64,000 nt of DNA, taken from Candidatus Mycolicibacterium alkanivorans (GTDB lineage: Bacteria > Actinomycetota > Actinomycetes > Mycobacteriales > Mycobacteriaceae). The position numbers and the translations under genes were made by a program. The stretch covers positions 2,604,001 to 2,668,000 of the forward strand of contig NZ_JAIVFL010000001.1 in the NCBI RefSeq assembly GCF_022760805.1, in the 5' to 3' direction. Each line of letters begins with the position of its first letter. Within the stretch, counting starts at the first letter, position 1. Positions 1 through 64,000 of this stretch are shown here, piece by piece. The notes below the pieces were generated by a model. It was not told where the DNA came from. It ran no database searches and worked only from the letters and a program-made list of their open reading frames with translations.

Positions 1-127
1 CCGAATTCACTGTCACCCCCACGACCATGCTCACCGCGGCGAGGACGGCGCCGGCTGCCAGCGGTGCCAGCAGCCGGGAGCGCTGCGAGGTGCCCGGATT
101 CGGGTCAAGCGGGTGGTCAACGGACAT
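1..127 (-). CDS. Membrane protein, N-terminal part only (runs off the left edge)
   Basis: The reverse strand opens with ATG at 127, preceded by a strong GGAGG ribosome site (about 7 bases away), and stays open to the window edge for 42 codons. The visible part has a short polar N-terminus (MSVDHPLDPNPGT) followed by a hydrophobic stretch from residue 19 to 41, so it is a membrane or anchored exported protein. The family cannot be told from this fragment. Confidence 0.6.
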   Translation of the reverse strand, partial: MSVDHPLDPNPGTSQRSRLLAPLAAGAVLAAVSMVVGVTVNS

Positions 128-340
128 GGGATCCCTCCGACTCGGATGTTGGTCTAAGCGAACCACCTCGCGGGGTGTTTTCCGCGCTGGCGAGGCGGCG
201 TTTCGCCGGGCAATCGGGTGCGCCGCCGCACACCCACGCCTTTGCGGTTTCTCCCGAACCGGCGGAGGCAATGCCGTTAGGCTCAGCGCAAGGCCGGCGG
301 GGGCATAGGGCCCGAACGCACACGACCTAGAGGTTGGAAC

Positions 341-784
341 ATGTTCCGCGAACTCGTCGTCACAGCAGCCGTCGCGGTGAGCGCGCTGTGTGCCGCACCG
401 TGCGCCTCGGCCGATGAGCCCCACGGCCCGTTCGCGGGCGATCCGCCTGGCACCAACTATCAGGCCTATCTGCATGCCCCCTGCTACAACTTCGACCGCT
501 TCATCTACGGTCGCGGGCCCGGCGGAGAGCCGTTGGCGTGTCATTGGATTCCCAACCAGTCGCCCTTCGGCATGGATCGCTCGCCGGCCGACGCCGGTGC
601 GTGGGTGGCCTCCTACAAGCTCTACGGCGAGCAGGCAGTCGGCTCGCCGTGCCCCGGCCCGCAGTCGGCGGCCCAGTCTCCGGACGGCCTGCCCATGCTG
701 TGTCTCGGCGCGCAGGGCTGGCAGCCCGGCTACCTGACGTCGGGCGAGTGGGGCAACGGAAGCTCGTTCAACCCGGCGGGCTAA
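341..784 (+). CDS. Secreted hypothetical protein of mycobacterial type
   Basis: A 147-residue protein with a clean signal peptide (MFRELVVTAAVAVSALCAAPCASA, cleavage near residue 24, written here only as a description of a basic start, hydrophobic core and A-x-A end). The mature part is rich in Gly, Pro and aromatic residues with several Cys that could form disulfides in the cell wall space. A GAGG-like ribosome site lies about 10 bases upstream of the ATG. I do not recognise a functional domain. It resembles the many small exported proteins of mycobacteria; no partner is evident. Confidence 0.7.
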   Translation: MFRELVVTAAVAVSALCAAPCASADEPHGPFAGDPPGTNYQAYLHAPCYNFDRFIYGRGPGGEPLACHWIPNQSPFGMDRSPADAGAWVASYKLYGEQAVGSPCPGPQSAAQSPDGLPMLCLGAQGWQPGYLTSGEWGNGSSFNPAG

Positions 785-930
785 CTGCCGGTCGCTTGCG
801 CGGGAGAGCCGCCCAACGCGGCCACCTTGCGGCCACCTTGCGGCCGGATTCGCGGATGTGCTTGATCATGTCGGCTGGCGGAGCGCCCAGCGCGTTGGCG
901 ATCAGTGTCACCTTGGGATGCTGGGGCGCC
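781..930 (-). pseudogene. Internal fragment of a nitronate monooxygenase
   Basis: Reading leftwards, the sequence encodes HPKVTLIANALGAPPADMI followed by KHIRESGRKVAA and, in another frame, ALGGSPAQA. This is the conserved middle of the NMO/2-nitropropane dioxygenase barrel, where the family reads roughly 'P-V-x-LIANALG-P-P-x-D-V-I ... G-x-x-VAAL-x-G'. No N- or C-terminal part is present. An 11-base tandem duplication (819-829 and 830-840, cggccaccttg twice) breaks the frame between the two halves. The segment is therefore a dead remnant wedged between two secreted-protein genes. Family assignment is from motif memory. Confidence 0.55.
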
Positions 931-1085
931 ACCTCCGCCTGCGGGGTGGCGGTGGCGTCGGCACGGCGCCCTCCACCGGAACCCGCTCGCGGCGTCATCG
1001 CAGCATCCCTTAACTGCGATGCGAACACGAGTACCCTTGATTGTGTGCTCGAAGGGGAGCACTTCTCAACGAATTGAGGCTCGCC

Positions 1086-1418
1086 ATGATCGCCTCACGG
1101 CACAGAACCCGACGAATCCTGATGGCCGGGCTCGCCGCCACCACGCTCGCCGCCGCGCTGGCTCCCGCGGTCGCCGAAACGTTCTCCCCGCCGCCGCCGT
1201 CGGCCAGCGCCGGACCGCCCGACTGCGTCAACGGCATCATCCCGCTCAACCCGTACGTCGTGAACTGCAACCTGCCGCCGCGCGGCAAGCAGATCATCGG
1301 CGCCGCTCCGGACGCCGGCGCGATCATCGCCTGTCGGCACGTCCCGATGTGCATCTCGTACTACGTGAACTATCCGGGCGCCCTGCTGGTCCCCGGGTAC
1401 CCGAGTTACGGGCCCTGA
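1086..1418 (+). CDS. Small secreted hypothetical protein
   Basis: A 110-residue protein. I start it at the ATG at 1086, which has a GAGG site just upstream and is directly followed by a textbook signal peptide (basic RHRTRR start, hydrophobic LMAGLAATTLAAALAPAVA core). A longer in-frame start at 1041 would put 15 charged residues before it. The mature part has a Pro-Ser-rich linker and then a compact domain with four Cys (PDCVNG, VNCN, IACRH, MCISYY), probably two disulfides. Function unknown. Confidence 0.7.
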   Translation: MIASRHRTRRILMAGLAATTLAAALAPAVAETFSPPPPSASAGPPDCVNGIIPLNPYVVNCNLPPRGKQIIGAAPDAGAIIACRHVPMCISYYVNYPGALLVPGYPSYGP

Positions 1419-1458
1419 GATCACCGACGTCCCGCACCGCACCATGTGATCGGCGCGG

Positions 1459-2283
1459 TCAGCTCCTGCCGTTGCGGCGCACCCGCAGCGCAAGGGAACT
1501 GAACGCCGCGCCCAGGGCGGCTCGGCCCAGCGCCGGGAAGTGCCCGATCGCATTCGCCGCTCCGCCGCGCCGGCCCGGAATGCTCAATCGCAGGACCGGC
1601 CAGTCGCGCGCGGCGGCCATTGCCGCCAATCCGGCGCGGGGGTTCACCGGCCGCGGGTGGCCGACGAGTGCCATCAACGGCGCGTCCTCGTCGCCGTCGG
1701 AATAGAAGTAGCTGCGCGCCAGGTCGACTCCGTTGGCCTCGCAAAAACGTTGGGCGGCAGCGGCTTTCTGCGTCCCCCACACGACGGGCCGGTTGATCCG
1801 GCCGGTCAACAGCCCGGCTTCGTCGAGTTCGAAGGTGTTGCACACCACGTTCGAGATGCCCAGCGCGCGAGCGACCGGCTCGGCGTGGATGGTCAGCGCC
1901 GAGGAACTGAGCACCACGGTGTGCCCGCGCTGCCGGTGCGCCTCGACGATCTCGCGCATCAGCGGGTACACCCGCTCGGACACCTGCTCGGCGAACAGCC
2001 GCTCGCCGATCTCGTCGAGGTCGGCCAGTGACTCACCGCGCAGATAACCCGCCGCCCGCACCAGCAGCCGCTCGAACTGCATGCGGCCCAGCTTGTAGCG
2101 CAGCGAAGCCTCGATGACGCCGAGAACCTCGCCGATCCGGGCCTGCCCGCGCCGGATTCGGTCGCTGGCGTGCGCGGTCGCGGTGAAGCCGGCCACCAGC
2201 GTTCCGTCGAGGTCGAAGAACGCCCCGGTGGCCGGCCCCTCGGGGCTGTGGGCGATCTGTGTGACGGGGTCCGGTGACAGCAT
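1459..2283 (-). CDS. HAD-superfamily (subclass IB) phosphatase
   Basis: This 274-residue protein is a HAD-IB hydrolase of the phosphoserine-phosphatase-like type. The four HAD motifs are present: DLDGT (nucleophile and acid Asp) near residue 25, the Ser-rich VVLSSSA motif II, the Lys in GTQKAAA, and SDGDEDAPLM for metal binding. An alpha-helical cap lies between motifs I and II. Such proteins in mycobacteria often act on phospholipid or amino-acid phosphates, but the substrate cannot be read here. I chose the ATG at 2283; the frame is open for 40 more codons upstream but that part is low-complexity and unlike the family. Confidence 0.8.
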   Translation of the reverse strand: MLSPDPVTQIAHSPEGPATGAFFDLDGTLVAGFTATAHASDRIRRGQARIGEVLGVIEASLRYKLGRMQFERLLVRAAGYLRGESLADLDEIGERLFAEQVSERVYPLMREIVEAHRQRGHTVVLSSSALTIHAEPVARALGISNVVCNTFELDEAGLLTGRINRPVVWGTQKAAAAQRFCEANGVDLARSYFYSDGDEDAPLMALVGHPRPVNPRAGLAAMAAARDWPVLRLSIPGRRGGAANAIGHFPALGRAALGAAFSSLALRVRRNGRS

Positions 2284-2422
2284 CACCACACCATCATGGC
2301 CGAGGCTCAGTCGAGCCACCGAGTGACGGTCCCGCCGCCGAGCTTTGCGCTGGCCACGAGGTCCGCCGGGATCCGGAAGATCCGTCCCGACCAGGCCACC
2401 CAAGGGCTGCCTGCGACTCGAT

Positions 2423-2440
2423 CGGGGGCGTCGGCCCCCG
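2423..2440 (-). terminator. Hairpin after the DMT transporter gene
   Basis: A perfect 7-base stem (cgggggc / gcccccg) with a 4-base loop lies 12 bases past the stop codon of the transporter gene on the reverse strand. There is no clear T-tract, as is usual in mycobacteria, so this is a likely but not certain terminator. Confidence 0.45.
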
Positions 2441-2451
2441 GAATTCGTGAG

Positions 2452-3405
2452 CTAGGCGCTCCGGCGGGTGTCCGCCCTGACGGAGGCTTCCCTGACGGAG
2501 GCTTCCAGCTCGTCTTCCCAGGCTCCCTCGTCGCGGCCCAGCGCGATGGTCGCCGCCGCCATCGCACCCACCACGACGGCCAGCACGACGGCCGAGGGCT
2601 TGCTGACCGCCAGATGCTCGCCGAGCAGTACCTCACCCAGCAGCACCGCCACTACCGGCTCCAGCACCAGCATGGCCGGCACCGAGGCCCGCAGTGAGCC
2701 GGCGTGAAACGCCGACTGCTGCAGCAGTGTCGCGATGACACCGATGACGATCAGCAGGTACAGGATGGGGGAGGCCAGCAGCTTGACCATGTTGCCGTGG
2801 GTGACGATGTGCATGACGAGCTTGGTCAGCGCCGCCACCACACCGAACAGCACGCCGACCCCGACCGCCAGCAGGATCGCCCGCCGCCAGTCGGAGAACC
2901 GCACGGCCACGCCCGCGCAACCTGCGACGAACAGCAGACTGATGCCCGCCACGAGTCCGGCGGGCAACACGGCACCGTCGTAGTCGCCGGGCTTCGTGCG
3001 GGCCAGTGCCACGAAGATGCCCAGCGCCACGGTCAGCAGAACGGCCCAGCCCCACTCGGCGCGCGTCACCCGCCGGTGGGCCAGCCGGGCGCTGAGCGGA
3101 AGGGCGAACAGCAGCGCGGACACCAGCAGGGGAGCGACGAGCAGCAACGAGCCGAAGGCCAGCGCGACCGCCTGGAACGCGTACCCGGTGACTGCCGCGG
3201 CGGTACCGGCCCACCACAACCGCCGGCGCAGCAGCGTCGACACCATGACGGTGCTGACACCTTGGTCAGCCGGAACGTCCATCGTCGCCCGCTGGCGGAC
3301 GACGATGCCGATGGCTGCGAACACCGCACCCGCGAGGGCTGCTGCCACAACCAGGGCGTGTTGCAGCAATGTCGTCAGTCCCTTCCGCGGTGTCGGCTGT
3401 AGCAC
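2452..3405 (-). CDS. DMT/EamA-type membrane transporter
   Basis: A 317-residue integral membrane protein with about nine or ten hydrophobic helices spread along the whole length, in two similar halves. This fits the drug/metabolite transporter superfamily. The short charged C-terminal tail lies in the cytoplasm and contains a duplicated VREAS element made by a perfect 15-base tandem repeat at 2476-2505. The substrate cannot be assigned. The gene stands alone between the HAD phosphatase and the GH2 gene, all on the same strand but with separate spacing. Confidence 0.8.
   Translation of the reverse strand: MLQPTPRKGLTTLLQHALVVAAALAGAVFAAIGIVVRQRATMDVPADQGVSTVMVSTLLRRRLWWAGTAAAVTGYAFQAVALAFGSLLLVAPLLVSALLFALPLSARLAHRRVTRAEWGWAVLLTVALGIFVALARTKPGDYDGAVLPAGLVAGISLLFVAGCAGVAVRFSDWRRAILLAVGVGVLFGVVAALTKLVMHIVTHGNMVKLLASPILYLLIVIGVIATLLQQSAFHAGSLRASVPAMLVLEPVVAVLLGEVLLGEHLAVSKPSAVVLAVVVGAMAAATIALGRDEGAWEDELEASVREASVRADTRRSA
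2476..2505. repeat. 15-base tandem repeat inside the DMT transporter tail
   Basis: The unit cctgacggaggcttc occurs twice without a gap. It adds one five-residue unit (two copies of a REASV-type motif) to the C-terminal tail of the transporter and keeps the frame, so it may vary in copy number between strains. Confidence 0.85.
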
Positions 3406-3426
3406 CGAATGTAGGCCACGCGAGCG

Positions 3427-6192
3427 TCAGCGCACCTGCACGACCGTCGGCGTGCTGTTGTAGCCGGTGACCCGTACCCAGTCGGCGGGGGGCCCGCCGG
3501 CGGGAACGCGCCCCCCGATGGAGACGGTCTCGCCCGGAAACACGGTGACGTAGTTGTCGTCGTACTCGATCGGCAGGATCTCGTCGGCCAACGGACTCGG
3601 CAGCAGCTCAGCGCGCTCGAAGAAGGCGACGCGCGGCGTCGGGTTGTGCAGCGTGATGGTCACCTTCTGGCCTTGGGCGTCGTCGTCGCCGTCGGCGTGT
3701 GCGCTGATGTCCAGCGGCACCTTGGGCATCGCGTTCAGCGCGGTCATGTCGGCCCAGCTGACCTGTTTGGTGTCGAAGGCCGCGTCATTGGACGGCGGCC
3801 CGACATCGTCGACCCGCCGGGACTGCCAGTAGACGTTGCCGGTGACAAGGTGACCGGCGGAGTCGAGCAGTTCGCAGCGCACGAAGAACACCGGGGAGTC
3901 CGGTGGCCCGGGCGGCAGCGTCATGACCGGTGCAGCGCTGCCGGGGCCGATGGCGATGTCGTCGGAGGCCCGGTCGTCGCGCAGCCGGCCCGACACGTCG
4001 TAGGTGCGTACCCGTACCCGCAGCTTGTCCTGCCCGTAGGGGGTCTGGTTGACGACGGTGACGTGCGCCTGGCGGTGGTTGCCGGTGGCATAGGAGTCGA
4101 ACACCACCGACAGCGGACGCAGGCCCTTCTTGGCGCCGTAGTAGGCCCCGCCGGGCCGCAGGTAGTAGTCGAAGATGTTGCCGAAGAACGACGGCCAGTG
4201 GCTGTTGAGCATCCAATAGATCGTCATCTTGTGGCCGTCCCAGCCGTTGGCGGCGAATGACTCGAACTGCGCGCGAGTGGCCTCGTAGTGGGCCAGCTGC
4301 GCCTTGTCGGCGAATACCTGGGCGTTGGGCGAGGGACCGTAGCGGCGGTCTATCACCCGGCGCACGTTGACCAGCTGAGAGTTCTGCGGGCCCGACCCGG
4401 CGTGGAAGAACCAGGTGTCGTTGATCGGCCACAGCTTGTCGGGCGGGATGAACTTGCGCAAGCTGGAATAAGGCGGGATGTGCTCGTTGTCGCCCTGCTC
4501 GGCCGAGGAGCCGCGGGCCGCGCCGTAGCGGCCGCTGAACCAGTAGGAGGGCGGCCGCCAGCTGTACGGGCCGGCCATCTGGATGCCGTCCCACGTCGGC
4601 TGGCCGCTGCTGTCCCGGTTCAGCGACGACACCGTGTCGACGGTGGCGTTCTGCCAGTGCAGGTCGGTCAGGATGCGGTGGTAGTCGGCGAGCACCTCGG
4701 CCGGCGGGCGGCCGTCGCTGCCGTTGGCCCAGACGAACACCGAGGGGTGCGAGCGCAGCATGTCGATCTGCGAGCGCATGCTCTCCTGGGCGACGCGGCG
4801 GTCCTCGTCGTCCCACTGCTGCCACTTCTCCCACTGGTTGCAGCACATCCAGCCGTACATCAGCGGGATGCCCATCTCGTCGGCCATCTCGACGAACCGC
4901 GCGGAGGAGATCTTGGACTCCAGTCGCAGCATGTTCAGCCCGAGGTCTTTGGCGTAGCGCAGGATCGCGGCGTCGCGGTCGGGGTCGTACCGGTAGAGCA
5001 GGTCGGGGGTGTAGGTGGCCCCGCGTACCAGGAAGTCCTTGCCGTTGACCTCGAGGTAGAAGTTGCCCCCGGTGCCCAGTTGGGCGAACGAGTCATCGCC
5101 GTCGCGCCCCTGGGTGATGGTGCGGATCCCGAACTTTGAAGAGGCGGTGTCGGTGACCGTGCGGTTCTGGACGAAGTCCAGCTTCAGGTCGTACAGGTCG
5201 GGGTGACCCATCGTGTAGGGCCACCACAGGTCGGGGTGGCTGACCGTCAGCGCGGCGAACCGGTCCGGGGTCAGGCTGATCTCCCGCTCTTCGCCTGGTT
5301 TGAGCGAGACGGGTTCGTCGACGTGGATGGGGGCCTTGCCGTCGCGGGTGATCGTCGCGCGCAGCACACCGCTCACTCTCTCGTCGGAGTAGTTGCGCAG
5401 GCCGGTGTAGATTGTCAGCCGCGCGCTGTCGGTGTCCGGCAGCGGCAGTTCGGTGTTGACCGTGGCGGCGCCGATGGCCACCGCGCCGGATGTCTTGAGG
5501 TACACCGGTTTCCAGATGCCGGCGTTGCGGTCGGGGACGAACGAGTTACCGTTGGCCGGATTTTTGTCCGGCCCCTGGTAGCCCAGGTAACGCCAGTTGA
5601 TCCAGTCGTACCAGCTGTCGGCCAGTTCGACACCGTTGATGTCCTGGATGGCCCGTTCCGGAGTCACCTTGACCGCCAAGACGTTCGGGGTGCCCTGCTG
5701 AATCCACGGGGTCACGTCGAGTTGGTGGTCGTCGTACATCCCGACGATCTGGCGGTTGTCGGCCACCCGGTGGCCGTTGAGCCAGATCTCGGCGCGGTAG
5801 TTGATGCCCGGGAAATCCAGCAGGTAGGTGCGCTGCCCGGCCGGGGGACTTAAGGTCGTCCGGTACCACCAGTCCTGCTTGTAGAGATCCTGCGGGACCT
5901 CGGTGAGTATGTTCTTGCCGTAGTACAGGTTGGGGTAGGTGCCGTCATCCTGGAGGGTCTGCAGAACCGTGGCCGGCATCCGGTTCACCGGGTGCCACCC
6001 GGAGTCGTCGTAACCGGTGCTGGACACCGCCTTGCCGTCGGCGCCCAGATCGGTGGCGGACTGGAGCTTCCAGCCGGTGGACAGTTCGAGGTCCTGGGCG
6101 GCCTGCGGCGGGGAAGCTCCGAAGATCCGGCAGTCCCCGGCGTACACCAACAGGAGCACGACGACGACGATCGCTCCGAACGTCTTCGCCAC
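3427..6192 (-). CDS. Secreted glycoside hydrolase family 2 protein (exo-beta-glucosaminidase-like)
   Basis: A large (921-residue) exported GH2 enzyme. A single hydrophobic anchor (AIVVVVLLLVYA) sits right after the start. Then follow a sugar-binding jelly-roll (WLNGHRVADN), an immunoglobulin-like domain, the TIM barrel, and C-terminal beta domains. The acid/base motif is not the NE of beta-galactosidases: the barrel has WANGSD, matching the GSD Asp of exo-beta-D-glucosaminidases and related CsxA-type enzymes (Asp 517 counted from the upstream ATG at 6264). The likely nucleophile Glu is in SSAEQ about 72 residues later. I prefer the GTG at 6192, which has AGGAG/GGAGG upstream and begins directly before the anchor, over the ATG at 6264. 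Substrate is inferred, perhaps an amino-sugar polymer. Confidence 0.82.
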   Translation of the reverse strand: MAKTFGAIVVVVLLLVYAGDCRIFGASPPQAAQDLELSTGWKLQSATDLGADGKAVSSTGYDDSGWHPVNRMPATVLQTLQDDGTYPNLYYGKNILTEVPQDLYKQDWWYRTTLSPPAGQRTYLLDFPGINYRAEIWLNGHRVADNRQIVGMYDDHQLDVTPWIQQGTPNVLAVKVTPERAIQDINGVELADSWYDWINWRYLGYQGPDKNPANGNSFVPDRNAGIWKPVYLKTSGAVAIGAATVNTELPLPDTDSARLTIYTGLRNYSDERVSGVLRATITRDGKAPIHVDEPVSLKPGEEREISLTPDRFAALTVSHPDLWWPYTMGHPDLYDLKLDFVQNRTVTDTASSKFGIRTITQGRDGDDSFAQLGTGGNFYLEVNGKDFLVRGATYTPDLLYRYDPDRDAAILRYAKDLGLNMLRLESKISSARFVEMADEMGIPLMYGWMCCNQWEKWQQWDDEDRRVAQESMRSQIDMLRSHPSVFVWANGSDGRPPAEVLADYHRILTDLHWQNATVDTVSSLNRDSSGQPTWDGIQMAGPYSWRPPSYWFSGRYGAARGSSAEQGDNEHIPPYSSLRKFIPPDKLWPINDTWFFHAGSGPQNSQLVNVRRVIDRRYGPSPNAQVFADKAQLAHYEATRAQFESFAANGWDGHKMTIYWMLNSHWPSFFGNIFDYYLRPGGAYYGAKKGLRPLSVVFDSYATGNHRQAHVTVVNQTPYGQDKLRVRVRTYDVSGRLRDDRASDDIAIGPGSAAPVMTLPPGPPDSPVFFVRCELLDSAGHLVTGNVYWQSRRVDDVGPPSNDAAFDTKQVSWADMTALNAMPKVPLDISAHADGDDDAQGQKVTITLHNPTPRVAFFERAELLPSPLADEILPIEYDDNYVTVFPGETVSIGGRVPAGGPPADWVRVTGYNSTPTVVQVR

Positions 6193-6504
6193 CGTCCTCC
6201 AACTCCTTGCATCGATGTTGCGACAAGACAACGGCTCGGCGAACGCCGGGTGTCGCCGATACATCTTGGCAGAGCCGCAGTCTGGTCGTCGTGTCTGGTT
6301 TATGTGGAACGCAGCACAGGTACCTGATGCAACCGTACGAGCTGACCGAACGCCTCAACGTCGCGGACAACATCCGGGAACAGTTCGGTTCCCACTGAGA
6401 CCAGCGCCGCTACGACCACTTCGTGGACCCCGCGCCGAAGACCCAGGGAAAGCCGACTTAGCAGGGACGCCGCGGAACCGTGCCCGTCGATCTAGGCTTA
6501 CGCC

Positions 6505-7170
6505 ATGACTGATCAGGACCGCGCGGCAGCCCGCCGCGAGATTGCCGATGCCCTGCTGACCGCGCTCGAACGCCGCCACGAGGTGCTCGACGTCATCGTG
6601 GAATCGCCCGACCGCTCCTCGGCGATCGAGGCCATCACCGCGCTGCTGGGCAAGTCCCGGAGGGGCGGTGAAGCCATCATGGGCATGTCCTTCGACCAGT
6701 TGACGAAGGACTCGCGACGCCGGATCGCCAAGGAACTCGACGACCTCAACAGCCAGCTCAGCTTCACCCTCGGTGAGCGCCCGGCAAGCTCCGACGACCG
6801 GCTGTATCTGCGGCCGTTCTCCCACGACGCCGACCGCGACATCTTCGCGGTCCGCACCGACGAGATGGGTGCCGCAGGCGACGGATCGGGTTCCCCGGCC
6901 GCCGATCTCGACGCCGAGATCCGTTCCGCGCGAGAGCGTCTGCACGCCGAGGAGGCGGCGTGGTTCGTCGCCGTCGACGGTGAGGACAAGGTGGGCATGG
7001 TCTTCGGCGAGCTCGCCGGCGGCGAGGTCAACGTCCGCATCTGGATTCACCCGGACCACCGCAAGAAGGGCTACGGCACCGCCGCGCTGCGCAAATCCCG
7101 ATCGGAGATGGCGGCGCACTTCCCGGCGGTTCCACTGGTGGTGCGCGCACCGGGGGGCGGCGCGGGCTGA
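6505..7170 (+). CDS. GNAT acetyltransferase with a GyrA tower-like N-terminal region
   Basis: A 221-residue two-part protein. Residues 15-85 ([20 protein letters not shown], then [18 protein letters not shown] and [14 protein letters not shown]) look like the long alpha-helical coiled-coil/tower element of type II topoisomerase A subunits, including the 'A-I-x-M-x-x-x-x-L-T' turn. Residues 97-215 are a GNAT fold: conserved [21 protein letters not shown] carries the acetyl-CoA pyrophosphate loop (R-K-K-G-Y-G). It would acetylate an unknown amine while using the helical part for dimerisation or docking. The acetyltransferase call is firm; the GyrA resemblance is my reading and needs a profile search. 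Confidence 0.75.
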
Positions 7171-7235
7171 CCTCGCCGGGATTGCTGTCGACCAGACCTG
7201 AGCCGCGCGCGGGGTGCTGCGTAGTGTCGCACGGT

Positions 7236-8519
7236 ATGAGTACGCGTGCGGGAATCGTGGTCACCGGCACCGAGGTGCTGACCGGACGCGTGGCCGACCG
7301 CAACGGCCCGTGGGTGGCCGACCGGCTGTTCGAGCTCGGCGTCGAGCTGGCGCACATCACGATCTGCGGTGACCGGGCGAGCGACATCGAGGCGCAGCTG
7401 CGTTTCCTCGCCGCTGAAGGCGTGGACCTGATCGTGACGACTGGCGGGCTGGGACCGACGGCCGATGACATGACGGTGGAGATCGTCGCCCGTTTCTGCG
7501 GCCGGGAGCTGGTCCTGGACGCTGAGCTGGAAGCCAGGATCGCGGCGGTCCTGAAGTCGTTGATGGCGCGCTACACCGGCGTCGACTTCGATGCGGTGCG
7601 CGCCGCCAACCGCAAGCAGGCCATGGTTCCCGTCGGCGCGCAGGTCCTCGACCCGGTCGGTACCGCGCCCGGGGTGGTGGTGCCCGGCAAGCCGACAGTG
7701 CTGGTTCTACCCGGGCCGCCCTGGGAACTGCAGGCCATGTGGCCGGCCGCGATGGCCAGCGACGCCGTGCAGCAGGCGATCGTCGGCCGGACCATCTATC
7801 ACCAGGACACCGTCCGCATGTTCGGGCTGGCCGAGTCAGGTCTGGCCGAGACATTGCGCGAGGCCGAGAGAGTCGTTCCGGGATTCGCCGACCTTGAGAT
7901 CACCACCTGCCTGCGCCGCGGCGAGCTGGAGATGGTGACCCGCTATGAGCCGCGTAGTGCGGGGGCGTACCGGCAGTTGATGGCCGTCGTCCGCGACCGG
8001 CACGGCGCCTTGGTGTTCTCCGAGGACGGATCCCTGGTCGACGACCTGGTGGCACGGTTGCTGGCCGGCCGGCGGATCGCGACCGCCGAATCGTGCACCG
8101 CCGGTCTGCTCGCGGCCCGGCTGACCGACATCGCCGGCTCGTCGGCCTACGTCGCCGGTGGGGTGGTGGCCTACGCCAACGAGGCGAAGGTCGATCTGCT
8201 GGGAGTCGACGCGGCTCTGATCGACGCACACGGCGCGGTGTCCCAGGAAGTGGCCAAGGCGATGGCGGACGGGGCGCTGCGCCGGTTCGACGCCGATACC
8301 GCCGTGGCGATCACGGGGATCGCCGGCCCCGGCGGCGGGACGGCGGACAAGCCGGTGGGCACCGTCTGGTTCTGCGTGAAGCTGGCCGAGGGCACCACGG
8401 TGATTCGATCTCTTCGTCTGCCCGGGCAGCGCTCGGACATCCGGGACCGGTCCACGACCGTGGCCATGCACCTCTTGCGGCGCACGCTCCTCGGCGAATT
8501 CGGCGCTCTGGAAGCCTAA
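7236..8519 (+). CDS. cinA: CinA: nicotinamide-nucleotide amidohydrolase / competence-damage protein
   Basis: A 427-residue CinA. The N-terminal MoCF-type domain begins [19 protein letters not shown] and has the [13 protein letters not shown] loop; the C-terminal PncC domain has AESCTAG, the VAYANEAK stretch and [17 protein letters not shown]. CinA recycles pyridine nucleotides by deamidating NMN and cleaves ADP-ribose-type compounds. The ATG at 7236 gives the usual N-terminus; an in-frame start at 7182 adds 18 unlike residues. It ends four bases into the opposite-strand gene at 8516, so the two are tightly convergent. Confidence 0.93.
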
Positions 8520-8788
8520 TTCAGGCAGATCTGGGCGTCTTCGACCGCCAGGTCATACGCCACGGCGCTGTCCGGATCGCACAGCGTGTCGAAACGGGCA
8601 CCGAGGTTCGCCAGTTCCACCACGAGTTCGGCGCGGTCAAGGCCGGCATCGAGGGCGGCGTCGAGCAAGCCGAGGATCTCGTCACGGCACATCGCCGCGC
8701 CGTTGACACGAAGGCCGGCGGCTTGGACCTGACGCGCCGCGCGGATCATCCGCCGGGCGTAACGCCGCTCGTCTGCGAATTCACTCAT
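8516..8788 (-). CDS. Small conserved hypothetical protein, mostly helical
   Basis: A 90-residue acidic, Ala/Leu-rich protein with no signal peptide or membrane segment, probably an all-helical cytoplasmic protein. Its stop overlaps the end of cinA by four bases, tail to tail. Codon use matches the neighbours, which supports a real gene. Function unknown. Confidence 0.6.
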
Positions 8789-8914
8789 TCGGGCAGCCTT
8801 TCGATGGCGGTGCGGCGACCAAGCCGTCCGTGCACCGGTTTCTTCAGCACGCGTTCAGACTGCCGCTCCGGCGCCGTCGCCGACAGGGACTTGTGGCCCT
8901 GTCTTGGCGGGCAA

Positions 8915-8939
8915 TTTGACAAACCGACCAGAGGTCAAA
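8915..8939. promoter_or_regulatory. TTTGAC-N13-GTCAAA inverted repeat in the promoter region of the 9043 gene
   Basis: In the 254-base gap between the opposed genes at 8788 and 9043, a perfect 6-base inverted repeat (tttgac and gtcaaa, 13 bases apart) contains a TTGACA that could also act as a -35 box. It is shorter than most operators, so this is only a candidate. Confidence 0.3.
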
Positions 8940-9042
8940 ACGCCCGTGAACAATCAATCTGTTTGCCCGGTTCGAGCGGAATTGCGCGCGTAACGTAATC
9001 CCCGTCCGCTCAGTGCGTCTCATTGTCGGTGGGAGAACGAGA

Positions 9043-9273
9043 ATGCGAAAAATCATCATGGGCTTTGCCGCGGCCGGCATCATTGCCGGCTCATTGACGG
9101 GTGCGCAAACGGCCAATGCAGCGCAACCGAACCATGCCACCCCGTCGAGTCCGAACAATTCCGCACCGATCGTCACCGCGCTCGACTGCCACGGCACCAC
9201 CGGCAACATGGGCTGCGGGCCCGGCTTCTTCTGGCGTGACGGCTGGCGCGGGTGGGGCTGTTACCCCTGCTGA
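9043..9273 (+). CDS. Very small secreted protein with a Cys/Trp/Gly-rich tail
   Basis: A 76-residue exported protein. The ATG at 9043 has GGGAGA upstream and starts a signal peptide (MRKIIMGFAAAGIIAGSL then TGAQTANAA). The mature chain is a Pro/Asn/Ser linker followed by a compact end with DCHGTTGNMGCGPGFFWRD and GWGCYPC, four Cys likely forming two disulfides. The pattern is that of small exported mycobacterial proteins of unknown role. Confidence 0.68.
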   Translation: MRKIIMGFAAAGIIAGSLTGAQTANAAQPNHATPSSPNNSAPIVTALDCHGTTGNMGCGPGFFWRDGWRGWGCYPC

Positions 9274-9327
9274 CCCGGCACTCAGCCCGGATCCGTCCAA
9301 GCATTCACCCGAATGGAAGGCTTCGCC

Positions 9328-9855
9328 ATGAACACTCGTCGCCTCGGCGGGCTCACCGCCGCGCTCTTCTCGTCAGCTTTGACCTTCGGTGCCGGCCTGG
9401 CAGTGGCGGACCCCGGTGACTACACCGCGTTGATCATCGACCCCAACGTGGTCACCGACTCGCAGGCGTACACCGCGACACCGCCGACGCTCAACCCTGG
9501 TGGCCAGCCGGGGGCCAGGACGGTATTCACCCACCGCGACGGCCGCACGATCACCGACACGGTCTGGGTGTTGACCGATCCGGCCGCCGCCAGCAGCGCC
9601 ATCAACCAGGCGCAGGGCAACCTCGCCATCGCCAACCAGAAACTGGTGTCGGCACCCGTCGGCTCCGGCGGCCAACTGATCAGCGGCACATCACCGGATG
9701 GAACGCGGTCGTTGAGCGTCCTGTATTTCACCGAGGGCAATGCGGCATCGACAATCGAATTCGCCGGTCCGTCCGCCGACCCGGCACCCTCGGACCTGGT
9801 GATCGAAATGGGCCAGAAACAGGATGCGCTGATCAAGAGTCGACTCGGCGCGTAG
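9328..9855 (+). CDS. Secreted hypothetical protein (beta-rich, LpqN-like size)
   Basis: A 175-residue exported protein. I start at 9328, where GGAAGG lies seven bases upstream, instead of the in-frame ATG at 9313. Signal peptide to about residue 27 (ends LAVADPG). The mature part alternates short beta-like segments (TVFTHRDGRTITDTVWVL, RSLSVLYFTEG) with a helix rich in Ala/Asn/Gln. It follows the 9043 gene by 54 bases on the same strand, so the two may be cotranscribed. No catalytic motif seen. Confidence 0.68.
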   Translation: MNTRRLGGLTAALFSSALTFGAGLAVADPGDYTALIIDPNVVTDSQAYTATPPTLNPGGQPGARTVFTHRDGRTITDTVWVLTDPAAASSAINQAQGNLAIANQKLVSAPVGSGGQLISGTSPDGTRSLSVLYFTEGNAASTIEFAGPSADPAPSDLVIEMGQKQDALIKSRLGA

Positions 9856-9935
9856 CCGGCGATCATCCGGTCGGCAGGTGCCGAGGCCGCCACCGCCACG
9901 ACATCGCGGCTGCGACGAGCGAAATCAGTTTACTG

Positions 9936-10850
9936 TCAATCCTTTTCGTCACGGTCCCAGATGTCGAGCATGCTATTCAGAATGTCTTCGGCCCGGCCGA
10001 GTCCGGCGAAGTGGCTCTCACCGGGCAGGTGGTAGAGTTCGGCGTCGGGCAACCCGTCGACCACGTGCCGGCCGTGGGCGAACGGCACGATGTGGTCGCG
10101 GTCGCCGTGCCACCACCGGATCGGGACCTTCACCTCGTCGAGCCGGAATCCCCAGTCCCGGGCGAAGACGACGATGTCGGCGAACGGTGCCGCCAGCTGC
10201 TTGCGGCTGCCGTTGAGCAGGTCGTCGAGGAACATCGCTTTGAACTCCGGACGGACCAGCATCTTGCGGTCGGCCTCCGGGGAGATCCCGGCGTAGAGGT
10301 ACAGCGCCGGCCCGGCCACCGGCCGGATCAGCCGGATTATGGTGCTGGCGGCCAGCCGGATCGGACCGCCCGCGACCTCGATCAGCGGGGCGACGACCGT
10401 CCCGAGCCCCATCAGCCCACCGCCGATCGCATCCGGCCCTACCGTCGGCGCCACGCCACCGAGCACACCGGCAGCCACCACCCGCTCGGGCATCGCGGCG
10501 GCGCATGCCAGGGCGTACGGCCCACCGCCGGACAGCCCCACGACCGCCATCTTCTCGACACCGAGTGTGTCGGCGATGGTGCTCAGATCGCCGGCGAAGG
10601 CCAGCACGTTGTCGTACTGGAACGGGGTCGACGAACCGATTCCGGGGCGGTCGATGCCGATCAGCCGGATGCTGCGTAGCTCGGCGAAGACCCGCGCCTC
10701 CATCGGGATCTGGCGCCGCGCGCCCGGCGTTCCGTGCAGCCAGAAGACGGCCCGGCCCGCAGGATCGCCGAATTCTGCGAAGCCGATCTGGCGGTCCTCG
10801 CCGACAGCGATGTTGCCCTCAAGCTTGGGGCGGGCGACGGAGAGGGCCAT
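9936..10850 (-). CDS. Alpha/beta hydrolase
   Basis: A 304-residue alpha/beta-hydrolase fold enzyme with the oxyanion HGTPG motif (about residue 40), the nucleophile elbow GLSGGGP with Ser, the acid Asp in HGDRDHIV and the His in GESHFAG. This layout fits lipases, esterases and related hydrolases; substrate unknown. The ATG at 10850 gives the normal N-terminus. It lies 67 bases downstream of the amidase gene on the same strand and may be cotranscribed with it. Confidence 0.85.
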   Translation of the reverse strand: MALSVARPKLEGNIAVGEDRQIGFAEFGDPAGRAVFWLHGTPGARRQIPMEARVFAELRSIRLIGIDRPGIGSSTPFQYDNVLAFAGDLSTIADTLGVEKMAVVGLSGGGPYALACAAAMPERVVAAGVLGGVAPTVGPDAIGGGLMGLGTVVAPLIEVAGGPIRLAASTIIRLIRPVAGPALYLYAGISPEADRKMLVRPEFKAMFLDDLLNGSRKQLAAPFADIVVFARDWGFRLDEVKVPIRWWHGDRDHIVPFAHGRHVVDGLPDAELYHLPGESHFAGLGRAEDILNSMLDIWDRDEKD

Positions 10851-10917
10851 GGGCCCAGTGTCCCACGCGCCACATGCGGCGCCCGCGGGTTCCGCCAACG
10901 GCGAAGCGGCCACCGGG

Positions 10918-12378
10918 CTATCGACCTACCCACCCCGCTGGCCGACGCGCTGACCAGGGCAGTTCCTGCTCGAGCGCGGCGGCGAGCTGCAGCAGAACCG
11001 TTTCCTCGGGCGCCATCAACTGCACGCCGATCGGCAGCCCGTCGGCATTGACCGCCAGCGGTAGCGAGATGGCCGCCCATCCGGTCACGTTGCCCAGAGA
11101 TGTCCATCCGGTGTGCGCGAACTCGACGTCGAAGAAGGCCCGGGTGGTGCCCTGCGGTTGGTCCAGCACGCCATAGGACGGCGGCGGGCTCACCAGTGTC
11201 GGAGCCAGGAACACGTCGTGGTTCGCCATACCTGCGGCGAAGCTGCGGGTCTGGGAATGAACGGTGCCGATGGCGTCGGCGTAGGCCACGCCGGTGGTGG
11301 TGAAACCCTCCCGGATCATCACCCAGGTGCTGGGCTCGAACTCGTCCTCGCGTGGGTCGCGGCCCAGGTGCGCGCGGGCGAAGCTGTAGAGCCGCACGTT
11401 GCTGACGTTGTGCAGGACGGCGATCGCATCGGCCACTGCGTCGGCATCGAATGACGGCGCGCCCGTTTCCAGCCGGTGCCCGAGGCCTTCGAACACCCGC
11501 GCCGCCGATTCGACAGCGTCGACGACGCCCGGGTCGGTATCGGGTGCCGGGAACGGGGAGCAGGTCGACACCAGGATGCGCTGAGGTTTCGGTGCCTGCC
11601 GAATGGCTTGCAGGAACGGCTGACTCGGCGGTGTTGCGTTGTACGGATCGCCGGGAGCCGATCCCGTCACCGCGTCGAGCAGGGCGGCGCTGTCACGAAC
11701 GGTCCTCGTCAGCGCATGTTCGACGGCCAGGCCCTCGAGCAGATGGCCGTCCGGCGCGAACGAGGTGCGGGCGCGGCGCGGTTTGAGCCCGACCAGTCCG
11801 CAACACGCCGCGGGCACCCGAATCGATCCCGTCCCGTCCCCGCCGGAGGCGGCGGGCACCACGCCCGCGGCCACCGCCGCCGCCGACCCGCCCGAGGAGC
11901 CTCCAGGGGTGATCAACGGCGACCACGGGTTGACGGTGCGACCGAACAGCGACGGCTCGGTGGTGCAGTGGTTGCCCCACTCCGGGGTGTTGGTTTTGCC
12001 GAACACGACCAGCCCGGCGTCGAGGTAGCAATCGACGATCCAGGCGTTGTGCTGCGCCACGTGGGTGCGAAGCGCGCGCGAACCCATCGCCTCCGGCGCA
12101 CCGGCCAGCGAGGCACCAAGATCCTTGAGCAGGAACGGAACTGCGGCCAGCGGGCCGGCCGAGCCTGCCCGCACAACGCCGGAGGCGTCGATGGCGGCGG
12201 CCCGCTCACGGCCGCGATCGAATAGGTCGGTGATGACGGCATTGAGTCCGCGGGCGGCTTCCAGCCGCAGGATCGCCGCTTCCAGCAGCTCGGTGGCCGA
12301 CAGCTCGCCGGCAGCGGCCAGCTCGGCTTGTCCTATCGCGTCGGTGTCGGCGAGTTCAGCGGCCAGCGTCGCATCCAT
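10918..12378 (-). CDS. Amidase-signature family hydrolase
   Basis: A 486-residue amidase. The Ser-cisSer-Lys triad is visible: Lys in PFLLKD, the cis-Ser in PGGSSGGSAAAVA, and the nucleophile Ser in GTGSIRVPA, with the family motif CGLVGLKPRR after it. These enzymes hydrolyse carboxamides in the cytoplasm. The start at 12378 (MDATLAAEL) fits the family; 12 more codons are open upstream. It heads a two-gene set with the alpha/beta hydrolase downstream. Confidence 0.88.
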   Translation of the reverse strand: MDATLAAELADTDAIGQAELAAAGELSATELLEAAILRLEAARGLNAVITDLFDRGRERAAAIDASGVVRAGSAGPLAAVPFLLKDLGASLAGAPEAMGSRALRTHVAQHNAWIVDCYLDAGLVVFGKTNTPEWGNHCTTEPSLFGRTVNPWSPLITPGGSSGGSAAAVAAGVVPAASGGDGTGSIRVPAACCGLVGLKPRRARTSFAPDGHLLEGLAVEHALTRTVRDSAALLDAVTGSAPGDPYNATPPSQPFLQAIRQAPKPQRILVSTCSPFPAPDTDPGVVDAVESAARVFEGLGHRLETGAPSFDADAVADAIAVLHNVSNVRLYSFARAHLGRDPREDEFEPSTWVMIREGFTTTGVAYADAIGTVHSQTRSFAAGMANHDVFLAPTLVSPPPSYGVLDQPQGTTRAFFDVEFAHTGWTSLGNVTGWAAISLPLAVNADGLPIGVQLMAPEETVLLQLAAALEQELPWSARRPAGWVGR

Positions 12379-12905
12379 TGCACGGATCTTCGCCGCCCCG
12401 GCCGGGGGTGGCAACCCGGGTGCGGCGCTAGTTGCCGCCCGGCGAGCGCCCCCCGGTGCGTCACCGACAGCGGGAGGCGAAACAACAGGTCAGGCCCACT
12501 TTTCTGGTGATTCCCTGTGCAGCGGCTGGGGGCACGCTGACAGCCGGGCCACCACGTCCGATATCGAGTTGTGGCCGGCCGGCACACCGGTCGCCACCTG
12601 TACGTCAGCGCGGGTTCGCCGAGATGCGGTTCACTGGTGACATGGCACCAACACGTCGGCACCGAGCACGCCGGCTGCGCGATCCGCTGTCGGTGGGTTT
12701 CGAGGCGCATCGCGGGCTGCTGATCCTGCGCCTGCGCTGGCATGAGCGCTCCGCCCGGCGCGCCGCCGCCTCAGATGGCGGTCTTGTTGACTCTCCGCCG
12801 GTGTGACGACGGCGTCTCACCACAGAACTTAAGCCCGACGGCGAGAGTTCTGCGTAGGCTCGGGAGGCACCGCTTTCGGCCGACTTCGAACCAACGGAGG
12901 ATCTC
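12379..12905. other. Gene-free stretch between the amidase and mop
   Basis: About 530 bases with several GC-driven open frames but none with a ribosome site and a family I recognise. A forward frame from the ATG at 12642 (MAPTRRHRARRLRDPLSVGF...) is open for 54 codons but too basic and featureless to call. The promoters of both flanking divergent genes must lie here. Confidence 0.4.
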
Positions 12906-13118
12906 ATGCGTTTGTCGACCCGCAATCAACTCAAAGGCACCATCGTCGAGGTTCAGCTCGGTGCGGTGATGGCGACGGTGAAGGTCCGCCTCGGCGGCGG
13001 CGATCAGGTGGTGACCGCCTCGATCACCAAGGATGCCGCCGAGGAGCTCGGGCTGGCCGAAGGCCAGCCGGCGACGGTGCTGGTCAAGTCGACCGAGGTG
13101 ATGATCGGAGTCGAGTAG
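12906..13118 (+). CDS. Mop-type molybdopterin/molybdate-binding protein (TOBE domain)
   Basis: A 70-residue molbindin made of a single TOBE/Mop fold: MRLSTRNQLKGTIVEVQLG, then the ITKDAAEELGLAEGQPA turn and VLVKSTEVMIGV end, all typical of the family. It binds molybdate oxyanions in the cytoplasm as an oligomer and buffers molybdenum for cofactor synthesis. GGAGG lies six bases upstream of the ATG. A stub of an excisionase-type HTH, the sort often fused to Mop domains, lies 3 kb away at 15950. Confidence 0.88.
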   Translation: MRLSTRNQLKGTIVEVQLGAVMATVKVRLGGGDQVVTASITKDAAEELGLAEGQPATVLVKSTEVMIGVE

Positions 13119-13120
13119 CC

Positions 13121-13360
13121 ATGGCGACCACGCGCTCCGAGCGGTTCGACGCCGACACCAAAACTGTTGCGCAGGAGGATGTTCCGATCCCGCGCCGGGC
13201 GAGGGTGAAGTCCTGGTCAAGGTGGCGTTCAGTGGCATCTGCCATTCCGACCTGAGCCTGATCAACGGCACCTTCCCCGCTCAGCGCCCGGTGGTCACCC
13301 AGGGCCACGAAGCTTCCGGGACCATCGCCAAGCTCGGCCTCGGGGTCAGCGGGTGGTCCG
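13121..13360 (+). pseudogene. N-terminal remnant of a zinc-dependent alcohol dehydrogenase
   Basis: Starting with ATG three bases after the mop stop, the first 24 codons read MATTRSERFDADTKTVAQED and VPIP; the match then continues one frame over: GEGEVLVKVAFSGICHSDLS, then TQGHEASGTIAKLGLGVSGW. This is the start of an MDR alcohol dehydrogenase, including the catalytic zinc Cys and His (GICHSD, GHEASG). A one-base frameshift near 13195-13200 and loss of everything after about residue 80 make it a dead gene. Confidence 0.8.
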
Positions 13361-13441
13361 AGCGGGTCCGGGCGACGCTGCGCCGTGCGCTCGACGGCGC
13401 GCCGCCAACACTATTCCGCGCTGAATCCCGTCGCCGGACAG

Positions 13442-14569
13442 TCAGATCAGTGACTCGGGCAGATCATCATCGTCGTCGTCGGAGATGCTGAGGTCGGGGT
13501 CGGTGACGAAACGGACCTGATTGCCCCCGGCCCGCCGCGCCTCGTGCATCGCCGTGGTCGCCAGCGCGACGATCTCGTCGAGCACCCCGTGGGGGGGATG
13601 CTCGGTCAACGGACGCAGCGGCGTGCTCACCACCCCGATGCTCACCGTCATCCCGTTCGGCGTGGTCGCGATCGAGCCACGGGCCCGCTCGACCAGGGGT
13701 GAGGGGTCGGGGCCGGTGAACGTGTCGGCGATGAGGAATTCCGCCTCGCCCACATGGGCCAGGATCGCGTCGCGGCGAACGGTCTCACGCAGGGCCTGCC
13801 CGGCCGAGACGCGCGCACGGTCGCCCCCGCGATTGCCGAGCATGCTCACCATGGCCGCGAAGCTGTCGATGTTGACCACCGCGATCACGAAGTAACGGTC
13901 GTCGGTCCGGTTGCGCGCGCCGAGCAGGGTGGCCGCCTGCTCGTAGAACGAGTCGCGGTTGAACAGCCCGGTCAGTGGCTCGACTCCGTCGGGCCAGGCG
14001 TCGGTGCCGGTCAACTCGACCACCACCCGGCGCGAGAACGCGGCGAAGACGTACAGCAGGGTGTTGAGCACCACCGCGATCAAGCCGAGGGCAATATCGT
14101 GTGCGGCGATACGCACCGCGAGAAACACCGTCGTCGCCAGCCCCGTGGCCATGATGAGCGCCGTCAGCCGCAGGGCGTGGAACAGCGAGGTGTAGCCGAT
14201 GACGAACGTCAGCGCCGTCGCCCCGAGTACCCCCTGCAGCGGATCCTTGGGGATCACGGAGCCAACGACGATGGCCACGGTCACGACGAACACCTGGATG
14301 ATGGATTCGCGGCGCGTCGGCCAGCGGCGCCGAAGCCAGCTCAACCCGCTGACCAGTGCCAGAGCCGACGCCACCGCCCAGATCAACCGGCCCATGGGCA
14401 GCTGGGAGGCTGCGGAACTGAACGTGGCCAGCGCGGCCAGAAACCCCAGGCCGAAGCTGATCGCCGCGATCACCCTAGAGGTCAGGGTCTGCGCACCACG
14501 GGCGGCGAGCATGGCGGTGAGGCGGTAATAGTGATCGGGGCTGCGGCCGTTGAACCCCAACCTCATCAT
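13442..14569 (-). CDS. Membrane protein with a degenerate GGDEF domain
   Basis: A 375-residue protein with about six hydrophobic helices in residues 30-180, then a diguanylate-cyclase-like domain (PLTGLFNRDSFYEQAATLLG to the end). The signature GGDEF loop is replaced by GEAEF (HVGEAEFLIAD), so it should not make c-di-GMP; it might bind a nucleotide or act as a sensor. The tail ends with a run of Asp. The start at 14569 (ATGATG) has GAGGGG five bases upstream. A 19-base tandem repeat lies in its promoter region. Confidence 0.82.
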   Translation of the reverse strand: MMRLGFNGRSPDHYYRLTAMLAARGAQTLTSRVIAAISFGLGFLAALATFSSAASQLPMGRLIWAVASALALVSGLSWLRRRWPTRRESIIQVFVVTVAIVVGSVIPKDPLQGVLGATALTFVIGYTSLFHALRLTALIMATGLATTVFLAVRIAAHDIALGLIAVVLNTLLYVFAAFSRRVVVELTGTDAWPDGVEPLTGLFNRDSFYEQAATLLGARNRTDDRYFVIAVVNIDSFAAMVSMLGNRGGDRARVSAGQALRETVRRDAILAHVGEAEFLIADTFTGPDPSPLVERARGSIATTPNGMTVSIGVVSTPLRPLTEHPPHGVLDEIVALATTAMHEARRAGGNQVRFVTDPDLSISDDDDDDLPESLI

Positions 14570-14600
14570 TGGTTCCCCTCAGTCATCACGCTGACTGCTC

Positions 14601-14638
14601 GGTGTGCCCAGCAATCCCCGGTGTGCCCAGCAATCCCC
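14601..14638. repeat. 19-base perfect tandem repeat upstream of the GGDEF gene
   Basis: The unit ggtgtgcccagcaatcccc is present twice in a row, 32 bases before the start codon of the GGDEF gene. A duplication here changes promoter spacing or doubles a binding site. Confidence 0.9.
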
Positions 14639-14671
14639 GAACACCCCGTCCGCCATAGCCGGGACCCGAGC

Positions 14672-15103
14672 CTAGCGAACACCACCGACACTGGCCAGCT
14701 TGTGCACCGAGACGGCGTAATCGCCGCCCTCGAACGGTTCATGGTCCCACGTCGCCCACCGCGCCGCGAGCTGCAGACCGGTGGCGACGGCCAGCCCGTC
14801 GTAGCGCTCGAGCGTCAGGCGGTCGGCTCGCATACTGAAGCCGGCGACCAGCAGACCGCCCGCGGTCAGCCGGCCGGCCAGTGCGGCCAACGTCCTGGCC
14901 TCGGTGCCCGGCTCCAGGAAGATCATCACGTTGCCGGCCAGCACAACGACGTCGAAGGGCCCGGGCACAGCCGACCCCAACTCCGCCAGGTCGGCTTCGA
15001 TCCAGGACAGCTCGGGCGCCTTGGACGTCGCCGCCGCCTGCATGCGCCAGCGCGCGTCGTAGTCATCACCGCGCGGTGCCTCGGATTACTGCCACCGGGT
15101 CAT
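14672..15103 (-). pseudogene. SAM-dependent methyltransferase, nonsense codon plus internal deletion
   Basis: From the ATG at 15103 the frame reads MTRWQ, a TAA stop, then SEAPRGDDYDARWR and runs straight into AAATSKAPELSWIEADLAEL and onwards to a normal methyltransferase C-terminus (GPFDVVVLAGNVMIFLEPG). The N-terminus is that of a mycobacterial class I methyltransferase, but the segment with the SAM-binding glycine loop (motif I) is missing. The early stop and the deletion both point to a dead gene. The tail could be made from the ATG at 15043 (123 residues) but would lack the cofactor site. Confidence 0.75.
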
Positions 15104-15137
15104 GCCCTTCATCGTGGCAGAACTCCGCCCGGGCGGG

Positions 15138-15884
15138 TCAGGCCGAAACGACGACGGTCAGCTCGTTGCCGCTGCGCTCGACTTTCATCCCGGCCCGGCG
15201 GGCAACGGCGGCGACAGCCGCCGCGTCCCCGGCCTCGGATCTGGTCGTGGCCAGTGCGCGGGCGAGCCGCCCCTTGTGCGCCTTGTTGAAGTGGGTGACC
15301 ACGGTGCGCCTGCCGTCGGGGTGCTCGGCCAGAACGTCGACGCGGACCGCGTCGGGCACCTTGCCGAGCGCGGCGTAGGACCCCGAACGCAGGTCGACCA
15401 CCAGGTCGCGACCGGCCAGTTCGGCCAGCACCGGCTCGAGCACCGGACGCCACCGGGTGGCCAGGCCCGGTCGGCCGGGCAGCTTCGAGGTCGCCGACAG
15501 CCGGTAGGCGGGTATCCGGTCGTCGGCGCGCAGCAGGCCGAACAGGGCCGAGGAGACGAACAGCCGGGCCCGGGCCCGGGCTGCCTCCACATCGTGCAAC
15601 GAGTCGACGTCCAACGCGTCGAAGAGGACACCGGTGTAGCGCTGGATGGCTGGCAGCGTCGCAGCGGTACGCAACGCGGCGTTGCGGTCGATCTCGGCGT
15701 CCTGCGACGGCGAGAGACCCAGAGCGCGCCGACTGGCCTCCCGGTCGCCGGCCAGCGCGACCAACTCGTCGACCAGCGCCGCGCGCAGCCCGCCGAGCTC
15801 CGGACTGCCCAGCGAGTCGAGCAGCAGCGGCGGCCCGTCACCGCCGGGGCGTTTGGTCTCCGACGGCGGCAGCAGCACGATCAC
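15138..15884 (-). CDS. yaaA: YaaA-family peroxide stress protein
   Basis: A 248-residue YaaA/DUF328 protein. It begins VIVLLPPSETKRPGG, the standard family start, and has the FNKAHKGRLARAL motif near the end. In E. coli YaaA lowers free iron under peroxide stress and binds DNA. The GTG at 15884 gives the family N-terminus; the frame is open further upstream only because it reads through an unrelated HTH stub. Confidence 0.88.
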   Translation of the reverse strand: MIVLLPPSETKRPGGDGPPLLLDSLGSPELGGLRAALVDELVALAGDREASRRALGLSPSQDAEIDRNAALRTAATLPAIQRYTGVLFDALDVDSLHDVEAARARARLFVSSALFGLLRADDRIPAYRLSATSKLPGRPGLATRWRPVLEPVLAELAGRDLVVDLRSGSYAALGKVPDAVRVDVLAEHPDGRRTVVTHFNKAHKGRLARALATTRSEAGDAAAVAAVARRAGMKVERSGNELTVVVSA

Positions 15885-15949
15885 GACGCATGACGTTAAC
15901 GGGGCCGAAAATCGGGCATTCACACACCACCGGGCGGCCGCCGCGGCGA

Positions 15950-16025
15950 ACCGGTTGCGCCGGCGGACCGTGTCGTCGCTGACCCCGAGCAGCTCGGCTG
16001 CCTCACGGATACGGATGATCGGCAC
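15950..16025 (-). pseudogene. Excisionase-type HTH stub (start of a molybdopterin regulator)
   Basis: The codons from ATG at 16025 read MPIIRIREAAELLGVSDDTV followed by RRR. This is the MerR/excisionase-like helix-turn-helix that opens HTH-Mop proteins in actinobacteria. It loses similarity right after the recognition helix and fuses by chance in frame to the region before yaaA. It is probably a truncated remnant. Confidence 0.6.
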
Positions 16026-16339
16026 CCGCCAAGCCGGCTCCGTTGCCCATTCCCCTTGCTGGACATAGCTATACGGCCATGGCGGTGCCCGGCAGTGAGC
16101 TCGAGGCCGACCCTTTCGCCTTGCTGGCCGACGGCGTGCCCGGTGCCCGCGCCGACATGGGCAACTACACGCTGGTGGTCGCCGGCGCTGACAATGTGGG
16201 CGGTGGACCCGGGTTCATCATGCTGGCCGACCGTGCCGACGGTGAGACCGGTGACTTCGCAGGGGGCGAGCAGTTGCAGGACCACGACTTCTGTCCGGCG
16301 CAGCTACCGGCGACGAACTCCACCGCACAGCAGGCGGCC
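16026..16339. other. Gene-free stretch of about 310 bases
   Basis: No reliable gene. A long forward frame crosses it but continues across two well-supported reverse genes, so its openness is due to GC bias. No hairpin or repeat stood out. Confidence 0.4.
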
Positions 16340-16810
16340 TCAGGATGGAGGCAGCTGACCGTTTCCGGACTGACCGGCCAGCCCGTTGAGGACGTCGAGG
16401 TAGTGGCGCAGCTGCAGCTGGGACAGCCACGGCGGGGTGTCACCCGGCGGGGGAGCGTCGGTGAGGTGCCACGGCTGGCAGCCGTTGGTCTTGAAGGCCG
16501 TGTCGGTGGGGTCGATCCAGACGACCTGCGGCTTGGCGCTCATCGCGTTGTCCAGTGTGGTCTTGCCGTCGTCGCCACCGACGCGCTTCCAGTAGCACTT
16601 GTCGCCCTCGACCGGTCCGGCCGAGACGTAGGTTCCCGCCACGATGTCGGTGCCGATCGCATAGGTGCCCGCCTGGTCCATCGCGGTCCGCGGCATGACC
16701 GGCGGTGCGGGGGCCGGGGTGCTCGGATCAGCGGATGCGACACCCGCAGCCAGCACCAGGAACCCGGCGGCCAGGGCCGCGGCGACGACCATGTTGTTCG
16801 ATCGGACCAC
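16340..16810 (-). CDS. Secreted hypothetical protein
   Basis: A 156-residue exported protein: signal peptide to about residue 28 (hydrophobic VVAAALAAGFLVLAAGVASA), a Pro-rich linker, then a compact domain with GTYAIGTDIVAGTYVSAGP, CYWKRVGG and a second Cys in TNGCQPWHL. The repeated G-T-Y-x-I/V pattern is typical of small beta-sandwich exported actinobacterial proteins. Role unknown; cell envelope location inferred. Confidence 0.72.
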   Translation of the reverse strand: MVRSNNMVVAAALAAGFLVLAAGVASADPSTPAPAPPVMPRTAMDQAGTYAIGTDIVAGTYVSAGPVEGDKCYWKRVGGDDGKTTLDNAMSAKPQVVWIDPTDTAFKTNGCQPWHLTDAPPPGDTPPWLSQLQLRHYLDVLNGLAGQSGNGQLPPS

Positions 16811-16849
16811 GACAACAGGGTACGCGGGCCCGCGATGGAGCCGATCCGG

Positions 16850-17284
16850 CTAGGCGGTCTTGCTCAGCAATGGCAGCAGGAACCGGCGGCGGTTGAGGAT
16901 GGCGTCGTCGAACTCGTGCTCCGCCTCGGCCACCGAGCCGACGATGGGGAACAGCACGTCGTTGTTGCGGGCGCGCAGCCGATGCATCACGACGTCACTG
17001 CCGACAACGGCCCAGTCCACACCGGCGGCGTTGCACCGCTCGTCGATCTCGGCAAGCAACCGGACGGACTGCGGGGTGAACGAACTCACACCACTGAGGT
17101 CCAGGACGAACGGCTTGTCGTTGAGGACGAATCGGTTGACGCATTCGGCGACCAGGTCGACGTTCGAGGCGTCGATGCGACCGCCGATGGCGACCACGGT
17201 CGCCGCATGCCGGAAATGAGCACGAACGTGTGCGCCCTTGTGGTCAACAGCAGGGTTGCCGTAGCGCGAGGTGAAACTCGTCAT
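16850..17284 (-). CDS. STAS-domain protein (anti-sigma-factor-antagonist type)
   Basis: A 144-residue protein with a STAS fold from residue 25 to 110: the strand VVAIGGRIDASNVDLVAECV and the loop VLDLSGVSSFTPQSVRLLAE, where antagonists carry the regulatory Ser that a sigma-regulatory kinase phosphorylates (here DLSGVSSF). It may take part in a partner-switching sigma-factor circuit, but no kinase or sigma gene is adjacent. GAGG lies six bases before the ATG at 17284; upstream in-frame starts are weaker. Confidence 0.75.
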   Translation of the reverse strand: MTSFTSRYGNPAVDHKGAHVRAHFRHAATVVAIGGRIDASNVDLVAECVNRFVLNDKPFVLDLSGVSSFTPQSVRLLAEIDERCNAAGVDWAVVGSDVVMHRLRARNNDVLFPIVGSVAEAEHEFDDAILNRRRFLLPLLSKTA

Positions 17285-17619
17285 GTGCGGCCTCATTCCG
17301 GTCATAGTGTGCGTCGCGTGGCCCCTCGCGGTTGCCCCACCCTTGACTCGTAGGCTATGCCGCAAAGTTAAGGTCACCGGGAGCAGTGACTAAAAACCTG
17401 TTAAGAACGCATGTTTCACCGGAGACCCCCGCATCGAGCAACGTCGGCAGGAAATGCGACGCCGCTGACCTCTCGTTCAGCGCCGGAAGGACCCGATTGG
17501 TCAGCGGCTGCACCGATTTCCAGGCCACCTCGACCGGCATACCGTCCACCGGATCACGGTTTGGGCAGACCGGGCCCGTCGCGGGCCGTCGTGTCCGACC
17601 GCGCCGATACGGTGACGGC
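17285..17619. other. Divergent promoter region, no gene seen
   Basis: About 335 bases between the divergent STAS and nuclease genes. An open forward frame leads into the nuclease gene from 17386 but has no ribosome site and unlikely composition. No clear operator was found. Confidence 0.4.
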
Positions 17620-18240
17620 GTGCGCGAGGAGTCGACCGCCTTCACGACTGCCCTGCAGTGGCTGGCGCTGTGGTTGGCCGCGACAGCGCTGCTGGCCCTC
17701 GGGGGTCTGCTGAACAGGGCGGTGTGGGTCCTGGCCGCCGCGGCCGCAGTGCTCACTGTGGTCGCTGCATGGCGCGCGCTACTGGCCTATCTCAACCATC
17801 GCCGGAATCTGCGGCTCGAGGCGCTCTACCGCTCGAGCGGGCAGGCCGCTGTCGACTCGATGACCGGTGTCGAATTCGAGCACTACGTGGCCGCCGTCCT
17901 GCGGGGCAGGGGATACAGCGTCGAGTTCACCAGGGCCACTGGCGATTTCGGTGTTGATCTGATCGCCACCCGGAACGGCGTGCGTACCGCGGTGCAGTGC
18001 AAGCGGCAGGCCCGCGCCGTCAACGGTGCGGCCATCCAGCAGGTCGTCGCGGGTGCCGCCGTGCACGACTGCACCGCCACCATGGTGGTGTCGAATCACC
18101 GCTACACCAGTGCCGCACAGCACCTGGCCGAGGTGCACAATTGCGTGCTGGTCGACCGAACCCGCCTGGCGCGGCTGGCCCGCACCCCGGTTCAGCCGAC
18201 GAAGCGGTCGCGGGGATGCTCGGCGGTTAGGCAATTCTGA
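17620..18240 (+). CDS. Membrane-anchored restriction-endonuclease-like (Mrr-type) protein
   Basis: A 206-residue protein starting at GTG 17620. Two hydrophobic helices (residues 10-60: LQWLALWLAATALLALGG and VWVLAAAAAVLTVVAAW) precede a PD-(D/E)xK nuclease domain with FEHYVAAVLRGRGY, the metal Asp in TGDFGVDLIA and the QCK motif (AVQCKRQ). This is the Mrr_cat arrangement of type IV-like restriction enzymes, here tethered to the inner membrane. It could act on foreign or modified DNA entering the cell; that role is inference. It stands alone. Confidence 0.8.
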   Translation: MREESTAFTTALQWLALWLAATALLALGGLLNRAVWVLAAAAAVLTVVAAWRALLAYLNHRRNLRLEALYRSSGQAAVDSMTGVEFEHYVAAVLRGRGYSVEFTRATGDFGVDLIATRNGVRTAVQCKRQARAVNGAAIQQVVAGAAVHDCTATMVVSNHRYTSAAQHLAEVHNCVLVDRTRLARLARTPVQPTKRSRGCSAVRQF

Positions 18241-18382
18241 CCCTGGGCCCCACGCCGTAGCAGCGGTGTCACAACGCCGATACCGTGAACCCCAGAACCG
18301 CCAAAACCGTGACATACACACGGGCCGGCTGCACCGTCGGCTGCGCGTTGCACGGGACAGTCGACGACCGGGAGGTCATCTC

Positions 18383-18889
18383 ATGAAGCTTCGATTGCAC
18401 AGTTTGCTCCGATCGGCCGCCCTCATGCTGGGCGCCGCCGCGCTGGTGGTGAGCGTCACCGAGGCGCCGGCGGCCCGCGCCGACGACCAACTCAACTTCA
18501 CCGGCACCACATTGAGCGGGGCACCGTTCAGCGGCGCCAGCCTGCAGGGCAAGCCCGCCGTGCTGTGGTTCTGGACGCCGTGGTGCCCGTTCTGCAACGC
18601 CGAGGCCCCCAGCGTCAGCGCGGTGGCGGCGGCTAATCCGAAGGTCACCTTCGTCGGGGTCGCGGCCCGGGCCGACGTCGGCCAGATGGAGAACTTCGTG
18701 TCGAAGTACAACCTGAACTTCACCAACCTCAACGACGCGGACGGATCGATCTGGGCCAGGTTCAGCGTGCCGTGGCAGCCGGCCTATGTCTTCCTGCGCC
18801 CGGACGGAACCTCGACGTTCGTCAACAACCCCACCTTGGCGATGTCGCAGCAGGAGCTCACCGACCGGGTGCGCGCACTGGCGTCCTGA
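18383..18889 (+). CDS. Secreted thioredoxin-like oxidoreductase (Mpt53/DsbE type)
   Basis: A 168-residue exported thioredoxin-fold protein. GGAGG lies seven bases before the ATG. Signal peptide to about residue 36 (ends APAARA). The active site is WTPWCPFCNAEAP (CPFC), and a cis-Pro loop follows (VPWQPAYVF). In M. tuberculosis Mpt53/DsbE (Rv2878c) oxidises exported proteins and sits next to a CcdA-like gene, the same order as here, which supports the assignment. Confidence 0.85.
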   Translation: MKLRLHSLLRSAALMLGAAALVVSVTEAPAARADDQLNFTGTTLSGAPFSGASLQGKPAVLWFWTPWCPFCNAEAPSVSAVAAANPKVTFVGVAARADVGQMENFVSKYNLNFTNLNDADGSIWARFSVPWQPAYVFLRPDGTSTFVNNPTLAMSQQELTDRVRALAS

Positions 18890-18896
18890 GGCGGCC

Positions 18897-19772
18897 GTGG
18901 ACCAGAATCTGGTCGCCCTGGCGTTCGCCGCCGGGATGGTCGCAGCGCTGAACCCGTGCGGATTCGCCATGCTGCCGGCGTACCTGGCGCTTGTGGTCAA
19001 CGGTGACGATGTCGGGCGCCCCGCGGCGATCGGCCGGGCACTGGCGGCCACCGCGGCGATGGCGCTGGGCTTCCTGACGGTGTTCGGAGTGTTCGGTTTG
19101 CTGACGGTGTCGGTCGCGTCGACCGTGCAGCAGTACACGCCCTATCTGACAGTTGTGGTCGGCATAGTGCTTGTGGCCCTTGGCATCTGGTTGCTATCGG
19201 GCCGGGAGCTGACCGCGGTGAGCTGGAATCCGGCCCGCCTCGGTAGCCGGTGGACGCCGACGGCGCAGCTGGGGTCGATGTTCGGTTACGGCGTCGGCTA
19301 CGCGATCGCCTCGCTGTCGTGCACCGTCGGGCCGTTCCTCGCGGTCACCGGCAGCAGCATGCGCAGCGGGTCGATTCTCCACGGCCTGCTGGTCTACCTC
19401 GCCTACGTGGCGGGCATTGCGCTGGTGGTGGGCGTGCTCGCGGTCGCGGTGGCGGTGGCCAATGCCGCGCTGGTCGACCGGATGCGTCGCGTGCTGCCCT
19501 ACGTCAACCGGATCAGCGGGGTGGTGCTGGTGGTGGTCGGGCTGTATGTCGGCTACTACGGCGTCTACGAGATCCGGCTGTTCAGCGCCGAGGGCAACGC
19601 GCAGGATCCTGTCATCAACGCCGCGGGCCGGCTACAGCGGGCTCTGGCGGGGTGGGTCTACGAGCACGGCGCGTGGCCGTGGGTGCTAGCCGTCGTGTTG
19701 CTGGCGGTGACGGCAGCGGTGGTGTGGGCGCGACGACGGCGACGTCGCAGCGCGGTTCCCCGGTCGGCGTAG
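18897..19772 (+). CDS. CcdA/DsbD-like membrane thiol transporter
   Basis: A 291-residue membrane protein with six to eight helices, starting at GTG 18897, seven bases after the thioredoxin-like gene. Redox cysteines lie in the first and fourth helices (ALNPCGFAMLPAYL and SLSCTVGPF), as in CcdA, which carries electrons across the membrane to extracytoplasmic thioredoxins. It most likely serves the Mpt53-like protein upstream; the two form an operon. The basic tail (RRRRRR) is cytoplasmic. Confidence 0.86.
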   Translation: MDQNLVALAFAAGMVAALNPCGFAMLPAYLALVVNGDDVGRPAAIGRALAATAAMALGFLTVFGVFGLLTVSVASTVQQYTPYLTVVVGIVLVALGIWLLSGRELTAVSWNPARLGSRWTPTAQLGSMFGYGVGYAIASLSCTVGPFLAVTGSSMRSGSILHGLLVYLAYVAGIALVVGVLAVAVAVANAALVDRMRRVLPYVNRISGVVLVVVGLYVGYYGVYEIRLFSAEGNAQDPVINAAGRLQRALAGWVYEHGAWPWVLAVVLLAVTAAVVWARRRRRRSAVPRSA

Positions 19773-19799
19773 CTAGCGGCTATCTACTCCGCTGCACGT

Positions 19800-19842
19800 C
19801 GCTACGAACCTCCGGGGGCGCTGCCCGCGGGGGTTCGTAGCG
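19800..19842. terminator. Bidirectional hairpin between the ccdA-like gene and katG
   Basis: Two 20-base arms (starting cgctacgaacc and ending ggttcgtagcg) pair with only two mismatches around a short loop. It sits between two convergent genes, 27 bases past one stop and 7 past the other, so it can end transcription from both sides. Confidence 0.75.
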
Positions 19843-19849
19843 TTGAGCG

Positions 19850-22078
<2,229 letters not shown>

Positions 22079-22522
22079 TCACGGACGTGATCCCGAAGCT
22101 TGCTCAGTCGAGCACTCGGGGCACAGGCCCCAGTAGATGACCTCGGCCTCGTCGACGGCGAAACCGTTGTCGTCGGAGGCGGTCAGGCAGGGCGTGTCGC
22201 CCACGGCACAGTCGACGTCGCCGATCACCCCGCAGATCCGGCAGACGATGTGGTGATGGTTGTCGCCGACCCGCGACTCGTAGCGCGCCACCAGGCCCGA
22301 GGGCTGGATACGACGCACCAGCCTGGCTGCGGTCAGCGCGTGCAACACGTCGTAGACCGCCTGGCGGGAGACGTCGGGCAGGCTGGCCCGGACCGCGCCG
22401 AAGATCGTCTCGGTATCGGCATGCGAGTTGGCGTGCACCGCGTCGAGGACCGCGAGGCGGGGGCGGGTCACCCGCAGGTCAGCCGCACGCAGCTGGTCCT
22501 CGAAATCCGCCATCGACGTCAC
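22079..22522 (-). CDS. furA: FurA, Fur-family redox regulator
   Basis: A 147-residue Fur-family protein with the winged helix (SLPDVSRQAVYDVLHALTA), the metal-binding GDNHHHIVCRICG and the second Cys pair CPEC. It is nearly the same as mycobacterial FurA, which represses the furA-katG operon until oxidised. The GTG at 22522 is placed at the expected transcription start, so the message seems leaderless, as reported for M. tuberculosis furA; ATG 22513 is the alternative. Confidence 0.95.
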   Translation of the reverse strand: MTSMADFEDQLRAADLRVTRPRLAVLDAVHANSHADTETIFGAVRASLPDVSRQAVYDVLHALTAARLVRRIQPSGLVARYESRVGDNHHHIVCRICGVIGDVDCAVGDTPCLTASDDNGFAVDEAEVIYWGLCPECSTEQASGSRP

Positions 22523-22560
22523 AATTACGATTGTGGCACCGTTTTCTGGACTGAGTCAAG
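22513..22560 (-). promoter_or_regulatory. furA-katG promoter with a FurA-box palindrome
   Basis: On the reverse strand TTGACT (22557-22552) is followed after 18 bases by CACAAT (22535-22530) and then, 7 bases on, the GTG start of furA. CACAAT and ATTGTG form a perfect 6-base palindrome with a 4-base centre at 22520-22535, covering the -10 box and start codon, where FurA autoregulation is known to act in mycobacteria. The spacing leaves no room for a 5' leader. Confidence 0.75.
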
Positions 22561-22759
22561 ATTTTGTCGCAGGTTCGGAAGAAGCACGTGATCAGGGGAC
22601 CCGTACCGCTCTGCCCGGGACCTGCGGTGGGGGTGAGTGGAGCGACGGGTACCGCTTTCCGCAGGCCGATCGGTATGGTGAACCTTCCGGCGGATGACTA
22701 ATGTGCGGTCGCAGCCGCCCGGCACCCCGGGAACCAGTCCTCACAACAGGAGCAGTGTC

Positions 22760-23662
22760 GTGCCCCTCAACACGGTCGCGCTCGAACTCGTGCCGCCGAA
22801 CACCGACCGCAGCCCCGACGAGATCCTCGACGAGGCGCGCAAGGTCGTGCGTTTCTCGGCCGAGACCGGCCTGCAGGGCCGGATCCGGCACGTGATGATC
22901 CCGGGGATGATCGCCGAGGACGACGACCGGCCGGTCGAGATGAAACCCAAGCTCGACGTCCTCGACTACTGGTCGAGGATCTCCCCGGAACTGCCCGGCA
23001 TCAAGGGGCTGTGCACCCAGGTCACCGCCTTCATGGACGAAGCCGCGCTGCGCACCCGGCTGACCGAGCTGATCGCCGCGGGCATGGAAGGCATCGTCTT
23101 CGTCGGCGTGCCCCGGACCTTGAGCGACGGCGAAGGCTCGGGCGTCGCGCCCACCGACGCCTTGGGCATCTATCGCGACCTGGTACCCAACCGCGGGGCG
23201 ATCCTGATCCCCACGCGGGAAGGGGAGGCGGGACGGTTCGGCTTCAAATGCCGCCAGGGCGCCACCTACGGCTTGACGCAACTGCTGTACTCCGACGCCA
23301 TCGTGCGATTCCTGGCCGACTTCGCACGAGACAACGAGCGCCGCCCCGAGATCCTGCTGTCGTTCGGCTTCGTGCCCAAGGTGGAGACCCGGGTCGGGCT
23401 CATCAACTGGCTCATTCAGGACCCCGGCAACGCCGCCGTCGCCGCCGAACAGGACGTCGTGCGGACTCTGGCCGCCAGCGACCCGGAGGTCAAGTGCCAG
23501 ATGCTCATCGACCTCTACAAGCGGGTGATCGACGGCGTCGGCGAGCTGGGTTTCGCGCTGAGCATTCATTTCGAGGCCACCTACGGAATGTCGCGGCCGG
23601 CCTTCGACACCTTCGCGGCGATGCTGGCCTACTGGTCGCCGCCGGACCCCGCATCGTCGTAG
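22760..23662 (+). CDS. Mycobacterial-type methylenetetrahydrofolate reductase
   Basis: A 300-residue flavin-free-type MTHFR like M. tuberculosis Rv2172c, which makes 5-methyl-THF for methionine synthesis. Recognised from conserved blocks such as NTVALELVPPNTDRSPDE, HVMIPGMIAEDDDRPVEMKP, GLCTQVTAFMDE, LSFGFVPKVETRVGLINWLI and IHFEATYGMSRPAFDTFA. The GTG at 22760 has AGGAG seven bases upstream and gives the family length. It is followed after 10 bases by the MenC-like gene. Confidence 0.88.
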   Translation: MPLNTVALELVPPNTDRSPDEILDEARKVVRFSAETGLQGRIRHVMIPGMIAEDDDRPVEMKPKLDVLDYWSRISPELPGIKGLCTQVTAFMDEAALRTRLTELIAAGMEGIVFVGVPRTLSDGEGSGVAPTDALGIYRDLVPNRGAILIPTREGEAGRFGFKCRQGATYGLTQLLYSDAIVRFLADFARDNERRPEILLSFGFVPKVETRVGLINWLIQDPGNAAVAAEQDVVRTLAASDPEVKCQMLIDLYKRVIDGVGELGFALSIHFEATYGMSRPAFDTFAAMLAYWSPPDPASS

Positions 23663-23672
23663 CGTTCCAGCT

Positions 23673-24650
23673 GTGCAGACCCTGATCGATTTCGACAACG
23701 CGCCGGTCTTCGCGATCCCGGCGCGCGACGGCTACCGCGGCTTCACCGGCTGCGAGGGCATGCTGCTCGAGGGGCCGCAGGGCTGGGGCGAGTTCAGCCC
23801 GCCCGACGGGATCGCCGACCTGCGCTCAGCGCGCTACCTGACCGCGGCGATCGAGGCCGGAACCGTCGGCTGGCCCGACCCGATGCGCGGTCGTGTGCCG
23901 GTGGCCGTCGCGGTGCCGGCCGTCGAGCCGGCACTCGCCGCGAGGATCGCCGGCACCGGCGGATGCCGAACCGCCGACGTGCGGGTCGCGTGCGGGCCGG
24001 AGTCGCTGCGCGGGGACATCGCCCGACTCGAGGCCGTCCGCGACGCGCTGGGGCCCGGCGGTGTCATCCGATGCGATGCCGGGGGCGCCTGGGACGTCGA
24101 GACCGCGGTGGCGGTGATTGCGGAACTGGACAAGGCGGCCGGGGGGCTCGAGTTCGTCGAGCAGCCGTGCGCCTCGCTGGAGGCCGTGGCCGAGGTGCGG
24201 CGCCGCGTGTCCGTGCCGGTCGCCGTCGACGAGTCGATCCGCCTGGCCGCCGACCCGTTCAGCCTCGCGCTGACCGAGGCCGCCGACATCGCGGTGCTGA
24301 CGGTCACCGCACTCGGAGGCGTGCGGCGGGCGATGCGGATGGCGGAGACCTGCGGGTTATCGTGCGTGGTCGCCGCCGAACCGGACAGCAGCGTCGGGCT
24401 GGCGGGCGGACTGGCACTGGCCGGTGCGCTGCCGGACCTGACCCACGACTGCGGGCTGGGCACCGCGGCGGTGCTCACTGGGGACCTGGTGTCGCCGGGG
24501 CGCTCGCTGATTCCGGTCGACGGCCACCTCCCGGTGGCGCCGATGCCACCGGCGCCGGACCGCGACCGGCTCGCCGAGTTCGCCGTCGGCGACCCTGCGC
24601 GGGTCGTCCGGTGGCGCGAACTGCTGCGAATCGTCCAAGAGCTGATTTGA
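23673..24650 (+). CDS. MenC-like enolase-superfamily protein lacking the catalytic lysines
   Basis: A 325-residue relative of o-succinylbenzoate synthase (MenC). The fold and the three metal ligands are kept: Asp in RCDAGGAW, Glu in EFVEQPC, Asp in VAVDESIR. The catalytic pair is not. In MenC the acid/base Lys sits in a KxK (A-K-V-K-V-A); here it is TADVRVA. The second Lys, normally in VLKVxPLGG, is Thr (VLTVTALGG). It therefore should not do the normal syn-elimination. It is coupled to the MTHFR gene 10 bases upstream. Function unknown; a paralogue with a new job or a non-catalytic protein. Confidence 0.75.
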   Translation: MQTLIDFDNAPVFAIPARDGYRGFTGCEGMLLEGPQGWGEFSPPDGIADLRSARYLTAAIEAGTVGWPDPMRGRVPVAVAVPAVEPALAARIAGTGGCRTADVRVACGPESLRGDIARLEAVRDALGPGGVIRCDAGGAWDVETAVAVIAELDKAAGGLEFVEQPCASLEAVAEVRRRVSVPVAVDESIRLAADPFSLALTEAADIAVLTVTALGGVRRAMRMAETCGLSCVVAAEPDSSVGLAGGLALAGALPDLTHDCGLGTAAVLTGDLVSPGRSLIPVDGHLPVAPMPPAPDRDRLAEFAVGDPARVVRWRELLRIVQELI

Positions 24651-24704
24651 ATGTTTGAGACGTCGCGTCGGTGACAGCGACGATGCCGACTGCGTGACGC
24701 AGGT

Positions 24705-25673
24705 CTAATTCCTTCCTCCGTTGGGGATGGCTGCGGCCACTGCGCGCATCAACGCGCGCTTGACCTTGACCGCCCCCGACTCCGCCGCCGGCCGGGCCGG
24801 TGGCTCGAGTTTCAGTACGTCGCCCTCTGCGATCCGGCCGGGTTTGACGACGTTGCCGTAGACCCCGAGGCACCGTCGCGAATGGGCGGCGATGGCGCGG
24901 GTGATCTCCCGGTCGCGCTCGAGCCCCGGCTGGTCGTGGGAGGGCATCACGCAGCGGATGGTCGGAATCAGCGGCTGCAGGTCGGCATGCGGGCCGTGCA
25001 GCACCCCGCCGCACCAGCCCCACTCCGGATGTTCGGAGGTGTCGGGGGAGTCGATCAGCAAACTCGGCCGGAAACGCCGCACGTCGAACTCGGAGTCCGG
25101 CGCCACGGCCGCCATGGCGGCCAGGCTCTGCGAGGTCAGGATGTGCACGGGGTAGGCGTCGACGTAGCTGCCCACCGGTGTGGCGTAGCGGGTGATCTCG
25201 GCGAGCTTGCGCACCGGGAACATCGACAGGTCCGGCAGCGGCTCGTCGTCCTCGAGACCGAACACAGTGCGAAGGTCGGTCTTGGTGGCCATCGGGGTGC
25301 GGTACTGCTGACGGTCGGTGATCGGCGGCAGCGCGCGCAGTTCGACCTCATGGTCGACGTGCTCGGACAACGCGCGGTGCACGCCGGGGTCGGAGCTGGA
25401 GAACTCGCGGCCGTCGGGCAGTCCGACGATCACCTCCGGTGCGTTTCCCGGGCCGGCCTCCGCGGGCGGGGTGTGCGCGTAGCGAGCCGTGCACCACAGC
25501 AGCCCGGGCAGCTTCTTGGCGCTGGTGGTGGTGTCGTGTTCGACGTCGCGCACGGCCCAGGTCCGGTCGGCGTGCAGGCCCAGCGGACCCACGTCGGCGA
25601 ACGGGACGCGCTCGGGGGCCATCGACTTCACCGGGTAGCGCCAGATGGAGGTGATGCGACCGGCATCGATCAT
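24705..25673 (-). CDS. MOSC-domain protein
   Basis: A 322-residue protein with the N-terminal beta barrel (RITSIWRYPVKSMAPE) and MOSC core (RRFRPSLLIDSP, the Cys in IRCVMPSHDQPG and the C-terminal VYGNVVKPGRIAEGDVL). These proteins use molybdenum cofactor and transfer sulfur or reduce N-hydroxylated compounds. Start ATG 25673. It lies just downstream of jetD on the same strand, 18 bases after its stop, but belongs to another function. Confidence 0.85.
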   Translation of the reverse strand: MIDAGRITSIWRYPVKSMAPERVPFADVGPLGLHADRTWAVRDVEHDTTTSAKKLPGLLWCTARYAHTPPAEAGPGNAPEVIVGLPDGREFSSSDPGVHRALSEHVDHEVELRALPPITDRQQYRTPMATKTDLRTVFGLEDDEPLPDLSMFPVRKLAEITRYATPVGSYVDAYPVHILTSQSLAAMAAVAPDSEFDVRRFRPSLLIDSPDTSEHPEWGWCGGVLHGPHADLQPLIPTIRCVMPSHDQPGLERDREITRAIAAHSRRCLGVYGNVVKPGRIAEGDVLKLEPPARPAAESGAVKVKRALMRAVAAAIPNGGRN

Positions 25674-25691
25674 GGGTCGAGGATTCTCCTA

Positions 25692-26843
25692 TCAGGTCCT
25701 TAAGGCAGGTACTGCGGGGGCTCGCCAGACTCGAATCTGGCCCATGGCGACATCTATCGGAATCCGTTCCTGCTCCAGCCGTAGACGTTCGCGGCGCAGT
25801 AGTTCCAGAGCCGCGAGTTCGTCTTTCGTCAACAGATTGGCGTCAACGGGTTCCGTCGCGGGGTGCGGCACCGCGAGGTCACGCCAGCGTTCTATCGTGG
25901 CGAGGTCCATCAGCAGGCTTTCGCAGGAGCGCTTCGCGCGAAAGCGGGTGAGGATAGCGAAGCCGTCGGTATCCAGGTCGCCCCAGTAGAGCACGCGTGG
26001 TGCATCACGCACCCAGGGGAACTCGGCCACCGCCATCGCGTGGCCGCCCCAGCCGAAGACGGCGACGGTGTCCGGTACGTCGGGCAGAGCTTCCAACGTC
26101 TGGAGGTTTTCCACCACCAGGACCTGTGGCGGCGCCAGCTTGAGGGCCGTGAGTTCCCTGTCCGAGGCCGCAAACAGGCGCGGACGACCTCGCCGATGCG
26201 CAGGATCGAGGATGGCGACAGCCCGCAGCAGTTCGCGTTCCCGTAGCCCCAGATGTTCGGGTATGCCCAGCGGAACCGCAAGCGATGTCACTGCGATGCG
26301 GTGGGTGCCCAGCCATTTGGTGTCGACGCCGGGGATCGGCAACTGGCGGATCAGCAGCCCGGAGGCGGGATTCTGCTGCAGCCAGGCGAGTACGGCGATT
26401 AGGCGGTCGAAGTCGTTGTCAGTCAACGCATTCCAGTGTCGGAACGCAGTGGACAGAACCACGTTCCAGGTCGGTTCTTCATGGAGCGCCTGCAACCTGG
26501 CGAACCGCCGCCGGACCGTCTGCCAGCGCTCGGTGGCACCGGCCGCGGCGGCGATCGAACCGCGCCCTTCCAGCGTCACCGACAGTGGTAGGAGTTGCCG
26601 GCCGAGACTGGGCCAGTGCCGCTCCTCCCAGCGGACGTCGAGGTGTGAACCCTGCCAGGCGCGGACCCAGGCCTCCACCGCCACGCGATGGGCCGCGACG
26701 GTTGCTTCGCTGGGGCTGCCCAGTCGCACTGTCAGAGACGCGGCGGCGTCACCGAACAGCCAGGCCTTAAGGTTGCGGTCCAACATCCGCCGTGCCTTCT
26801 CGGCGACATCGGCGGGCAGCACGAGCTTCGGTGGATCAGCCAT
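25692..26843 (-). CDS. jetD: Wadjet JetD: TOPRIM nuclease subunit (DUF3322/DUF2220)
   Basis: A 383-residue JetD. The N-terminal part is DUF3322, the C-terminal half DUF2220 with a topoisomerase-VI-like TOPRIM: the Glu in VLVVENLQTLEAL and the DxD in VLYWGDLDTDGFAIL. In Wadjet systems JetD is the nuclease that cuts small circular DNA once the JetABC condensin has extruded it. Its ATG overlaps the stop of jetC by 8 bases (ATGGCTGA), so translation is coupled. It ends the four-gene operon. Confidence 0.92.
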   Translation of the reverse strand: MADPPKLVLPADVAEKARRMLDRNLKAWLFGDAAASLTVRLGSPSEATVAAHRVAVEAWVRAWQGSHLDVRWEERHWPSLGRQLLPLSVTLEGRGSIAAAAGATERWQTVRRRFARLQALHEEPTWNVVLSTAFRHWNALTDNDFDRLIAVLAWLQQNPASGLLIRQLPIPGVDTKWLGTHRIAVTSLAVPLGIPEHLGLRERELLRAVAILDPAHRRGRPRLFAASDRELTALKLAPPQVLVVENLQTLEALPDVPDTVAVFGWGGHAMAVAEFPWVRDAPRVLYWGDLDTDGFAILTRFRAKRSCESLLMDLATIERWRDLAVPHPATEPVDANLLTKDELAALELLRRERLRLEQERIPIDVAMGQIRVWRAPAVPALRT

Positions 26844-29800
26844 CGGAGGCTTCGGTGATCGACGCGACTCCCAGCCGGGACGCCCTCGAATCTCGGATCG
26901 AGACGGTGGCGACGCCGCCGACGTACTCCTGCAGCGTCCGGATCATCTTGAGTGGCGTGGCAAGTACGAGATGAAAACCGAACTGGTCGAACACGTCTGC
27001 TGCCCGGCGGGTGTACTCGGGGTCCGACCGGTCGAATGCTTCGTCCAGGATCACCGTGCCGTACTTCGGTAGATCGCCGTCTGGCCCGACCAATTGGTAC
27101 CGAAGAGCGGCGGCGAGGCAGAAGAACACGAGCTTCTGTGCCTGCCCGCCCGACAGGGCATCCGATGAGTCGTGATGATTGACCGCAGTTCCGGCGGTGT
27201 CATGCTCGACGCCCACGAACGTGACGTGGCGGCGGGTGTCGAGGCAGCGATTGCGCCAGACAACATCGCCGGGATCTGAGGAACCGAGTCGCCCGAGGAG
27301 CTCCCGCATCCGTTCGAACCGCTGCTCTTGAGCTTGGCGGTCGTCGGCGAGCAGCGAGCGGTCCTGCACCCGTGCGATCGCCGCGAGGAACTCGGTGAGG
27401 TCTGGGTGCAGGGAATCACGAACGTCGATCCTCAGGAATCGGCCGCGATCGAACTCCGAACGTGCCAGTGACGAATTGACCTCGTCGATCCGGCGTCGTA
27501 TCTCGCCCGGTGCGCGCCGAATCCGCATCGCCAGCGTGCCGAGGTTCTGATTCGACTGCTGCTCGTTGAGTTCGAAGAATCGGTTCTCCACGCTCGGTAA
27601 GTCGTCGGCGCGCAGCCGGCGCAGGAAGGTGACGGCGTCGTCGCCGTAGCCGTGCTCGGCGGCCAACTCGGGGTGCGGCCAGTTGTGCAGGTACCGCTGC
27701 AGAACCGATTCGATGGCGTGTTGGGCCTGCATCAGCGACTTCTCGGAGGATGAATGTGCGGCCCGAATCTGGTTCGCCACAGCCTTTTCGGCGGCGGGGA
27801 AGCCGTCGAGTCGCAATGCGGCTCGGCGCCCGTCATCGAAGCGGGCGCGGTAGCGCGGGGTCAGCTCGTCCGCAGGTTCGGCTGTCTGCGCCGCTGTCTC
27901 GCGCAGCGACTCAATGCGCGCGGCGACCCGATCGGCATCCGTGCGTGCCGTGTGGAGCGCGTCGCGCGCTTTCTGGTAGGCGTCCTCAGACTTTTTGGCT
28001 GAGTCCTGAGCTGCGATAACGGCTGCCTCCAGCCGGTCGATCTCGGGGTCGCCGCGCAGTGTGGCGAGTCGTTCGCTCACATCCAGGTGGTGGGATTCGG
28101 CGCTTCGGACGTCAATTTCGTCCCACTGCACCGACGCGATGATCGGCGCGGATGCGATTCGGTTACGGCGAAGACGGGACTCGTCGCGCGCGGCGTCAGA
28201 TCGCTGACGCGCGGACACCGCGGCAGCTTCGGCGCTGCGCAGCCTGTCGCGCAAGAACTGAAGCTTGGCGTCATTGCTGGTTCCCAGCACGTACCGGGTC
28301 CGGTCGTCGATGGCGAACCGATCGTCCTTGATGTGGCGGTCGCCGCTTTTGGTCTGACCCGCCCGGGTGACGGCGCGCTGATGACGCCCCAATTCCCGCG
28401 CGTCCTCGACCCGGCGGTAATCGAACCTGGACGCGAGTTCGAAATGCAGCCAATGCTGCCACGGTGAGTCAGCGATCTTCAGCACGTTCACGATGGACTC
28501 GGCGTCAACCGCCGGCACCCGATGCGTGCGGCGCAGATCCACCCGACGCCACACCAATCGGGTGCCCAGGTGGGAGGCATCGGCGGCGGCCGCCACGGCG
28601 TCGGCATGCTCGTCTGCGACTAGGAGTGTGCGGCCCAGCCCGCCGAGCACCCGCTCGGCCGCTCCCGCCCAGTCAGAGTCGGTGATGTCGATGAGCTCGC
28701 CGACGAAGGGCAGCGATCGAACGGGCAGCCCTGTGGACCGCGCGATCGACTCGCGCGCCGCGAGCAGCTTTGGGTCGAGATTCGACTTCTCGCGTGCGAG
28801 TGCGGTTATCTGCTGTGTCAGGGTGGCGGCATGCTCATCGGCGCGGGCAGAGGCCAGCATGAGCAGGCCGTACGCGGCATCATGCCTTTCGAAAGTGTCC
28901 TCCAATTCCTTTGCTTCCCTGTCGATTTGGGATCGAACGGTGGCGAATTCCTCGGCGGAGTCAGGTACCGTGGCATCCCAGTGCTGCAGCGCCATGGCCA
29001 GGCGGTCGCGCTGGGTGAGTACCCGTTGAACGCGTTCGGCGGCATGGTCGAGGGCGTCGCTGAGTTCACGCAGGGTTTGGTTGCCGTCACGGGCCCGCTC
29101 GGCCTCCTTGAGCGCGATCGTGGCGATGTGACGAGCAGAGCGGGCGTGGTTTTCCTGAGTTATCGCGTTGGCGTGGGCGGCTTCGGCATCGGCGCGCCAG
29201 CCCTGCGCTAGGTCGAGCTCGAAGCGAGCGGCCAGGCCGTCCAGCGCAGCCAGTTCCTCCCCGAGTTCCTGTGTTTCCCGATGAGCGCGGCGACGGGTCG
29301 CGGTCAGCTCCTCCAACGGGGTGAGGGCGGCGATTTGCTCGCGGGTCTGGACCACTCTGCGGTGCGCCTCATCCAGGTCGGCGAAGAACTCCACCGCGCG
29401 ACGTGCCTCGGCGAATGTATCCGGTTCTTCGAGCATGTAGTCACGGAAAAGCCGGTCCAGGCTGTCCAGGCCTTTGGCTGACATCGCACGGTGCAACAGC
29501 AGCTGCGCGTTTTCGTCGGCGATGCCCAGCCTGGCGCGCAACCGCTGCCCGAACTGTGGATAGCTCTTGTTGTACAGGACGTTCGGCCAGCGTTTCTTCA
29601 GTCCGCGGACGTCGATCCCGTTGGTCACCACGTGCCTCAGCTCGGTGATGTCCATGTGGTCATCGAAGAGCAGGAAAGCGCGGCCGGATTCACCGACGTC
29701 GTTGCTGCCGCGTTTGAGGTGGAACAGGGCAACCAGCGTGGTGACGGTGTCGTCGCCGGGGTCTGCGGTGGTCATGGTGAGTCCGACGGCGCTCCAGGTC

Positions 29801-30114
29801 GCGCCCTCACGCAGGTATCGAGCCCGCAGTTCTCTTGTCTCGCTATCGGATCCACGGGCGTAGGCACCGCGAATGTAGGACGCCATCGTACGGCCGCGCC
29901 CGTGCGCGGCGGCGTTGAAGCTGAGCTTGGACGGGGGCACCAACACCGTTGAGATCGCGTCGAGCAGCGTGGACTTGCCTGACCCCGAGGGGCCCGTGAT
30001 CAGGAAGCCGCGACGGGCGACGGGTAGGTCATGGTAGCCGTCGTAGGTGCCCCAGTTGAACAGTTGCACGCGGGCTAGTCGGTGTTGCCCGTGCCGCAGC
30101 AGGTCCTCAGCCAT
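26836..30114 (-). CDS. jetC: Wadjet JetC: SMC/MukB-like ATPase
   Basis: A 1092-residue SMC-type motor. Walker A GPSGSGKSTLLD lies near residue 45; long coiled coils (about residues 240-900) flank a hinge-like part; the C-terminal head has the ABC signature LSGGQAQKL and Walker B VILDEAFDRSD. It pairs with JetA and JetB into a condensin-like loop-extruding complex that detects plasmids. I start at ATG 30114, which overlaps the jetB stop by the same 8 bases (ATGGCTGA) as the jetC/jetD junction; starts at 30144 and 30189 are possible. Confidence 0.92.
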   Translation of the reverse strand: MAEDLLRHGQHRLARVQLFNWGTYDGYHDLPVARRGFLITGPSGSGKSTLLDAISTVLVPPSKLSFNAAAHGRGRTMASYIRGAYARGSDSETRELRARYLREGATWSAVGLTMTTADPGDDTVTTLVALFHLKRGSNDVGESGRAFLLFDDHMDITELRHVVTNGIDVRGLKKRWPNVLYNKSYPQFGQRLRARLGIADENAQLLLHRAMSAKGLDSLDRLFRDYMLEEPDTFAEARRAVEFFADLDEAHRRVVQTREQIAALTPLEELTATRRRAHRETQELGEELAALDGLAARFELDLAQGWRADAEAAHANAITQENHARSARHIATIALKEAERARDGNQTLRELSDALDHAAERVQRVLTQRDRLAMALQHWDATVPDSAEEFATVRSQIDREAKELEDTFERHDAAYGLLMLASARADEHAATLTQQITALAREKSNLDPKLLAARESIARSTGLPVRSLPFVGELIDITDSDWAGAAERVLGGLGRTLLVADEHADAVAAAADASHLGTRLVWRRVDLRRTHRVPAVDAESIVNVLKIADSPWQHWLHFELASRFDYRRVEDARELGRHQRAVTRAGQTKSGDRHIKDDRFAIDDRTRYVLGTSNDAKLQFLRDRLRSAEAAAVSARQRSDAARDESRLRRNRIASAPIIASVQWDEIDVRSAESHHLDVSERLATLRGDPEIDRLEAAVIAAQDSAKKSEDAYQKARDALHTARTDADRVAARIESLRETAAQTAEPADELTPRYRARFDDGRRAALRLDGFPAAEKAVANQIRAAHSSSEKSLMQAQHAIESVLQRYLHNWPHPELAAEHGYGDDAVTFLRRLRADDLPSVENRFFELNEQQSNQNLGTLAMRIRRAPGEIRRRIDEVNSSLARSEFDRGRFLRIDVRDSLHPDLTEFLAAIARVQDRSLLADDRQAQEQRFERMRELLGRLGSSDPGDVVWRNRCLDTRRHVTFVGVEHDTAGTAVNHHDSSDALSGGQAQKLVFFCLAAALRYQLVGPDGDLPKYGTVILDEAFDRSDPEYTRRAADVFDQFGFHLVLATPLKMIRTLQEYVGGVATVSIRDSRASRLGVASITEASDG

Positions 30115-30718
30115 CGACGGTCTCGTGTTGTGGGTGTTGGTCATTGTCAGCCGGGACGAGGCGCTGGTACTCGGCCTCGACAAGGGCAACCTCGTCCGCG
30201 TCGAACAACTGACGAAGCACTGGCGAAACCTCGAACCTGCCCGGGGTGTCTGCGGCGGAGACCAATGAATACCTCTTCATCTTTTCCCAGGACGCGTCGA
30301 TCCGTTTCCGGAACCCGGCGTCATCGGTGGCGTAGCGCCCGCGGTAGGGGTCCATGTTGGCGACGACGTCGTCGTACTCGACGATCACGCGCTGGCCGGG
30401 GGTTGCCACCAGGAGTTGATATCGCAGCGCGAGTACCACCAGTGTGTCCATGAAGGTCAGCGTCTCAGTTCGAAGCACTTGCGGGGGTGTGAGTTTGGGA
30501 TCTTCGGGTGCTGGCTGTGGCCGGGTGAACGCGATACCGTCGTCCTCATCGAGGACCAGGTCGAGGAATACGTCGGCGAGGCGTCGTTCGATCTCGGTAC
30601 GGTGGGCCAGAATCGCCGACCACTGCTGGCGATGGGCGTCGTGCGTCACCACCGGCCCGCGAAGAAGTTGGACGAGCGCGCGCTTGGCTTCGAATGGAAA
30701 GATCTCCTCGGGATTCAC
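30107..30718 (-). CDS. jetB: Wadjet JetB: MukE-like winged-helix subunit (DUF4194)
   Basis: A 203-residue protein of the DUF4194 family, the MukE-like (KITE) partner of the Wadjet condensin. Helical and beta-wing segments such as FMDTLVVLALRYQLLV and RFEVSPVLRQLFDADEVALV fit. It starts with GTG overlapping the jetA stop by four bases (GTGA). Confidence 0.88.
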   Translation of the reverse strand: MNPEEIFPFEAKRALVQLLRGPVVTHDAHRQQWSAILAHRTEIERRLADVFLDLVLDEDDGIAFTRPQPAPEDPKLTPPQVLRTETLTFMDTLVVLALRYQLLVATPGQRVIVEYDDVVANMDPYRGRYATDDAGFRKRIDASWEKMKRYSLVSAADTPGRFEVSPVLRQLFDADEVALVEAEYQRLVPADNDQHPQHETVDG

Positions 30719-32172
30719 CGGTGACCCTCGAAAGCGTCGGGACCGAAGGTGATGGTTGGCAGTGTGACGGTGCGCCGCTCCAGCATCACACGTTCGGTGT
30801 CCTCGGTGGCGGTGTCACCATGCTCAGCGCCGAGAACCATTAGCCCGACGATACTGGCCAGACCTTGGGTGGCGGGGTGTTCGGCCAGCACCTGAGCGGC
30901 GGTGACCGGACCGCCGACACGCCGCAATGTCGCGATGATGTTGCTGCGCAGCTCTTCGAAGTCGATATCGGATTCACGTGCCTGCTCAGCGAGTTCGGCA
31001 AAGTCAACGTCGTCGGTGTCGTGCCGCTCGAAATCGGTGGGCACCCGCCCCTCGCCGGGATTGTGCAGCTTGAGCGCGGCGATGGACCGGATCTGCATGC
31101 CGATCCGCGTCAGTTCCAAATTCATTGGCTTCTCGGGACGGTGGTGGGCACTCACTTGCACCGCCAGCGATTGGCAACGCTGGATCAACTGACGCAACCG
31201 GCGGTGTTCCTCGTACTGGCGGGACAACACAAAATGGCGCAGCGACCGGGATAAGACAAGCATGGTCTGTCGGACGGTGGCGGCTTCGTCTTCCAGTCGC
31301 GAGAGCAGCATGTTCAGGTCTGAGCGCGCCTGCGGGTCGAGGTCGGAGGCAAAGTCGCGAGACAGGATCGCCGTGATGGCTTCTTGCAGCCGGGCCGACT
31401 GTTCGGCATCGAGGATCACGTCATAGAAACCGTTCACGGAGCGGCCCGCGTCCGACTCGGCGAGCAGGTCGACCCCGCGGAACACATTGTTCAGCGTCGC
31501 GCCGCCCTCAGCTGTATCGTCGAGGATCTTGGCCCGCAGCTCCCGGCTCAGATCTTCAATGGTCGATCGCACCCGGGCGAAATCCACGGGAACTTCCTGC
31601 GCGAGGCCCAATGTCTCGGCGACCCGCTCCTTTGCGGTGTCCGGATCGAGTATCGCGAAATCGCCGCTGCGTACTTCGGCTATCCGCAGTTCGACGGCGT
31701 CGCGCTCGGCCTCCAGTAAAGACAGCCGGCTCGCCGAATTGGGATCTGAGTCACGTTGCAGCGCAATAAGGTTCGAAGCAATCGAGCCGAGTCGGGATGC
31801 CGAGGCGGTGCGCTGCGGCGATTCGATTCCGCCCACTGTGGCCGCGACATTCAGGGCAGCCGCAGACGGCGTCAGCGTTTCGCTGCCGCGCGTCTCGCCC
31901 GGGCGGCGGATCAAATAACCGGCACCGACCCAGTCAGCCACGTAGGCGGCGGCGGTGGATTCAAATTCGGCGCCGAGTTCCCTGAGCTGTTCGAGATCCT
32001 GGTCGAGCGCGGCGATTATCTCGGCCGCCGGACGGGTGCGACGCTCGGGCGGGAAGTAGTCCTGGATCACGGCGACGATCAGGCCTGCGGTTCGGGCGCG
32101 AAGCAGTGACCACTCCGGCGACTCCTTCTGGAGGCGCTGGTAGCGCAACACCGACGACGCTATCGCCACCAT
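30715..32172 (-). CDS. jetA: Wadjet JetA: MukF/kleisin-like subunit (DUF3375)
   Basis: A 485-residue DUF3375 protein, the kleisin of the system: N-terminal winged helix (SPEWSLLRARTAGLIVAVIQ), long central helices (residues 130-380), and a C-terminal winged helix (LRSNIIATLRRVGGPVTAAQ). It heads the operon jetA-jetB-jetC-jetD, the complete set for plasmid defence. I chose ATG 32172; the frame is open 80 codons further but those residues are low-complexity. No good ribosome site is visible. Confidence 0.9.
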   Translation of the reverse strand: MVAIASSVLRYQRLQKESPEWSLLRARTAGLIVAVIQDYFPPERRTRPAAEIIAALDQDLEQLRELGAEFESTAAAYVADWVGAGYLIRRPGETRGSETLTPSAAALNVAATVGGIESPQRTASASRLGSIASNLIALQRDSDPNSASRLSLLEAERDAVELRIAEVRSGDFAILDPDTAKERVAETLGLAQEVPVDFARVRSTIEDLSRELRAKILDDTAEGGATLNNVFRGVDLLAESDAGRSVNGFYDVILDAEQSARLQEAITAILSRDFASDLDPQARSDLNMLLSRLEDEAATVRQTMLVLSRSLRHFVLSRQYEEHRRLRQLIQRCQSLAVQVSAHHRPEKPMNLELTRIGMQIRSIAALKLHNPGEGRVPTDFERHDTDDVDFAELAEQARESDIDFEELRSNIIATLRRVGGPVTAAQVLAEHPATQGLASIVGLMVLGAEHGDTATEDTERVMLERRTVTLPTITFGPDAFEGHR

Positions 32173-32776
32173 GCGAGGGTAAACCCGGGCTGCGACAAGT
32201 TGGGCGTGTGAGCAAACGGTTCCCCAGTCGCGGGATCGGGTCTGGGTGGGTTCGCTTGTTGGTTTGAGGCCGCCTTTGCGGGCCTGACATGGGCCAGCAA
32301 TGCAGGACGGTCCTGGGTCATCGCGGGATGTGTCCTTTGCTTGAGTCACTCTGGGAGGTAGCTCACTCCTACGCGATCGCCCACCCCAAACCCTCAACGA
32401 CACGCCAGGCACACCCCCCGGCCGTCGACCCAGGGCCGAAACCCCACCCCAGGGGACTTACCCACGACAAAGCTCTGCTCTGGAGGTGCTGAGATAGCAC
32501 CACGACTCAGTTGAATGCCTAGACGAACAAGTTCCTACTAGGACGATGCGCCGCCGGCACACCGCAAGACACCCGCCAACTCCCCTCCGGCTGACGGATC
32601 GACTGGGGTTATGTATAGTCCGGCGGGGTTAATCAACGGTGAACGCGATGCAAAATCTGACGCGATGATGAAGACGCTGGACGAGTAGGTGCACAGATCC
32701 GGGGAGCCCGCACAGCCGGGCGGGACCATCTCCGCCGCCGTCCTCTGCCCCAATCCAGCCAGAGGACTGAGAAGGT
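32173..32776. other. 600-base gap upstream of the Wadjet operon, no gene recognised
   Basis: The gap between jetA and glgP is AT-richer than its surroundings and holds only short chance frames. The jetA promoter must lie in its left part. I saw no tRNA, repeat or integrase end that would mark an island border. Confidence 0.4.
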
Positions 32777-35308
32777 CTACAGAACGACCGGCATCGGCTC
32801 GACGTTCCAGATCTCGTCGCAGTACTCGGCGATCGCGCGATCTGACGAGAACTTCCCGCTGCGGGCAGCGTTGAGGATCGACATCCGTGACCAGGTGTCG
32901 TCGTCCTGCCACGCTGCACTGACCTTGGCCTGGCAGTCCACGTAGGAGCGGTAGTCGGCCAGCACCAGGAACGGGTCGTGGTGAATGAGGTTGTCCACCA
33001 CGGGACGCAGGATCTCGGTGTCGCCGTTCGTGAAAGCGCCATCCAGGATCAGCTCGAGCGCCTCGGCCAGCTCCGGGTCGCGCTCGATGTAGCTCGCCGG
33101 CCGGTACCCTTCGGCCTTGATCCGCTCCACCTCGTCGACGGTCAGCCCGAACAGGAAGAAGTTCTCCGCCCCCGCCTCTTCGCGGATCTCGACGTTCGCG
33201 CCGTCGAGGGTGCCGATGGTCAGGGCGCCGTTCATCATGAACTTCATGTTGCCGGTGCCGGAGGCCTCCTTGCCGGCGGTGGAGATCTGCTCGGAGAGGT
33301 TGGCCGCCGGGTAGATCAGATGGGCGTTCTGCACGTTGAAGTTCGGCAGGAACACCACTTTCATGAAGCGGTTGACGTCGGGGTCGTTGTTGACCGTTGC
33401 CCCGACCGCGGTGATAAGCCTGATGATCCGCTTGGCCATGAAGTAGCCCGGCGCCGCCTTGCCGCCGAAGATGAAGGCGCGCGGCGCGACGGCGAAACCG
33501 GGGTTCTGCTTGAGGCGGTTGTAGAGCGTGATGATGTGCAGGACGTTGAGGTGCTGACGCTTGTACTCGTGGATCCGCTTGACCTGAATGTCGAACATCC
33601 AGGTGTGGTCCAATTCGACACCGGTGGTGGAGTGTACGAACTCGGCGAGCCGTTTTTTGTTGGCGCGCTTGACTTCTCGCCAGCGCTGCCGGAAGGCGGG
33701 GTCTTCGATGAAGTCTTCGAGCCGGCGCAGCTGGTCGAGGTCGGTCAGCCAACCGTCACCGATGGTCTCGTCGAGCAGGCCGCGCAGTCCCGGGTTGGAC
33801 AGGGCCAGGAAACGTCGTGGTGTCACACCGTTGGTCACGTTGCCGAACCGCTCCGGCCACAGCTCGTAGAAGTCTTTGAGCACACTGGCTTTCAGCAGCT
33901 CCGAGTGCAGCGCGGCGACGCCGTTGACCGCGTGGCTGCCCACTGTCGCCAGATGTGCCATCCGCACGCACTGTCCGTGCTCCTCGCCGATGAGCGACAT
34001 CCGCGCGATGCGGTCCTCGTCGGCGGGGAACCGTGACCGCACCTCGTCGAGGAAACGGTCGTTGATCTCGTAGATGATCTCGAGATGCCGGGGCAGGGAT
34101 TCCCCGAAGATGCCCAGTGACCAGGTCTCCAGAGCCTCGGGCAGCAGGGTGTGGTTGGTGTAGGCGAAGGTTTCCACGGTGATGGCCCAGGCGTCGTCCC
34201 AGCTGATGTGGTGGTCGTCGACGAGCAGGCGCATCAGCTCGGCCACCGCGATCGACGGGTGGGTGTCGTTGAGCTGAATGGCCCACTTCTGCGGGAGCGC
34301 CGACAGCGGCAGCCCGGCCCGCTCGGTGTGGATGCGCAGGATGTCCTGCAGTGAGCACGACACGAAGAAATACTGCTGTTGCAGCCGAAGCCGCTTGCCG
34401 GCCTCGGGTTCGTCGTTGGGGTAGAGCACCTTCGAGACCTTCTCGGCGGCGACCTCCTCCTCGACGGCCTTGTAGAAGTCGCCGGTATTGAAGGCCTCCA
34501 GGGCGAAGGACTCGACGGAGCGGGCGCTCCAGAGCGTGAGCGTGTTGCAGGTGTTGACGCCGTATCCCTGGATCGGTGTGTCATAGGAGACGCCCTTGAT
34601 CACCTCCTGCGGGATCCACCGCACGCGATGGTGGCCGGCGAGGTCCTCGTACTGTTCGGTGTGCCCGCCCCAGTTGACGATGTGACTGGCGTCGGGCTTG
34701 TCGATCTCCCACGGGTTGCCCCGCACCAGCCAGTTGTCGGTCTTCTCGACCTGCCAACCGTGGTGGATCTCCTGGTCGAAAATCCCGAACTCGTAACGGA
34801 TTCCGTAGCCGATGGACGGGCGCTCCAGGGTGGCCAGCGAATCCAGGTAGCACGCCGCGAGCCGGCCCAAGCCGCCGTTGCCCAGTCCGGGCTCCTCTTC
34901 GCACGCCACGATCTCGTCGAATTCCTGACCGAGTGCGGCCAGCGCCTCGCGGGCCTGCTCCTCGATTCCGAGGTTCAGCAGGTTGTTGCCGAGCTGGGGG
35001 CCCATCAGGAACTCCGCCGACAGGTAGCAGGTCACCTTGTTGGACTGATCGAGCCAGTCCTGGGTGGTGGCCATCCAGCGATGCTGCATCCGGTCGCGCA
35101 CGGCCAGGGCCAGCGCGCGGTAGTAGTGCTCGGCGGTCAGCGCGGCGGCGGGCCGGGCGATCGAATAGGTGAGGTGGTCACTGATGGCGCGGCGCAGCGC
35201 GTCGGGCGACAGGCCGGTGCGGCTGTGCTCGTGAGGTGCGGGTGCGGGCGGTGCGGCGGGATCGAAAGCTTCCGCGTTCCCGGGCGTGGTGCTCACCACA
35301 TCGGTCAT
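32777..35308 (-). CDS. glgP: Glycogen/alpha-glucan phosphorylase
   Basis: An 843-residue phosphorylase that releases glucose-1-phosphate from alpha-1,4-glucans in the cytoplasm. Family blocks are clear: ITYLSAEFLMGPQLGNNLLN-like start (CYLSAEFLMGPQLGNN), GNGGLGRLAACYLDSLATL, and the PLP-lysine region EASGTGNMKFMMNGALTIGT. Start ATG 35308 with AGGGAG six bases upstream. It stands alone. Confidence 0.94.
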   Translation of the reverse strand: MTDVVSTTPGNAEAFDPAAPPAPAPHEHSRTGLSPDALRRAISDHLTYSIARPAAALTAEHYYRALALAVRDRMQHRWMATTQDWLDQSNKVTCYLSAEFLMGPQLGNNLLNLGIEEQAREALAALGQEFDEIVACEEEPGLGNGGLGRLAACYLDSLATLERPSIGYGIRYEFGIFDQEIHHGWQVEKTDNWLVRGNPWEIDKPDASHIVNWGGHTEQYEDLAGHHRVRWIPQEVIKGVSYDTPIQGYGVNTCNTLTLWSARSVESFALEAFNTGDFYKAVEEEVAAEKVSKVLYPNDEPEAGKRLRLQQQYFFVSCSLQDILRIHTERAGLPLSALPQKWAIQLNDTHPSIAVAELMRLLVDDHHISWDDAWAITVETFAYTNHTLLPEALETWSLGIFGESLPRHLEIIYEINDRFLDEVRSRFPADEDRIARMSLIGEEHGQCVRMAHLATVGSHAVNGVAALHSELLKASVLKDFYELWPERFGNVTNGVTPRRFLALSNPGLRGLLDETIGDGWLTDLDQLRRLEDFIEDPAFRQRWREVKRANKKRLAEFVHSTTGVELDHTWMFDIQVKRIHEYKRQHLNVLHIITLYNRLKQNPGFAVAPRAFIFGGKAAPGYFMAKRIIRLITAVGATVNNDPDVNRFMKVVFLPNFNVQNAHLIYPAANLSEQISTAGKEASGTGNMKFMMNGALTIGTLDGANVEIREEAGAENFFLFGLTVDEVERIKAEGYRPASYIERDPELAEALELILDGAFTNGDTEILRPVVDNLIHHDPFLVLADYRSYVDCQAKVSAAWQDDDTWSRMSILNAARSGKFSSDRAIAEYCDEIWNVEPMPVVL

Positions 35309-35537
35309 TGCATGCTCCCTGCTTCTGGACAGCTGCTGAGGACCGCAGTGTGGCATTGCCGTGTTTCAGCCCGGCGAGCCCGGCGAGTCGCTCACGTGAA
35401 CTATGGCCCATCGGCGGACACGGCGCGCGTCGAGCGATCCGGAGTTGTTCTTGCCCCACCACTAGTCGGGTCCATCCAGTTTTCCAGAGTTGTTCACTGG
35501 CTGTGCATCGCCGCCGCAACAACATCGGAGAACGACG

Positions 35538-35660
35538 ATGACGTCGACACTCGAGGCGGGGGACCAGGTCCTGGCCGTGGCACGCGGGATGCGCGAGCTG
35601 GCGGCCATCGACGCCGCACAGATCTGGCTGGGCATCATCGAGGACCAGCCCGGTCTCTAG
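35538..35660 (+). CDS. Possible 40-residue small protein
   Basis: An ATG with GGAGAA seven bases upstream opens 40 codons (MTSTLEAGDQVLAVARGMRE, then LAAIDAAQIWLGIIEDQPGL). Composition looks coding (helical, acidic) but it is very short and may be the stub of a longer lost gene. No family recognised. Confidence 0.35.
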   Translation: MTSTLEAGDQVLAVARGMRELAAIDAAQIWLGIIEDQPGL

Positions 35661-35722
35661 GAGCTGTGAGACAGCGCAATTCGGGCGCGCCCGAGGCGAA
35701 CCGCCACTAAGCTCAACGAGCT

Positions 35723-36070
35723 ATGACGACCTGGTCGGCCCCGGTGATGCTCGGGCAACGGTCGGTCAGCCGTCGGCAGTCACGGCGGATGAGTCGCCGC
35801 TTCGAGGCCGTCGGTGTCGGGATCGCGCCCGAGCGGATTCGGGCCATCGCCATGGGCCGTCCGGCCACCGAGGACGAACTCGTCGACGTCAGCTTCGCGC
35901 TCACCGTCACCGAACTGCTCAACGAAAAACGCCGGTCCCGACGCGGACGCGCCCGACGCCGGTGCACGCACTCGCTGATGGTGATCGCCGGCATCGTCGT
36001 GGCGATCAACATGCTGCTGTGCATGGGCTTGGTGTTGTTCATCCTGACCCAGCACACGTCGCCGTACTGA
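35723..36070 (+). CDS. Small basic protein with one C-terminal membrane helix
   Basis: A 115-residue protein: a short N-terminal helical part rich in Arg and Ser (RRQSRRMSRRFEAVGVGI), a basic RRSRRGRARRR patch, and one hydrophobic helix (MVIAGIVVAINMLLCMGLVL) near the end. The layout suggests a tail-anchored protein with its N-terminus inside the cell, possibly nucleic-acid binding. Unknown family. Confidence 0.6.
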   Translation: MTTWSAPVMLGQRSVSRRQSRRMSRRFEAVGVGIAPERIRAIAMGRPATEDELVDVSFALTVTELLNEKRRSRRGRARRRCTHSLMVIAGIVVAINMLLCMGLVLFILTQHTSPY

Positions 36071-36161
36071 ACCCGCTATGCTGCAGCCGCGCAACCCACA
36101 GCGACGGCGGGTGGTGGGCGACGTACAGGGTGCGCCGCCCGCCTGCGGCGGTCGGTTCGGG

Positions 36162-37547
36162 TCAGCCGGTGACGTAGGTGTCGGCGACGTCGAGTGCCTT
36201 GTCGAGGATAGCCAGGCCTTCGGCGACTTCGGCGGCGGTGACGTTGCAGGCGGGCACCGCGTGAATCCGGTTGAAGTTCGCGAACGGAAGCAACCCGCCG
36301 GACTTGCAGGCGGCCAGGACCGCATTCATCGCCTCACTGGAGCCGCCGTAGGGGGCCAGCGGTTCGCGGGTCGTCTGGTCGGCGACGAGTTCGACCGCCC
36401 AGAACACGCCGAGGCCACGGACCTCGCCGACCGACGGGTGGCGGGCCGCCAGCTCGCGCAGCCCGGGTCCGAGCACCTGCTCGCCGATCCGGGCGGCGTT
36501 GGCCACCATGCCCTCGTCCTCCATCGCGTTGATGGTCGCCACCGCGGCCGCACACGCCAGCGGATGGCCGGAGTAGGTCAGCCCACCCGGGTAGGCGCGG
36601 TCTGCGAACGTCGAGTAAACCGCGTTGTTGATGGCCACCCCGCCGAGCGGCACATAGCCGGAGTTGACGCCCTTGGCGAACGTCATCAGGTCGGGCACGA
36701 CGTCGAAATGGTCGATGGCGAACCACTTTCCGGTCCGGCCGAAACCGGCCATCACCTCGTCGGCGATGAACACGATGCCGTGGCGGTCGCAGATCTCGCG
36801 CACACCGGCCATGTAGCCCGGCGGCGGCACCATAATGCCGGCGGTGCCCGGCACGGACTCCAGGATGATCGCGGCGATCGAGGACGAACCCTCGTGCGCG
36901 ATCAGGCGCTCGAGGTAGTCCAGGGCACGCTCGGACTCCTGCTGCTCGTTCTCGGCGAAAAACGAGGAGCGGTACAGAAACGGACCGTTGAAGTGCACGA
37001 CGCCGGCGCTGGCGTAGTCGTTGGGGTAGCGCCGGGGGTCGCCGGTGAGGTTGATGGCGGTGTCGGTGCCGCCGTGATACGAGCGGTAGCGCGACAGCAC
37101 CTTGCGCCTGCCGGTGTGCAGGCGGGCCATCCGCACGGCGTGCTCGACGGCGTCGGCGCCGCCGTTGGTGAAGAACACCCGGTTCAGGTCACCCGGGGTC
37201 CGCTCGGCGATCAGGCGGGCGGCCTCCGAGCGCGCGGCGTTGGCGTGCTGCGGCGCGATGGTGCACAGTTTGGCGGCCTGTTCGGCGATGGCCGCGACGA
37301 CCTTCGGATGCTGATGACCGATGTTGGTGAACACCAGCTGGCCGGAGAAGTCCAACAGCTTGTTGCCGTCGCCGTCCCAGATGTAGGACCCTTCCGAGGC
37401 GACGATCGTCATCGGCTTGATCTGCGCCTGCGCCGACCAGGAGTGGAAGACGTGCTGGCGGTCGAGTTCGTAGGTCCGGGCGGCTTCGGCGCGGGCGGTC
37501 TCGACGTCCTGGCCGTTGGGCAGCAGGTCGGACGTGGTTGCAGTCAT
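36162..37547 (-). CDS. Class III (PLP) aminotransferase
   Basis: A 461-residue omega-type aminotransferase. The PLP motifs are visible: FTNGGADAVEHAVRMAR, the YHGGTDTAINLTG region, IADEVMAGFGRTGKWF with the PLP-ring Asp, and the catalytic Lys in MTFAKGVNSGYVPLGG. It probably moves an amino group from an omega-amino acid (such as beta-alanine) to pyruvate or 2-oxoglutarate, producing a semialdehyde. That matches its upstream neighbour, the decayed mmsA, which would have oxidised malonate- or methylmalonate-semialdehyde. Start ATG 37547. Confidence 0.88.
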   Translation of the reverse strand: MTATTSDLLPNGQDVETARAEAARTYELDRQHVFHSWSAQAQIKPMTIVASEGSYIWDGDGNKLLDFSGQLVFTNIGHQHPKVVAAIAEQAAKLCTIAPQHANAARSEAARLIAERTPGDLNRVFFTNGGADAVEHAVRMARLHTGRRKVLSRYRSYHGGTDTAINLTGDPRRYPNDYASAGVVHFNGPFLYRSSFFAENEQQESERALDYLERLIAHEGSSSIAAIILESVPGTAGIMVPPPGYMAGVREICDRHGIVFIADEVMAGFGRTGKWFAIDHFDVVPDLMTFAKGVNSGYVPLGGVAINNAVYSTFADRAYPGGLTYSGHPLACAAAVATINAMEDEGMVANAARIGEQVLGPGLRELAARHPSVGEVRGLGVFWAVELVADQTTREPLAPYGGSSEAMNAVLAACKSGGLLPFANFNRIHAVPACNVTAAEVAEGLAILDKALDVADTYVTG

Positions 37548-37569
37548 GGGGTGCGTGCCTCTTTCAAGC

Positions 37570-37755
37570 TCAGTTGTTGTGGGAAGCCGAGATTGCTGCC
37601 GCCGCGGCTGGGTCGAGCCACCGGCTGGTGACCACCTTGCCACGAGCGAAGAAGTGCACGCCCTCGGTTTCGTGGGCGTGGGTGTCGCCGAACAGCGACG
37701 CCTTCCACCCGCCGAAACTGTAGTCGGCCGCGGGCACCGGGAGCGGGGTGCGCCT
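37570..37755 (-). pseudogene. mmsA: C-terminal remnant of methylmalonate-semialdehyde dehydrogenase (mmsA)
   Basis: The last 60 codons read [40 protein letters not shown] and SRWLDP, the conserved end of CoA-acylating MmsA. Everything before is missing; the frame runs into unrelated sequence at about 37755. It ends 22 bases before the aminotransferase start, so the two once formed an operon. Confidence 0.8.
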
Positions 37756-37772
37756 GGCGATCGAGGTGTCAA

Positions 37773-37835
37773 ATGCGGCCGACGCTTCGCGAGATTCTGG
37801 ACCTTCCGGCACTGCGCGCCGGGCGGCCGGAAGTT
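37773..37835 (+). pseudogene. N-terminal stub of a PucR-family regulator
   Basis: The forward ATG at 37773 reads [20 protein letters not shown], then V, the standard start of PucR-type regulators, then similarity stops. It abuts the mmsA stub head-on, so one deletion probably removed most of both divergent genes. The downstream frame to 38074 is open but unrecognised. Confidence 0.65.
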
Positions 37836-38229
37836 GCGATTTGGCCGGCCCGGCCGCCCGCGACGATTACCTTCCGGGGCTGGCCGACTCGGCCCAGCGG
37901 ATCGTCGCCGACCAGTTCGCGGAGATCGCGCCAACGGCCAGCGCGTGCACGAGGCTGGTCGGCAAGCCGTTCGCGCCCGGCGCAACCGACGTGCCGTTCG
38001 AAACCGCAACTGTTCGGCGAACATTCGGAAGCGCTTGGGACACCGTCGTGTCACGGTTCGGACAAAACTCCTGAGCAACCCCGTCGCCGGGTAGCAGCGG
38101 CCTGTGTGTTTGCTATAGAAGTGACAGTAGTGACTCTTGTGACTGAGACCGGGTTTGCTCCCGGCACTTGCACGGGGACGTAGTGGGCCGATGGCGCAAC
38201 GACCGGAGAGCCCGGAGAGGCGAGTTGAG

Positions 38230-38718
38230 ATGAAGAAGTTCTACGCCTTCGCGATCAGCCTGGCGATGCTGCTGGCGATCCCTACCCTGGTGTCGGGTCA
38301 GGCGAGCGCCGCGCCGGTCAGCCGCGATCAGTACGTCAAGATCGTGATCGACCGTGGGCTTGCTCAGCGCGGGGTGCCCTACTCGTGGGCCGGCGGTGAC
38401 ATCAACGGTCCCACGCTGGGCAAGGGCCCCGGTGCGACGACGGTCGGATTCGACTCCTCAGGCCTGATCCAGTACATCTACGCCGGGGTGGGGGCGAAGC
38501 TGCCGCGGTCCTCAGGCGACATGTACAAGGTCGGTCAGCGCGTCACAGCCGACCAGGCGCTGCCCGGTGACCTGATCTTCTACGGGCCGGACGGCACCCA
38601 GAGCGTCACCATGTTCCTCGGTAACGGGCAGATGCTCGAGGTCACCGACACCGTCGTCGCCGTTTCGCCGGTGCGCACCAAGGACATGGCCCCCTACCTG
38701 GTCCGCGTCATCGCCTGA
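38230..38718 (+). CDS. ripD: RipD-like NlpC/P60 protein, catalytically inactive
   Basis: A 162-residue secreted protein of the NlpC/P60 fold, closest to mycobacterial RipD. Signal peptide to about residue 29 (ends GQASAA). The domain shows RGVPYSWAGGDINGPTLG, then VGFDSSGLIQYIYAG where active enzymes have DCSG, and QSVTMFLGNGQML where they have HV: the catalytic Cys is Ser and the His is Ser. RipD of M. tuberculosis likewise lacks the triad and binds peptidoglycan without cutting it. ATG 38230 begins the signal peptide. Confidence 0.87.
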   Translation: MKKFYAFAISLAMLLAIPTLVSGQASAAPVSRDQYVKIVIDRGLAQRGVPYSWAGGDINGPTLGKGPGATTVGFDSSGLIQYIYAGVGAKLPRSSGDMYKVGQRVTADQALPGDLIFYGPDGTQSVTMFLGNGQMLEVTDTVVAVSPVRTKDMAPYLVRVIA

Positions 38719-38864
38719 TCAGCAACGGTGATCTCGCGGTCGTCGCGAAAGCCGGCGCGGCGGACCGAAGAGCGGTTTTCCGCGGCCGCTCAGGCGGATG
38801 GCCGGGGCAACAAGGCGGCTTTTCGACGCTGGGCGCCCGACCATTGTGGTGCGTGTGCGCTGAC

Positions 38865-39155
38865 CTACGCGCAGTCGGTGCAGATCAGTTGTGCGGGGTC
38901 GGCGAGCCGGCTGCGGTGATGCACCAGGAAACAGCTGGTGCAGGTGAATTCGTCAGCCTGCTTGGGGATGACCCGGACCGTCAGTTCCTCGTCGGATAAG
39001 TCGGCACCCGGCAGTTCGAACGAATCCGCCGCCTCCGCCTCGTCGACGTCGATCACCGCGGTGGTGGGGTCGTTGCGCCGGCCCGCCAAGTCCTCGAGCG
39101 ACTCCTCCTCAGGCTCGGCTTGGGTACGGCGGGGGGCGTCGTAATCAACCGTCAT
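38865..39155 (-). CDS. DUF4193 zinc-ribbon protein
   Basis: A 96-residue DUF4193 protein of actinobacteria. The N-terminal half is acidic and flexible; the C-terminal half has a zinc ribbon with FTCTSCFLVHH and ICTDC (CxxC pairs). The role is unknown; zinc binding is inferred from the cysteines. Confidence 0.85.
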   Translation of the reverse strand: MTVDYDAPRRTQAEPEEESLEDLAGRRNDPTTAVIDVDEAEAADSFELPGADLSDEELTVRVIPKQADEFTCTSCFLVHHRSRLADPAQLICTDCA

Positions 39156-39260
39156 GTCCGTGCCTTTCCAGTCCTATTGGTCTCGACCGACGCGTAAACG
39201 CGGCCGAATGCGGGTTTGTTCCCAAACCGCGCCCCGCCTAAACACCACGGCAGTGGGAGG

Positions 39261-39420
39261 CTAGTGCATCCAGCCCTCGGCAGCCTGTTCATCGAAGATT
39301 CGGTCGATCCTGTCGAAACGGCGCCGGATCGATCCGCGCGACTTGGCGTGCGGCAACATGTAGAGGCGATTGGCCAGTACAGCGTCCGCGGTCAGCCGGA
39401 GCCGAGGCGCTCGTGTCGCG
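39261..39420 (-). pseudogene. C-terminal coding remnant, family uncertain
   Basis: The reverse frame ending TAG at 39261 reads LRLTADAVLANRLYMLPHAK, SRGSIRRRFDRIDRIFDEQA and AEGWMH. It looks fully coding (strong third-position GC, amphipathic helices) but has no start and no recognisable domain upstream. It resembles the tail of short-chain dehydrogenases from mycobacteria, which I cannot confirm. Confidence 0.4.
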
Positions 39421-39822
39421 GCGAAGGTCTATGTTTGTCGAGCCCTTGGCTGAGGTCAGCGGGTCCTTCCGGGGGTACGGGGAGCGGCATGTGCGCACAG
39501 TTCAGTCGGGAACAGGAGGGGGCCGTCTACCCCGCCTGCGTCGGGCGAAGACCGGGGGTATCGAGGTGTGGCGAGTGTTCTGCTTGATGGTCAACGAGCG
39601 GGGCCGTAATCTGCGTGCCGGACGAGCCGATCAGCGGAGCGAACAGTGGTTTAACGGGCACGGCCTGCACCGGCTTCGTGGCGGCACCATCCGCTACCCG
39701 AAGGCTGCGTGACCATGTCAAGAAGATCATCGGTAAGCCGTGTGCGGGAGTACCGCACGCACGGATTGAAAGGGGGATGGGGAAACAGACCCGCACTGCG
39801 GGCACTGCGCCCCTGACTACCA
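39421..39822. other. Gap upstream of the FAAL gene, nothing recognised
   Basis: About 400 bases with several overlapping chance frames but none with a ribosome site and a family match. It should hold the promoter of the acyl-AMP ligase gene. An AAAGGGGGA run lies about 50 bases before its start. Confidence 0.4.
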
Positions 39823-41679
39823 ATGGCTCGGGGCCACGACGACGTACCGGACGGCCTGCTCCGCATCGAGGACTGCCTGGATTCCGACGGCGGCGTGGTC
39901 CTGCCCGCGGGCGTGACGCTGATCTCGCTGATCGAGCGCAATGTCGCCAATGTCGGTGACTCCGTTGCCTATCGATACCTCGACTACAGCCGTTGCGCCG
40001 AGGGACAGGTCGCCGAGCTGACCTGGATGCAGTTGGGCCGCCGGCTGCTGGCGGTCGGCGCGCACATCCAGAAGGCCGCGTCCTGGGGCGATCGGGTGGC
40101 CATCCTCGCGCCGCAGGGACTGGAGTACATCACGGGCTTCTTCGCCGCGATCAAGGCGGGCACCATCGCGGTGCCGCTGTTCGCCCCGGAACTGCCCGGG
40201 CACGCCGAGCGCCTGGACATCGCGCTCGCAGACGCCGCCCCCCGCGTGGTCCTCACCACCGCGGCGGCGCACGAATCGGTACGCGGCTTCCTGAGCCGGC
40301 TGCCGTCCGCGCGGCGACCGGAGGTGATCGTGATCGACGAGATCCCGGACTCGGCGGCGGAGGATTTCGCAGCCACCGTCATCAATGTCGACGACATCTC
40401 ACACCTGCAGTACACCTCGGGTTCGACCCGCCCGCCGGTGGGCGTGGAAATCACCCATCGGGCCGTCGGCACGAACCTCATCCAGATGATCCTGTCGATC
40501 GACCTGTTGGACCGAAACACCCACGGCGTCAGTTGGTTACCGCTCTACCACGACATGGGCCTGTCGATGATCGGGTTTCCCACCGTCTACGGCGGGCATT
40601 CCACCCTGCTGTCACCGACAGCGTTCGTCCGGCGGCCGCAACGGTGGATCCAGGCCATGTCGGCCGGATCCCGGGAAGGCCACGTGGTCACTGCCGCACC
40701 GAATTTCGCCTACGAATGGACCGCGCAGCGCGGCCTGCCGGATCCGGGCGAGGACATCGACCTGAGCAACGTGGTGCTGATCATCGGTTCCGAGCCGGTC
40801 AGCATCGACGCCATCCGCACGTTCAACGTCGCGTTCGCGCCACATGGATTGCCGGCCACCGCGTTCAAGCCGTCCTACGGGATCGCCGAGGCGACGCTGT
40901 TCGTCTCGACCATCGCACCTGACGCCACGGCCACCGTCGTCCATCTCGACGGTGCCCGACTGGCCGCGGGGCGGGCTGTACCGGTAGCGGCTGACCACCC
41001 CGACGCCGTGGCGCAGGTGTCCTGCGGCCAGGTGGCCCGGAGCCAATGGGCGGTGATGGTCGATCCGGACAACTGTACTGAAGTGCCAGATTCCCAGGTG
41101 GGCGAAATCTGGCTACACGGTGCGAACATCGGCCGCGGGTACTGGGGTCAGCCCGAGATGAGCCGAAAGACGTTCGGCGCCAATCTCGTACAGCGTCTCG
41201 AGGTGGGTAGCCATGCCGACGGCACACCGAACTCGGCCACCTGGCTGCGCACCGGCGACCTCGGCTTCTATCATGACGGCGAACTGTATGTCACCGGCCG
41301 CATCGCGGATCTGGTCACCGTGGACGGCCGCACCTTCTACCCCCAGGACATCGAGGCCACGGCGGCGGAGGCGTCGCCGATCGTGCGGCGCGGATACGTC
41401 GCGGCGTTCTGCGCACCCGCGAGGGAGTTACCGGGATCGCAGACCGACGACGCCGCACCGGTGCTGGTAATCATCGCCGAACGTGCGGCCGGCACCAGCC
41501 GCGCCGACCCGCAGGTGGCCCGGGACGCGATCCGCGCCGCGGTCCTGGCCAAGCACGGCGTCGAGGTGGCCCAGGCGCACTTGGTGCCGGCCGGGGCGAT
41601 CCCGCGCACCACAAGCGGGAAGCTGGCTCGACGCGCATGCCGTACGGAATACCTCGACGGCAGCCTGAAGGTACATTGA
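39823..41679 (+). CDS. Fatty-acyl-AMP ligase (FadD/FAAL)
   Basis: A 618-residue adenylate-forming enzyme of the FAAL group (FadD32/FadD21 type). The P-loop is LQYTSGSTRPPVGVEITH, then SWLPLYHDMGLS and FKPSYGIAEATLFVS. The hinge region is GELYVTGRIADLVTVDGR, and the C-terminal catalytic Lys is in PRTTSGKLARRA. FAALs activate fatty acids as acyl-AMP for polyketide synthases in mycobacterial lipid synthesis. No polyketide synthase or carrier protein lies nearby, so its partner is elsewhere. Confidence 0.9.
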   Translation: MARGHDDVPDGLLRIEDCLDSDGGVVLPAGVTLISLIERNVANVGDSVAYRYLDYSRCAEGQVAELTWMQLGRRLLAVGAHIQKAASWGDRVAILAPQGLEYITGFFAAIKAGTIAVPLFAPELPGHAERLDIALADAAPRVVLTTAAAHESVRGFLSRLPSARRPEVIVIDEIPDSAAEDFAATVINVDDISHLQYTSGSTRPPVGVEITHRAVGTNLIQMILSIDLLDRNTHGVSWLPLYHDMGLSMIGFPTVYGGHSTLLSPTAFVRRPQRWIQAMSAGSREGHVVTAAPNFAYEWTAQRGLPDPGEDIDLSNVVLIIGSEPVSIDAIRTFNVAFAPHGLPATAFKPSYGIAEATLFVSTIAPDATATVVHLDGARLAAGRAVPVAADHPDAVAQVSCGQVARSQWAVMVDPDNCTEVPDSQVGEIWLHGANIGRGYWGQPEMSRKTFGANLVQRLEVGSHADGTPNSATWLRTGDLGFYHDGELYVTGRIADLVTVDGRTFYPQDIEATAAEASPIVRRGYVAAFCAPARELPGSQTDDAAPVLVIIAERAAGTSRADPQVARDAIRAAVLAKHGVEVAQAHLVPAGAIPRTTSGKLARRACRTEYLDGSLKVH

Positions 41680-41788
41680 CCCATTGCGCCGTTGCCTTTT
41701 CGCTTGGGGTGCGGGTTGGCCGGCCTGGTTGCGGTCCTGCCGGCGCTAGGGGAGTGGCCCGGTGATCAAGATGCCGGACGTGTCGCGA

Positions 41789-42679
41789 TCAGGTGAAGAA
41801 CTGTCTCAATTGCTCGGCGATGACGGCCGGGTTGCCGCCCTGGTCCTGGGCCGCGCCGTGGTTGAGTCCGGCGAGCACCACTGCGCTGGAGTGCGGCAGC
41901 ACCTGTTGCAGTGCGTCCTGGGTGGCGGTGAACAGCTGCGGCGCGCCGGTGCCGCACATCAGCAGGCACTGCGCGGTGACATTGCGGTAGTAGTCGATGG
42001 TTCCCGCAGTGGCCTTGACCAACTGCAGTTCCGGGATCAGGGCCGGCACGAGGTCGCGCAGTGCGACGGTGCCACCGCGCGCGGCCAGCGCGTCGAGAAA
42101 GAGCAGGGCGCGGCACGCGATCGGCGCCGCCAGCAGTCGCGCCATCACCCGGTAGGGACGCGAAACCGCCTGTGTCCGAGGGTCATTGCCCGCGTCGGCG
42201 GCCAGGCTCGACATCGCAGCGGCGAGGTCGCCCCTGGCTACCAGCGCCTCACCGCGCTCGATGGTCTTGATGAACTCGTCGAGACCAGGCTGGCCGACGA
42301 AGATCACCGGCTCGAAGACGGCGACCTTCCGGATCTCGGGCACCGCCACCGACCCGTGCAACGCGAACAGTCCACCGTCCGCCGCGCCGAACACGAACTG
42401 CGCACCGGTCTCGGCGACGACCGCCGCCAGGTCCTCGTCCTCGCGGTCGATGCTGTAGTCCCGGCCGTAGGGACCGCTCATGCCTCGGCCACGGCGATCG
42501 GAGATGCACACCGTGAACGAATCAGCCAGCGCTGCCGCGAGTTTCATGTAGTGCTGGGAGGCCAGCGCGCCCCCGTGCAGGATCACGACGGCGGGGCCAC
42601 GGCCGAGTTGGCGGAAGCCGATGGTCGTACCGTCCGCGGAGGTCACCGACCGCTTCGAGTAGTCCGTCTTAGCGCCCAT
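41789..42679 (-). CDS. Alpha/beta-hydrolase-fold protein with an altered nucleophile elbow
   Basis: A 296-residue alpha/beta-hydrolase fold: the oxyanion HGGALASQH, SDRRGRGMSGP, and a His in GLNHGAAQD near the end. The nucleophile elbow, normally G-x-S-x-G, reads FGAADGGLFAL, so the nucleophile position is Ala (or the Asp is shifted). The His and acid are still there. It may be a non-catalytic member or use an Asp in a modified way. It follows a dead nitronate monooxygenase gene by two bases on the same strand. Confidence 0.8.
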   Translation of the reverse strand: MGAKTDYSKRSVTSADGTTIGFRQLGRGPAVVILHGGALASQHYMKLAAALADSFTVCISDRRGRGMSGPYGRDYSIDREDEDLAAVVAETGAQFVFGAADGGLFALHGSVAVPEIRKVAVFEPVIFVGQPGLDEFIKTIERGEALVARGDLAAAMSSLAADAGNDPRTQAVSRPYRVMARLLAAPIACRALLFLDALAARGGTVALRDLVPALIPELQLVKATAGTIDYYRNVTAQCLLMCGTGAPQLFTATQDALQQVLPHSSAVVLAGLNHGAAQDQGGNPAVIAEQLRQFFT

Positions 42680-42681
42680 GG

Positions 42682-43000
42682 CTACCCGATGCGTGCCGTC
42701 GCCGACGTCAGCGCGTTCTGCACTCCCCGCCCGGTTCGCAGGATCCGCATGGTGGGGTTGCCCGGAACGTCGAGCAGGACGGTGCCCGCGTCGTCAGCAG
42801 CCACGATCGCCTCCTTCCAGCATTCGGGGACCCATCTGGACGCCCTCGGCACCGGGGCAATACCGCCGCTGCCGAGCGCGCGTCGCAGATTCCCCCCGCC
42901 GCAATGACGGGCAGGTCGACGCCTCGGCCGCCAGGGGAAGGGCCTGCACGACGGGATAGTTTACGCCGAGCAGGGTTTGAATCCGGTTGGCCACCACCAT
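42682..43000 (-). pseudogene. Nitronate monooxygenase with internal deletion and frameshift
   Basis: From ATG 43000 the start is MVVANRIQTLLGVNYPVVQA, the family N-terminus, and then it jumps to the back of the barrel: DLPVIAAGGICDARSAAAVL, then AEGVQMGPRM one frame over, then EAIVAADDAGTVLLDVPGNP and TMRILRTG. The middle two thirds are missing and the frame shifts at least twice. The stop is TAG at 42682-42684. A separate middle fragment of the same family lies at 781-930, over 40 kb away. Confidence 0.8.
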
Positions 43001-43130
43001 CTCAGCACACCGGCGGACAACGGCACGCCGTAACGGTGGGGCCGATGTGTGCGACGATGCCTCTAGAGTTCGCTGATCCCGTGCCCGGCAGCAGTCCCCA
43101 GCGAGCGCAACAGAGAGGACCGCCGGATTC

Positions 43131-43751
43131 ATGACCGAACGGCATCGCGTAATCACAGTGGTACTCGCGGGTGCAGGCATCATCGGCGCGGCGCTGGCCG
43201 GAGCGGGTCTGTCCGCGGCCGATCCCGCGGAGCCGGCTCCGGCACCGGTGACGACGGTCCCGGCAGCACCGCCTGCGCCGCCTTCGGATCCCCAGGGCAT
43301 GACCCCCAACCAGCCCCCGGCGCCGGCAGGCGATCCGGCCGTCGCCCCGCCCGCTCCTCCCGTCCTTCAGCCCCACGTGCCGGAGATCCAGAACCCGACA
43401 TACGGGTCCGGCGGCGGCGGAGGCGTGCTCGGAACGCTCAAGGATCTGTGGCACCAGGCCCAGAACCCCTACTACGCCCCCGAGGAAGCCATGGGCTCCG
43501 GAGGCGGGGCAGCACCGCCGCCAGGCGCCGGCCCGGCACCGGCGTTGCCACCCGGCTACGTGTCGACCAACGCTCCCGGTTCGGAGACCCCCTCGACCGG
43601 CGGCGGTGGCGGGCCGGCGACCGGTCGTCCGGCACTTCCGCCCGGCTACTACTCCACGAGCGGGCCTCCGCCGCCCGGCTACCAGTTCGAAACGCCCGCG
43701 CCGAACGGGGCCGCGCCGACGACGACCGTGGTGCCCGTTCCCGGTCAGTAG
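43131..43751 (+). CDS. Secreted proline- and glycine-rich repeat protein
   Basis: A 206-residue exported protein: signal peptide to about residue 30, a Pro-Ala-rich stalk (residues 33-80), a short folded part (GTLKDLWHQAQNPYYAPEE), then a tail with the repeat LPPGYVSTNAPG / LPPGYYSTSGPPPPGYQ separated by a Gly run. Low-complexity and extended, it is probably a cell-wall or surface protein. No catalytic domain. Confidence 0.72.
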   Translation: MTERHRVITVVLAGAGIIGAALAGAGLSAADPAEPAPAPVTTVPAAPPAPPSDPQGMTPNQPPAPAGDPAVAPPAPPVLQPHVPEIQNPTYGSGGGGGVLGTLKDLWHQAQNPYYAPEEAMGSGGGAAPPPGAGPAPALPPGYVSTNAPGSETPSTGGGGGPATGRPALPPGYYSTSGPPPPGYQFETPAPNGAAPTTTVVPVPGQ

Positions 43752-43755
43752 CCGA

Positions 43756-44331
43756 TCACGGCCAACGCGCGGTGAGTGGCGTGGCAGCCCACGACGGCCA
43801 GGACGGTGAGCCGATGACCTCACCGCCAGCGAGCTGAGCCACGATCCGCGGGCCGACCAGCCGGCTGTTGTCGTACACCGTGGCGAGGTCGGCACGGGCC
43901 GACGCTGTGGCCACCAGAGGCCACAGGCGGCGATGGCGTTGGCGAATCTTGTCTTCGGGAACACTGTGGCCGCCGGCGCGCACCCGGGCGGCCACCCGCT
44001 GCACGGCGAGGTCCTCGGGAACGATCACGACGTGCAGGGCGACGATGTACCCCGCAGCCTGGGCCTCGGCCAGTAACCCCAGCTTGGAGGGGTGGGAAAA
44101 CACGGTCTCGGCGATGAAGGAGCGTCCGCCCGCGATCAGCGCCGAACGGGTGGCAGCGGCGACGCGTGCGGCGTCATAGGCGTGCCCCGGCGGATCCTGC
44201 GGCCAGCGCTGCCACGCGATCTCGTCGGCGTTGACCACGAAACTGCGGGACAGCAGTGGCGCGAGCGTCACCGCAATGAAGGTCGATTTGCCCGCGCCGT
44301 TGGGTCCAACGACGAGGTCGAGCCGTCTCAT
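43756..44331 (-). CDS. Zeta-toxin-family kinase
   Basis: A 191-residue P-loop protein of the zeta-toxin/AAA kinase type: Walker A GPNGAGKSTFIAV at residue 9, VVNADEIAWQRWP (catalytic Asp), FIAETVFSHPSK and VPEDLAVQRVAARVRAGGH with the lid arginines. Zeta toxins phosphorylate UDP-GlcNAc and block the cell wall; that function is known for the family, not shown here. It follows the antitoxin-like gene by 21 bases on the same strand. Confidence 0.82.
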   Translation of the reverse strand: MRRLDLVVGPNGAGKSTFIAVTLAPLLSRSFVVNADEIAWQRWPQDPPGHAYDAARVAAATRSALIAGGRSFIAETVFSHPSKLGLLAEAQAAGYIVALHVVIVPEDLAVQRVAARVRAGGHSVPEDKIRQRHRRLWPLVATASARADLATVYDNSRLVGPRIVAQLAGGEVIGSPSWPSWAATPLTARWP

Positions 44332-44352
44332 CGGGCGGCGGAGCAGCGGCGA

Positions 44353-44742
44353 TCAGCTGTCGTGGGACAGCACCGCCGAGGTTCCTTCCGGGTGGTACTC
44401 GACGATGTCGCCGGCATCGTCGAGTGCCACCGCGGCCACACCGCTCGCCGCGAGAAGATGACCGTAGTGGGTGCGGGTCAGGTTCTCCTCGATGGCCGCG
44501 GAGACCTCGGAGTTGAAGACCACACCCTCTTCGACGGTCAGCTCGACCAGGTCGAGATCGCCGGACAGCGCCGCCTCGACGCGGCGCCGCGACGCCGTGT
44601 GCTGGCTGGAGACAGCACGCCCCACTCGAGCCCAGTGATCGAGTTGCTGTTTGGCGGAACGGCTTTGGCGCGCGCCTTCGGCGGCCGCGCTGTCGACGAG
44701 GTCGGCGGCCATGCGGATGACGCGGTCTGCGACGTCGGCCAT
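44353..44742 (-). CDS. ParD-like antitoxin paired with the zeta toxin
   Basis: A 129-residue protein with an N-terminal helical, DNA-binding-like part (ADVADRVIRMAADLVDSAAA, RQSRSAKQQLDHWARVGRAV) and a C-terminal beta/acidic half, like ParD-type antitoxins of zeta systems in mycobacteria. AAGGAGG lies four bases before the ATG at 44742. Antitoxin first, toxin second, tightly spaced, is the usual order. The 19-base palindrome upstream is a likely site for autoregulation. Confidence 0.75.
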   Translation of the reverse strand: MADVADRVIRMAADLVDSAAAEGARQSRSAKQQLDHWARVGRAVSSQHTASRRRVEAALSGDLDLVELTVEEGVVFNSEVSAAIEENLTRTHYGHLLAASGVAAVALDDAGDIVEYHPEGTSAVLSHDS

Positions 44743-44771
44743 CGCACCTCCTTGCAGCACTTCGCAATAGC

Positions 44772-44790
44772 GTGTAGCAGAATGCTACAC
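44772..44790. promoter_or_regulatory. Palindromic operator before the zeta toxin-antitoxin operon
   Basis: A perfect inverted repeat, gtgtagca-gaa-tgctacac (8-base arms, 3-base centre), lies 30 bases before the antitoxin ATG, where its promoter is expected. Antitoxins usually bind such sites to repress their own operon. Confidence 0.65.
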
Positions 44791-44799
44791 CGCGGCGGC

Positions 44800-45447
44800 T
44801 CAGCTCGAGGCGCTGAGAATCTTGATCGCGAAGATAAGCGTGTCGCCCTTGTGAATGCCGGCAGCGGGCTGGCCTTCGGGGTAGCCGTCCGCCGGGACCA
44901 TCGCGACCGCGACCGTCGACCCGACCTTCTGGCCGGCGATGGCCTTCTGGAAGCCGGGCACCACTCCGTCGAGGGAGAACTCGGCCGGTGCGCCGCGCTC
45001 GTAGCTGCTGTCGAACACCGACCCGTCGCGCCCGTTGACGCCCTGGTAGCAGACCGACACGGTGGCGGTGGGGGCGACGACGGGTCCGTCGCCGGCTTTG
45101 AGGGTGTGCACCTGGGTCTCGGTCACGCTGAACGGCGCTTCGACCTTGACCACCGGTGCCGCCGTATCGGTGGATCCGGTGACCGCGACGCTGCCGGTGG
45201 CGCCGGTCAGCGTCCACTCCGGTGTGCCAGCGGTCTGGGGCGCCACCGTCGGGCACGAGCTGGCCGCGCTGGCCGTGGTCGGCGCCGTCACCGAGGAGGT
45301 GGCCACTTCGGCAACCGAGGGCGTGCTTGACGACGACGTCGAAGTCTTGGCCTCGGAGCCGCATGCGGCGAGGGTCATGGCGAACGCGGCGGCACAGGCG
45401 GCTAGTGCGACAGTGGACGAGACACGAGAGGAGTTCACGCCCGCCAC
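44800..45447 (-). CDS. FKBP-type peptidyl-prolyl isomerase lipoprotein
   Basis: A 215-residue lipoprotein: signal ending in the lipobox LAAC (Cys about residue 29), a Ser/Thr-rich linker, then an FKBP domain (PTATVSVCYQGVNGRDGSVF, PAEFSLDGVVPGFQKAIAGQ, GDTLIFAIKILS). FKBPs catalyse proline isomerisation; here it works on the outer face of the membrane in folding exported proteins. The GTG start at 45447 is followed by further in-frame GTG codons. Confidence 0.85.
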   Translation of the reverse strand: MAGVNSSRVSSTVALAACAAAFAMTLAACGSEAKTSTSSSSTPSVAEVATSSVTAPTTASAASSCPTVAPQTAGTPEWTLTGATGSVAVTGSTDTAAPVVKVEAPFSVTETQVHTLKAGDGPVVAPTATVSVCYQGVNGRDGSVFDSSYERGAPAEFSLDGVVPGFQKAIAGQKVGSTVAVAMVPADGYPEGQPAAGIHKGDTLIFAIKILSASS

Positions 45448-45813
45448 GCTACAGCCGCATTCCGTGCCGGCTGAAAATGGAGTCTTCGGAAATGCTCATG
45501 TCCCACCAGCGCTGTTATGCCAACAGAATTCCCGAGCCGAGGACGACCCCCGAGACCGAACTGTGACCAGCGGCCATACACGCCGAAAAGCATGGTTTGC
45601 CGGGGAACGGAACGCGAGTTGGATTGCAAAGGGCGAGCTTTCGCTGACCGGTGCTAGCGCTGCGCCCGACCGGACGGCCGTTTGCGACCCGAAAAGTCTT
45701 TGGCAGCGCTGAAGCCATTCTCAGCAAATCATCAGTCGCCGTCGGCACCCTGGGGGAGATCGCCGGTTCGGCGCAATTATGTCCGTGTCTCGAGGAAGAT
45801 GAAGCCCCGCCCA
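45448..45813. other. Divergent promoter region between the FKBP and pepD genes
   Basis: About 365 bases that must hold two divergent promoters. Forward frames leading into pepD are open but have no ribosome site or homology. I found no sure sigma-factor box. Confidence 0.4.
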
Positions 45814-47295
45814 ATGAGCGACCGTTCCAGTTATCCGTCTCAAGGCAGCGAATATTCGCGCCAGTCGAATCAATTTGCCGACCAACAGCTCTCGACTTAC
45901 TGGAGCCCGGGCGGGTATCACCCGCCTCACGGATCGGCACCCACCGGCCGGGCGTATCAGCAGCCCTACGGCCAGCGTCCCGACATGGGGGAGCAGTTCG
46001 CGGCTGCGCCCACCGGCCGCGAACTACGGCAAAGAAAGACACCGCGGGCGGGCATCCTGGTCGCCGGCACGGCCGCCGTTGCCATGGCGGCCGGCGCCGC
46101 CACAGCTTGGGCTGTGGTCAACCATTCGGGCCCCCCGAGTGCTTCGGCACCCGCGCCGGTAGTCGCGGGCAAGTCGTCACCCACGCAACGCCAGCAGACG
46201 GCCGTCACCACGCCCGGATCCGTCGAGCAGGTGTCGGCCAAGGTGTTGCCCAGCGTGGTGAAACTGCAGATCGACAGCGGGCGGCAGCGCGAGGAGGGTT
46301 CCGGCATCGTGCTCAGCGCCGATGGGCTGATCCTGACGAACAACCACGTGGTGGCTGCGGTGGCCCAGAGCGCGGGCAACCCGGGGCAACTGGCTACCGA
46401 CGGGGCACCAGACCGGCAGATTCCCGGCCTGCCGCGCGGGCAGCTGCCGGGTGCTCCCCAAGACGGTTCCAACGCTCAGGATCCGGCCGACGGGCCCACC
46501 GGCGGGCCCTCAGCCCGCGGCAGTGACGGCCCGCAGGCGACCGTGACGCTGTCGGACGGTCGCACAGCCCCGTTCAAGGTTGTCGGCACTGACCCGGCCG
46601 ACGACATCGCGGTGGTCCGTGTGCAGAATCTCTCCGGGCTGACCCCGATCACCATCGGTTCCTCGAAGGACCTCAAGGTCGGGCAGAACGTCGTGGCAAT
46701 CGGCTCGCCGCTGGGCCTGCAGGGCACGGTGACCACCGGCATCATCAGTGCACTCAACCGTCCGGTGGCCACCGGCGACGAGCAGACCGGCCAGCACTCG
46801 GTGATGAGCGCCATCCAGACCGACGCGGCAATCAATCCCGGCAACTCCGGTGGCGCTCTGGTGGACATGAACGGCGACCTGATCGGTGTCAACTCCGCCA
46901 TCGCATCGATGGGCGGCCAGGATTCACCAGGGGCGCAGCCCGGATCGATCGGTCTGGGCTTCGCCATTCCGGTGGATCAGGCCAAGCGCATCGCCGATGA
47001 ACTGATCTCCACCGGTACCGTCCAGCGGGCTTCACTGGGTGTGAAACTGAGTTCCGATGACAGCGGGCACGGCGCCACCGTGGTCGGAGTCGTTCAGGGC
47101 AGTCCGGCGGCGGCGGCCGGCCTGCCGAAGGGCGCGATGATCACCAAGGTCGACGACCTGGTCATCGATGGCCCGGAAGCCCTTGTCGCGGCGATCAATT
47201 CCAAGGCGCCAGGCGACGCCGTCGCACTGGCCTACCAGGACCCGGCAGGGTCGTCGCACACGGTGCAGGTCACCCTCGGACAGGTGCAGGCATAG
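45814..47295 (+). CDS. pepD: HtrA/DegP-type serine protease PepD
   Basis: A 493-residue membrane-anchored HtrA protease, close to M. tuberculosis PepD (Rv0983). A cytoplasmic Pro/Gln/Tyr-rich N-terminus (residues 1-70), one transmembrane helix (GILVAGTAAVAMAAGAATAW), then a trypsin-like domain with His in LTNNHVVAAV, Asp in DPADDIAVVRV and Ser in NPGNSGGALV, and a PDZ domain (GVVQGSPAAAAGLPKGAMIT) at the end. It degrades or refolds damaged exported proteins under envelope stress. In M. tuberculosis it sits next to mprAB; here it does not. Start ATG 45814 matches the known N-terminus; 45799 is possible. Confidence 0.92.
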   Translation: MSDRSSYPSQGSEYSRQSNQFADQQLSTYWSPGGYHPPHGSAPTGRAYQQPYGQRPDMGEQFAAAPTGRELRQRKTPRAGILVAGTAAVAMAAGAATAWAVVNHSGPPSASAPAPVVAGKSSPTQRQQTAVTTPGSVEQVSAKVLPSVVKLQIDSGRQREEGSGIVLSADGLILTNNHVVAAVAQSAGNPGQLATDGAPDRQIPGLPRGQLPGAPQDGSNAQDPADGPTGGPSARGSDGPQATVTLSDGRTAPFKVVGTDPADDIAVVRVQNLSGLTPITIGSSKDLKVGQNVVAIGSPLGLQGTVTTGIISALNRPVATGDEQTGQHSVMSAIQTDAAINPGNSGGALVDMNGDLIGVNSAIASMGGQDSPGAQPGSIGLGFAIPVDQAKRIADELISTGTVQRASLGVKLSSDDSGHGATVVGVVQGSPAAAAGLPKGAMITKVDDLVIDGPEALVAAINSKAPGDAVALAYQDPAGSSHTVQVTLGQVQA

Positions 47296-47323
47296 CACGA
47301 GGCTTGTCGGTGGACGTCGGTGT

Positions 47324-47360
47324 ACGAGAGCCAGGATCCCAGTCGGGTCCTGGCTCTCGT
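47324..47360 (+). terminator. Strong hairpin after pepD
   Basis: Perfect 13-base arms (acgagagccagga / tcctggctctcgt) around an 11-base loop lie 29 bases after the pepD stop. No T-tract, but the stem is long and GC-rich, as in mycobacterial terminators. Confidence 0.75.
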
Positions 47361-47456
47361 GATGGTCGGGCTCGTCGTGCTGACTCGCTCGCTGAATGCT
47401 CGGCACCGCGGTGTTTGCTGCCGGCCCAAACCGGCCGGGATGGAACGCGACGTCCC

Positions 47457-47550
47457 GATCCCGAGGTACCCGAACGGGTCCGGCGGCGGACGTTCACCGA
47501 GAAACGGCGACTGGAGCAGATCCTGCTTGTGGCTTCACAGTCCGTGTGAG
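47457..47550 (+). pseudogene. Possible transposase N-terminal scrap (IS3-like OrfA)
   Basis: The forward frame reads PEVPERVRRRTFTEKRRLEQ and ends soon after. The block PEVPERxxRRxFTxxxKL opens many actinobacterial IS-encoded HTH transposases. Only some 30 codons remain. A second scrap possibly of the same kind is at 48633-48734. Low certainty. Confidence 0.35.
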
Positions 47551-48340
47551 CCGAGCCAGGTGTGGACTCGATCCGCGACGGCGCGCCAACCGTCCTCGAG
47601 CATCATGTCGTGGCCCACGCTGGCGAAGAATTCCGCTTCGGTGTGGTAGGCAGCTGCGGTGGCCCGCACATACGCGTGGCTATAGGTGCCGTCTTCTTCG
47701 GCGCCAACGACCAGCAGAGGAGTTGTCACATCCTTGGACCTGACCAGGTTCAAAAGCGTCATGTCCAAAGCGATCGCACGTGGACTCTCGTCCTGAATCC
47801 GAGCAGTGGTGCGCGCGACGATCGACTCCGGTGTGTGTGCGCAGAAAAAGCTCTCGCGTACCAAATCAGGAGTGCAGAAGAGAATCGACGTCTTGCCCAA
47901 GATCAGGGATCTAACTGAACGCCACGGATGGCGCCTGATCAATCGCAACTGGGCGCCGAGGTGTCCGTGCGGCGGTGTGGATGTAATCAATACACCGGCG
48001 GGGGCACTGTGGGTTTGAAGATACTTCTGCACGATGAACCCGCCCATCGAGTGCCCTATCAGCACCGGCGCTGCAGTCAGGTTGTTTGCAACCGAGCACA
48101 CGTCCTCGACATAGTCGGCGATCGAACAGGTCAGCAAGCGTTTCGAAGTCGGGCTACTACCGTGACCACGAAGGCTCGGGGCCAGAACGCGATAGCCCCT
48201 GTCGGCGAAGAAATCTAGGAAATGTTCGTCCCAGCACCACGCGGCATGTGAGCCGCCGTGAACGAATAGCAGCGGAGCTGGGTGGGCCTCACTGCAACGC
48301 CCCTTGTCGATTACCTCGAGAACGGGGTTAATTCGGTCAT
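47535..48340 (-). pseudogene. Alpha/beta hydrolase with a frameshift near the start
   Basis: The reverse frame from about 48330 to 47535 encodes an intact hydrolase fold: HPAPLLFVHGGSHAAWCWDE (oxyanion), LRGHGSS, the elbow GHSMGGFIV and the His in VGHDMML. No ATG, GTG or TTG start exists in this frame upstream until a stop. One base out of frame, ATG at 48340 has GAGG five bases upstream and would start the gene (MTELTP), so a one-base slip at the GGGG run (48324-48327) best explains it. An internal TTG start at 48137 would cut off the oxyanion strand. Likely dead, or a sequencing error. Confidence 0.7.
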
Positions 48341-48767
48341 TGGCGCCTCGTTCGACTGCTATCGGGTCACCCCTTGACTGGAAGTAGTCGCAACGACGCT
48401 GAGAGTAACCCGCCGCCGAGTGCTAGGAAGCGCGGCGGTTCGTGCGGCAACCGGAACGCGGAATCCATCCGATGAACATGGCCCGACTCAAGAATCGCCG
48501 AGGCCATCGCGGAGGGATACGACATCGCTATTCGCAAGTCTACGGCGGCCGCTGGTGGGTAGGCTTCCAATGGGAAGTGGTCGGCGATGCGTAGGACCGT
48601 TGTGCGGCCGGGGTGGACCGCCCGGCGCCTTGTCGACCAACTGGGCGCTGGCCGCTTCCAAACCGGGTACGGCGGCCCGGCAGCGCGACTACGAGTTGGA
48701 GGCCGCCGACTCCGAGAATGCGCGGCTGTGGCGGTGCGCGTGTTGTACGTGGCGGTGATGTTGTTGG
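48341..48767. other. Gap with a possible second transposase scrap
   Basis: About 430 bases without a solid gene. A forward frame at 48633-48734 (ALSTNWALAASKPGTAARQR, DYELEAADSENARLWR) has the coiled style of OrfA transposase tails. It does not continue on either side. Confidence 0.3.
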
Positions 48768-49622
48768 TTACCCGTTGCGGTAGTCAGCACCGTCCAACCA
48801 TGCGCGGCGTGTGGGCTCGATGACCACGTCGTTGGCATGGTTCATGACGTTCTCGGCCCACAGTCCGATGCCGGCCACTCCCAGTTGCGGCCACCAGTTC
48901 GCGGCCACGTTCGACACCTGGCGGACGGGGATTCCGCTGGCTACCGCCGCGAAGTGCAGCCAGACATCATCCGCATGCGGACACACCGTGACAAAGACGT
49001 CACCACGACGCCGCAGCACCGACAATAGTTCCGGCGGATAAGCGACACCAGAGACTCCGGTTGCGAACACTCGATCGGAGGGTTCGCTGGTCGTGCACAT
49101 AGGCCACTTCGAGTAGGGTTCGTCGGAGCGAATCCGCGCACGGTAGGCGGTGACCTCGCCGTCGCGATGCGCGGCCACCAGCCGTGACAGCCAATTCCGC
49201 GGGTAATAGACGTCGTCATCGGCAGTGACCAGCGTGCGCGTCGGTTCCCTCGCCATGACGTAGGGAAAGTATTTGTTGTGCGGGCCGAAGTCCCCGCAGT
49301 GGTTGATTTCCAGGCCACGCCGCACCAGGCGCCGCAACGTACGGGGCGGTCTCTTGACCGCAGTTTCGTCGGCCAGCCAGAGGATCACGCGCCGAGGCCG
49401 TTCGACGCCGCGCCCGATTGTTTCGATCGTTTTCCACACCGTGCGAACCCGCACTCCGTGACTTGCCAGCGAAACATCTACGTTGCAGGTGCCAACGACG
49501 GGTTGCCGGGAACGAAGGTTGATGACGCGAAGCCACCAACCGTATCCCGTGAGCTGGAACGGCAGGAGGATCCATCTGAGCGGTCCGCCCGGAAAAACAC
49601 CGTCGTTCGTCACGTTCGGCAT
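48768..49622 (-). CDS. Glycosyltransferase-like protein
   Basis: A 284-residue cytoplasmic protein. The core has a GT-A-style block LVTADDDVYYPRNWLSRLVA, where DDD looks like the metal- and sugar-nucleotide-binding motif, preceded by RRGLEINHCGDFGPHNKYFP. The later ADDVWLHFAAVASGIPV fits the acceptor side of bacterial capsule-type transferases. The sugar and acceptor are unknown. I start at ATG 49622 with GGGAGG ten bases upstream. It is divergent from the flavin oxidoreductase gene, with 194 bases between. Confidence 0.7.
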   Translation of the reverse strand: MPNVTNDGVFPGGPLRWILLPFQLTGYGWWLRVINLRSRQPVVGTCNVDVSLASHGVRVRTVWKTIETIGRGVERPRRVILWLADETAVKRPPRTLRRLVRRGLEINHCGDFGPHNKYFPYVMAREPTRTLVTADDDVYYPRNWLSRLVAAHRDGEVTAYRARIRSDEPYSKWPMCTTSEPSDRVFATGVSGVAYPPELLSVLRRRGDVFVTVCPHADDVWLHFAAVASGIPVRQVSNVAANWWPQLGVAGIGLWAENVMNHANDVVIEPTRRAWLDGADYRNG

Positions 49623-49816
49623 CCCATGCCAACCTCCCGCGCTTACTGTGTCAGAACTGTCGACCCAGTGGAGTAGTAGCCTGGTTGACAATCACCGAGA
49701 GCCGACAAAGCTGCGGGAATGCGTCCAGAAATCGAGTAGCCGATTACTCTGGTCGGCCGGATTGGTCTGCGAGACACTGAACTGCCAGGACCCAGCTGCG
49801 GGGAAGGGTGGCAGCC

Positions 49817-51274
49817 ATGGACACGCCCCGAATCGATCAGTGCGAAATCTGCATTGTCGGCGCGGGAATCGCCGGCCTGAACGCCCTTTTCGCAGCAAGT
49901 CAGTACCTTGGCCGCAACGACCGGGTGGTGCTCGTCGACCGCCGTACGCGCGTCGGTGGGATGTGGACCGACACCTACGACTACGTCCGGTTGCACCAGC
50001 CACACCAACTGTTCACCGCCGGGAACATCAAGTGGACGCTCGATAAGGAGCGCAGCTACCTGGCGACCAAGCCGGAGATTCTCGACCACCTGCAGCACTG
50101 CCTGGACGTCCTTTCCCGTCGGATGGACGTTGACGAGCGTTTTGGCTGGGACTACGTATCGCACGAGGAGACCGGCAGCCTGGTCCGGGTCACGTTGCGG
50201 GCTCCCGATGGGCTGACCCGGGTGGTGACCGCCAAGCGGCTGATCAAGGCCTTCGGATTTCAGGTTGTGCCGAATCCGCCGCTGAACTTCTCCAGCGCCC
50301 GGGTGAAATCGGCGACCCCGAACGACATGCCCCGGATCATCGACTCCGACGCCCCGGTGTGGATCATCGGCGGTGGCAAGACCGGTCTCGACACCGCCCA
50401 CACGCTCATCACGCAATGCCCCGGACGCGAAGTGAACATGCTGGTCGGCAGCGGATCCATGGCCCTGCGGCGCGATGTCCTGTTCGCCACCGGGGCGCGC
50501 CGCTGGCTCGGCGGTCTGCCGTTCGCCGCCCTGAGCACCGAGTTCGCGAAGCGATACGACGGGACCAACGAAGAGGAGGTCCGGCGCTGGTTCTACTCCG
50601 TTCTCGGGACCGGTCCAACGGGCGACAAAGGCGAGTTCGCCCATGGCTTCGGAGGTTGTACGTCCGACGCGGAGATGGCGGTCATCACCAACGGCCTGTG
50701 CCGAGCCGAAAACGAACACCTCGCCGATGTAGTCGACCGCGATGGTGCCGCCGAATTCGTGTTTCGCAGCGGCCACACCGAGCGCCTCGCTGACGGCACC
50801 TGGATCGTCAACTGCACGGGTCTATTACTCCGCAGCTCGCATCCGTTCGAGCCGTTCGTCTCGCCCTCGGGCCGGACGCTGTCGATACAGCTCCGATCGG
50901 CGGTCATCCCGCTCACGCTACAAGCGGGCTATTTCCTGACCCACCTGATGTTTACCGGCGGGCTCAACACCCTCCCTTTATACGCGGCGGATATCGAAGA
51001 GTTGTGCGCCAAGACCGGAAAGTCGCCGACGCCGGTCGTATTCCCGCTGACCGGGTACAACTTGAGCCTCGCCTTCGACCACCTTCCCAAGAAGGTGTTC
51101 GTCGAGTTTGGATCCGACCTGATGCTCTGGTATCCGCTGCCGCGGCGGCTGGCCGCCCTCATGAAATTCCGGCTCAACCACCGCCGTGGGCGCGACCGCA
51201 ACCGCAAGACCCTCGACACGATCCGCGAACGATACGGCGTACGGTGCGGGCCGCTCGACCATCTCTCCGGTTAG
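49817..51274 (+). CDS. FAD-dependent oxidoreductase
   Basis: A 485-residue flavoprotein with two dinucleotide folds: CIVGAGIAGLNALFAASQYL for FAD near the start and WIIGGGKTGLDTAHTLI for NAD(P)H in the middle, plus RTRVGGMWTDTYDYVRLHQP, which resembles flavin monooxygenases. It should oxidise an unknown small substrate in the cytoplasm. GGGAAGGG lies eight bases before the ATG at 49817; GTG 49808 is also possible. The C-terminal tail is basic (RRGRDRNRKT). Confidence 0.8.
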   Translation: MDTPRIDQCEICIVGAGIAGLNALFAASQYLGRNDRVVLVDRRTRVGGMWTDTYDYVRLHQPHQLFTAGNIKWTLDKERSYLATKPEILDHLQHCLDVLSRRMDVDERFGWDYVSHEETGSLVRVTLRAPDGLTRVVTAKRLIKAFGFQVVPNPPLNFSSARVKSATPNDMPRIIDSDAPVWIIGGGKTGLDTAHTLITQCPGREVNMLVGSGSMALRRDVLFATGARRWLGGLPFAALSTEFAKRYDGTNEEEVRRWFYSVLGTGPTGDKGEFAHGFGGCTSDAEMAVITNGLCRAENEHLADVVDRDGAAEFVFRSGHTERLADGTWIVNCTGLLLRSSHPFEPFVSPSGRTLSIQLRSAVIPLTLQAGYFLTHLMFTGGLNTLPLYAADIEELCAKTGKSPTPVVFPLTGYNLSLAFDHLPKKVFVEFGSDLMLWYPLPRRLAALMKFRLNHRRGRDRNRKTLDTIRERYGVRCGPLDHLSG

Positions 51275-51515
51275 ATATGCGGCGCGGGATGTGGTTGTGG
51301 GTGTGGCCGGATAGAGTACTGGTAACCCGCCGTATTCGATTTGGCCGTATTCCTTCAGCCCGCCGGCGGTGACTTCGGCTGGCGCGGACGGGGCGGCGCC
51401 CGACAACCGGGCGGCAGTATCTGATTCCGACGGACCGACACGGAGGGAACGGGGCGCAGAGCGATCGTTTGCTGGCGCGGCCCGCGCGGGCAGCGAGCCC
51501 GCGCCAAACGTGGTC

Positions 51516-51680
51516 ATGGTTGAGTGTACGCCTATCGGGCACACAGTAGGTAGGTGGTCTGAACGTTTCACGGTGCGGCTGACGCCTGAGCGGGACGCAT
51601 TGATTCGTCGTGCCGCCGAGGTCGAACGGACCGACCTGACAACGTTCCGCGTTGACTCCTCTGCTCAAGTGACTTTGGTC
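51516..51680 (+). pseudogene. Truncated DUF1778 (TacA-type) antitoxin
   Basis: Codons after ATG 51516 include FTVRLTPERDALIRRAAEVE and RTDLTTFRVDSSAQVTLV, the ribbon-helix-helix of DUF1778 antitoxins. Similarity stops after about 40 residues and no GNAT toxin follows; instead the frame runs on into vapB. A remnant of a lost TacAT pair. Confidence 0.6.
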
Positions 51681-51776
51681 GGTCTGCACATATTCGATTC
51701 CTGCATATTCGCCCGCACGAGGAAGCGCAGGTTGCGGCCCTCGCGCCACCGTCTCACCGGTGATACACTCGCGATT

Positions 51777-52013
51777 GTGGACACAGTCACGGTGCGCGAA
51801 CTCCGGAACCGCGGAGGAGAAGTCCTGCGCCGTGTCGAGCACGGTGAGCGCATCGTCATCACCCGGGACGGCACGCCGGTTGCAGAGCTTCGCCCTCTAC
51901 CTCGTTCCAGCGCCGGACCAGCGGAACTGATTGGTCGCCGTAAGAATCTTCCACAGGTGGACCCGGGTGCCCTTCGACGCGACATCGACAACCTGATCGA
52001 CCCGTCGCTGTGA
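51777..52013 (+). CDS. vapB: VapB/Phd-type antitoxin
   Basis: A 78-residue antitoxin starting at GTG 51777: the Phd/YefM-like N-terminus TVTVRELRNRGGEVLRRVEH, GERIVITRDGTPVAELRPL, then a flexible toxin-binding tail. A TACACT -10-like box lies about 7 bases before the GTG, so the message may be leaderless. It overlaps vapC by four bases (GTGA). Confidence 0.85.
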   Translation: MDTVTVRELRNRGGEVLRRVEHGERIVITRDGTPVAELRPLPRSSAGPAELIGRRKNLPQVDPGALRRDIDNLIDPSL

Positions 52014-52432
52014 CGGAAGCTCAGAACCGGGGGATGCTGGATACCTCCACAGTGATCCTCCTAGGCCAGCTATCCGACCCATCCGAGCTCCCCGACGAAT
52101 CGGTGATTAGCGCGATAACGCTGGCCGAGCTGTCCGTAGGTCCGCACGTCGCGCGCGACGATGCCGAGCGCGGTGCCCGTCAACAACACCTCCAGCAGGC
52201 AGAGGCGGACTTTGACGTACTTCCATTTGATGGAGGCTGCGCCCGAGCATTTGGCAGCGTAGCGGCGGCGCTGCGCGCGTCGGGGCGCAAGCCGGCTGCG
52301 CGAGCATACGACGCACTCATCGCAGCCAGCGCAATCGCACATGCGGTACCGCTATACACATGCAATCCCGCCGACTTCGTAGGAATCCCTCGACTGGAAC
52401 TCCGATCGGTCACCCACCCGCATCACCGATAG
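52010..52432 (+). CDS. vapC: VapC PIN-domain toxin
   Basis: A 140-residue PIN-domain ribonuclease with the acidic residues in MLDTSTVI, ITLAELSVGP and AYDALIAASAIA. VapC toxins cut specific RNAs; VapB keeps them off. The GTG start overlaps the vapB stop. It is the last gene before the suspected left end of the TniABQ element. Confidence 0.88.
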   Translation: MTEAQNRGMLDTSTVILLGQLSDPSELPDESVISAITLAELSVGPHVARDDAERGARQQHLQQAEADFDVLPFDGGCARAFGSVAAALRASGRKPAARAYDALIAASAIAHAVPLYTCNPADFVGIPRLELRSVTHPHHR

Positions 52433-52468
52433 GGAGCATGACTGCGGTTGTCCGGTCTCAACTTAGTC

Positions 52469-52492
52469 GGCGGTTACCTGCTGGGAACCGCC
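52469..52492. other. Hairpin near the suspected transposon left end
   Basis: Inverted repeat ggcggtt / aaccgcc with a 10-base loop, between vapC and the DUF4276 gene. It could be a terminator for either convergent unit or part of the transposon end. No T-tract. Confidence 0.4.
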
Positions 52493-52669
52493 AACAAAAC
52501 TGCATTCGCGAGGCGCATATCTGTATCAAAATAATTGGCGGTTTCGTGTCTCACCAGGACTCGTGAAGATCGCACCGATACGAACCGCGGCTGCGTGTGT
52601 AGGTTCCACCATCGCGAACATGCATCAAATGAAGTTGCAGATGCTGCCGACCTCGCTCGCGGATCCTTG

Positions 52670-53242
52670 TTATGGGAGGCCCTGAATGCTTCGGATTGCC
52701 CGGCTAAGACTGTCGCACCTCGCTGAGGCGCCGCTGACATCCCATCTCGTGGCTGCAAACTCGTTAAGTCTGTTGACATATAGCGGGCCGGTCTCTCCCG
52801 TCGATCGGACCATATCCTGCCGGATTGTCCGAGCCCTCGAATTTCCACACAGTCGCAGAACCTCTTGCTTCGCGTGAGGCAGGCTTTCGGGGTCAGCGGG
52901 GACCTGCCCAACCTTTACGCGGAAGAAGTCAGCGAAGCCGACCCGATCAGCAAGCAGCCACGCCTCGGTCATCGAATGCGCGATGCGCAGCAAGAATCTT
53001 GGGCTCCACGCCGTAATCTCGGCGGTGAGTTCTGCGCGGAGCCGAGCGGGACACTTTCCGTCGGAATCCCTGAAGACGATCCAACTGGACTGACGCGCAG
53101 CCTGGTTGTACTTGGCGATCTTTGGGTCAAGCCGCGTCTTACCTCCGGCGACAAAGACTTTCGCGACCGTCCGCCCTGTCGAAACCACAATCGCTTTGGC
53201 CGCTTCTCGGTCAGAATCACCTTCGACCACGAGATTGATCAA
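52670..53242 (-). CDS. DUF4276 TOPRIM-like protein, partner of the AAA ATPase
   Basis: A 190-residue DUF4276-type protein. The start INLVVEGDSDREAAKAIV has the TOPRIM Glu and VFRDSDGKCPARL supplies the DxD; HSMTEAWLLADRVGFADFF is a family hallmark. Such proteins are the nuclease half of two-gene OLD-like systems. It starts with TTG overlapping the ATPase stop by four bases (TTGA) after GAAGGGAAG, so it is translated together with it. It is the last gene of the operon. Confidence 0.82.
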   Translation of the reverse strand: MINLVVEGDSDREAAKAIVVSTGRTVAKVFVAGGKTRLDPKIAKYNQAARQSSWIVFRDSDGKCPARLRAELTAEITAWSPRFLLRIAHSMTEAWLLADRVGFADFFRVKVGQVPADPESLPHAKQEVLRLCGNSRARTIRQDMVRSTGETGPLYVNRLNEFAATRWDVSGASARCDSLSRAIRSIQGLP

Positions 53243-54402
53243 CGACGCTTCCCTTCGCCCACCACGATGAGGCCAGCAAGGTCTTGCGGGGAGACGAGCC
53301 CGTCAACGATCTGCGACGTCGGCAATTCCGCCGCAAGTTCATCGGCAACCTCATCGATATCGGAGAGCAACGTCACCGTTGAGCCATCATCGGTAACCTG
53401 CAAAACTAGAACCTCTCGAGGCGAGATACCTTCGTCATCAAGCAGTTCCGGGGCGTGGGTTGATAGCAGCACTTGCATGCTGCGATCTCGCTGAGCGGTG
53501 GCGAGCACCGTCGGCAGAGTCCGGACCACGGCAGCGTTGAGCGATAGTTCTGGCTCCTCAAGAAGTAATACGCCTCCGTTGGCCGGAGCGCTCACCAGCG
53601 TCCAAAGCAAGCCGATGAGCCTTAATGTTCCATCCGAGAAGTCGGCTTCACTCTGGCGAGCCGGCGCCTCCCTCCAGTTGCGGTACCCCGCCACCAGGTG
53701 TGGGCGGCCAGCCGGATCTACCTCCAAATTCAGTGATTCGAACCCTGGTACCGCAAAACGCAAGGCATTCTGCATCCGCTTCAACCAGGCATTCCGATTC
53801 CGGGGTGTGATGGAGTTGATCTGCGCAATGAAATCGCCTCCGTGGACATCGTCTGACACGCCGCCATACCGTGCGGGATCGCGGATCAGCTGCGGGACTA
53901 GGTGGAAGTAGCGGACTTTCGCGAAATACTCAGGGATCGGGCGGAAGTTCTGATTTGCCGATATCTGTTCGAGGTGAGTCTGCGTGAGTCTCTCGGGATC
54001 GGCCACGTCGGCCGCGTCCGGGCGTTCGAGAAGGGTTTCGCCGTTGTGTTCCACACGTTCGGCACTAACAAGCGGGCGGTTACGTCCCTTTGCTTCCCCA
54101 CGCACTGACAGGTGGTAACGCCACGTATCGTCACCGTCCTGCAGCTCGACGTCGACGATGAGCCTACCCTTTTTGTTGTTACGGGCGAACAGACTGCGGA
54201 CCTTCGATAATCCGCCGCGACTGTCTATCGCTGCGGCAAGCCCACCTCCGGGACCTGCAACATCGCCCAAAAAGCGAAACAGGTCGAGCAGGTTGGATTT
54301 ACCGGCCGCATTGGGGCCGACGATGAACAGTCGATCTTCAAGGGGAAATTCCAGGGATTTGAAGTTGCGCCAGTTGCTAGCGCTAATGTGCGTGACGCGC
54401 AT
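53239..54402 (-). CDS. OLD/RecF-like AAA ATPase
   Basis: A 387-residue ABC-type ATPase: MRVTHISASNWRNFKSLEFP, Walker A GPNAAGKSNLLD at about residue 30, an insert with GGDFIAQINSITPRNRNAWL, signature region FSDGTLRLIGLLW, Walker B GVLLLEEPELSLN and the H-loop LLSTHAPELLDD. It lacks the TOPRIM half that OLD nucleases carry on the same chain; the DUF4276 gene downstream supplies it. Its ATG lies inside the end of the 100-codon gene, so expression follows hsdR. Role in phage defence is inferred from the family and the neighbours. Confidence 0.87.
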   Translation of the reverse strand: MRVTHISASNWRNFKSLEFPLEDRLFIVGPNAAGKSNLLDLFRFLGDVAGPGGGLAAAIDSRGGLSKVRSLFARNNKKGRLIVDVELQDGDDTWRYHLSVRGEAKGRNRPLVSAERVEHNGETLLERPDAADVADPERLTQTHLEQISANQNFRPIPEYFAKVRYFHLVPQLIRDPARYGGVSDDVHGGDFIAQINSITPRNRNAWLKRMQNALRFAVPGFESLNLEVDPAGRPHLVAGYRNWREAPARQSEADFSDGTLRLIGLLWTLVSAPANGGVLLLEEPELSLNAAVVRTLPTVLATAQRDRSMQVLLSTHAPELLDDEGISPREVLVLQVTDDGSTVTLLSDIDEVADELAAELPTSQIVDGLVSPQDLAGLIVVGEGKRR

Positions 54403-54685
54403 CGTCGCACCTCGCTTTCAACCAAAGTGGACAATTTGACATGGGGAGTGCCTCCATCAAGGGATTCTTCCTAAGTGTGGGGGCGAAGCCATTTGCGAGT
54501 AGTTGAACGTCACTTCCCACATTCGCGTATGTCCGCTCGGATGCCGCGGTCTCCTTGAGGAGCCCCACGTTGTCATTGTTGCCTGAGCGAGGCATGAGGA
54601 GCATCCTCCTGTCGCGCATTCTGACGCTGGTTACGGCAAAGCGATCCACTAGGACTCCCGGAATCACCTTGACCAATTCCTGCAT
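54383..54685 (-). CDS. Unknown 100-residue protein between hsdR and the AAA ATPase
   Basis: The ATG overlaps the hsdR stop by one base (TGATG) and the stop overlaps the start of the ATPase gene by 20 bases, so it is translationally linked at both ends. The protein starts MQELVKVIPGVLVDRFAVTS and has a basic, Met-rich middle (RMRDRRMLLMPRSGNNDN). No family recognised, no signal peptide. Overlap at both ends favours a real gene; it could also be a C-terminal fragment of something lost. Confidence 0.55.
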   Translation of the reverse strand: MQELVKVIPGVLVDRFAVTSVRMRDRRMLLMPRSGNNDNVGLLKETAASERTYANVGSDVQLLANGFAPTLRKNPLMEALPMSNCPLWLKARCDDARHAH

Positions 54686-57600
54686 CAGAGATGTCGACTA
54701 GCTAGATAACCATCCACATCGCCTTCAGGCCAAGCCCTAGTCGAGTTGTTCACGCGCACGAAGAAAACACTTTCGCCCTTACTGGTCTTCGCCCAGGTAC
54801 CTTCCTCGTAGCGACCAACATCAACACGGCAGATCTCCTTTCCTTGATGCACAACGATTCTGGCCCGGACAAGGGTTGTGGGGTTATGACCGAGCGCATT
54901 GATCAAGTGTGTGGTCAGCCAGTTCACGAAGCCGTCGCCGTTGGGCGGTCTCACGCAGTCATAGTCGATTTCGAGCCCGAGCACCGCACCCTGGTTGTCG
55001 ACACCGATCAGGAGGGTTCCGCCATCTGTGTTGAGGAAGGCTGCGATGGTCTTGACCACTGCGTCTTCAATCGCCTTGCTCTTTCGGCTCTCCCGAAGAT
55101 CCCACCTGGCCGTGGACTTGAACTCCACGGAGAAATCCTCATCATTCTCGATCAGTTGCTCGACAGTACGTAGCTGTGCTTCCCTCCGGCGGAGTTCGTC
55201 CGCAACGCGTGCTGCGACCTCTTCATTGGTGCGGATCAGCTCGATCACTTCATCGCTCATATTCGCCAAGTCCGGCAGCTCAAGGGTGGCCACCGACGCA
55301 CGAGACGGCACGGGCTGCACGTGTTCTCCGCGGTACACCGTGGATCCGTCATCGCCGTACGCGCTCAAGAGGTGGTCAAACACCGCCTGAACTTTCACAT
55401 TGAACAAATCAAGGGGGTATGGGTCTGCCGGGAGACTCTCGTCGAGTACTTGTCGGATAGTCGATCGCACATCAGCAGCTGTCGCAGCTTTTCGACGCCA
55501 ATCCAGAACAACCTTGTCATGGACATGCGAGAGCAGTCGCTTGGCACTGGACTTCACGACGGCGCGATCATCATCTGTGAGCACTGGGTCAGGCTTGGTG
55601 AGTAGGTCGAAAATGGCCAGCTCTTCTTCGCTCAAGTCCTCACGCGCGGCGCGTTGCTCCTCATCGGTGAGAGTGCGAGAAAGCTCGATCAATCGCCGTA
55701 GGTACTCGTCGATGTTGACACTGCCGGCGTTGTACTCATCGATTAGATCCTCGATCCGCTGAACGAGGTCGTATCGAGTCGGGTTGCGAGTCGCTGCAGA
55801 TGCTGCTCTCTGTTTTAGCAACTCAGCAAGCCGGTCAGTTTCTGCGCGTTTACGTCCAGCGAACTGGGCTGCCAGAGTATCGAAGTCAATTTTCGATAGG
55901 TCGATGAGAGGATCCGGCTCGCTGCCTTCTGCGGCAGCTCGAATGACGTACTCCTCGGCACCGACGGATCGGTCAAGCAGTGCGTCCACCGCATCCGACA
56001 CAGCGGATATATCGGCCGCCGCTGGCCGGCTTACATCGGCGATCCGCTCGGCGACAACCCGGATTGCGGCCACTGTTTGTTGGTGAGAAGCAGCTTTCGG
56101 ATCAGGGAGTAGAGCCTTGAAGAGCTTGCGTACTTGCCGAGCGCCGGCCAAAAAAGTCGTACGCACGTCCTCATCGGCTAGAAGGGCTTCAACCGCTGCG
56201 TCACGCAACGCGATGTGTTCGAATCCGGACGCATCACGCAACGCTGCAAGATCGACGCCCTGAGTGGTGCAGAAGGCAACGAGATTGTCGAGCGCGGAGG
56301 CTAGCTCGCCGACGAGTGCATCAATATCCTGGATCGGAGACCCGACATCGCTGTCGGCATTTGCAGCGCCGTAGATCGCCAACGCCTTCTCAAGATTCCG
56401 GAACACACCGGCGTAGTCCACGATCAGGCCGTTGTCCTTATCCGGGAACACCCGGTTGGCGCGCGCGATCGTCTGCATCAACGTGTGGTTGCGCATCGGC
56501 CGGTCGAGATAAACTGTCGATACGCTAGGAGCGTCAAAGCCAGTAATCCACATCGCGCAGACAAACACCAACCGCAACGGATTGTCAGCGTCCTTGAACT
56601 TCTCGGCCAGATTCTCGCGGTTCATCCGCTCGCGGTGCGGACGGATGTCCAAGCCGACGCTGTCGAGTGCCGCTATTTCATTTTGACCCTGGGAGACAAC
56701 GACGGCCATATCGGTCGTCTCCATTAGTTCGATTCGACTTGCCAGCCAGGGCCTTTCGAGCTCGGGTAGGGCGTCGTGCTGCATCCGTAGTTCGCCGAGA
56801 TGCTCGTCCCAGGCCTCACGTACATAGTCGTACATGCGGACAGCGGCGGCTTTATCCAGTCCTACGTACATCGCCTTGCCCGTGAAACCCCGTCCTACAA
56901 AATGTGTGACGAGGTCTTGCGCGATCTTGCGCAGCCGTTCGGGACGGGTCAGAAGGGTGTACTGCTTGCCGAATCGCCGAGCGAGCTGGCCCTCTGCTGC
57001 TTCGTCGAGTTCTGCCGCCTCCAAAAGGTTCTCAAGTTCTTCCTCGAAGTCCTCGTTGACGAGCTGCAGCTCTGGGATTCGGTTCTCGTAGTAGAGCGGA
57101 ACTGTCGATCCGTCTTCGATGGCGGCACGGAAGTTGTACGTACTGACGTAGTCGCCGAACTGTTGCTTGGTGAGCTCCTCGCCGACGATCAGCGGAGTTC
57201 CGGTGAAGCCCATGAAGGACGCGTTCGGCAACGCGCGTCGCATATTCAGTGCGAGAGTGTCGTATTGGCTTCGGTGCGCCTCGTCGGTGATGACAATAAC
57301 GTCAGATCGGTCCGACAGCACCGGCATCGACTTCTCGCCCTTGCCGGGTTGAAACTTGTGGATCAGCGTGAAGACGTAGCGGTGGTCGGCGGCGAGCAAC
57401 TCGCGCAGGTGGGCGATGGACGAGGCGTGAACCCTGGCCTCCGCAGGTATCGCGCCGGCGTCAGCGAACTCGCCGTGTAACTGAAGGTCAAGTTCTGTGC
57501 GGTCTGTGACCATCACGAATGTCCACGACCCCGGAATCTGGCGCAGCACCTTCTGCGTGAACCACAACATCGACAGTGACTTGCCTGAACCCTGGGTGTG

Positions 57601-58491
57601 CCAGAAGACGCCGAGTCGCTTATCGCCTGTCGCGCGCACCTGGTAGAGGTTGTCAATCGCGGCATTGACGCCGTGGTACTGATGGCTGCGGGCGACCGTC
57701 TTGATCAGGCCGCCGGGCCTTTCGATGTAGGCGACGAAGTTCTCGATTAGGTCGAGCAGTATGTGCGGAGTGCAGGTGCCTCGGATCGCGGTCTCTAACG
57801 CGATAACGCCTCGGTTGCCCTGGGCGTCGATAACAGTCCAGTCACTAAAGAACTCCCACGATGCGTAGGTAGCCCCAACCTTCGCGTCTCGTCCGTTGGA
57901 GAGAACGATAAGTCCGTTCGGCACGAAAAGCCGCGGGATCGTGTCGCGGTAGTCGGTGAGGTTCTCGTCGTACGCCGCCTTCACAGGGCGGTTGGGGTCT
58001 TTGAACTCGAACAGCACTAATGGGATGCCGTTTACGAACAGCACCGTATCGGTCCGTCGACGGTACAGGTCACCGGCGAACCACATTTGCGGGACAGCGA
58101 CCCACTCGTTCTTCGTCGAGTCACGAAAGTCGATGTACTGCACCGTCGCGTACTGACGCTCGCCGTGGTCGTCCGTCCACTCGGCGCGGTAACCATCGCG
58201 GACCAGCTTGTAGGTTTCGCGATTCGCGCGCACCTGGTCCATCAGTGACCGGTCTCGGACGAGGGCAGCTAGTGCTTCCTCGCGGATCGTGTCGGGGATG
58301 AGCGGATTCAGATCTCGGAGGGCATCGCGGACCCGGTGAATGAGCACGACATCGTGCATCGAGTCACGGCCCAAAGTTCCTGCAGGACCGAACGTTTCCT
58401 GAAATCCGTTGATGACTGTCCAGCCGAGCTGCTCAAGCAAGCCCAGGCTAGGTTGCTCCACCAGACCGCTCTCGGTGTATCTCCCACCCAT
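54685..58491 (-). CDS. hsdR: Type I restriction subunit HsdR with a C-terminal AlbA_2 (Schlafen) domain
   Basis: A 1268-residue HsdR. The N-terminal nuclease has the PD-(D/E)xK pieces TDTVLFVNGIPLVLFEFKD; the motor has Walker A HTQGSGKSLSML, DEAH box VITDEAHRSQYD, GFTGTPL, and QTIARANRVFP. After a long helical region a separate domain begins at about residue 1123: VEFKSTARWDLRESRKSK, AAFLNTDGGTLLIGVDNQG and VFFVRVNNSTRAW. This is the AlbA_2/Schlafen fold, not a normal part of HsdR. It cuts unmodified DNA with HsdM and HsdS; the extra domain may bind nucleic acid. The ATG directly follows the hsdS stop (TAAATG). Confidence 0.93.
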   Translation of the reverse strand: MGGRYTESGLVEQPSLGLLEQLGWTVINGFQETFGPAGTLGRDSMHDVVLIHRVRDALRDLNPLIPDTIREEALAALVRDRSLMDQVRANRETYKLVRDGYRAEWTDDHGERQYATVQYIDFRDSTKNEWVAVPQMWFAGDLYRRRTDTVLFVNGIPLVLFEFKDPNRPVKAAYDENLTDYRDTIPRLFVPNGLIVLSNGRDAKVGATYASWEFFSDWTVIDAQGNRGVIALETAIRGTCTPHILLDLIENFVAYIERPGGLIKTVARSHQYHGVNAAIDNLYQVRATGDKRLGVFWHTQGSGKSLSMLWFTQKVLRQIPGSWTFVMVTDRTELDLQLHGEFADAGAIPAEARVHASSIAHLRELLAADHRYVFTLIHKFQPGKGEKSMPVLSDRSDVIVITDEAHRSQYDTLALNMRRALPNASFMGFTGTPLIVGEELTKQQFGDYVSTYNFRAAIEDGSTVPLYYENRIPELQLVNEDFEEELENLLEAAELDEAAEGQLARRFGKQYTLLTRPERLRKIAQDLVTHFVGRGFTGKAMYVGLDKAAAVRMYDYVREAWDEHLGELRMQHDALPELERPWLASRIELMETTDMAVVVSQGQNEIAALDSVGLDIRPHRERMNRENLAEKFKDADNPLRLVFVCAMWITGFDAPSVSTVYLDRPMRNHTLMQTIARANRVFPDKDNGLIVDYAGVFRNLEKALAIYGAANADSDVGSPIQDIDALVGELASALDNLVAFCTTQGVDLAALRDASGFEHIALRDAAVEALLADEDVRTTFLAGARQVRKLFKALLPDPKAASHQQTVAAIRVVAERIADVSRPAAADISAVSDAVDALLDRSVGAEEYVIRAAAEGSEPDPLIDLSKIDFDTLAAQFAGRKRAETDRLAELLKQRAASAATRNPTRYDLVQRIEDLIDEYNAGSVNIDEYLRRLIELSRTLTDEEQRAAREDLSEEELAIFDLLTKPDPVLTDDDRAVVKSSAKRLLSHVHDKVVLDWRRKAATAADVRSTIRQVLDESLPADPYPLDLFNVKVQAVFDHLLSAYGDDGSTVYRGEHVQPVPSRASVATLELPDLANMSDEVIELIRTNEEVAARVADELRRREAQLRTVEQLIENDEDFSVEFKSTARWDLRESRKSKAIEDAVVKTIAAFLNTDGGTLLIGVDNQGAVLGLEIDYDCVRPPNGDGFVNWLTTHLINALGHNPTTLVRARIVVHQGKEICRVDVGRYEEGTWAKTSKGESVFFVRVNNSTRAWPEGDVDGYLASRHL
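54688..55134 (-). other. AlbA_2/Schlafen domain fused to the end of HsdR
   Basis: This stretch encodes about the last 149 residues of HsdR. The signature is EFKSTARWDLR, then AFLNTDGGTLLIGVDNQGAV and VDVGRYEEGTWAK with a final VRVNNSTRAWP. In stand-alone AlbA_2 proteins the EFK...NxxGGxLLIGV core binds nucleic acid. The fusion is in frame with no sign of a frameshift. Confidence 0.8.
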
Positions 58492-59742
58492 TTACGCCAC
58501 CGCACTACTGACCAGCGTGTCCAGGTCCAAGCCCGACACATCGATCTGACCCGCTACGAGTTTCGGTAGCAATAAATCACGCATGCTGTAGAGCTGTTCC
58601 GACTGAAGTTGGAGTGTTCGACACGCTTTGAACATCGGTTGCACTACTGCTTCGAACTTTTCGCTGATCTCCTTTGGCGGCTCGGCGAGAAGAAAGGAAC
58701 CAAAGCACTCGTTGCGGACTCGCTGTCGGCCACTCGCACCACTCATACTGGCGATCGCGTGAGCTCGAAAGCCATCCGATCGCGCAATGCAGTAGGTATG
58801 TGTTGGGCCGATCGTGCGACCGCGGAGAACTACGAACTCGGTGGATCCGAGTCCGACCTCTCCCTCTCCGAGACACTGCACGAATCCGGTCTTGCCGTTT
58901 TCGAGGCATGGCGTGATCCTTGCAAATAACGTGTCACCGTTCTCGTACTTCGATCCACTACTACCGATCCTCATCTCGCTCGGCGAGCAGGACATCGTGC
59001 GTTCGTCCAGATCTGCCATTGCAATGAACGGATGCGCCACAGTCCGGTCCACGCGAACGCGCGGGTTGATCGTGATCGCATCGGACGCCCTCGCGATGGG
59101 CCAACCATCGGGTACAAGGCCGATGGGCGAACTGACGAACGCCTGGTTCTCATACCCGGGGAACCGAAAATGCACGAACCATTCTCGATAGAGTGTGCGC
59201 GCCATCTCCTCAAGTATCTCGAGCCGCTCCCTGTTGTTTTCGATCAGGCCATCGAGTCCGTCAAGGATTCGTCCCACGATCTCCTGTAGCGGACGGGAAA
59301 GTAGCGGCACCTCTACCGCTCTTAGCTCAGGCTGCCGGATACCGCTCACGGTGGTTCCGCTGGCACGCCGTTGAAGACTTGCTCGGGCCTGCGGCGATCT
59401 CAGATAGTGGAACAAGAATTGCGGGTCAACGCTCGCCGGGTCGGGCCTCAACAGAATCACCCTCTGCGCCAGTGCGATTCGCGCGTCGGTCCCAACCTGC
59501 GCAACTTCACCTAACGGAGCTTCTGTCGTGATTAGTATGTCACCTGTTCTTGGAAGCCCACGGCGCATCCAACTGTCGTAGATTTCCTCCGCGATCCATT
59601 CACGGGGCTCGGGCAAAATGAATCCGCCTTTAATCACCTTCGCCGTTATCAGCGGGACGCCCGATGGCGACTTCGGCGGGGTCTTACCTCGGTAATCGAT
59701 GAGGGCCTCAATCAGGTCCCCGATAGCGTGAATCTCGCTCAC
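58492..59742 (-). CDS. hsdS: Type I specificity subunit HsdS
   Basis: A 416-residue HsdS with two target-recognition domains (about residues 1-150 and 210-370), each ending in a helical spacer: LQEIVGRILDGLDGLIENNR and the closing helix before LLPKLVAGQIDVSGLD. It sets the DNA sequence recognised by the complex; the site cannot be read from the protein. GTG start overlaps the hsdM stop by four bases (GTGA). Confidence 0.9.
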   Translation of the reverse strand: MSEIHAIGDLIEALIDYRGKTPPKSPSGVPLITAKVIKGGFILPEPREWIAEEIYDSWMRRGLPRTGDILITTEAPLGEVAQVGTDARIALAQRVILLRPDPASVDPQFLFHYLRSPQARASLQRRASGTTVSGIRQPELRAVEVPLLSRPLQEIVGRILDGLDGLIENNRERLEILEEMARTLYREWFVHFRFPGYENQAFVSSPIGLVPDGWPIARASDAITINPRVRVDRTVAHPFIAMADLDERTMSCSPSEMRIGSSGSKYENGDTLFARITPCLENGKTGFVQCLGEGEVGLGSTEFVVLRGRTIGPTHTYCIARSDGFRAHAIASMSGASGRQRVRNECFGSFLLAEPPKEISEKFEAVVQPMFKACRTLQLQSEQLYSMRDLLLPKLVAGQIDVSGLDLDTLVSSAVA

Positions 59743-61289
59743 GCGTCCAGCACTCCCTGCACCGCTGTGTCGACTTCGGCTCGCAGAATGACGGCTTCGT
59801 CACTGAGCCGTGAGAACTCCTCGTACAAACCAGCCAATCTCTCACGGAAGTCTTCGCCGTCATCCTTGATTTCGGCCGTTCCCGTGTAACGGCCCGGGTT
59901 GAGACTCCAGCCCTGCGCTTCGATCTCAGTGCGGGTGGCGACCCTACACAATCCAGGAACATCAACGTACTTCTCACCCGGGAAATGTTCATGGACGAGC
60001 GGCTCGCTGCCATCCGTCGCCTCAATGGTTTCGCCACGATATAGGCGCACGATGTTAGCGAGGAACTCGATGTGTTCGGGTAAGAAGTCCCTGTGTGCCC
60101 GATCAATCTGCCGATACAAGTGTCGCGCATCGATAAACAGGACCGTATCTTCGCGCCCCGTACTCCGCTTGCCGCGGTCAAGGAACCACAGAGTCACCGG
60201 CAGAGTCACGGTGTAGAAGAAGTTCGTTCCAATTGCGACCATGACGTCGACAACTCCGGACTCGATTAGCTTCTGCCGGATGTTCCGTTCGGAGTGCGTG
60301 GCGTCACCCGCCGAGTTCGCCATTACGAATCCAGCGCGCCCATTCTCGCTCAAGGCCGAGTAGAAGAGCTGAATCCACAAGTAGTTTGCGTTGTCGGGCT
60401 TGGGAATCCCGAACGGGAATCGCTTGTCGCCGGCTAGCTTATTCTTGTCGACCTTGTCCACGTTGAATGGCGGGTTGGCCATAACGAAGTCAAATGCTCC
60501 CGCCGAATCGTGCGGATCCTCGTAGTAGCTGTTACCGAGACGAATGTCGCCCGACAACCCATGGAGTGCGAGGTTCATCTTCGCGAGGGGGACCGTTCCC
60601 TCCTTCTGCTCGACGCCGAACACCGAGAGCTCTCGGGCGGCCGACTTGTGATGTCGCTCAACGAACTTTGCGGACTGCACGAACATGCCACCCGACCCGC
60701 ATGCGGGATCGAGCACCCGTCCGTGGAACGGCTCGATGATCTCCACGATCAGCCGGACGATCGAGTAGGGCGTGAAGAACTCACCACCGAGGCGGCCCTC
60801 GCTGGCGGCGAAGTTGGACAGAAAGTCCTCATAGATCAGGCCGAACGCATCACCGGACAGCTGGCGCGGCAGCGGAGCGAACAGCCGCAACTGCTCGGCG
60901 AGCGTGGACTTCTCCATGCGTTGGTAACCCCGCGGCAGCACGTCGCGCAGCTCTGGGTTGGCGTCCTCAATCGCCTTCATCGCCTCGTCGATCGCCTTGC
61001 CGAGGTTTTGGCCCTCGGGAAGGTCGACGAGTTGTGAGAGGCGCGCCGCGTCCGGTACGAACAGCGCCGACTTGGCGCGGTAGTCATCCGGCGTCACCGG
61101 CCGACGCGCCGTAGCCTTGGCCTCCAGCTCGGGGCGGACCTGCTCGAACCGGAACTCCGCGTAGGCCAGGAAGATCAGGCCGAGCGCCGGACCGCGATAC
61201 TCGGCGGGAGAAAGCGTGGAGTTCGCACGCAACTCGTCGGCGGCAGCCCAAAGCGTCCGGCGGACCTGCGCAAGATCATCGGTCTTCAA
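59739..61289 (-). CDS. hsdM: Type I DNA methyltransferase subunit HsdM
   Basis: A 516-residue N6-adenine methyltransferase: N-terminal helical domain (LWAAADELRANSTLSPAEYR), SAM-binding VLDPACGSGGMFVQSAKF, and the catalytic FVMANPPFNVD. It methylates host sites to protect them and is needed for cleavage by HsdR. The start is an unusual TTG at 61289 preceded by GGAAGG; no ATG fits. It lies 38 bases downstream of tniQ. Confidence 0.93.
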   Translation of the reverse strand: MKTDDLAQVRRTLWAAADELRANSTLSPAEYRGPALGLIFLAYAEFRFEQVRPELEAKATARRPVTPDDYRAKSALFVPDAARLSQLVDLPEGQNLGKAIDEAMKAIEDANPELRDVLPRGYQRMEKSTLAEQLRLFAPLPRQLSGDAFGLIYEDFLSNFAASEGRLGGEFFTPYSIVRLIVEIIEPFHGRVLDPACGSGGMFVQSAKFVERHHKSAARELSVFGVEQKEGTVPLAKMNLALHGLSGDIRLGNSYYEDPHDSAGAFDFVMANPPFNVDKVDKNKLAGDKRFPFGIPKPDNANYLWIQLFYSALSENGRAGFVMANSAGDATHSERNIRQKLIESGVVDVMVAIGTNFFYTVTLPVTLWFLDRGKRSTGREDTVLFIDARHLYRQIDRAHRDFLPEHIEFLANIVRLYRGETIEATDGSEPLVHEHFPGEKYVDVPGLCRVATRTEIEAQGWSLNPGRYTGTAEIKDDGEDFRERLAGLYEEFSRLSDEAVILRAEVDTAVQGVLDA

Positions 61290-61327
61290 ACTGTCCCGCC
61301 TTCCTCGCCCTGCAGAGGGCTCTCATT

Positions 61328-62158
61328 TCAAGGTCCATCGATGAACCGCAGAATGTTGTAGTACGTGTCTCGCATCGGAACCCCGTAGATCCGTGCGTCC
61401 CGGCGACGCGCGGTCACATGTGTGATCGCAGTCCATACCCGGTTGGTCGCTCGCCACGGGTCCGAGTCGTTGCGAGCGGGGATGATCTTCTCTACTTCCC
61501 TTGCGACCAACGCACTGCGCTGAGTTGCGTCGGTGTCAGGATCGGTCGCTGCGCGTAGGAATCCGGGCAGGGCGAGTAGTCGAGCGATTTTGACTTGCTC
61601 TGGATACATCAGCGCGTCGACGTCATCGATACCGAATTCGTCTCTACGACGGGCGATCTCACTGGCCCCTACGATCCCAGGACTAGCGCTCTCTCGGCCA
61701 ACCCGCATGAGCAGGGAATCATGCAAGACGTCGCGAGCGGCGAGATGGCGCCGAAAGTGTCGCTCAGCGGCGAGAGCAGGGTAGTAGCCATGCAGGTCGA
61801 TCTGAGGAGATCCGAGCCACCTCCTGTGCCGTACGCACACCAGCCCAATACGGGTGAGTTTTCCTCGGGCGGGCTCGCCTTTGGTACAGCGGAGGCACAG
61901 AGCCCGCTCCGTCACCTCCTGGTCGAGGACGTACTCGGGGGCAGTGAAGGCCTCGGCTCGCAGATCACCGAGATCCCGCCATGCCTGGAGGCGATCGGGA
62001 TTGCGCCGGCTCTTCGATTTGATGACACCGCGCTCGCGCAAAGCGCGGTCGACATCTGAGGGCAAGCAGAAGTTCCGGCCAGCGTGCCGCCGCATATACG
62101 AGTCCAGGTTCTCACCGTGATAAAGACGTGTGCGAACTGGAAGGGGTGGGATCCTCAC
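61328..62158 (-). CDS. tniQ: TniQ-family transposon targeting protein
   Basis: A 276-residue TniQ: PPLPVRTRLYHGENLDSYMR opening, and a zinc site with CLRCTKGEPARGK and CVRHRRWLG. TniQ links the DNA target to the TniB/TnsC ATPase in Tn7- and Tn5053-type elements. The C-terminal part is helical. GTG start overlaps tniB by four bases (GTGA). Confidence 0.85.
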   Translation of the reverse strand: MRIPPLPVRTRLYHGENLDSYMRRHAGRNFCLPSDVDRALRERGVIKSKSRRNPDRLQAWRDLGDLRAEAFTAPEYVLDQEVTERALCLRCTKGEPARGKLTRIGLVCVRHRRWLGSPQIDLHGYYPALAAERHFRRHLAARDVLHDSLLMRVGRESASPGIVGASEIARRRDEFGIDDVDALMYPEQVKIARLLALPGFLRAATDPDTDATQRSALVAREVEKIIPARNDSDPWRATNRVWTAITHVTARRRDARIYGVPMRDTYYNILRFIDGP

Positions 62159-63192
62159 TCAGCCCTCCTCAACGGCATCGGGGTAGCCATGTCGCCTGCC
62201 ACCGTCCGCGCTGCAGCCTCCTCAGACGCGAAATCAGTCGAAGTCATGTCGAGAAGCTTCCTATTGATCAACTCGTCGCCGCTGAGGATCGCCGCAATCG
62301 CCGCGTCGTTGAGGAGGGCGCGGAGCGAACCAATTGAACCTCCGGTGCGGTCATATAGGTAGGTCGCCTCTGATTCGAGGGATCCAGCGGCATGGCGACC
62401 TAGCGGTAGGAGGGCTTCGATGCCGAGGATGAGTTCGGCCCACCTGTCCCGTTGCGCCTTGGTCCCGTACTCATACTTCCGCATCTGGTGGACAGCCATT
62501 CGACCCTTGAGCTGACGTCCCATGTGACCGGCGAACAGATCGGCCTGCAGTAGGTCGATGCCGGCGTAGATGAATGTTGCGTCGAGTCTTTCCGAGAACA
62601 CCTTCAGTGCTGATGCGGCTTCGCTGCCTGCCTGGTGATTTGTCTTGAGGTTGTGCACCTCGTCGACCAGGACTAGCGAAACCGAGAGGCTCCGCATGAC
62701 GCCCACGATCTGCTCGGTCAGGTCCTGAGCGGTTGACTTGTTCGGAACCAAGAGGCCGAGGAAGTTGGCGAATGCCAGCATCATCATCTTTGGGGTAGTC
62801 CCCGGCGGGACGACCGTATAGACCACCGGGGCGAACCCGTCGTCGTAACGGTTGATTTTGGCTCGCATCATCCGGTCATGGCGGCGGCCGATCAGCAGTG
62901 CGGCGGTGGACTTGCCACGGCCCGCGGACCCAGAGATCGCAAGGCCGCGGCGTGCGGTGGCAGACTCAGCAGAGTTCCTCGCCATTAAGACGCGGGTCTG
63001 ATGTGTCAACGCCTCGGTGTCTGGCGTCTCCAACACGACGTCTGCCCCAAGCCAGGCAAATCGCTGCTGGTCGTATTCCTCTTTCCCGGCGGGGGAGAGG
63101 GTCTTGATCTGCTTCAAGTTGAGGTGCTCAGGCTCGACGTTGCGACGGTTGACGAACTCCCGCCACGCGGCTAGTGAATCGGGTACGGCCAC
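62155..63192 (-). CDS. tniB: TniB transposition ATPase (TnsC-like AAA)
   Basis: A 345-residue AAA ATPase with Walker A ISGSAGRGKSTAALLIG, Walker B LVLVDEVHNLK and the sensor block IYAGIDLLQADLF, as in TniB/TnsC. It forms the target-selecting filament on DNA that activates TniA. The GTG start is two bases after tniA. Confidence 0.9.
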   Translation of the reverse strand: MAVPDSLAAWREFVNRRNVEPEHLNLKQIKTLSPAGKEEYDQQRFAWLGADVVLETPDTEALTHQTRVLMARNSAESATARRGLAISGSAGRGKSTAALLIGRRHDRMMRAKINRYDDGFAPVVYTVVPPGTTPKMMMLAFANFLGLLVPNKSTAQDLTEQIVGVMRSLSVSLVLVDEVHNLKTNHQAGSEAASALKVFSERLDATFIYAGIDLLQADLFAGHMGRQLKGRMAVHQMRKYEYGTKAQRDRWAELILGIEALLPLGRHAAGSLESEATYLYDRTGGSIGSLRALLNDAAIAAILSGDELINRKLLDMTSTDFASEEAAARTVAGDMATPMPLRRAE

Positions 63193-63194
63193 GG

Positions 63195-64000
63195 CTACTC
63201 CTCGCCCGCGTCATCGATGCGCCGTGCCGGCCGACGCGTTGGGGCTGCAGCGGTCTCGTTGATTGCGGAAACAGTCGCCAAGTGTTCGGTCCCCACATCT
63301 GAACGATTTTTCTCGGTGACGGGGGAGAGCGGTGGCACCACGGGTTTGTTCACGCTGTCGCGTTTCGCGGCTCGCTGTTCCTTGACTGTGCGAGCACCAC
63401 CGGTTTGGATGCGGCTGATCTCGGCAAGGACATCAACTCCGGTGGGCGTGTCGCCGCGGCGCTCTATTGCCTGGCGGGCGGCGCGCAGAACGTCGAGGGA
63501 GAACGGCGCCAGCGCCTGTTTGGCGAGGCTCCACTCGGCCTCAATCCATTCGCCCCGGAAATGGTCACGGAGGAAGATCGACTGCAGCCGATAGGGGTCG
63601 TATCGGACTTCCCATCTGTCGTTCGCTGGGAGCGGCAAACCACTCTTGACGCCACGGTAGGGGTGCAGCGCTGGACTGTCGTAGTGCAAGCTCTCGAAAT
63701 TGACGCCGTAGCCCTGGATTGTCCGGTACGCCACCGGAAGTAAGCCAATGTAGTCGTCGCGATCCAGCGCGACATTGACCGTTGGTGCAACCGAGGCCAG
63801 CGCCGCGAAGGCCTCGTTGGGGGTGAGATCCTTCTTCGGCATCGCGGGGTGGCGGAGTCCTGGATGCCGCTTGTTCTGCCAGACAGCGACAATCCAAAGA
63901 TCCAGCAGGTTCTGCACCTCGGCCAACGTCCAAATAGCCTCGGTCTGTGGGGACGCTCCACGATTGACCACGTTTGGTCCGACGTATCCGGCGAGGTACT
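63195..64000 (-). CDS. tniA: TniA transposase, C-terminal part (runs off the right edge)
   Basis: At least 268 codons, open to the window edge. The part seen is the end of the retroviral-type integrase domain and the Mu-B-like C-terminal domain: YVGPNVVNRGASPQTE, WQNKRHPGLRHPAMPKKDLT, NEAFAALAS, then LHPYRGVKSGLPLPANDRWE. The catalytic Asp-Asp-Glu should lie just outside. The C-terminal tail is flexible and charged and would contact TniB. Confidence 0.88.
   Translation of the reverse strand, partial: YLAGYVGPNVVNRGASPQTEAIWTLAEVQNLLDLWIVAVWQNKRHPGLRHPAMPKKDLTPNEAFAALASVAPTVNVALDRDDYIGLLPVAYRTIQGYGVNFESLHYDSPALHPYRGVKSGLPLPANDRWEVRYDPYRLQSIFLRDHFRGEWIEAEWSLAKQALAPFSLDVLRAARQAIERRGDTPTGVDVLAEISRIQTGGARTVKEQRAAKRDSVNKPVVPPLSPVTEKNRSDVGTEHLATVSAINETAAAPTRRPARRIDDAGEE

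Follow-up and report, generated by a model that had tools for sequence, protein, structure and literature searches.

At the right-hand end of the window, the 64,000-bp stretch of Candidatus Mycolicibacterium alkanivorans DNA analysed here, transposition genes are followed by restriction and ATPase genes. The question is what kind of element this is, whether its cargo forms one unit and how the site of insertion was chosen. The original prediction described a Tn5053-type transposon that moves a single polycistronic defence unit. Our results indicate instead a complete Tn7-like transposon that very probably integrates with its tnsA end leading and at an almost constant distance from dif. Its cargo is exchangeable and consists, in this copy, of a type I restriction-modification (RM) operon and the candidate system HEC-01.

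Extent and transposition genes

The element spans window positions 52449-66135 (13,687 bp), running beyond the window end at 64000 (positions past it are window coordinates extended). Its inverted ends, TGTCC...GGACA, bracket the tns genes together with all of the cargo, which supports the proposal that they move as one. The left end (52449..52578, forward strand, TGTCCGGTCTCAACTTAGTCGGCGG...) begins exactly at the base that had been proposed and has two mismatches to the family end motif; its first 130 bp hold two YGGCGG repeats (at 20 and 88) and one inverted copy (at 40). Searching beyond the window, as had been advised, located the matching right end (66006-66135, reverse strand), which closes the element at 66135, not at 64000. 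The element thus has the TGT...ACA termini with repeated, asymmetrically arranged TnsB-type sites that are typical of Tn7-like elements. The ends were resolvable only by comparison with relatives: when the two ends of this copy were aligned whole, their similarity was no better than that of random window pieces, and an initial guess of TCAACTTA as the terminus proved wrong once relatives made the ends clear. The GC content of the element portion inside the window is 59.6%, compared to 67.6% for window positions 1-49000. Immediately outside the left end lies a Phd/VapC-type toxin-antitoxin pair (51783..52432, forward strand; PF02604, PF01850).

Four transposition genes stand together on the reverse strand, the set known from Tn7-like transposons. 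TnsA (65243-66049, past the window; NF033179, 1.5e-71) conserves the motif E..PD..DV(R/K) in an alignment of 19 sequences, 18 of which have R at a position usually occupied by a catalytic K, a point against the reading. The TnsB/TniA transposase (704 aa; whole gene 63195-65309, of which 63195..64000 is in the window, cut by its end) is 66-89% identical to five relatives, and its conserved residues are taken by us to be of the DDE type (alignment A1, with L037 left out due to stop codons). The TnsC/TniB AAA+ regulator (62155..63192; PF05621, 5.5e-14) is followed by a short TniQ of 276 aa (61328..62158), the candidate target selector. The TniQ call held: the protein itself has no Pfam TniQ match, but six of eight aligned family members match PF06527 (lowest E-value 2e-4, with matches admitted up to E 10), and C88, C91, C108 and H111 are invariant in the alignment (A2); its profile gave only a chance match in the PDB (E 0.54). 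TnsA and TnsB would together form a cut-and-paste transposase, with TnsC as its regulator and the one short TniQ. Members of the Tn5053 family are not known to carry TnsA and have their own resolvase and res site. Here TnsA precedes TniA beyond the window, which makes the element Tn7-like and not Tn5053-type, and no resolvase was detected among the ten element proteins scanned against Pfam and NCBIfam.

Cargo of the element and its siblings

The predicted gene order and strand were confirmed, and domain matches support TniB and the cargo proteins HsdM, HsdS, HsdR, AAA and DUF4276 as real. hsdM is on the same strand as the tni genes, but follows TniQ after a 38-bp gap and not at once. By their family domains, hsdM (59739..61289; PF02384, 5.3e-80; PF12161, 2.8e-16), hsdS (58492..59742; PF01420, 2.5e-7; PADLOC Specificity_I, 1.9e-75) and hsdR (54685..58491; TIGR00348, 2e-140; C-terminal SLFN_AlbA_2 domain, PF04326, 5.6e-13), all on the reverse strand, are predicted to encode the methyltransferase, specificity and restriction subunits of a type I RM system. 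Further along the same strand, an AAA_21/OLD-like ATPase (53239..54402; PF13304, 2.3e-31; PADLOC HEC-01A, 5.2e-165) and a DUF4276 protein (52670..53242; PF14103, 7.7e-4, below the Pfam cut-off; PADLOC HEC-01B, 4.2e-79) are adjacent, as in the PADLOC candidate system HEC-01, which here sits beside a type I RM operon within a transposon. Over its first 47 aa the ATPase is similar to two PDB entries, GajA and an OLD nuclease (E 4e-4 to 5e-4). The DUF4276 profile had no usable PDB match, and the motifs VEGDSD and DSD of the protein are read by us as TOPRIM-like. Literature searches on DUF4276 with ATPase and defense, and for the origin paper of HEC-01, found no such paper; the excerpt available of PMC8565338 mentions Hma, not HEC.

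Start/stop overlaps were said to link every cargo gene. This is true for hsdM/hsdS (-4), hsdS/hsdR (0) and AAA/DUF4276 (-4), but the hsdR-AAA link depends on a 100-codon ORF (54383..54685, reverse strand) that had been counted as a gene and that has no match in Pfam, NCBIfam and PADLOC (E up to 0.01), in plasmid records or in the nine relatives' loci searched. Most likely it is no true gene, unless it is one peculiar to this lineage, and when it is discounted the hsdR-AAA gap is 282 bp. Co-directional genes with several overlaps could reflect one co-evolved six-gene defence system, yet this is unlikely, as the unsupported ORF falls at the hsdR-AAA joint and each part occurs without the other: a sibling (G114) has hsdM and hsdR 88% and 93% identical to ours without HEC-01, and another genome (G072) has the HEC-01 pair with no hsd or tns match across the 19.5 kb examined. 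The cargo is thus two separable systems rather than the single polycistronic unit proposed, and these would act as two independent antiviral systems.

Defence cargo as such is not exceptional, contrary to what had been supposed, since Benler et al. 2021, in the excerpt available (PMC8649781), found that among the defence systems carried by Tn7-like transposons RM is the most frequent. Relatives do show end-bounded tns blocks with defence cargo, but the cargo differs between siblings: type I RM and a Ppl-like ATPase in G114, type III RM and a Ppl-like ATPase in G170 (that of G002 appears to be alike) and Lamassu in G088. The hosts are mostly mycobacteria, and also include Micrococcales and Propionibacteriales.

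Placement relative to dif

The right end of the element lies 71 bp from a dif core (66186-66206, past the window, reverse strand). Dif is where linked bacterial chromosomes are resolved into separate ones, and this one, with XerC/XerD-type arms and a 6-bp spacer, is the only perfect match in the genome to what we take to be the actinobacterial dif consensus. It lies opposite dnaA, at 50% of the way round the chromosome, near the replication terminus. Dif is present with at most one mismatch in 278 of 297 genus genomes, a few of which have two or three such sites. Insertion would leave dif intact, with the tnsA end toward it. The 5-base target duplication that had been expected is absent from this copy (GAAAC versus ACCGC) and perfect in siblings (G114, G002, G088); the dif-side spacer here is unlike the native spacer, and both points count against the reading. 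No further left end flanked by the absent partner of the duplication was detected when one was sought. Empty sites, another suggested check, exist among relatives' genomes, and in these a Phd/VapC-type toxin-antitoxin pair adjoins dif.

Including our own, 22 loci from three actinobacterial orders were readable at about 50% TnsB identity or more; contig-end loci (G170/L068, L075, L076, L081) and the decayed L085 were not counted, and three handles are duplicates (L067 of G114, L073 of G156 and L083 of G083). In 18 of the 22 the element ends on the XerD side of dif, at a distance of 58-78 bp, three of these ends being tentative as they were assigned by TGTC alone (Propioniciclava, Kocuria carniphila, G420); in three it ends on the XerC side, 37-40 bp away, one at the dif-like site of a conjugative plasmid and one at a degenerate site. 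Altogether 21 adjoin dif or a dif-like site and one misses; for the copy on pHiyo8-1 (L082) the nearest dif-like site is 3.9 kb away. The spacing between end and dif varies by 20 bp, and imperfect dif-like sites are used at L041 and L074. Perfect 5-bp duplications were found at L036, L037, L039, L040 and L041; those seen are ACCGG, GCAGT, CCGGT, ATAAT and GCGGG. To insert beside a conserved target in one orientation and at a nearly constant spacing is Tn7-like behaviour, and, on the genomes compared, the nearly fixed dif distance points to a landing rule for this transposon clade.

In the genus sample, all nine placeable clade copies are 3' of dif within 3 kb (119 matches listed, E 7.8e-28 or better, after removal of the second piece of a broken copy in G083). 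Among 394 genomes drawn from across the class, one further clade member was found at E 1e-100 or better (G420, 50% identity), which has dif with one mismatch at the equivalent place. At the 22 other places in that draw (at most 43% identity), no dif within four mismatches was found in the approximately 1.5 kb upstream of tnsB, and one three-mismatch site was found downstream of it. Most more distant homologues differ in placement relative to dif. A divergent lineage lies 76 bp (G087, TnsB 31%) and 62 bp (a remnant in G172) from dif on the same side, the ends being assigned from shared sequence. G087 also has a second copy 3' of dif. A clade with 38-49% TnsB identity was considered as dif-targeting but kept apart, because at the five loci where its end was located it lies 41-94 bp from a palindrome and at a varying distance from dif.

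The neighbourhood of dif also holds Tsy-like recombinase trios and Tn7-like elements of other lineages, as would be expected if elements simply piled up at the terminus because insertions there are tolerated. This is very improbable given an offset constant to about 20 bp with one orientation per subclade, the copy that sits at the dif-like site of a plasmid, and the second copy in G278, whose dif-like site is only 8% of the chromosome away from dnaA. Both G278 copies lie at dif-like sites, with unrelated flanks and different 5-bp duplications. Of their 7,813/7,814 bases, the first 7,095 and the last 723 are identical between them, and this near-identity implies recent movement. Most hosts found being mycobacteria would suit a single ancestral insertion beside dif inherited vertically, but duplications, spacers and cargo differ, empty sites exist, one genome has two copies and the element is present in Micrococcales and Propionibacteriales, which leaves almost no room for that explanation.

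Target selection and its meaning

The target would be selected by TniQ recognising dif, after which TniQ would recruit TnsC and TnsAB one footprint away. We lean, with modest confidence, to TniQ recognising dif in its XerC/XerD-bound form. TniQ may also bind naked dif with the Xer proteins uninvolved, a less probable but still plausible route: the portion available of PMC2918618 describes direct binding of the target sequence by the TnsD of Tn7, and the use of imperfect dif-like sites counts for it. Our TniQ is, however, short, and in the text available of Faure et al. (PMC10293859) there is mention of TniQs too short for target selection and one of 369 aa is called short; different subclades use either side of dif, which a two-armed complex fits at least as well. 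As for the XerC/XerD-bound complex of the host, the chances seem even that it acts in trans as the selector for this clade, the short TniQ reading the machinery of chromosome dimer resolution; one pathway would then serve both a safe chromosomal berth at dif and travel with conjugative plasmids via their dif-like sites.

The element shares TnsA-TnsB, TnsC, TniQ, TGT/ACA ends and, in siblings, the 5-bp duplication with Tn7 and its relatives, and like them it keeps one orientation and a nearly constant distance beside a conserved site. Unlike in those, the target is dif and not a gene or tRNA end, and apart from one short TniQ the element contains no recognised selector gene (e.g. TnsF-like). 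For CASTs, the same excerpt of PMC8649781 gives 50-60 bp, a similar distance. The Tn5053/Tn402 "res site hunters", as described in part of PMC11406308, likewise combine a single TniQ with a site-specific recombination site as target; Tn5053 hunts resolvase resolution sites, whereas here the site is dif and TnsA is present. Closest in target are the IS1202-family "dif site hunters" (ISAjo2), which by the excerpt of PMC10132070 target dif and plasmid dif with a TnsB-like transposase and 5-bp duplication. Those are 1.5-kb insertion sequences with the transposase alone, inserting 5 bp from the XerC side, whereas our element is 13.7 kb long, has four transposition genes plus cargo, lies past the XerD arm by about 34-54 bp and does not belong to that family. 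Tn6022 with TnsF and Tsy elements target comM with an element-encoded selector (PMC10293859, in part); tyrosine-recombinase relatives in targeting are the shared point.

The dif target is more surprising than the defence cargo. Dif hunting is already published for IS1202 insertion sequences, and our searches found no report of it for Tn7-like elements. Faure et al. 2023 describe, in the same partial text, numerous loci whose TniQ has no partner and is itself too short for target selection, and suggest that selectors are borrowed in trans. This clade offers a defined, testable case of such trans selection, with dif as target and XerCD as candidate partner, and, if true, XerC/XerD-dif selection would answer how short, partnerless TniQs choose their targets. 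It could also yield a site-specific insertion tool without guide RNA. For actinobacteria, dif would be a predictable landing pad for defence cargo, and measuring from dif a way to locate such defence islands.

Ends and gene content of the element

The original prediction placed the restriction and ATPase genes in a transposon whose right end falls beyond the window, and this was borne out when the ends were located by aligning the tnsA-upstream regions of relatives. Two conserved blocks, separated by a spacer that is not conserved, lie upstream of tnsA in these relatives: first a dif-like sequence, then TGTCCKGTCTC...TGGCGG. The second block has an inverted copy at 52449 in our sequence, giving a Tn7-like element of 13,687 bp (52449-66135, positions above 64000 being counted on past the window end). 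On the minus strand, from 66049 down to 52670, it encodes TnsA, TnsB, TnsC, TniQ, hsdM, hsdS, hsdR, a 100-codon ORF and the HEC-01 pair (AAA_21 ATPase and DUF4276). TnsA strongly matches the NCBI actinobacterial TnsA-like family (1.5e-71), and TniQ was assigned from synteny, a conserved Cys/His set and Pfam TniQ matches in six of eight aligned members. HsdR (54685-58491) has a Schlafen AlbA_2 domain at its C-terminus. The genome is 4.05 Mb in size (window at C1:2604001-2668000) and holds a second, distant tniA/tniB pair (35% and 27% identical) away from dif at G000:C1:685514-688695.

The far ends of the sibling copies in genomes G114, G088 and G002 and of both copies in G278 carry the inverted end block with 2-6 mismatches, and the contig with the G170 copy begins and terminates exactly at both element ends. 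The expected 5-bp target duplication is perfect at five sibling copies (GCAGT in G114, CCGGT in G088, ACCGG in G002, ATAAT and GCGGG in G278) but is missing at our own copy, where the left flank ACCGC lines up, as judged by eye, with the insertion point of G002 and the 50 bp on the dif side are unlike the native spacer. Probably our copy either had its dif-side flank exchanged after it inserted or arose as a hybrid of two elements. The Lamassu-carrying element of G088 (L037) has stop codons in tnsB and probably also in tnsA, and is therefore probably no longer mobile.

Insertion beside dif

The block outside the right end is CCGATAAGCCACATTATGTCA, which we take to agree with the actinobacterial consensus of dif, the XerC/XerD site where linked chromosomes are separated. 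It is the sole perfect match in the genome, with one further place at 3 mismatches, and lies 2.03 Mb from dnaA on the 4.05-Mb chromosome. Its sequence fits the layout of XerC arm, 6-bp spacer and XerD arm given in a passage of PMC10132070. Within the genus sample, dif was present at ≤1 mismatch in 278 of 297 genomes, and a reversed control pattern had zero matches among the 297 genome rows listed.

The spacing, counted between the first bases of CCGATAA and of the right end, is 71 bp in our copy and G114, 72 in G088, 69 in G002, 71 and 74 in G278, 63 in G156, 72 in G060 and 78 in the broken copy of G083. It is 65 bp in M. bacteremicum, 70 in M. agri, 74 in Mycobacterium sp. UM_WGJ, 68 in a Mycobacterium MAG, 64 in Nesterenkonia and 62 in a Kocuria MAG; in Propioniciclava soli (58), Kocuria carniphila (59) and G420 (63), a genome of another family than ours, the ends were assigned by TGTC alone. 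The hosts span three orders (Mycobacteriales, Micrococcales and Propionibacteriales). Besides these 18 XerD-side copies, three of Arthrobacter type are turned towards the XerC arm, from which 37-40 bases separate them: those of Arthrobacter sp. MA-N2, the Arthrobacter J3.49 plasmid pJ349-116, typed as conjugative, and P. polychromogenes, whose dif-like site carries 4 mismatches. The copy on plasmid pHiyo8-1 is readable and misses dif, and thus 21 of 22 readable loci are at a dif or dif-like site; not counted as readable were G170/L068, L075, L076 and L081, where the sequence stops at the end motif, and L085, which has lost the front of tnsA.

The two G278 copies (7,813 and 7,814 bp) share identical sequence in their first 7,095 bases and in the last 723. 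Their flanks are unrelated, and the copies have different duplications and sit at separate dif or dif-like sites. Empty sites were found as well. To the left of our element lies a Phd/VapC-type toxin-antitoxin pair (51783-52432), and the same pair directly adjoins dif without the element between in six of nine genomes compared (L090, L092-L095, L097; in L095 an element is present on the opposite side of dif), other DNA lying between pair and dif in L091, L096 and L098. In G002 the element splits dif from this pair with a perfect duplication, and its two flanks, when put together, resemble the empty sites by eye. The adjoining of dif by this pair recalls the toxin-antitoxin dif modules of Acinetobacter plasmids, as described in part of PMC8754128.

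Tn7-like elements with defence cargo and IS1202 insertion sequences hunting dif are already known from passages of PMC8649781 and PMC10132070, respectively. Dif-targeting Tn7-like transposons had no report among the open-access matches listed, most subscription papers being outside the search. In papers naming both "Tn7-like" and "dif site" the terms were unlinked in the passages found; "dif site" is absent from PMC10293859 and PMC8649781, and the separate word "dif" from PMC11406308.

Distant lineages and other features near dif

As a control, 119 places listed from the genus sample were binned by TnsB-fragment identity, a place being placeable when dif was on the same contig. At ≥66% identity, all nine placeable copies (one of ten places was not placeable) lie ≤3 kb from dif on its 3' side. 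At 38-49%, 21 of 26 placeable copies (of 42) are ≤20 kb from dif, all on the 5' side, and at 31-37%, 9 of 29 (of 67), eight on the 5' side and one on the 3' side. In the latter, from G087 (L054; TnsB 31%), the likely end is 76 bp away from dif; G172 (L060) has a related TnsA remnant on the 3' side with the same end sequence, TGTCGGATGACAACC, 62 bp from dif. Because this divergent Tn7-like lineage shares the dif spacing, the spacing is not unique to our clade. In the class-wide draw of 394 genomes, with our own and G420 set aside, the sequence covered upstream of tnsB (about 1.5 kb or less) had no dif at ≤4 mismatches at any of 22 places (≤43%); one has a 3-mismatch site downstream.

A palindrome, CGTCAC(A/T)GTGACG, is found at 66471-66483 (L003 2471-2483); in most of the mycobacterial loci read it sits 5' of dif at a distance of ~190-350 bp. 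Of the 45 loci scanned, two genomes being counted twice, 38 had it near dif (≤1,200 bp, ≤1 mismatch), and the four non-mycobacterial loci lacked it. In a separate Tn7-like clade (38-49% TnsB) the end lies 41-94 bp beyond it in the five loci with an end found, and it is possibly a terminus-protein site of unfamiliar kind and another landing mark. On the side of dif away from our element, 440 bp from dif, begins a trio of tyrosine recombinase, HTH protein and cysteine-rich/tyrosine recombinase (66646-69625; L003 2646-5625) resembling a Tsy element (YRec-HTH-TnsF); G175 and G034 have similar trios, placed at +275 relative to dif. A complete type I Wadjet system (JetA-JetB-JetC-JetD; PADLOC; 25692-32412, minus strand) lies outside the transposon ends, ~20 kb away.

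Cargo exchange and targeting

Compared to our element, G114 is 88% identical in hsdM, 93% in hsdR and only 32% in hsdS, and has a Ppl-like ATPase after the hsd genes in the place of HEC-01. G170 carries a DrmD-like helicase, a type III methylase and nuclease and a Ppl-like ATPase, and G002, by reading, a gene set similar in length and sequence. The cargo of G088 is Lamassu LmuA, LmuB and LmuC with a fourth ORF that had no PADLOC match, and that of G278, by reading, a putative monooxygenase and a putative hydrolase. Comparison of the siblings therefore indicates that these elements commonly carry defence cargo and swap it in blocks. The AAA protein occurs in two of 297 genus genomes (E 1e-20 or better), ours and G072, and the AAA/DUF4276 pair of G072 had no hsd or tns matches within the surrounding 19.5 kb. 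Outside our left end, a flavin monooxygenase (49808-51274) with 66% DNA identity over ~600 bp to the G278 cargo monooxygenase may have been left behind by an earlier element.

Most likely, TniQ would find dif and then position TnsC and TnsAB at a distance of roughly one footprint; the spacing in CASTs is ~50-60 bp according to a passage of Benler et al. (PMC8649781). The slack in spacing, the use of either arm and the use of imperfect sites suggest that the targeting cue is not a strict sequence match but a protein-DNA complex, and XerCD would be the obvious occupant of dif in such a complex. Tn5053 elements reportedly sense res sites when resolvases occupy them (Minakhina et al. 1999); this would be the natural precedent for the reading of an occupied dif.
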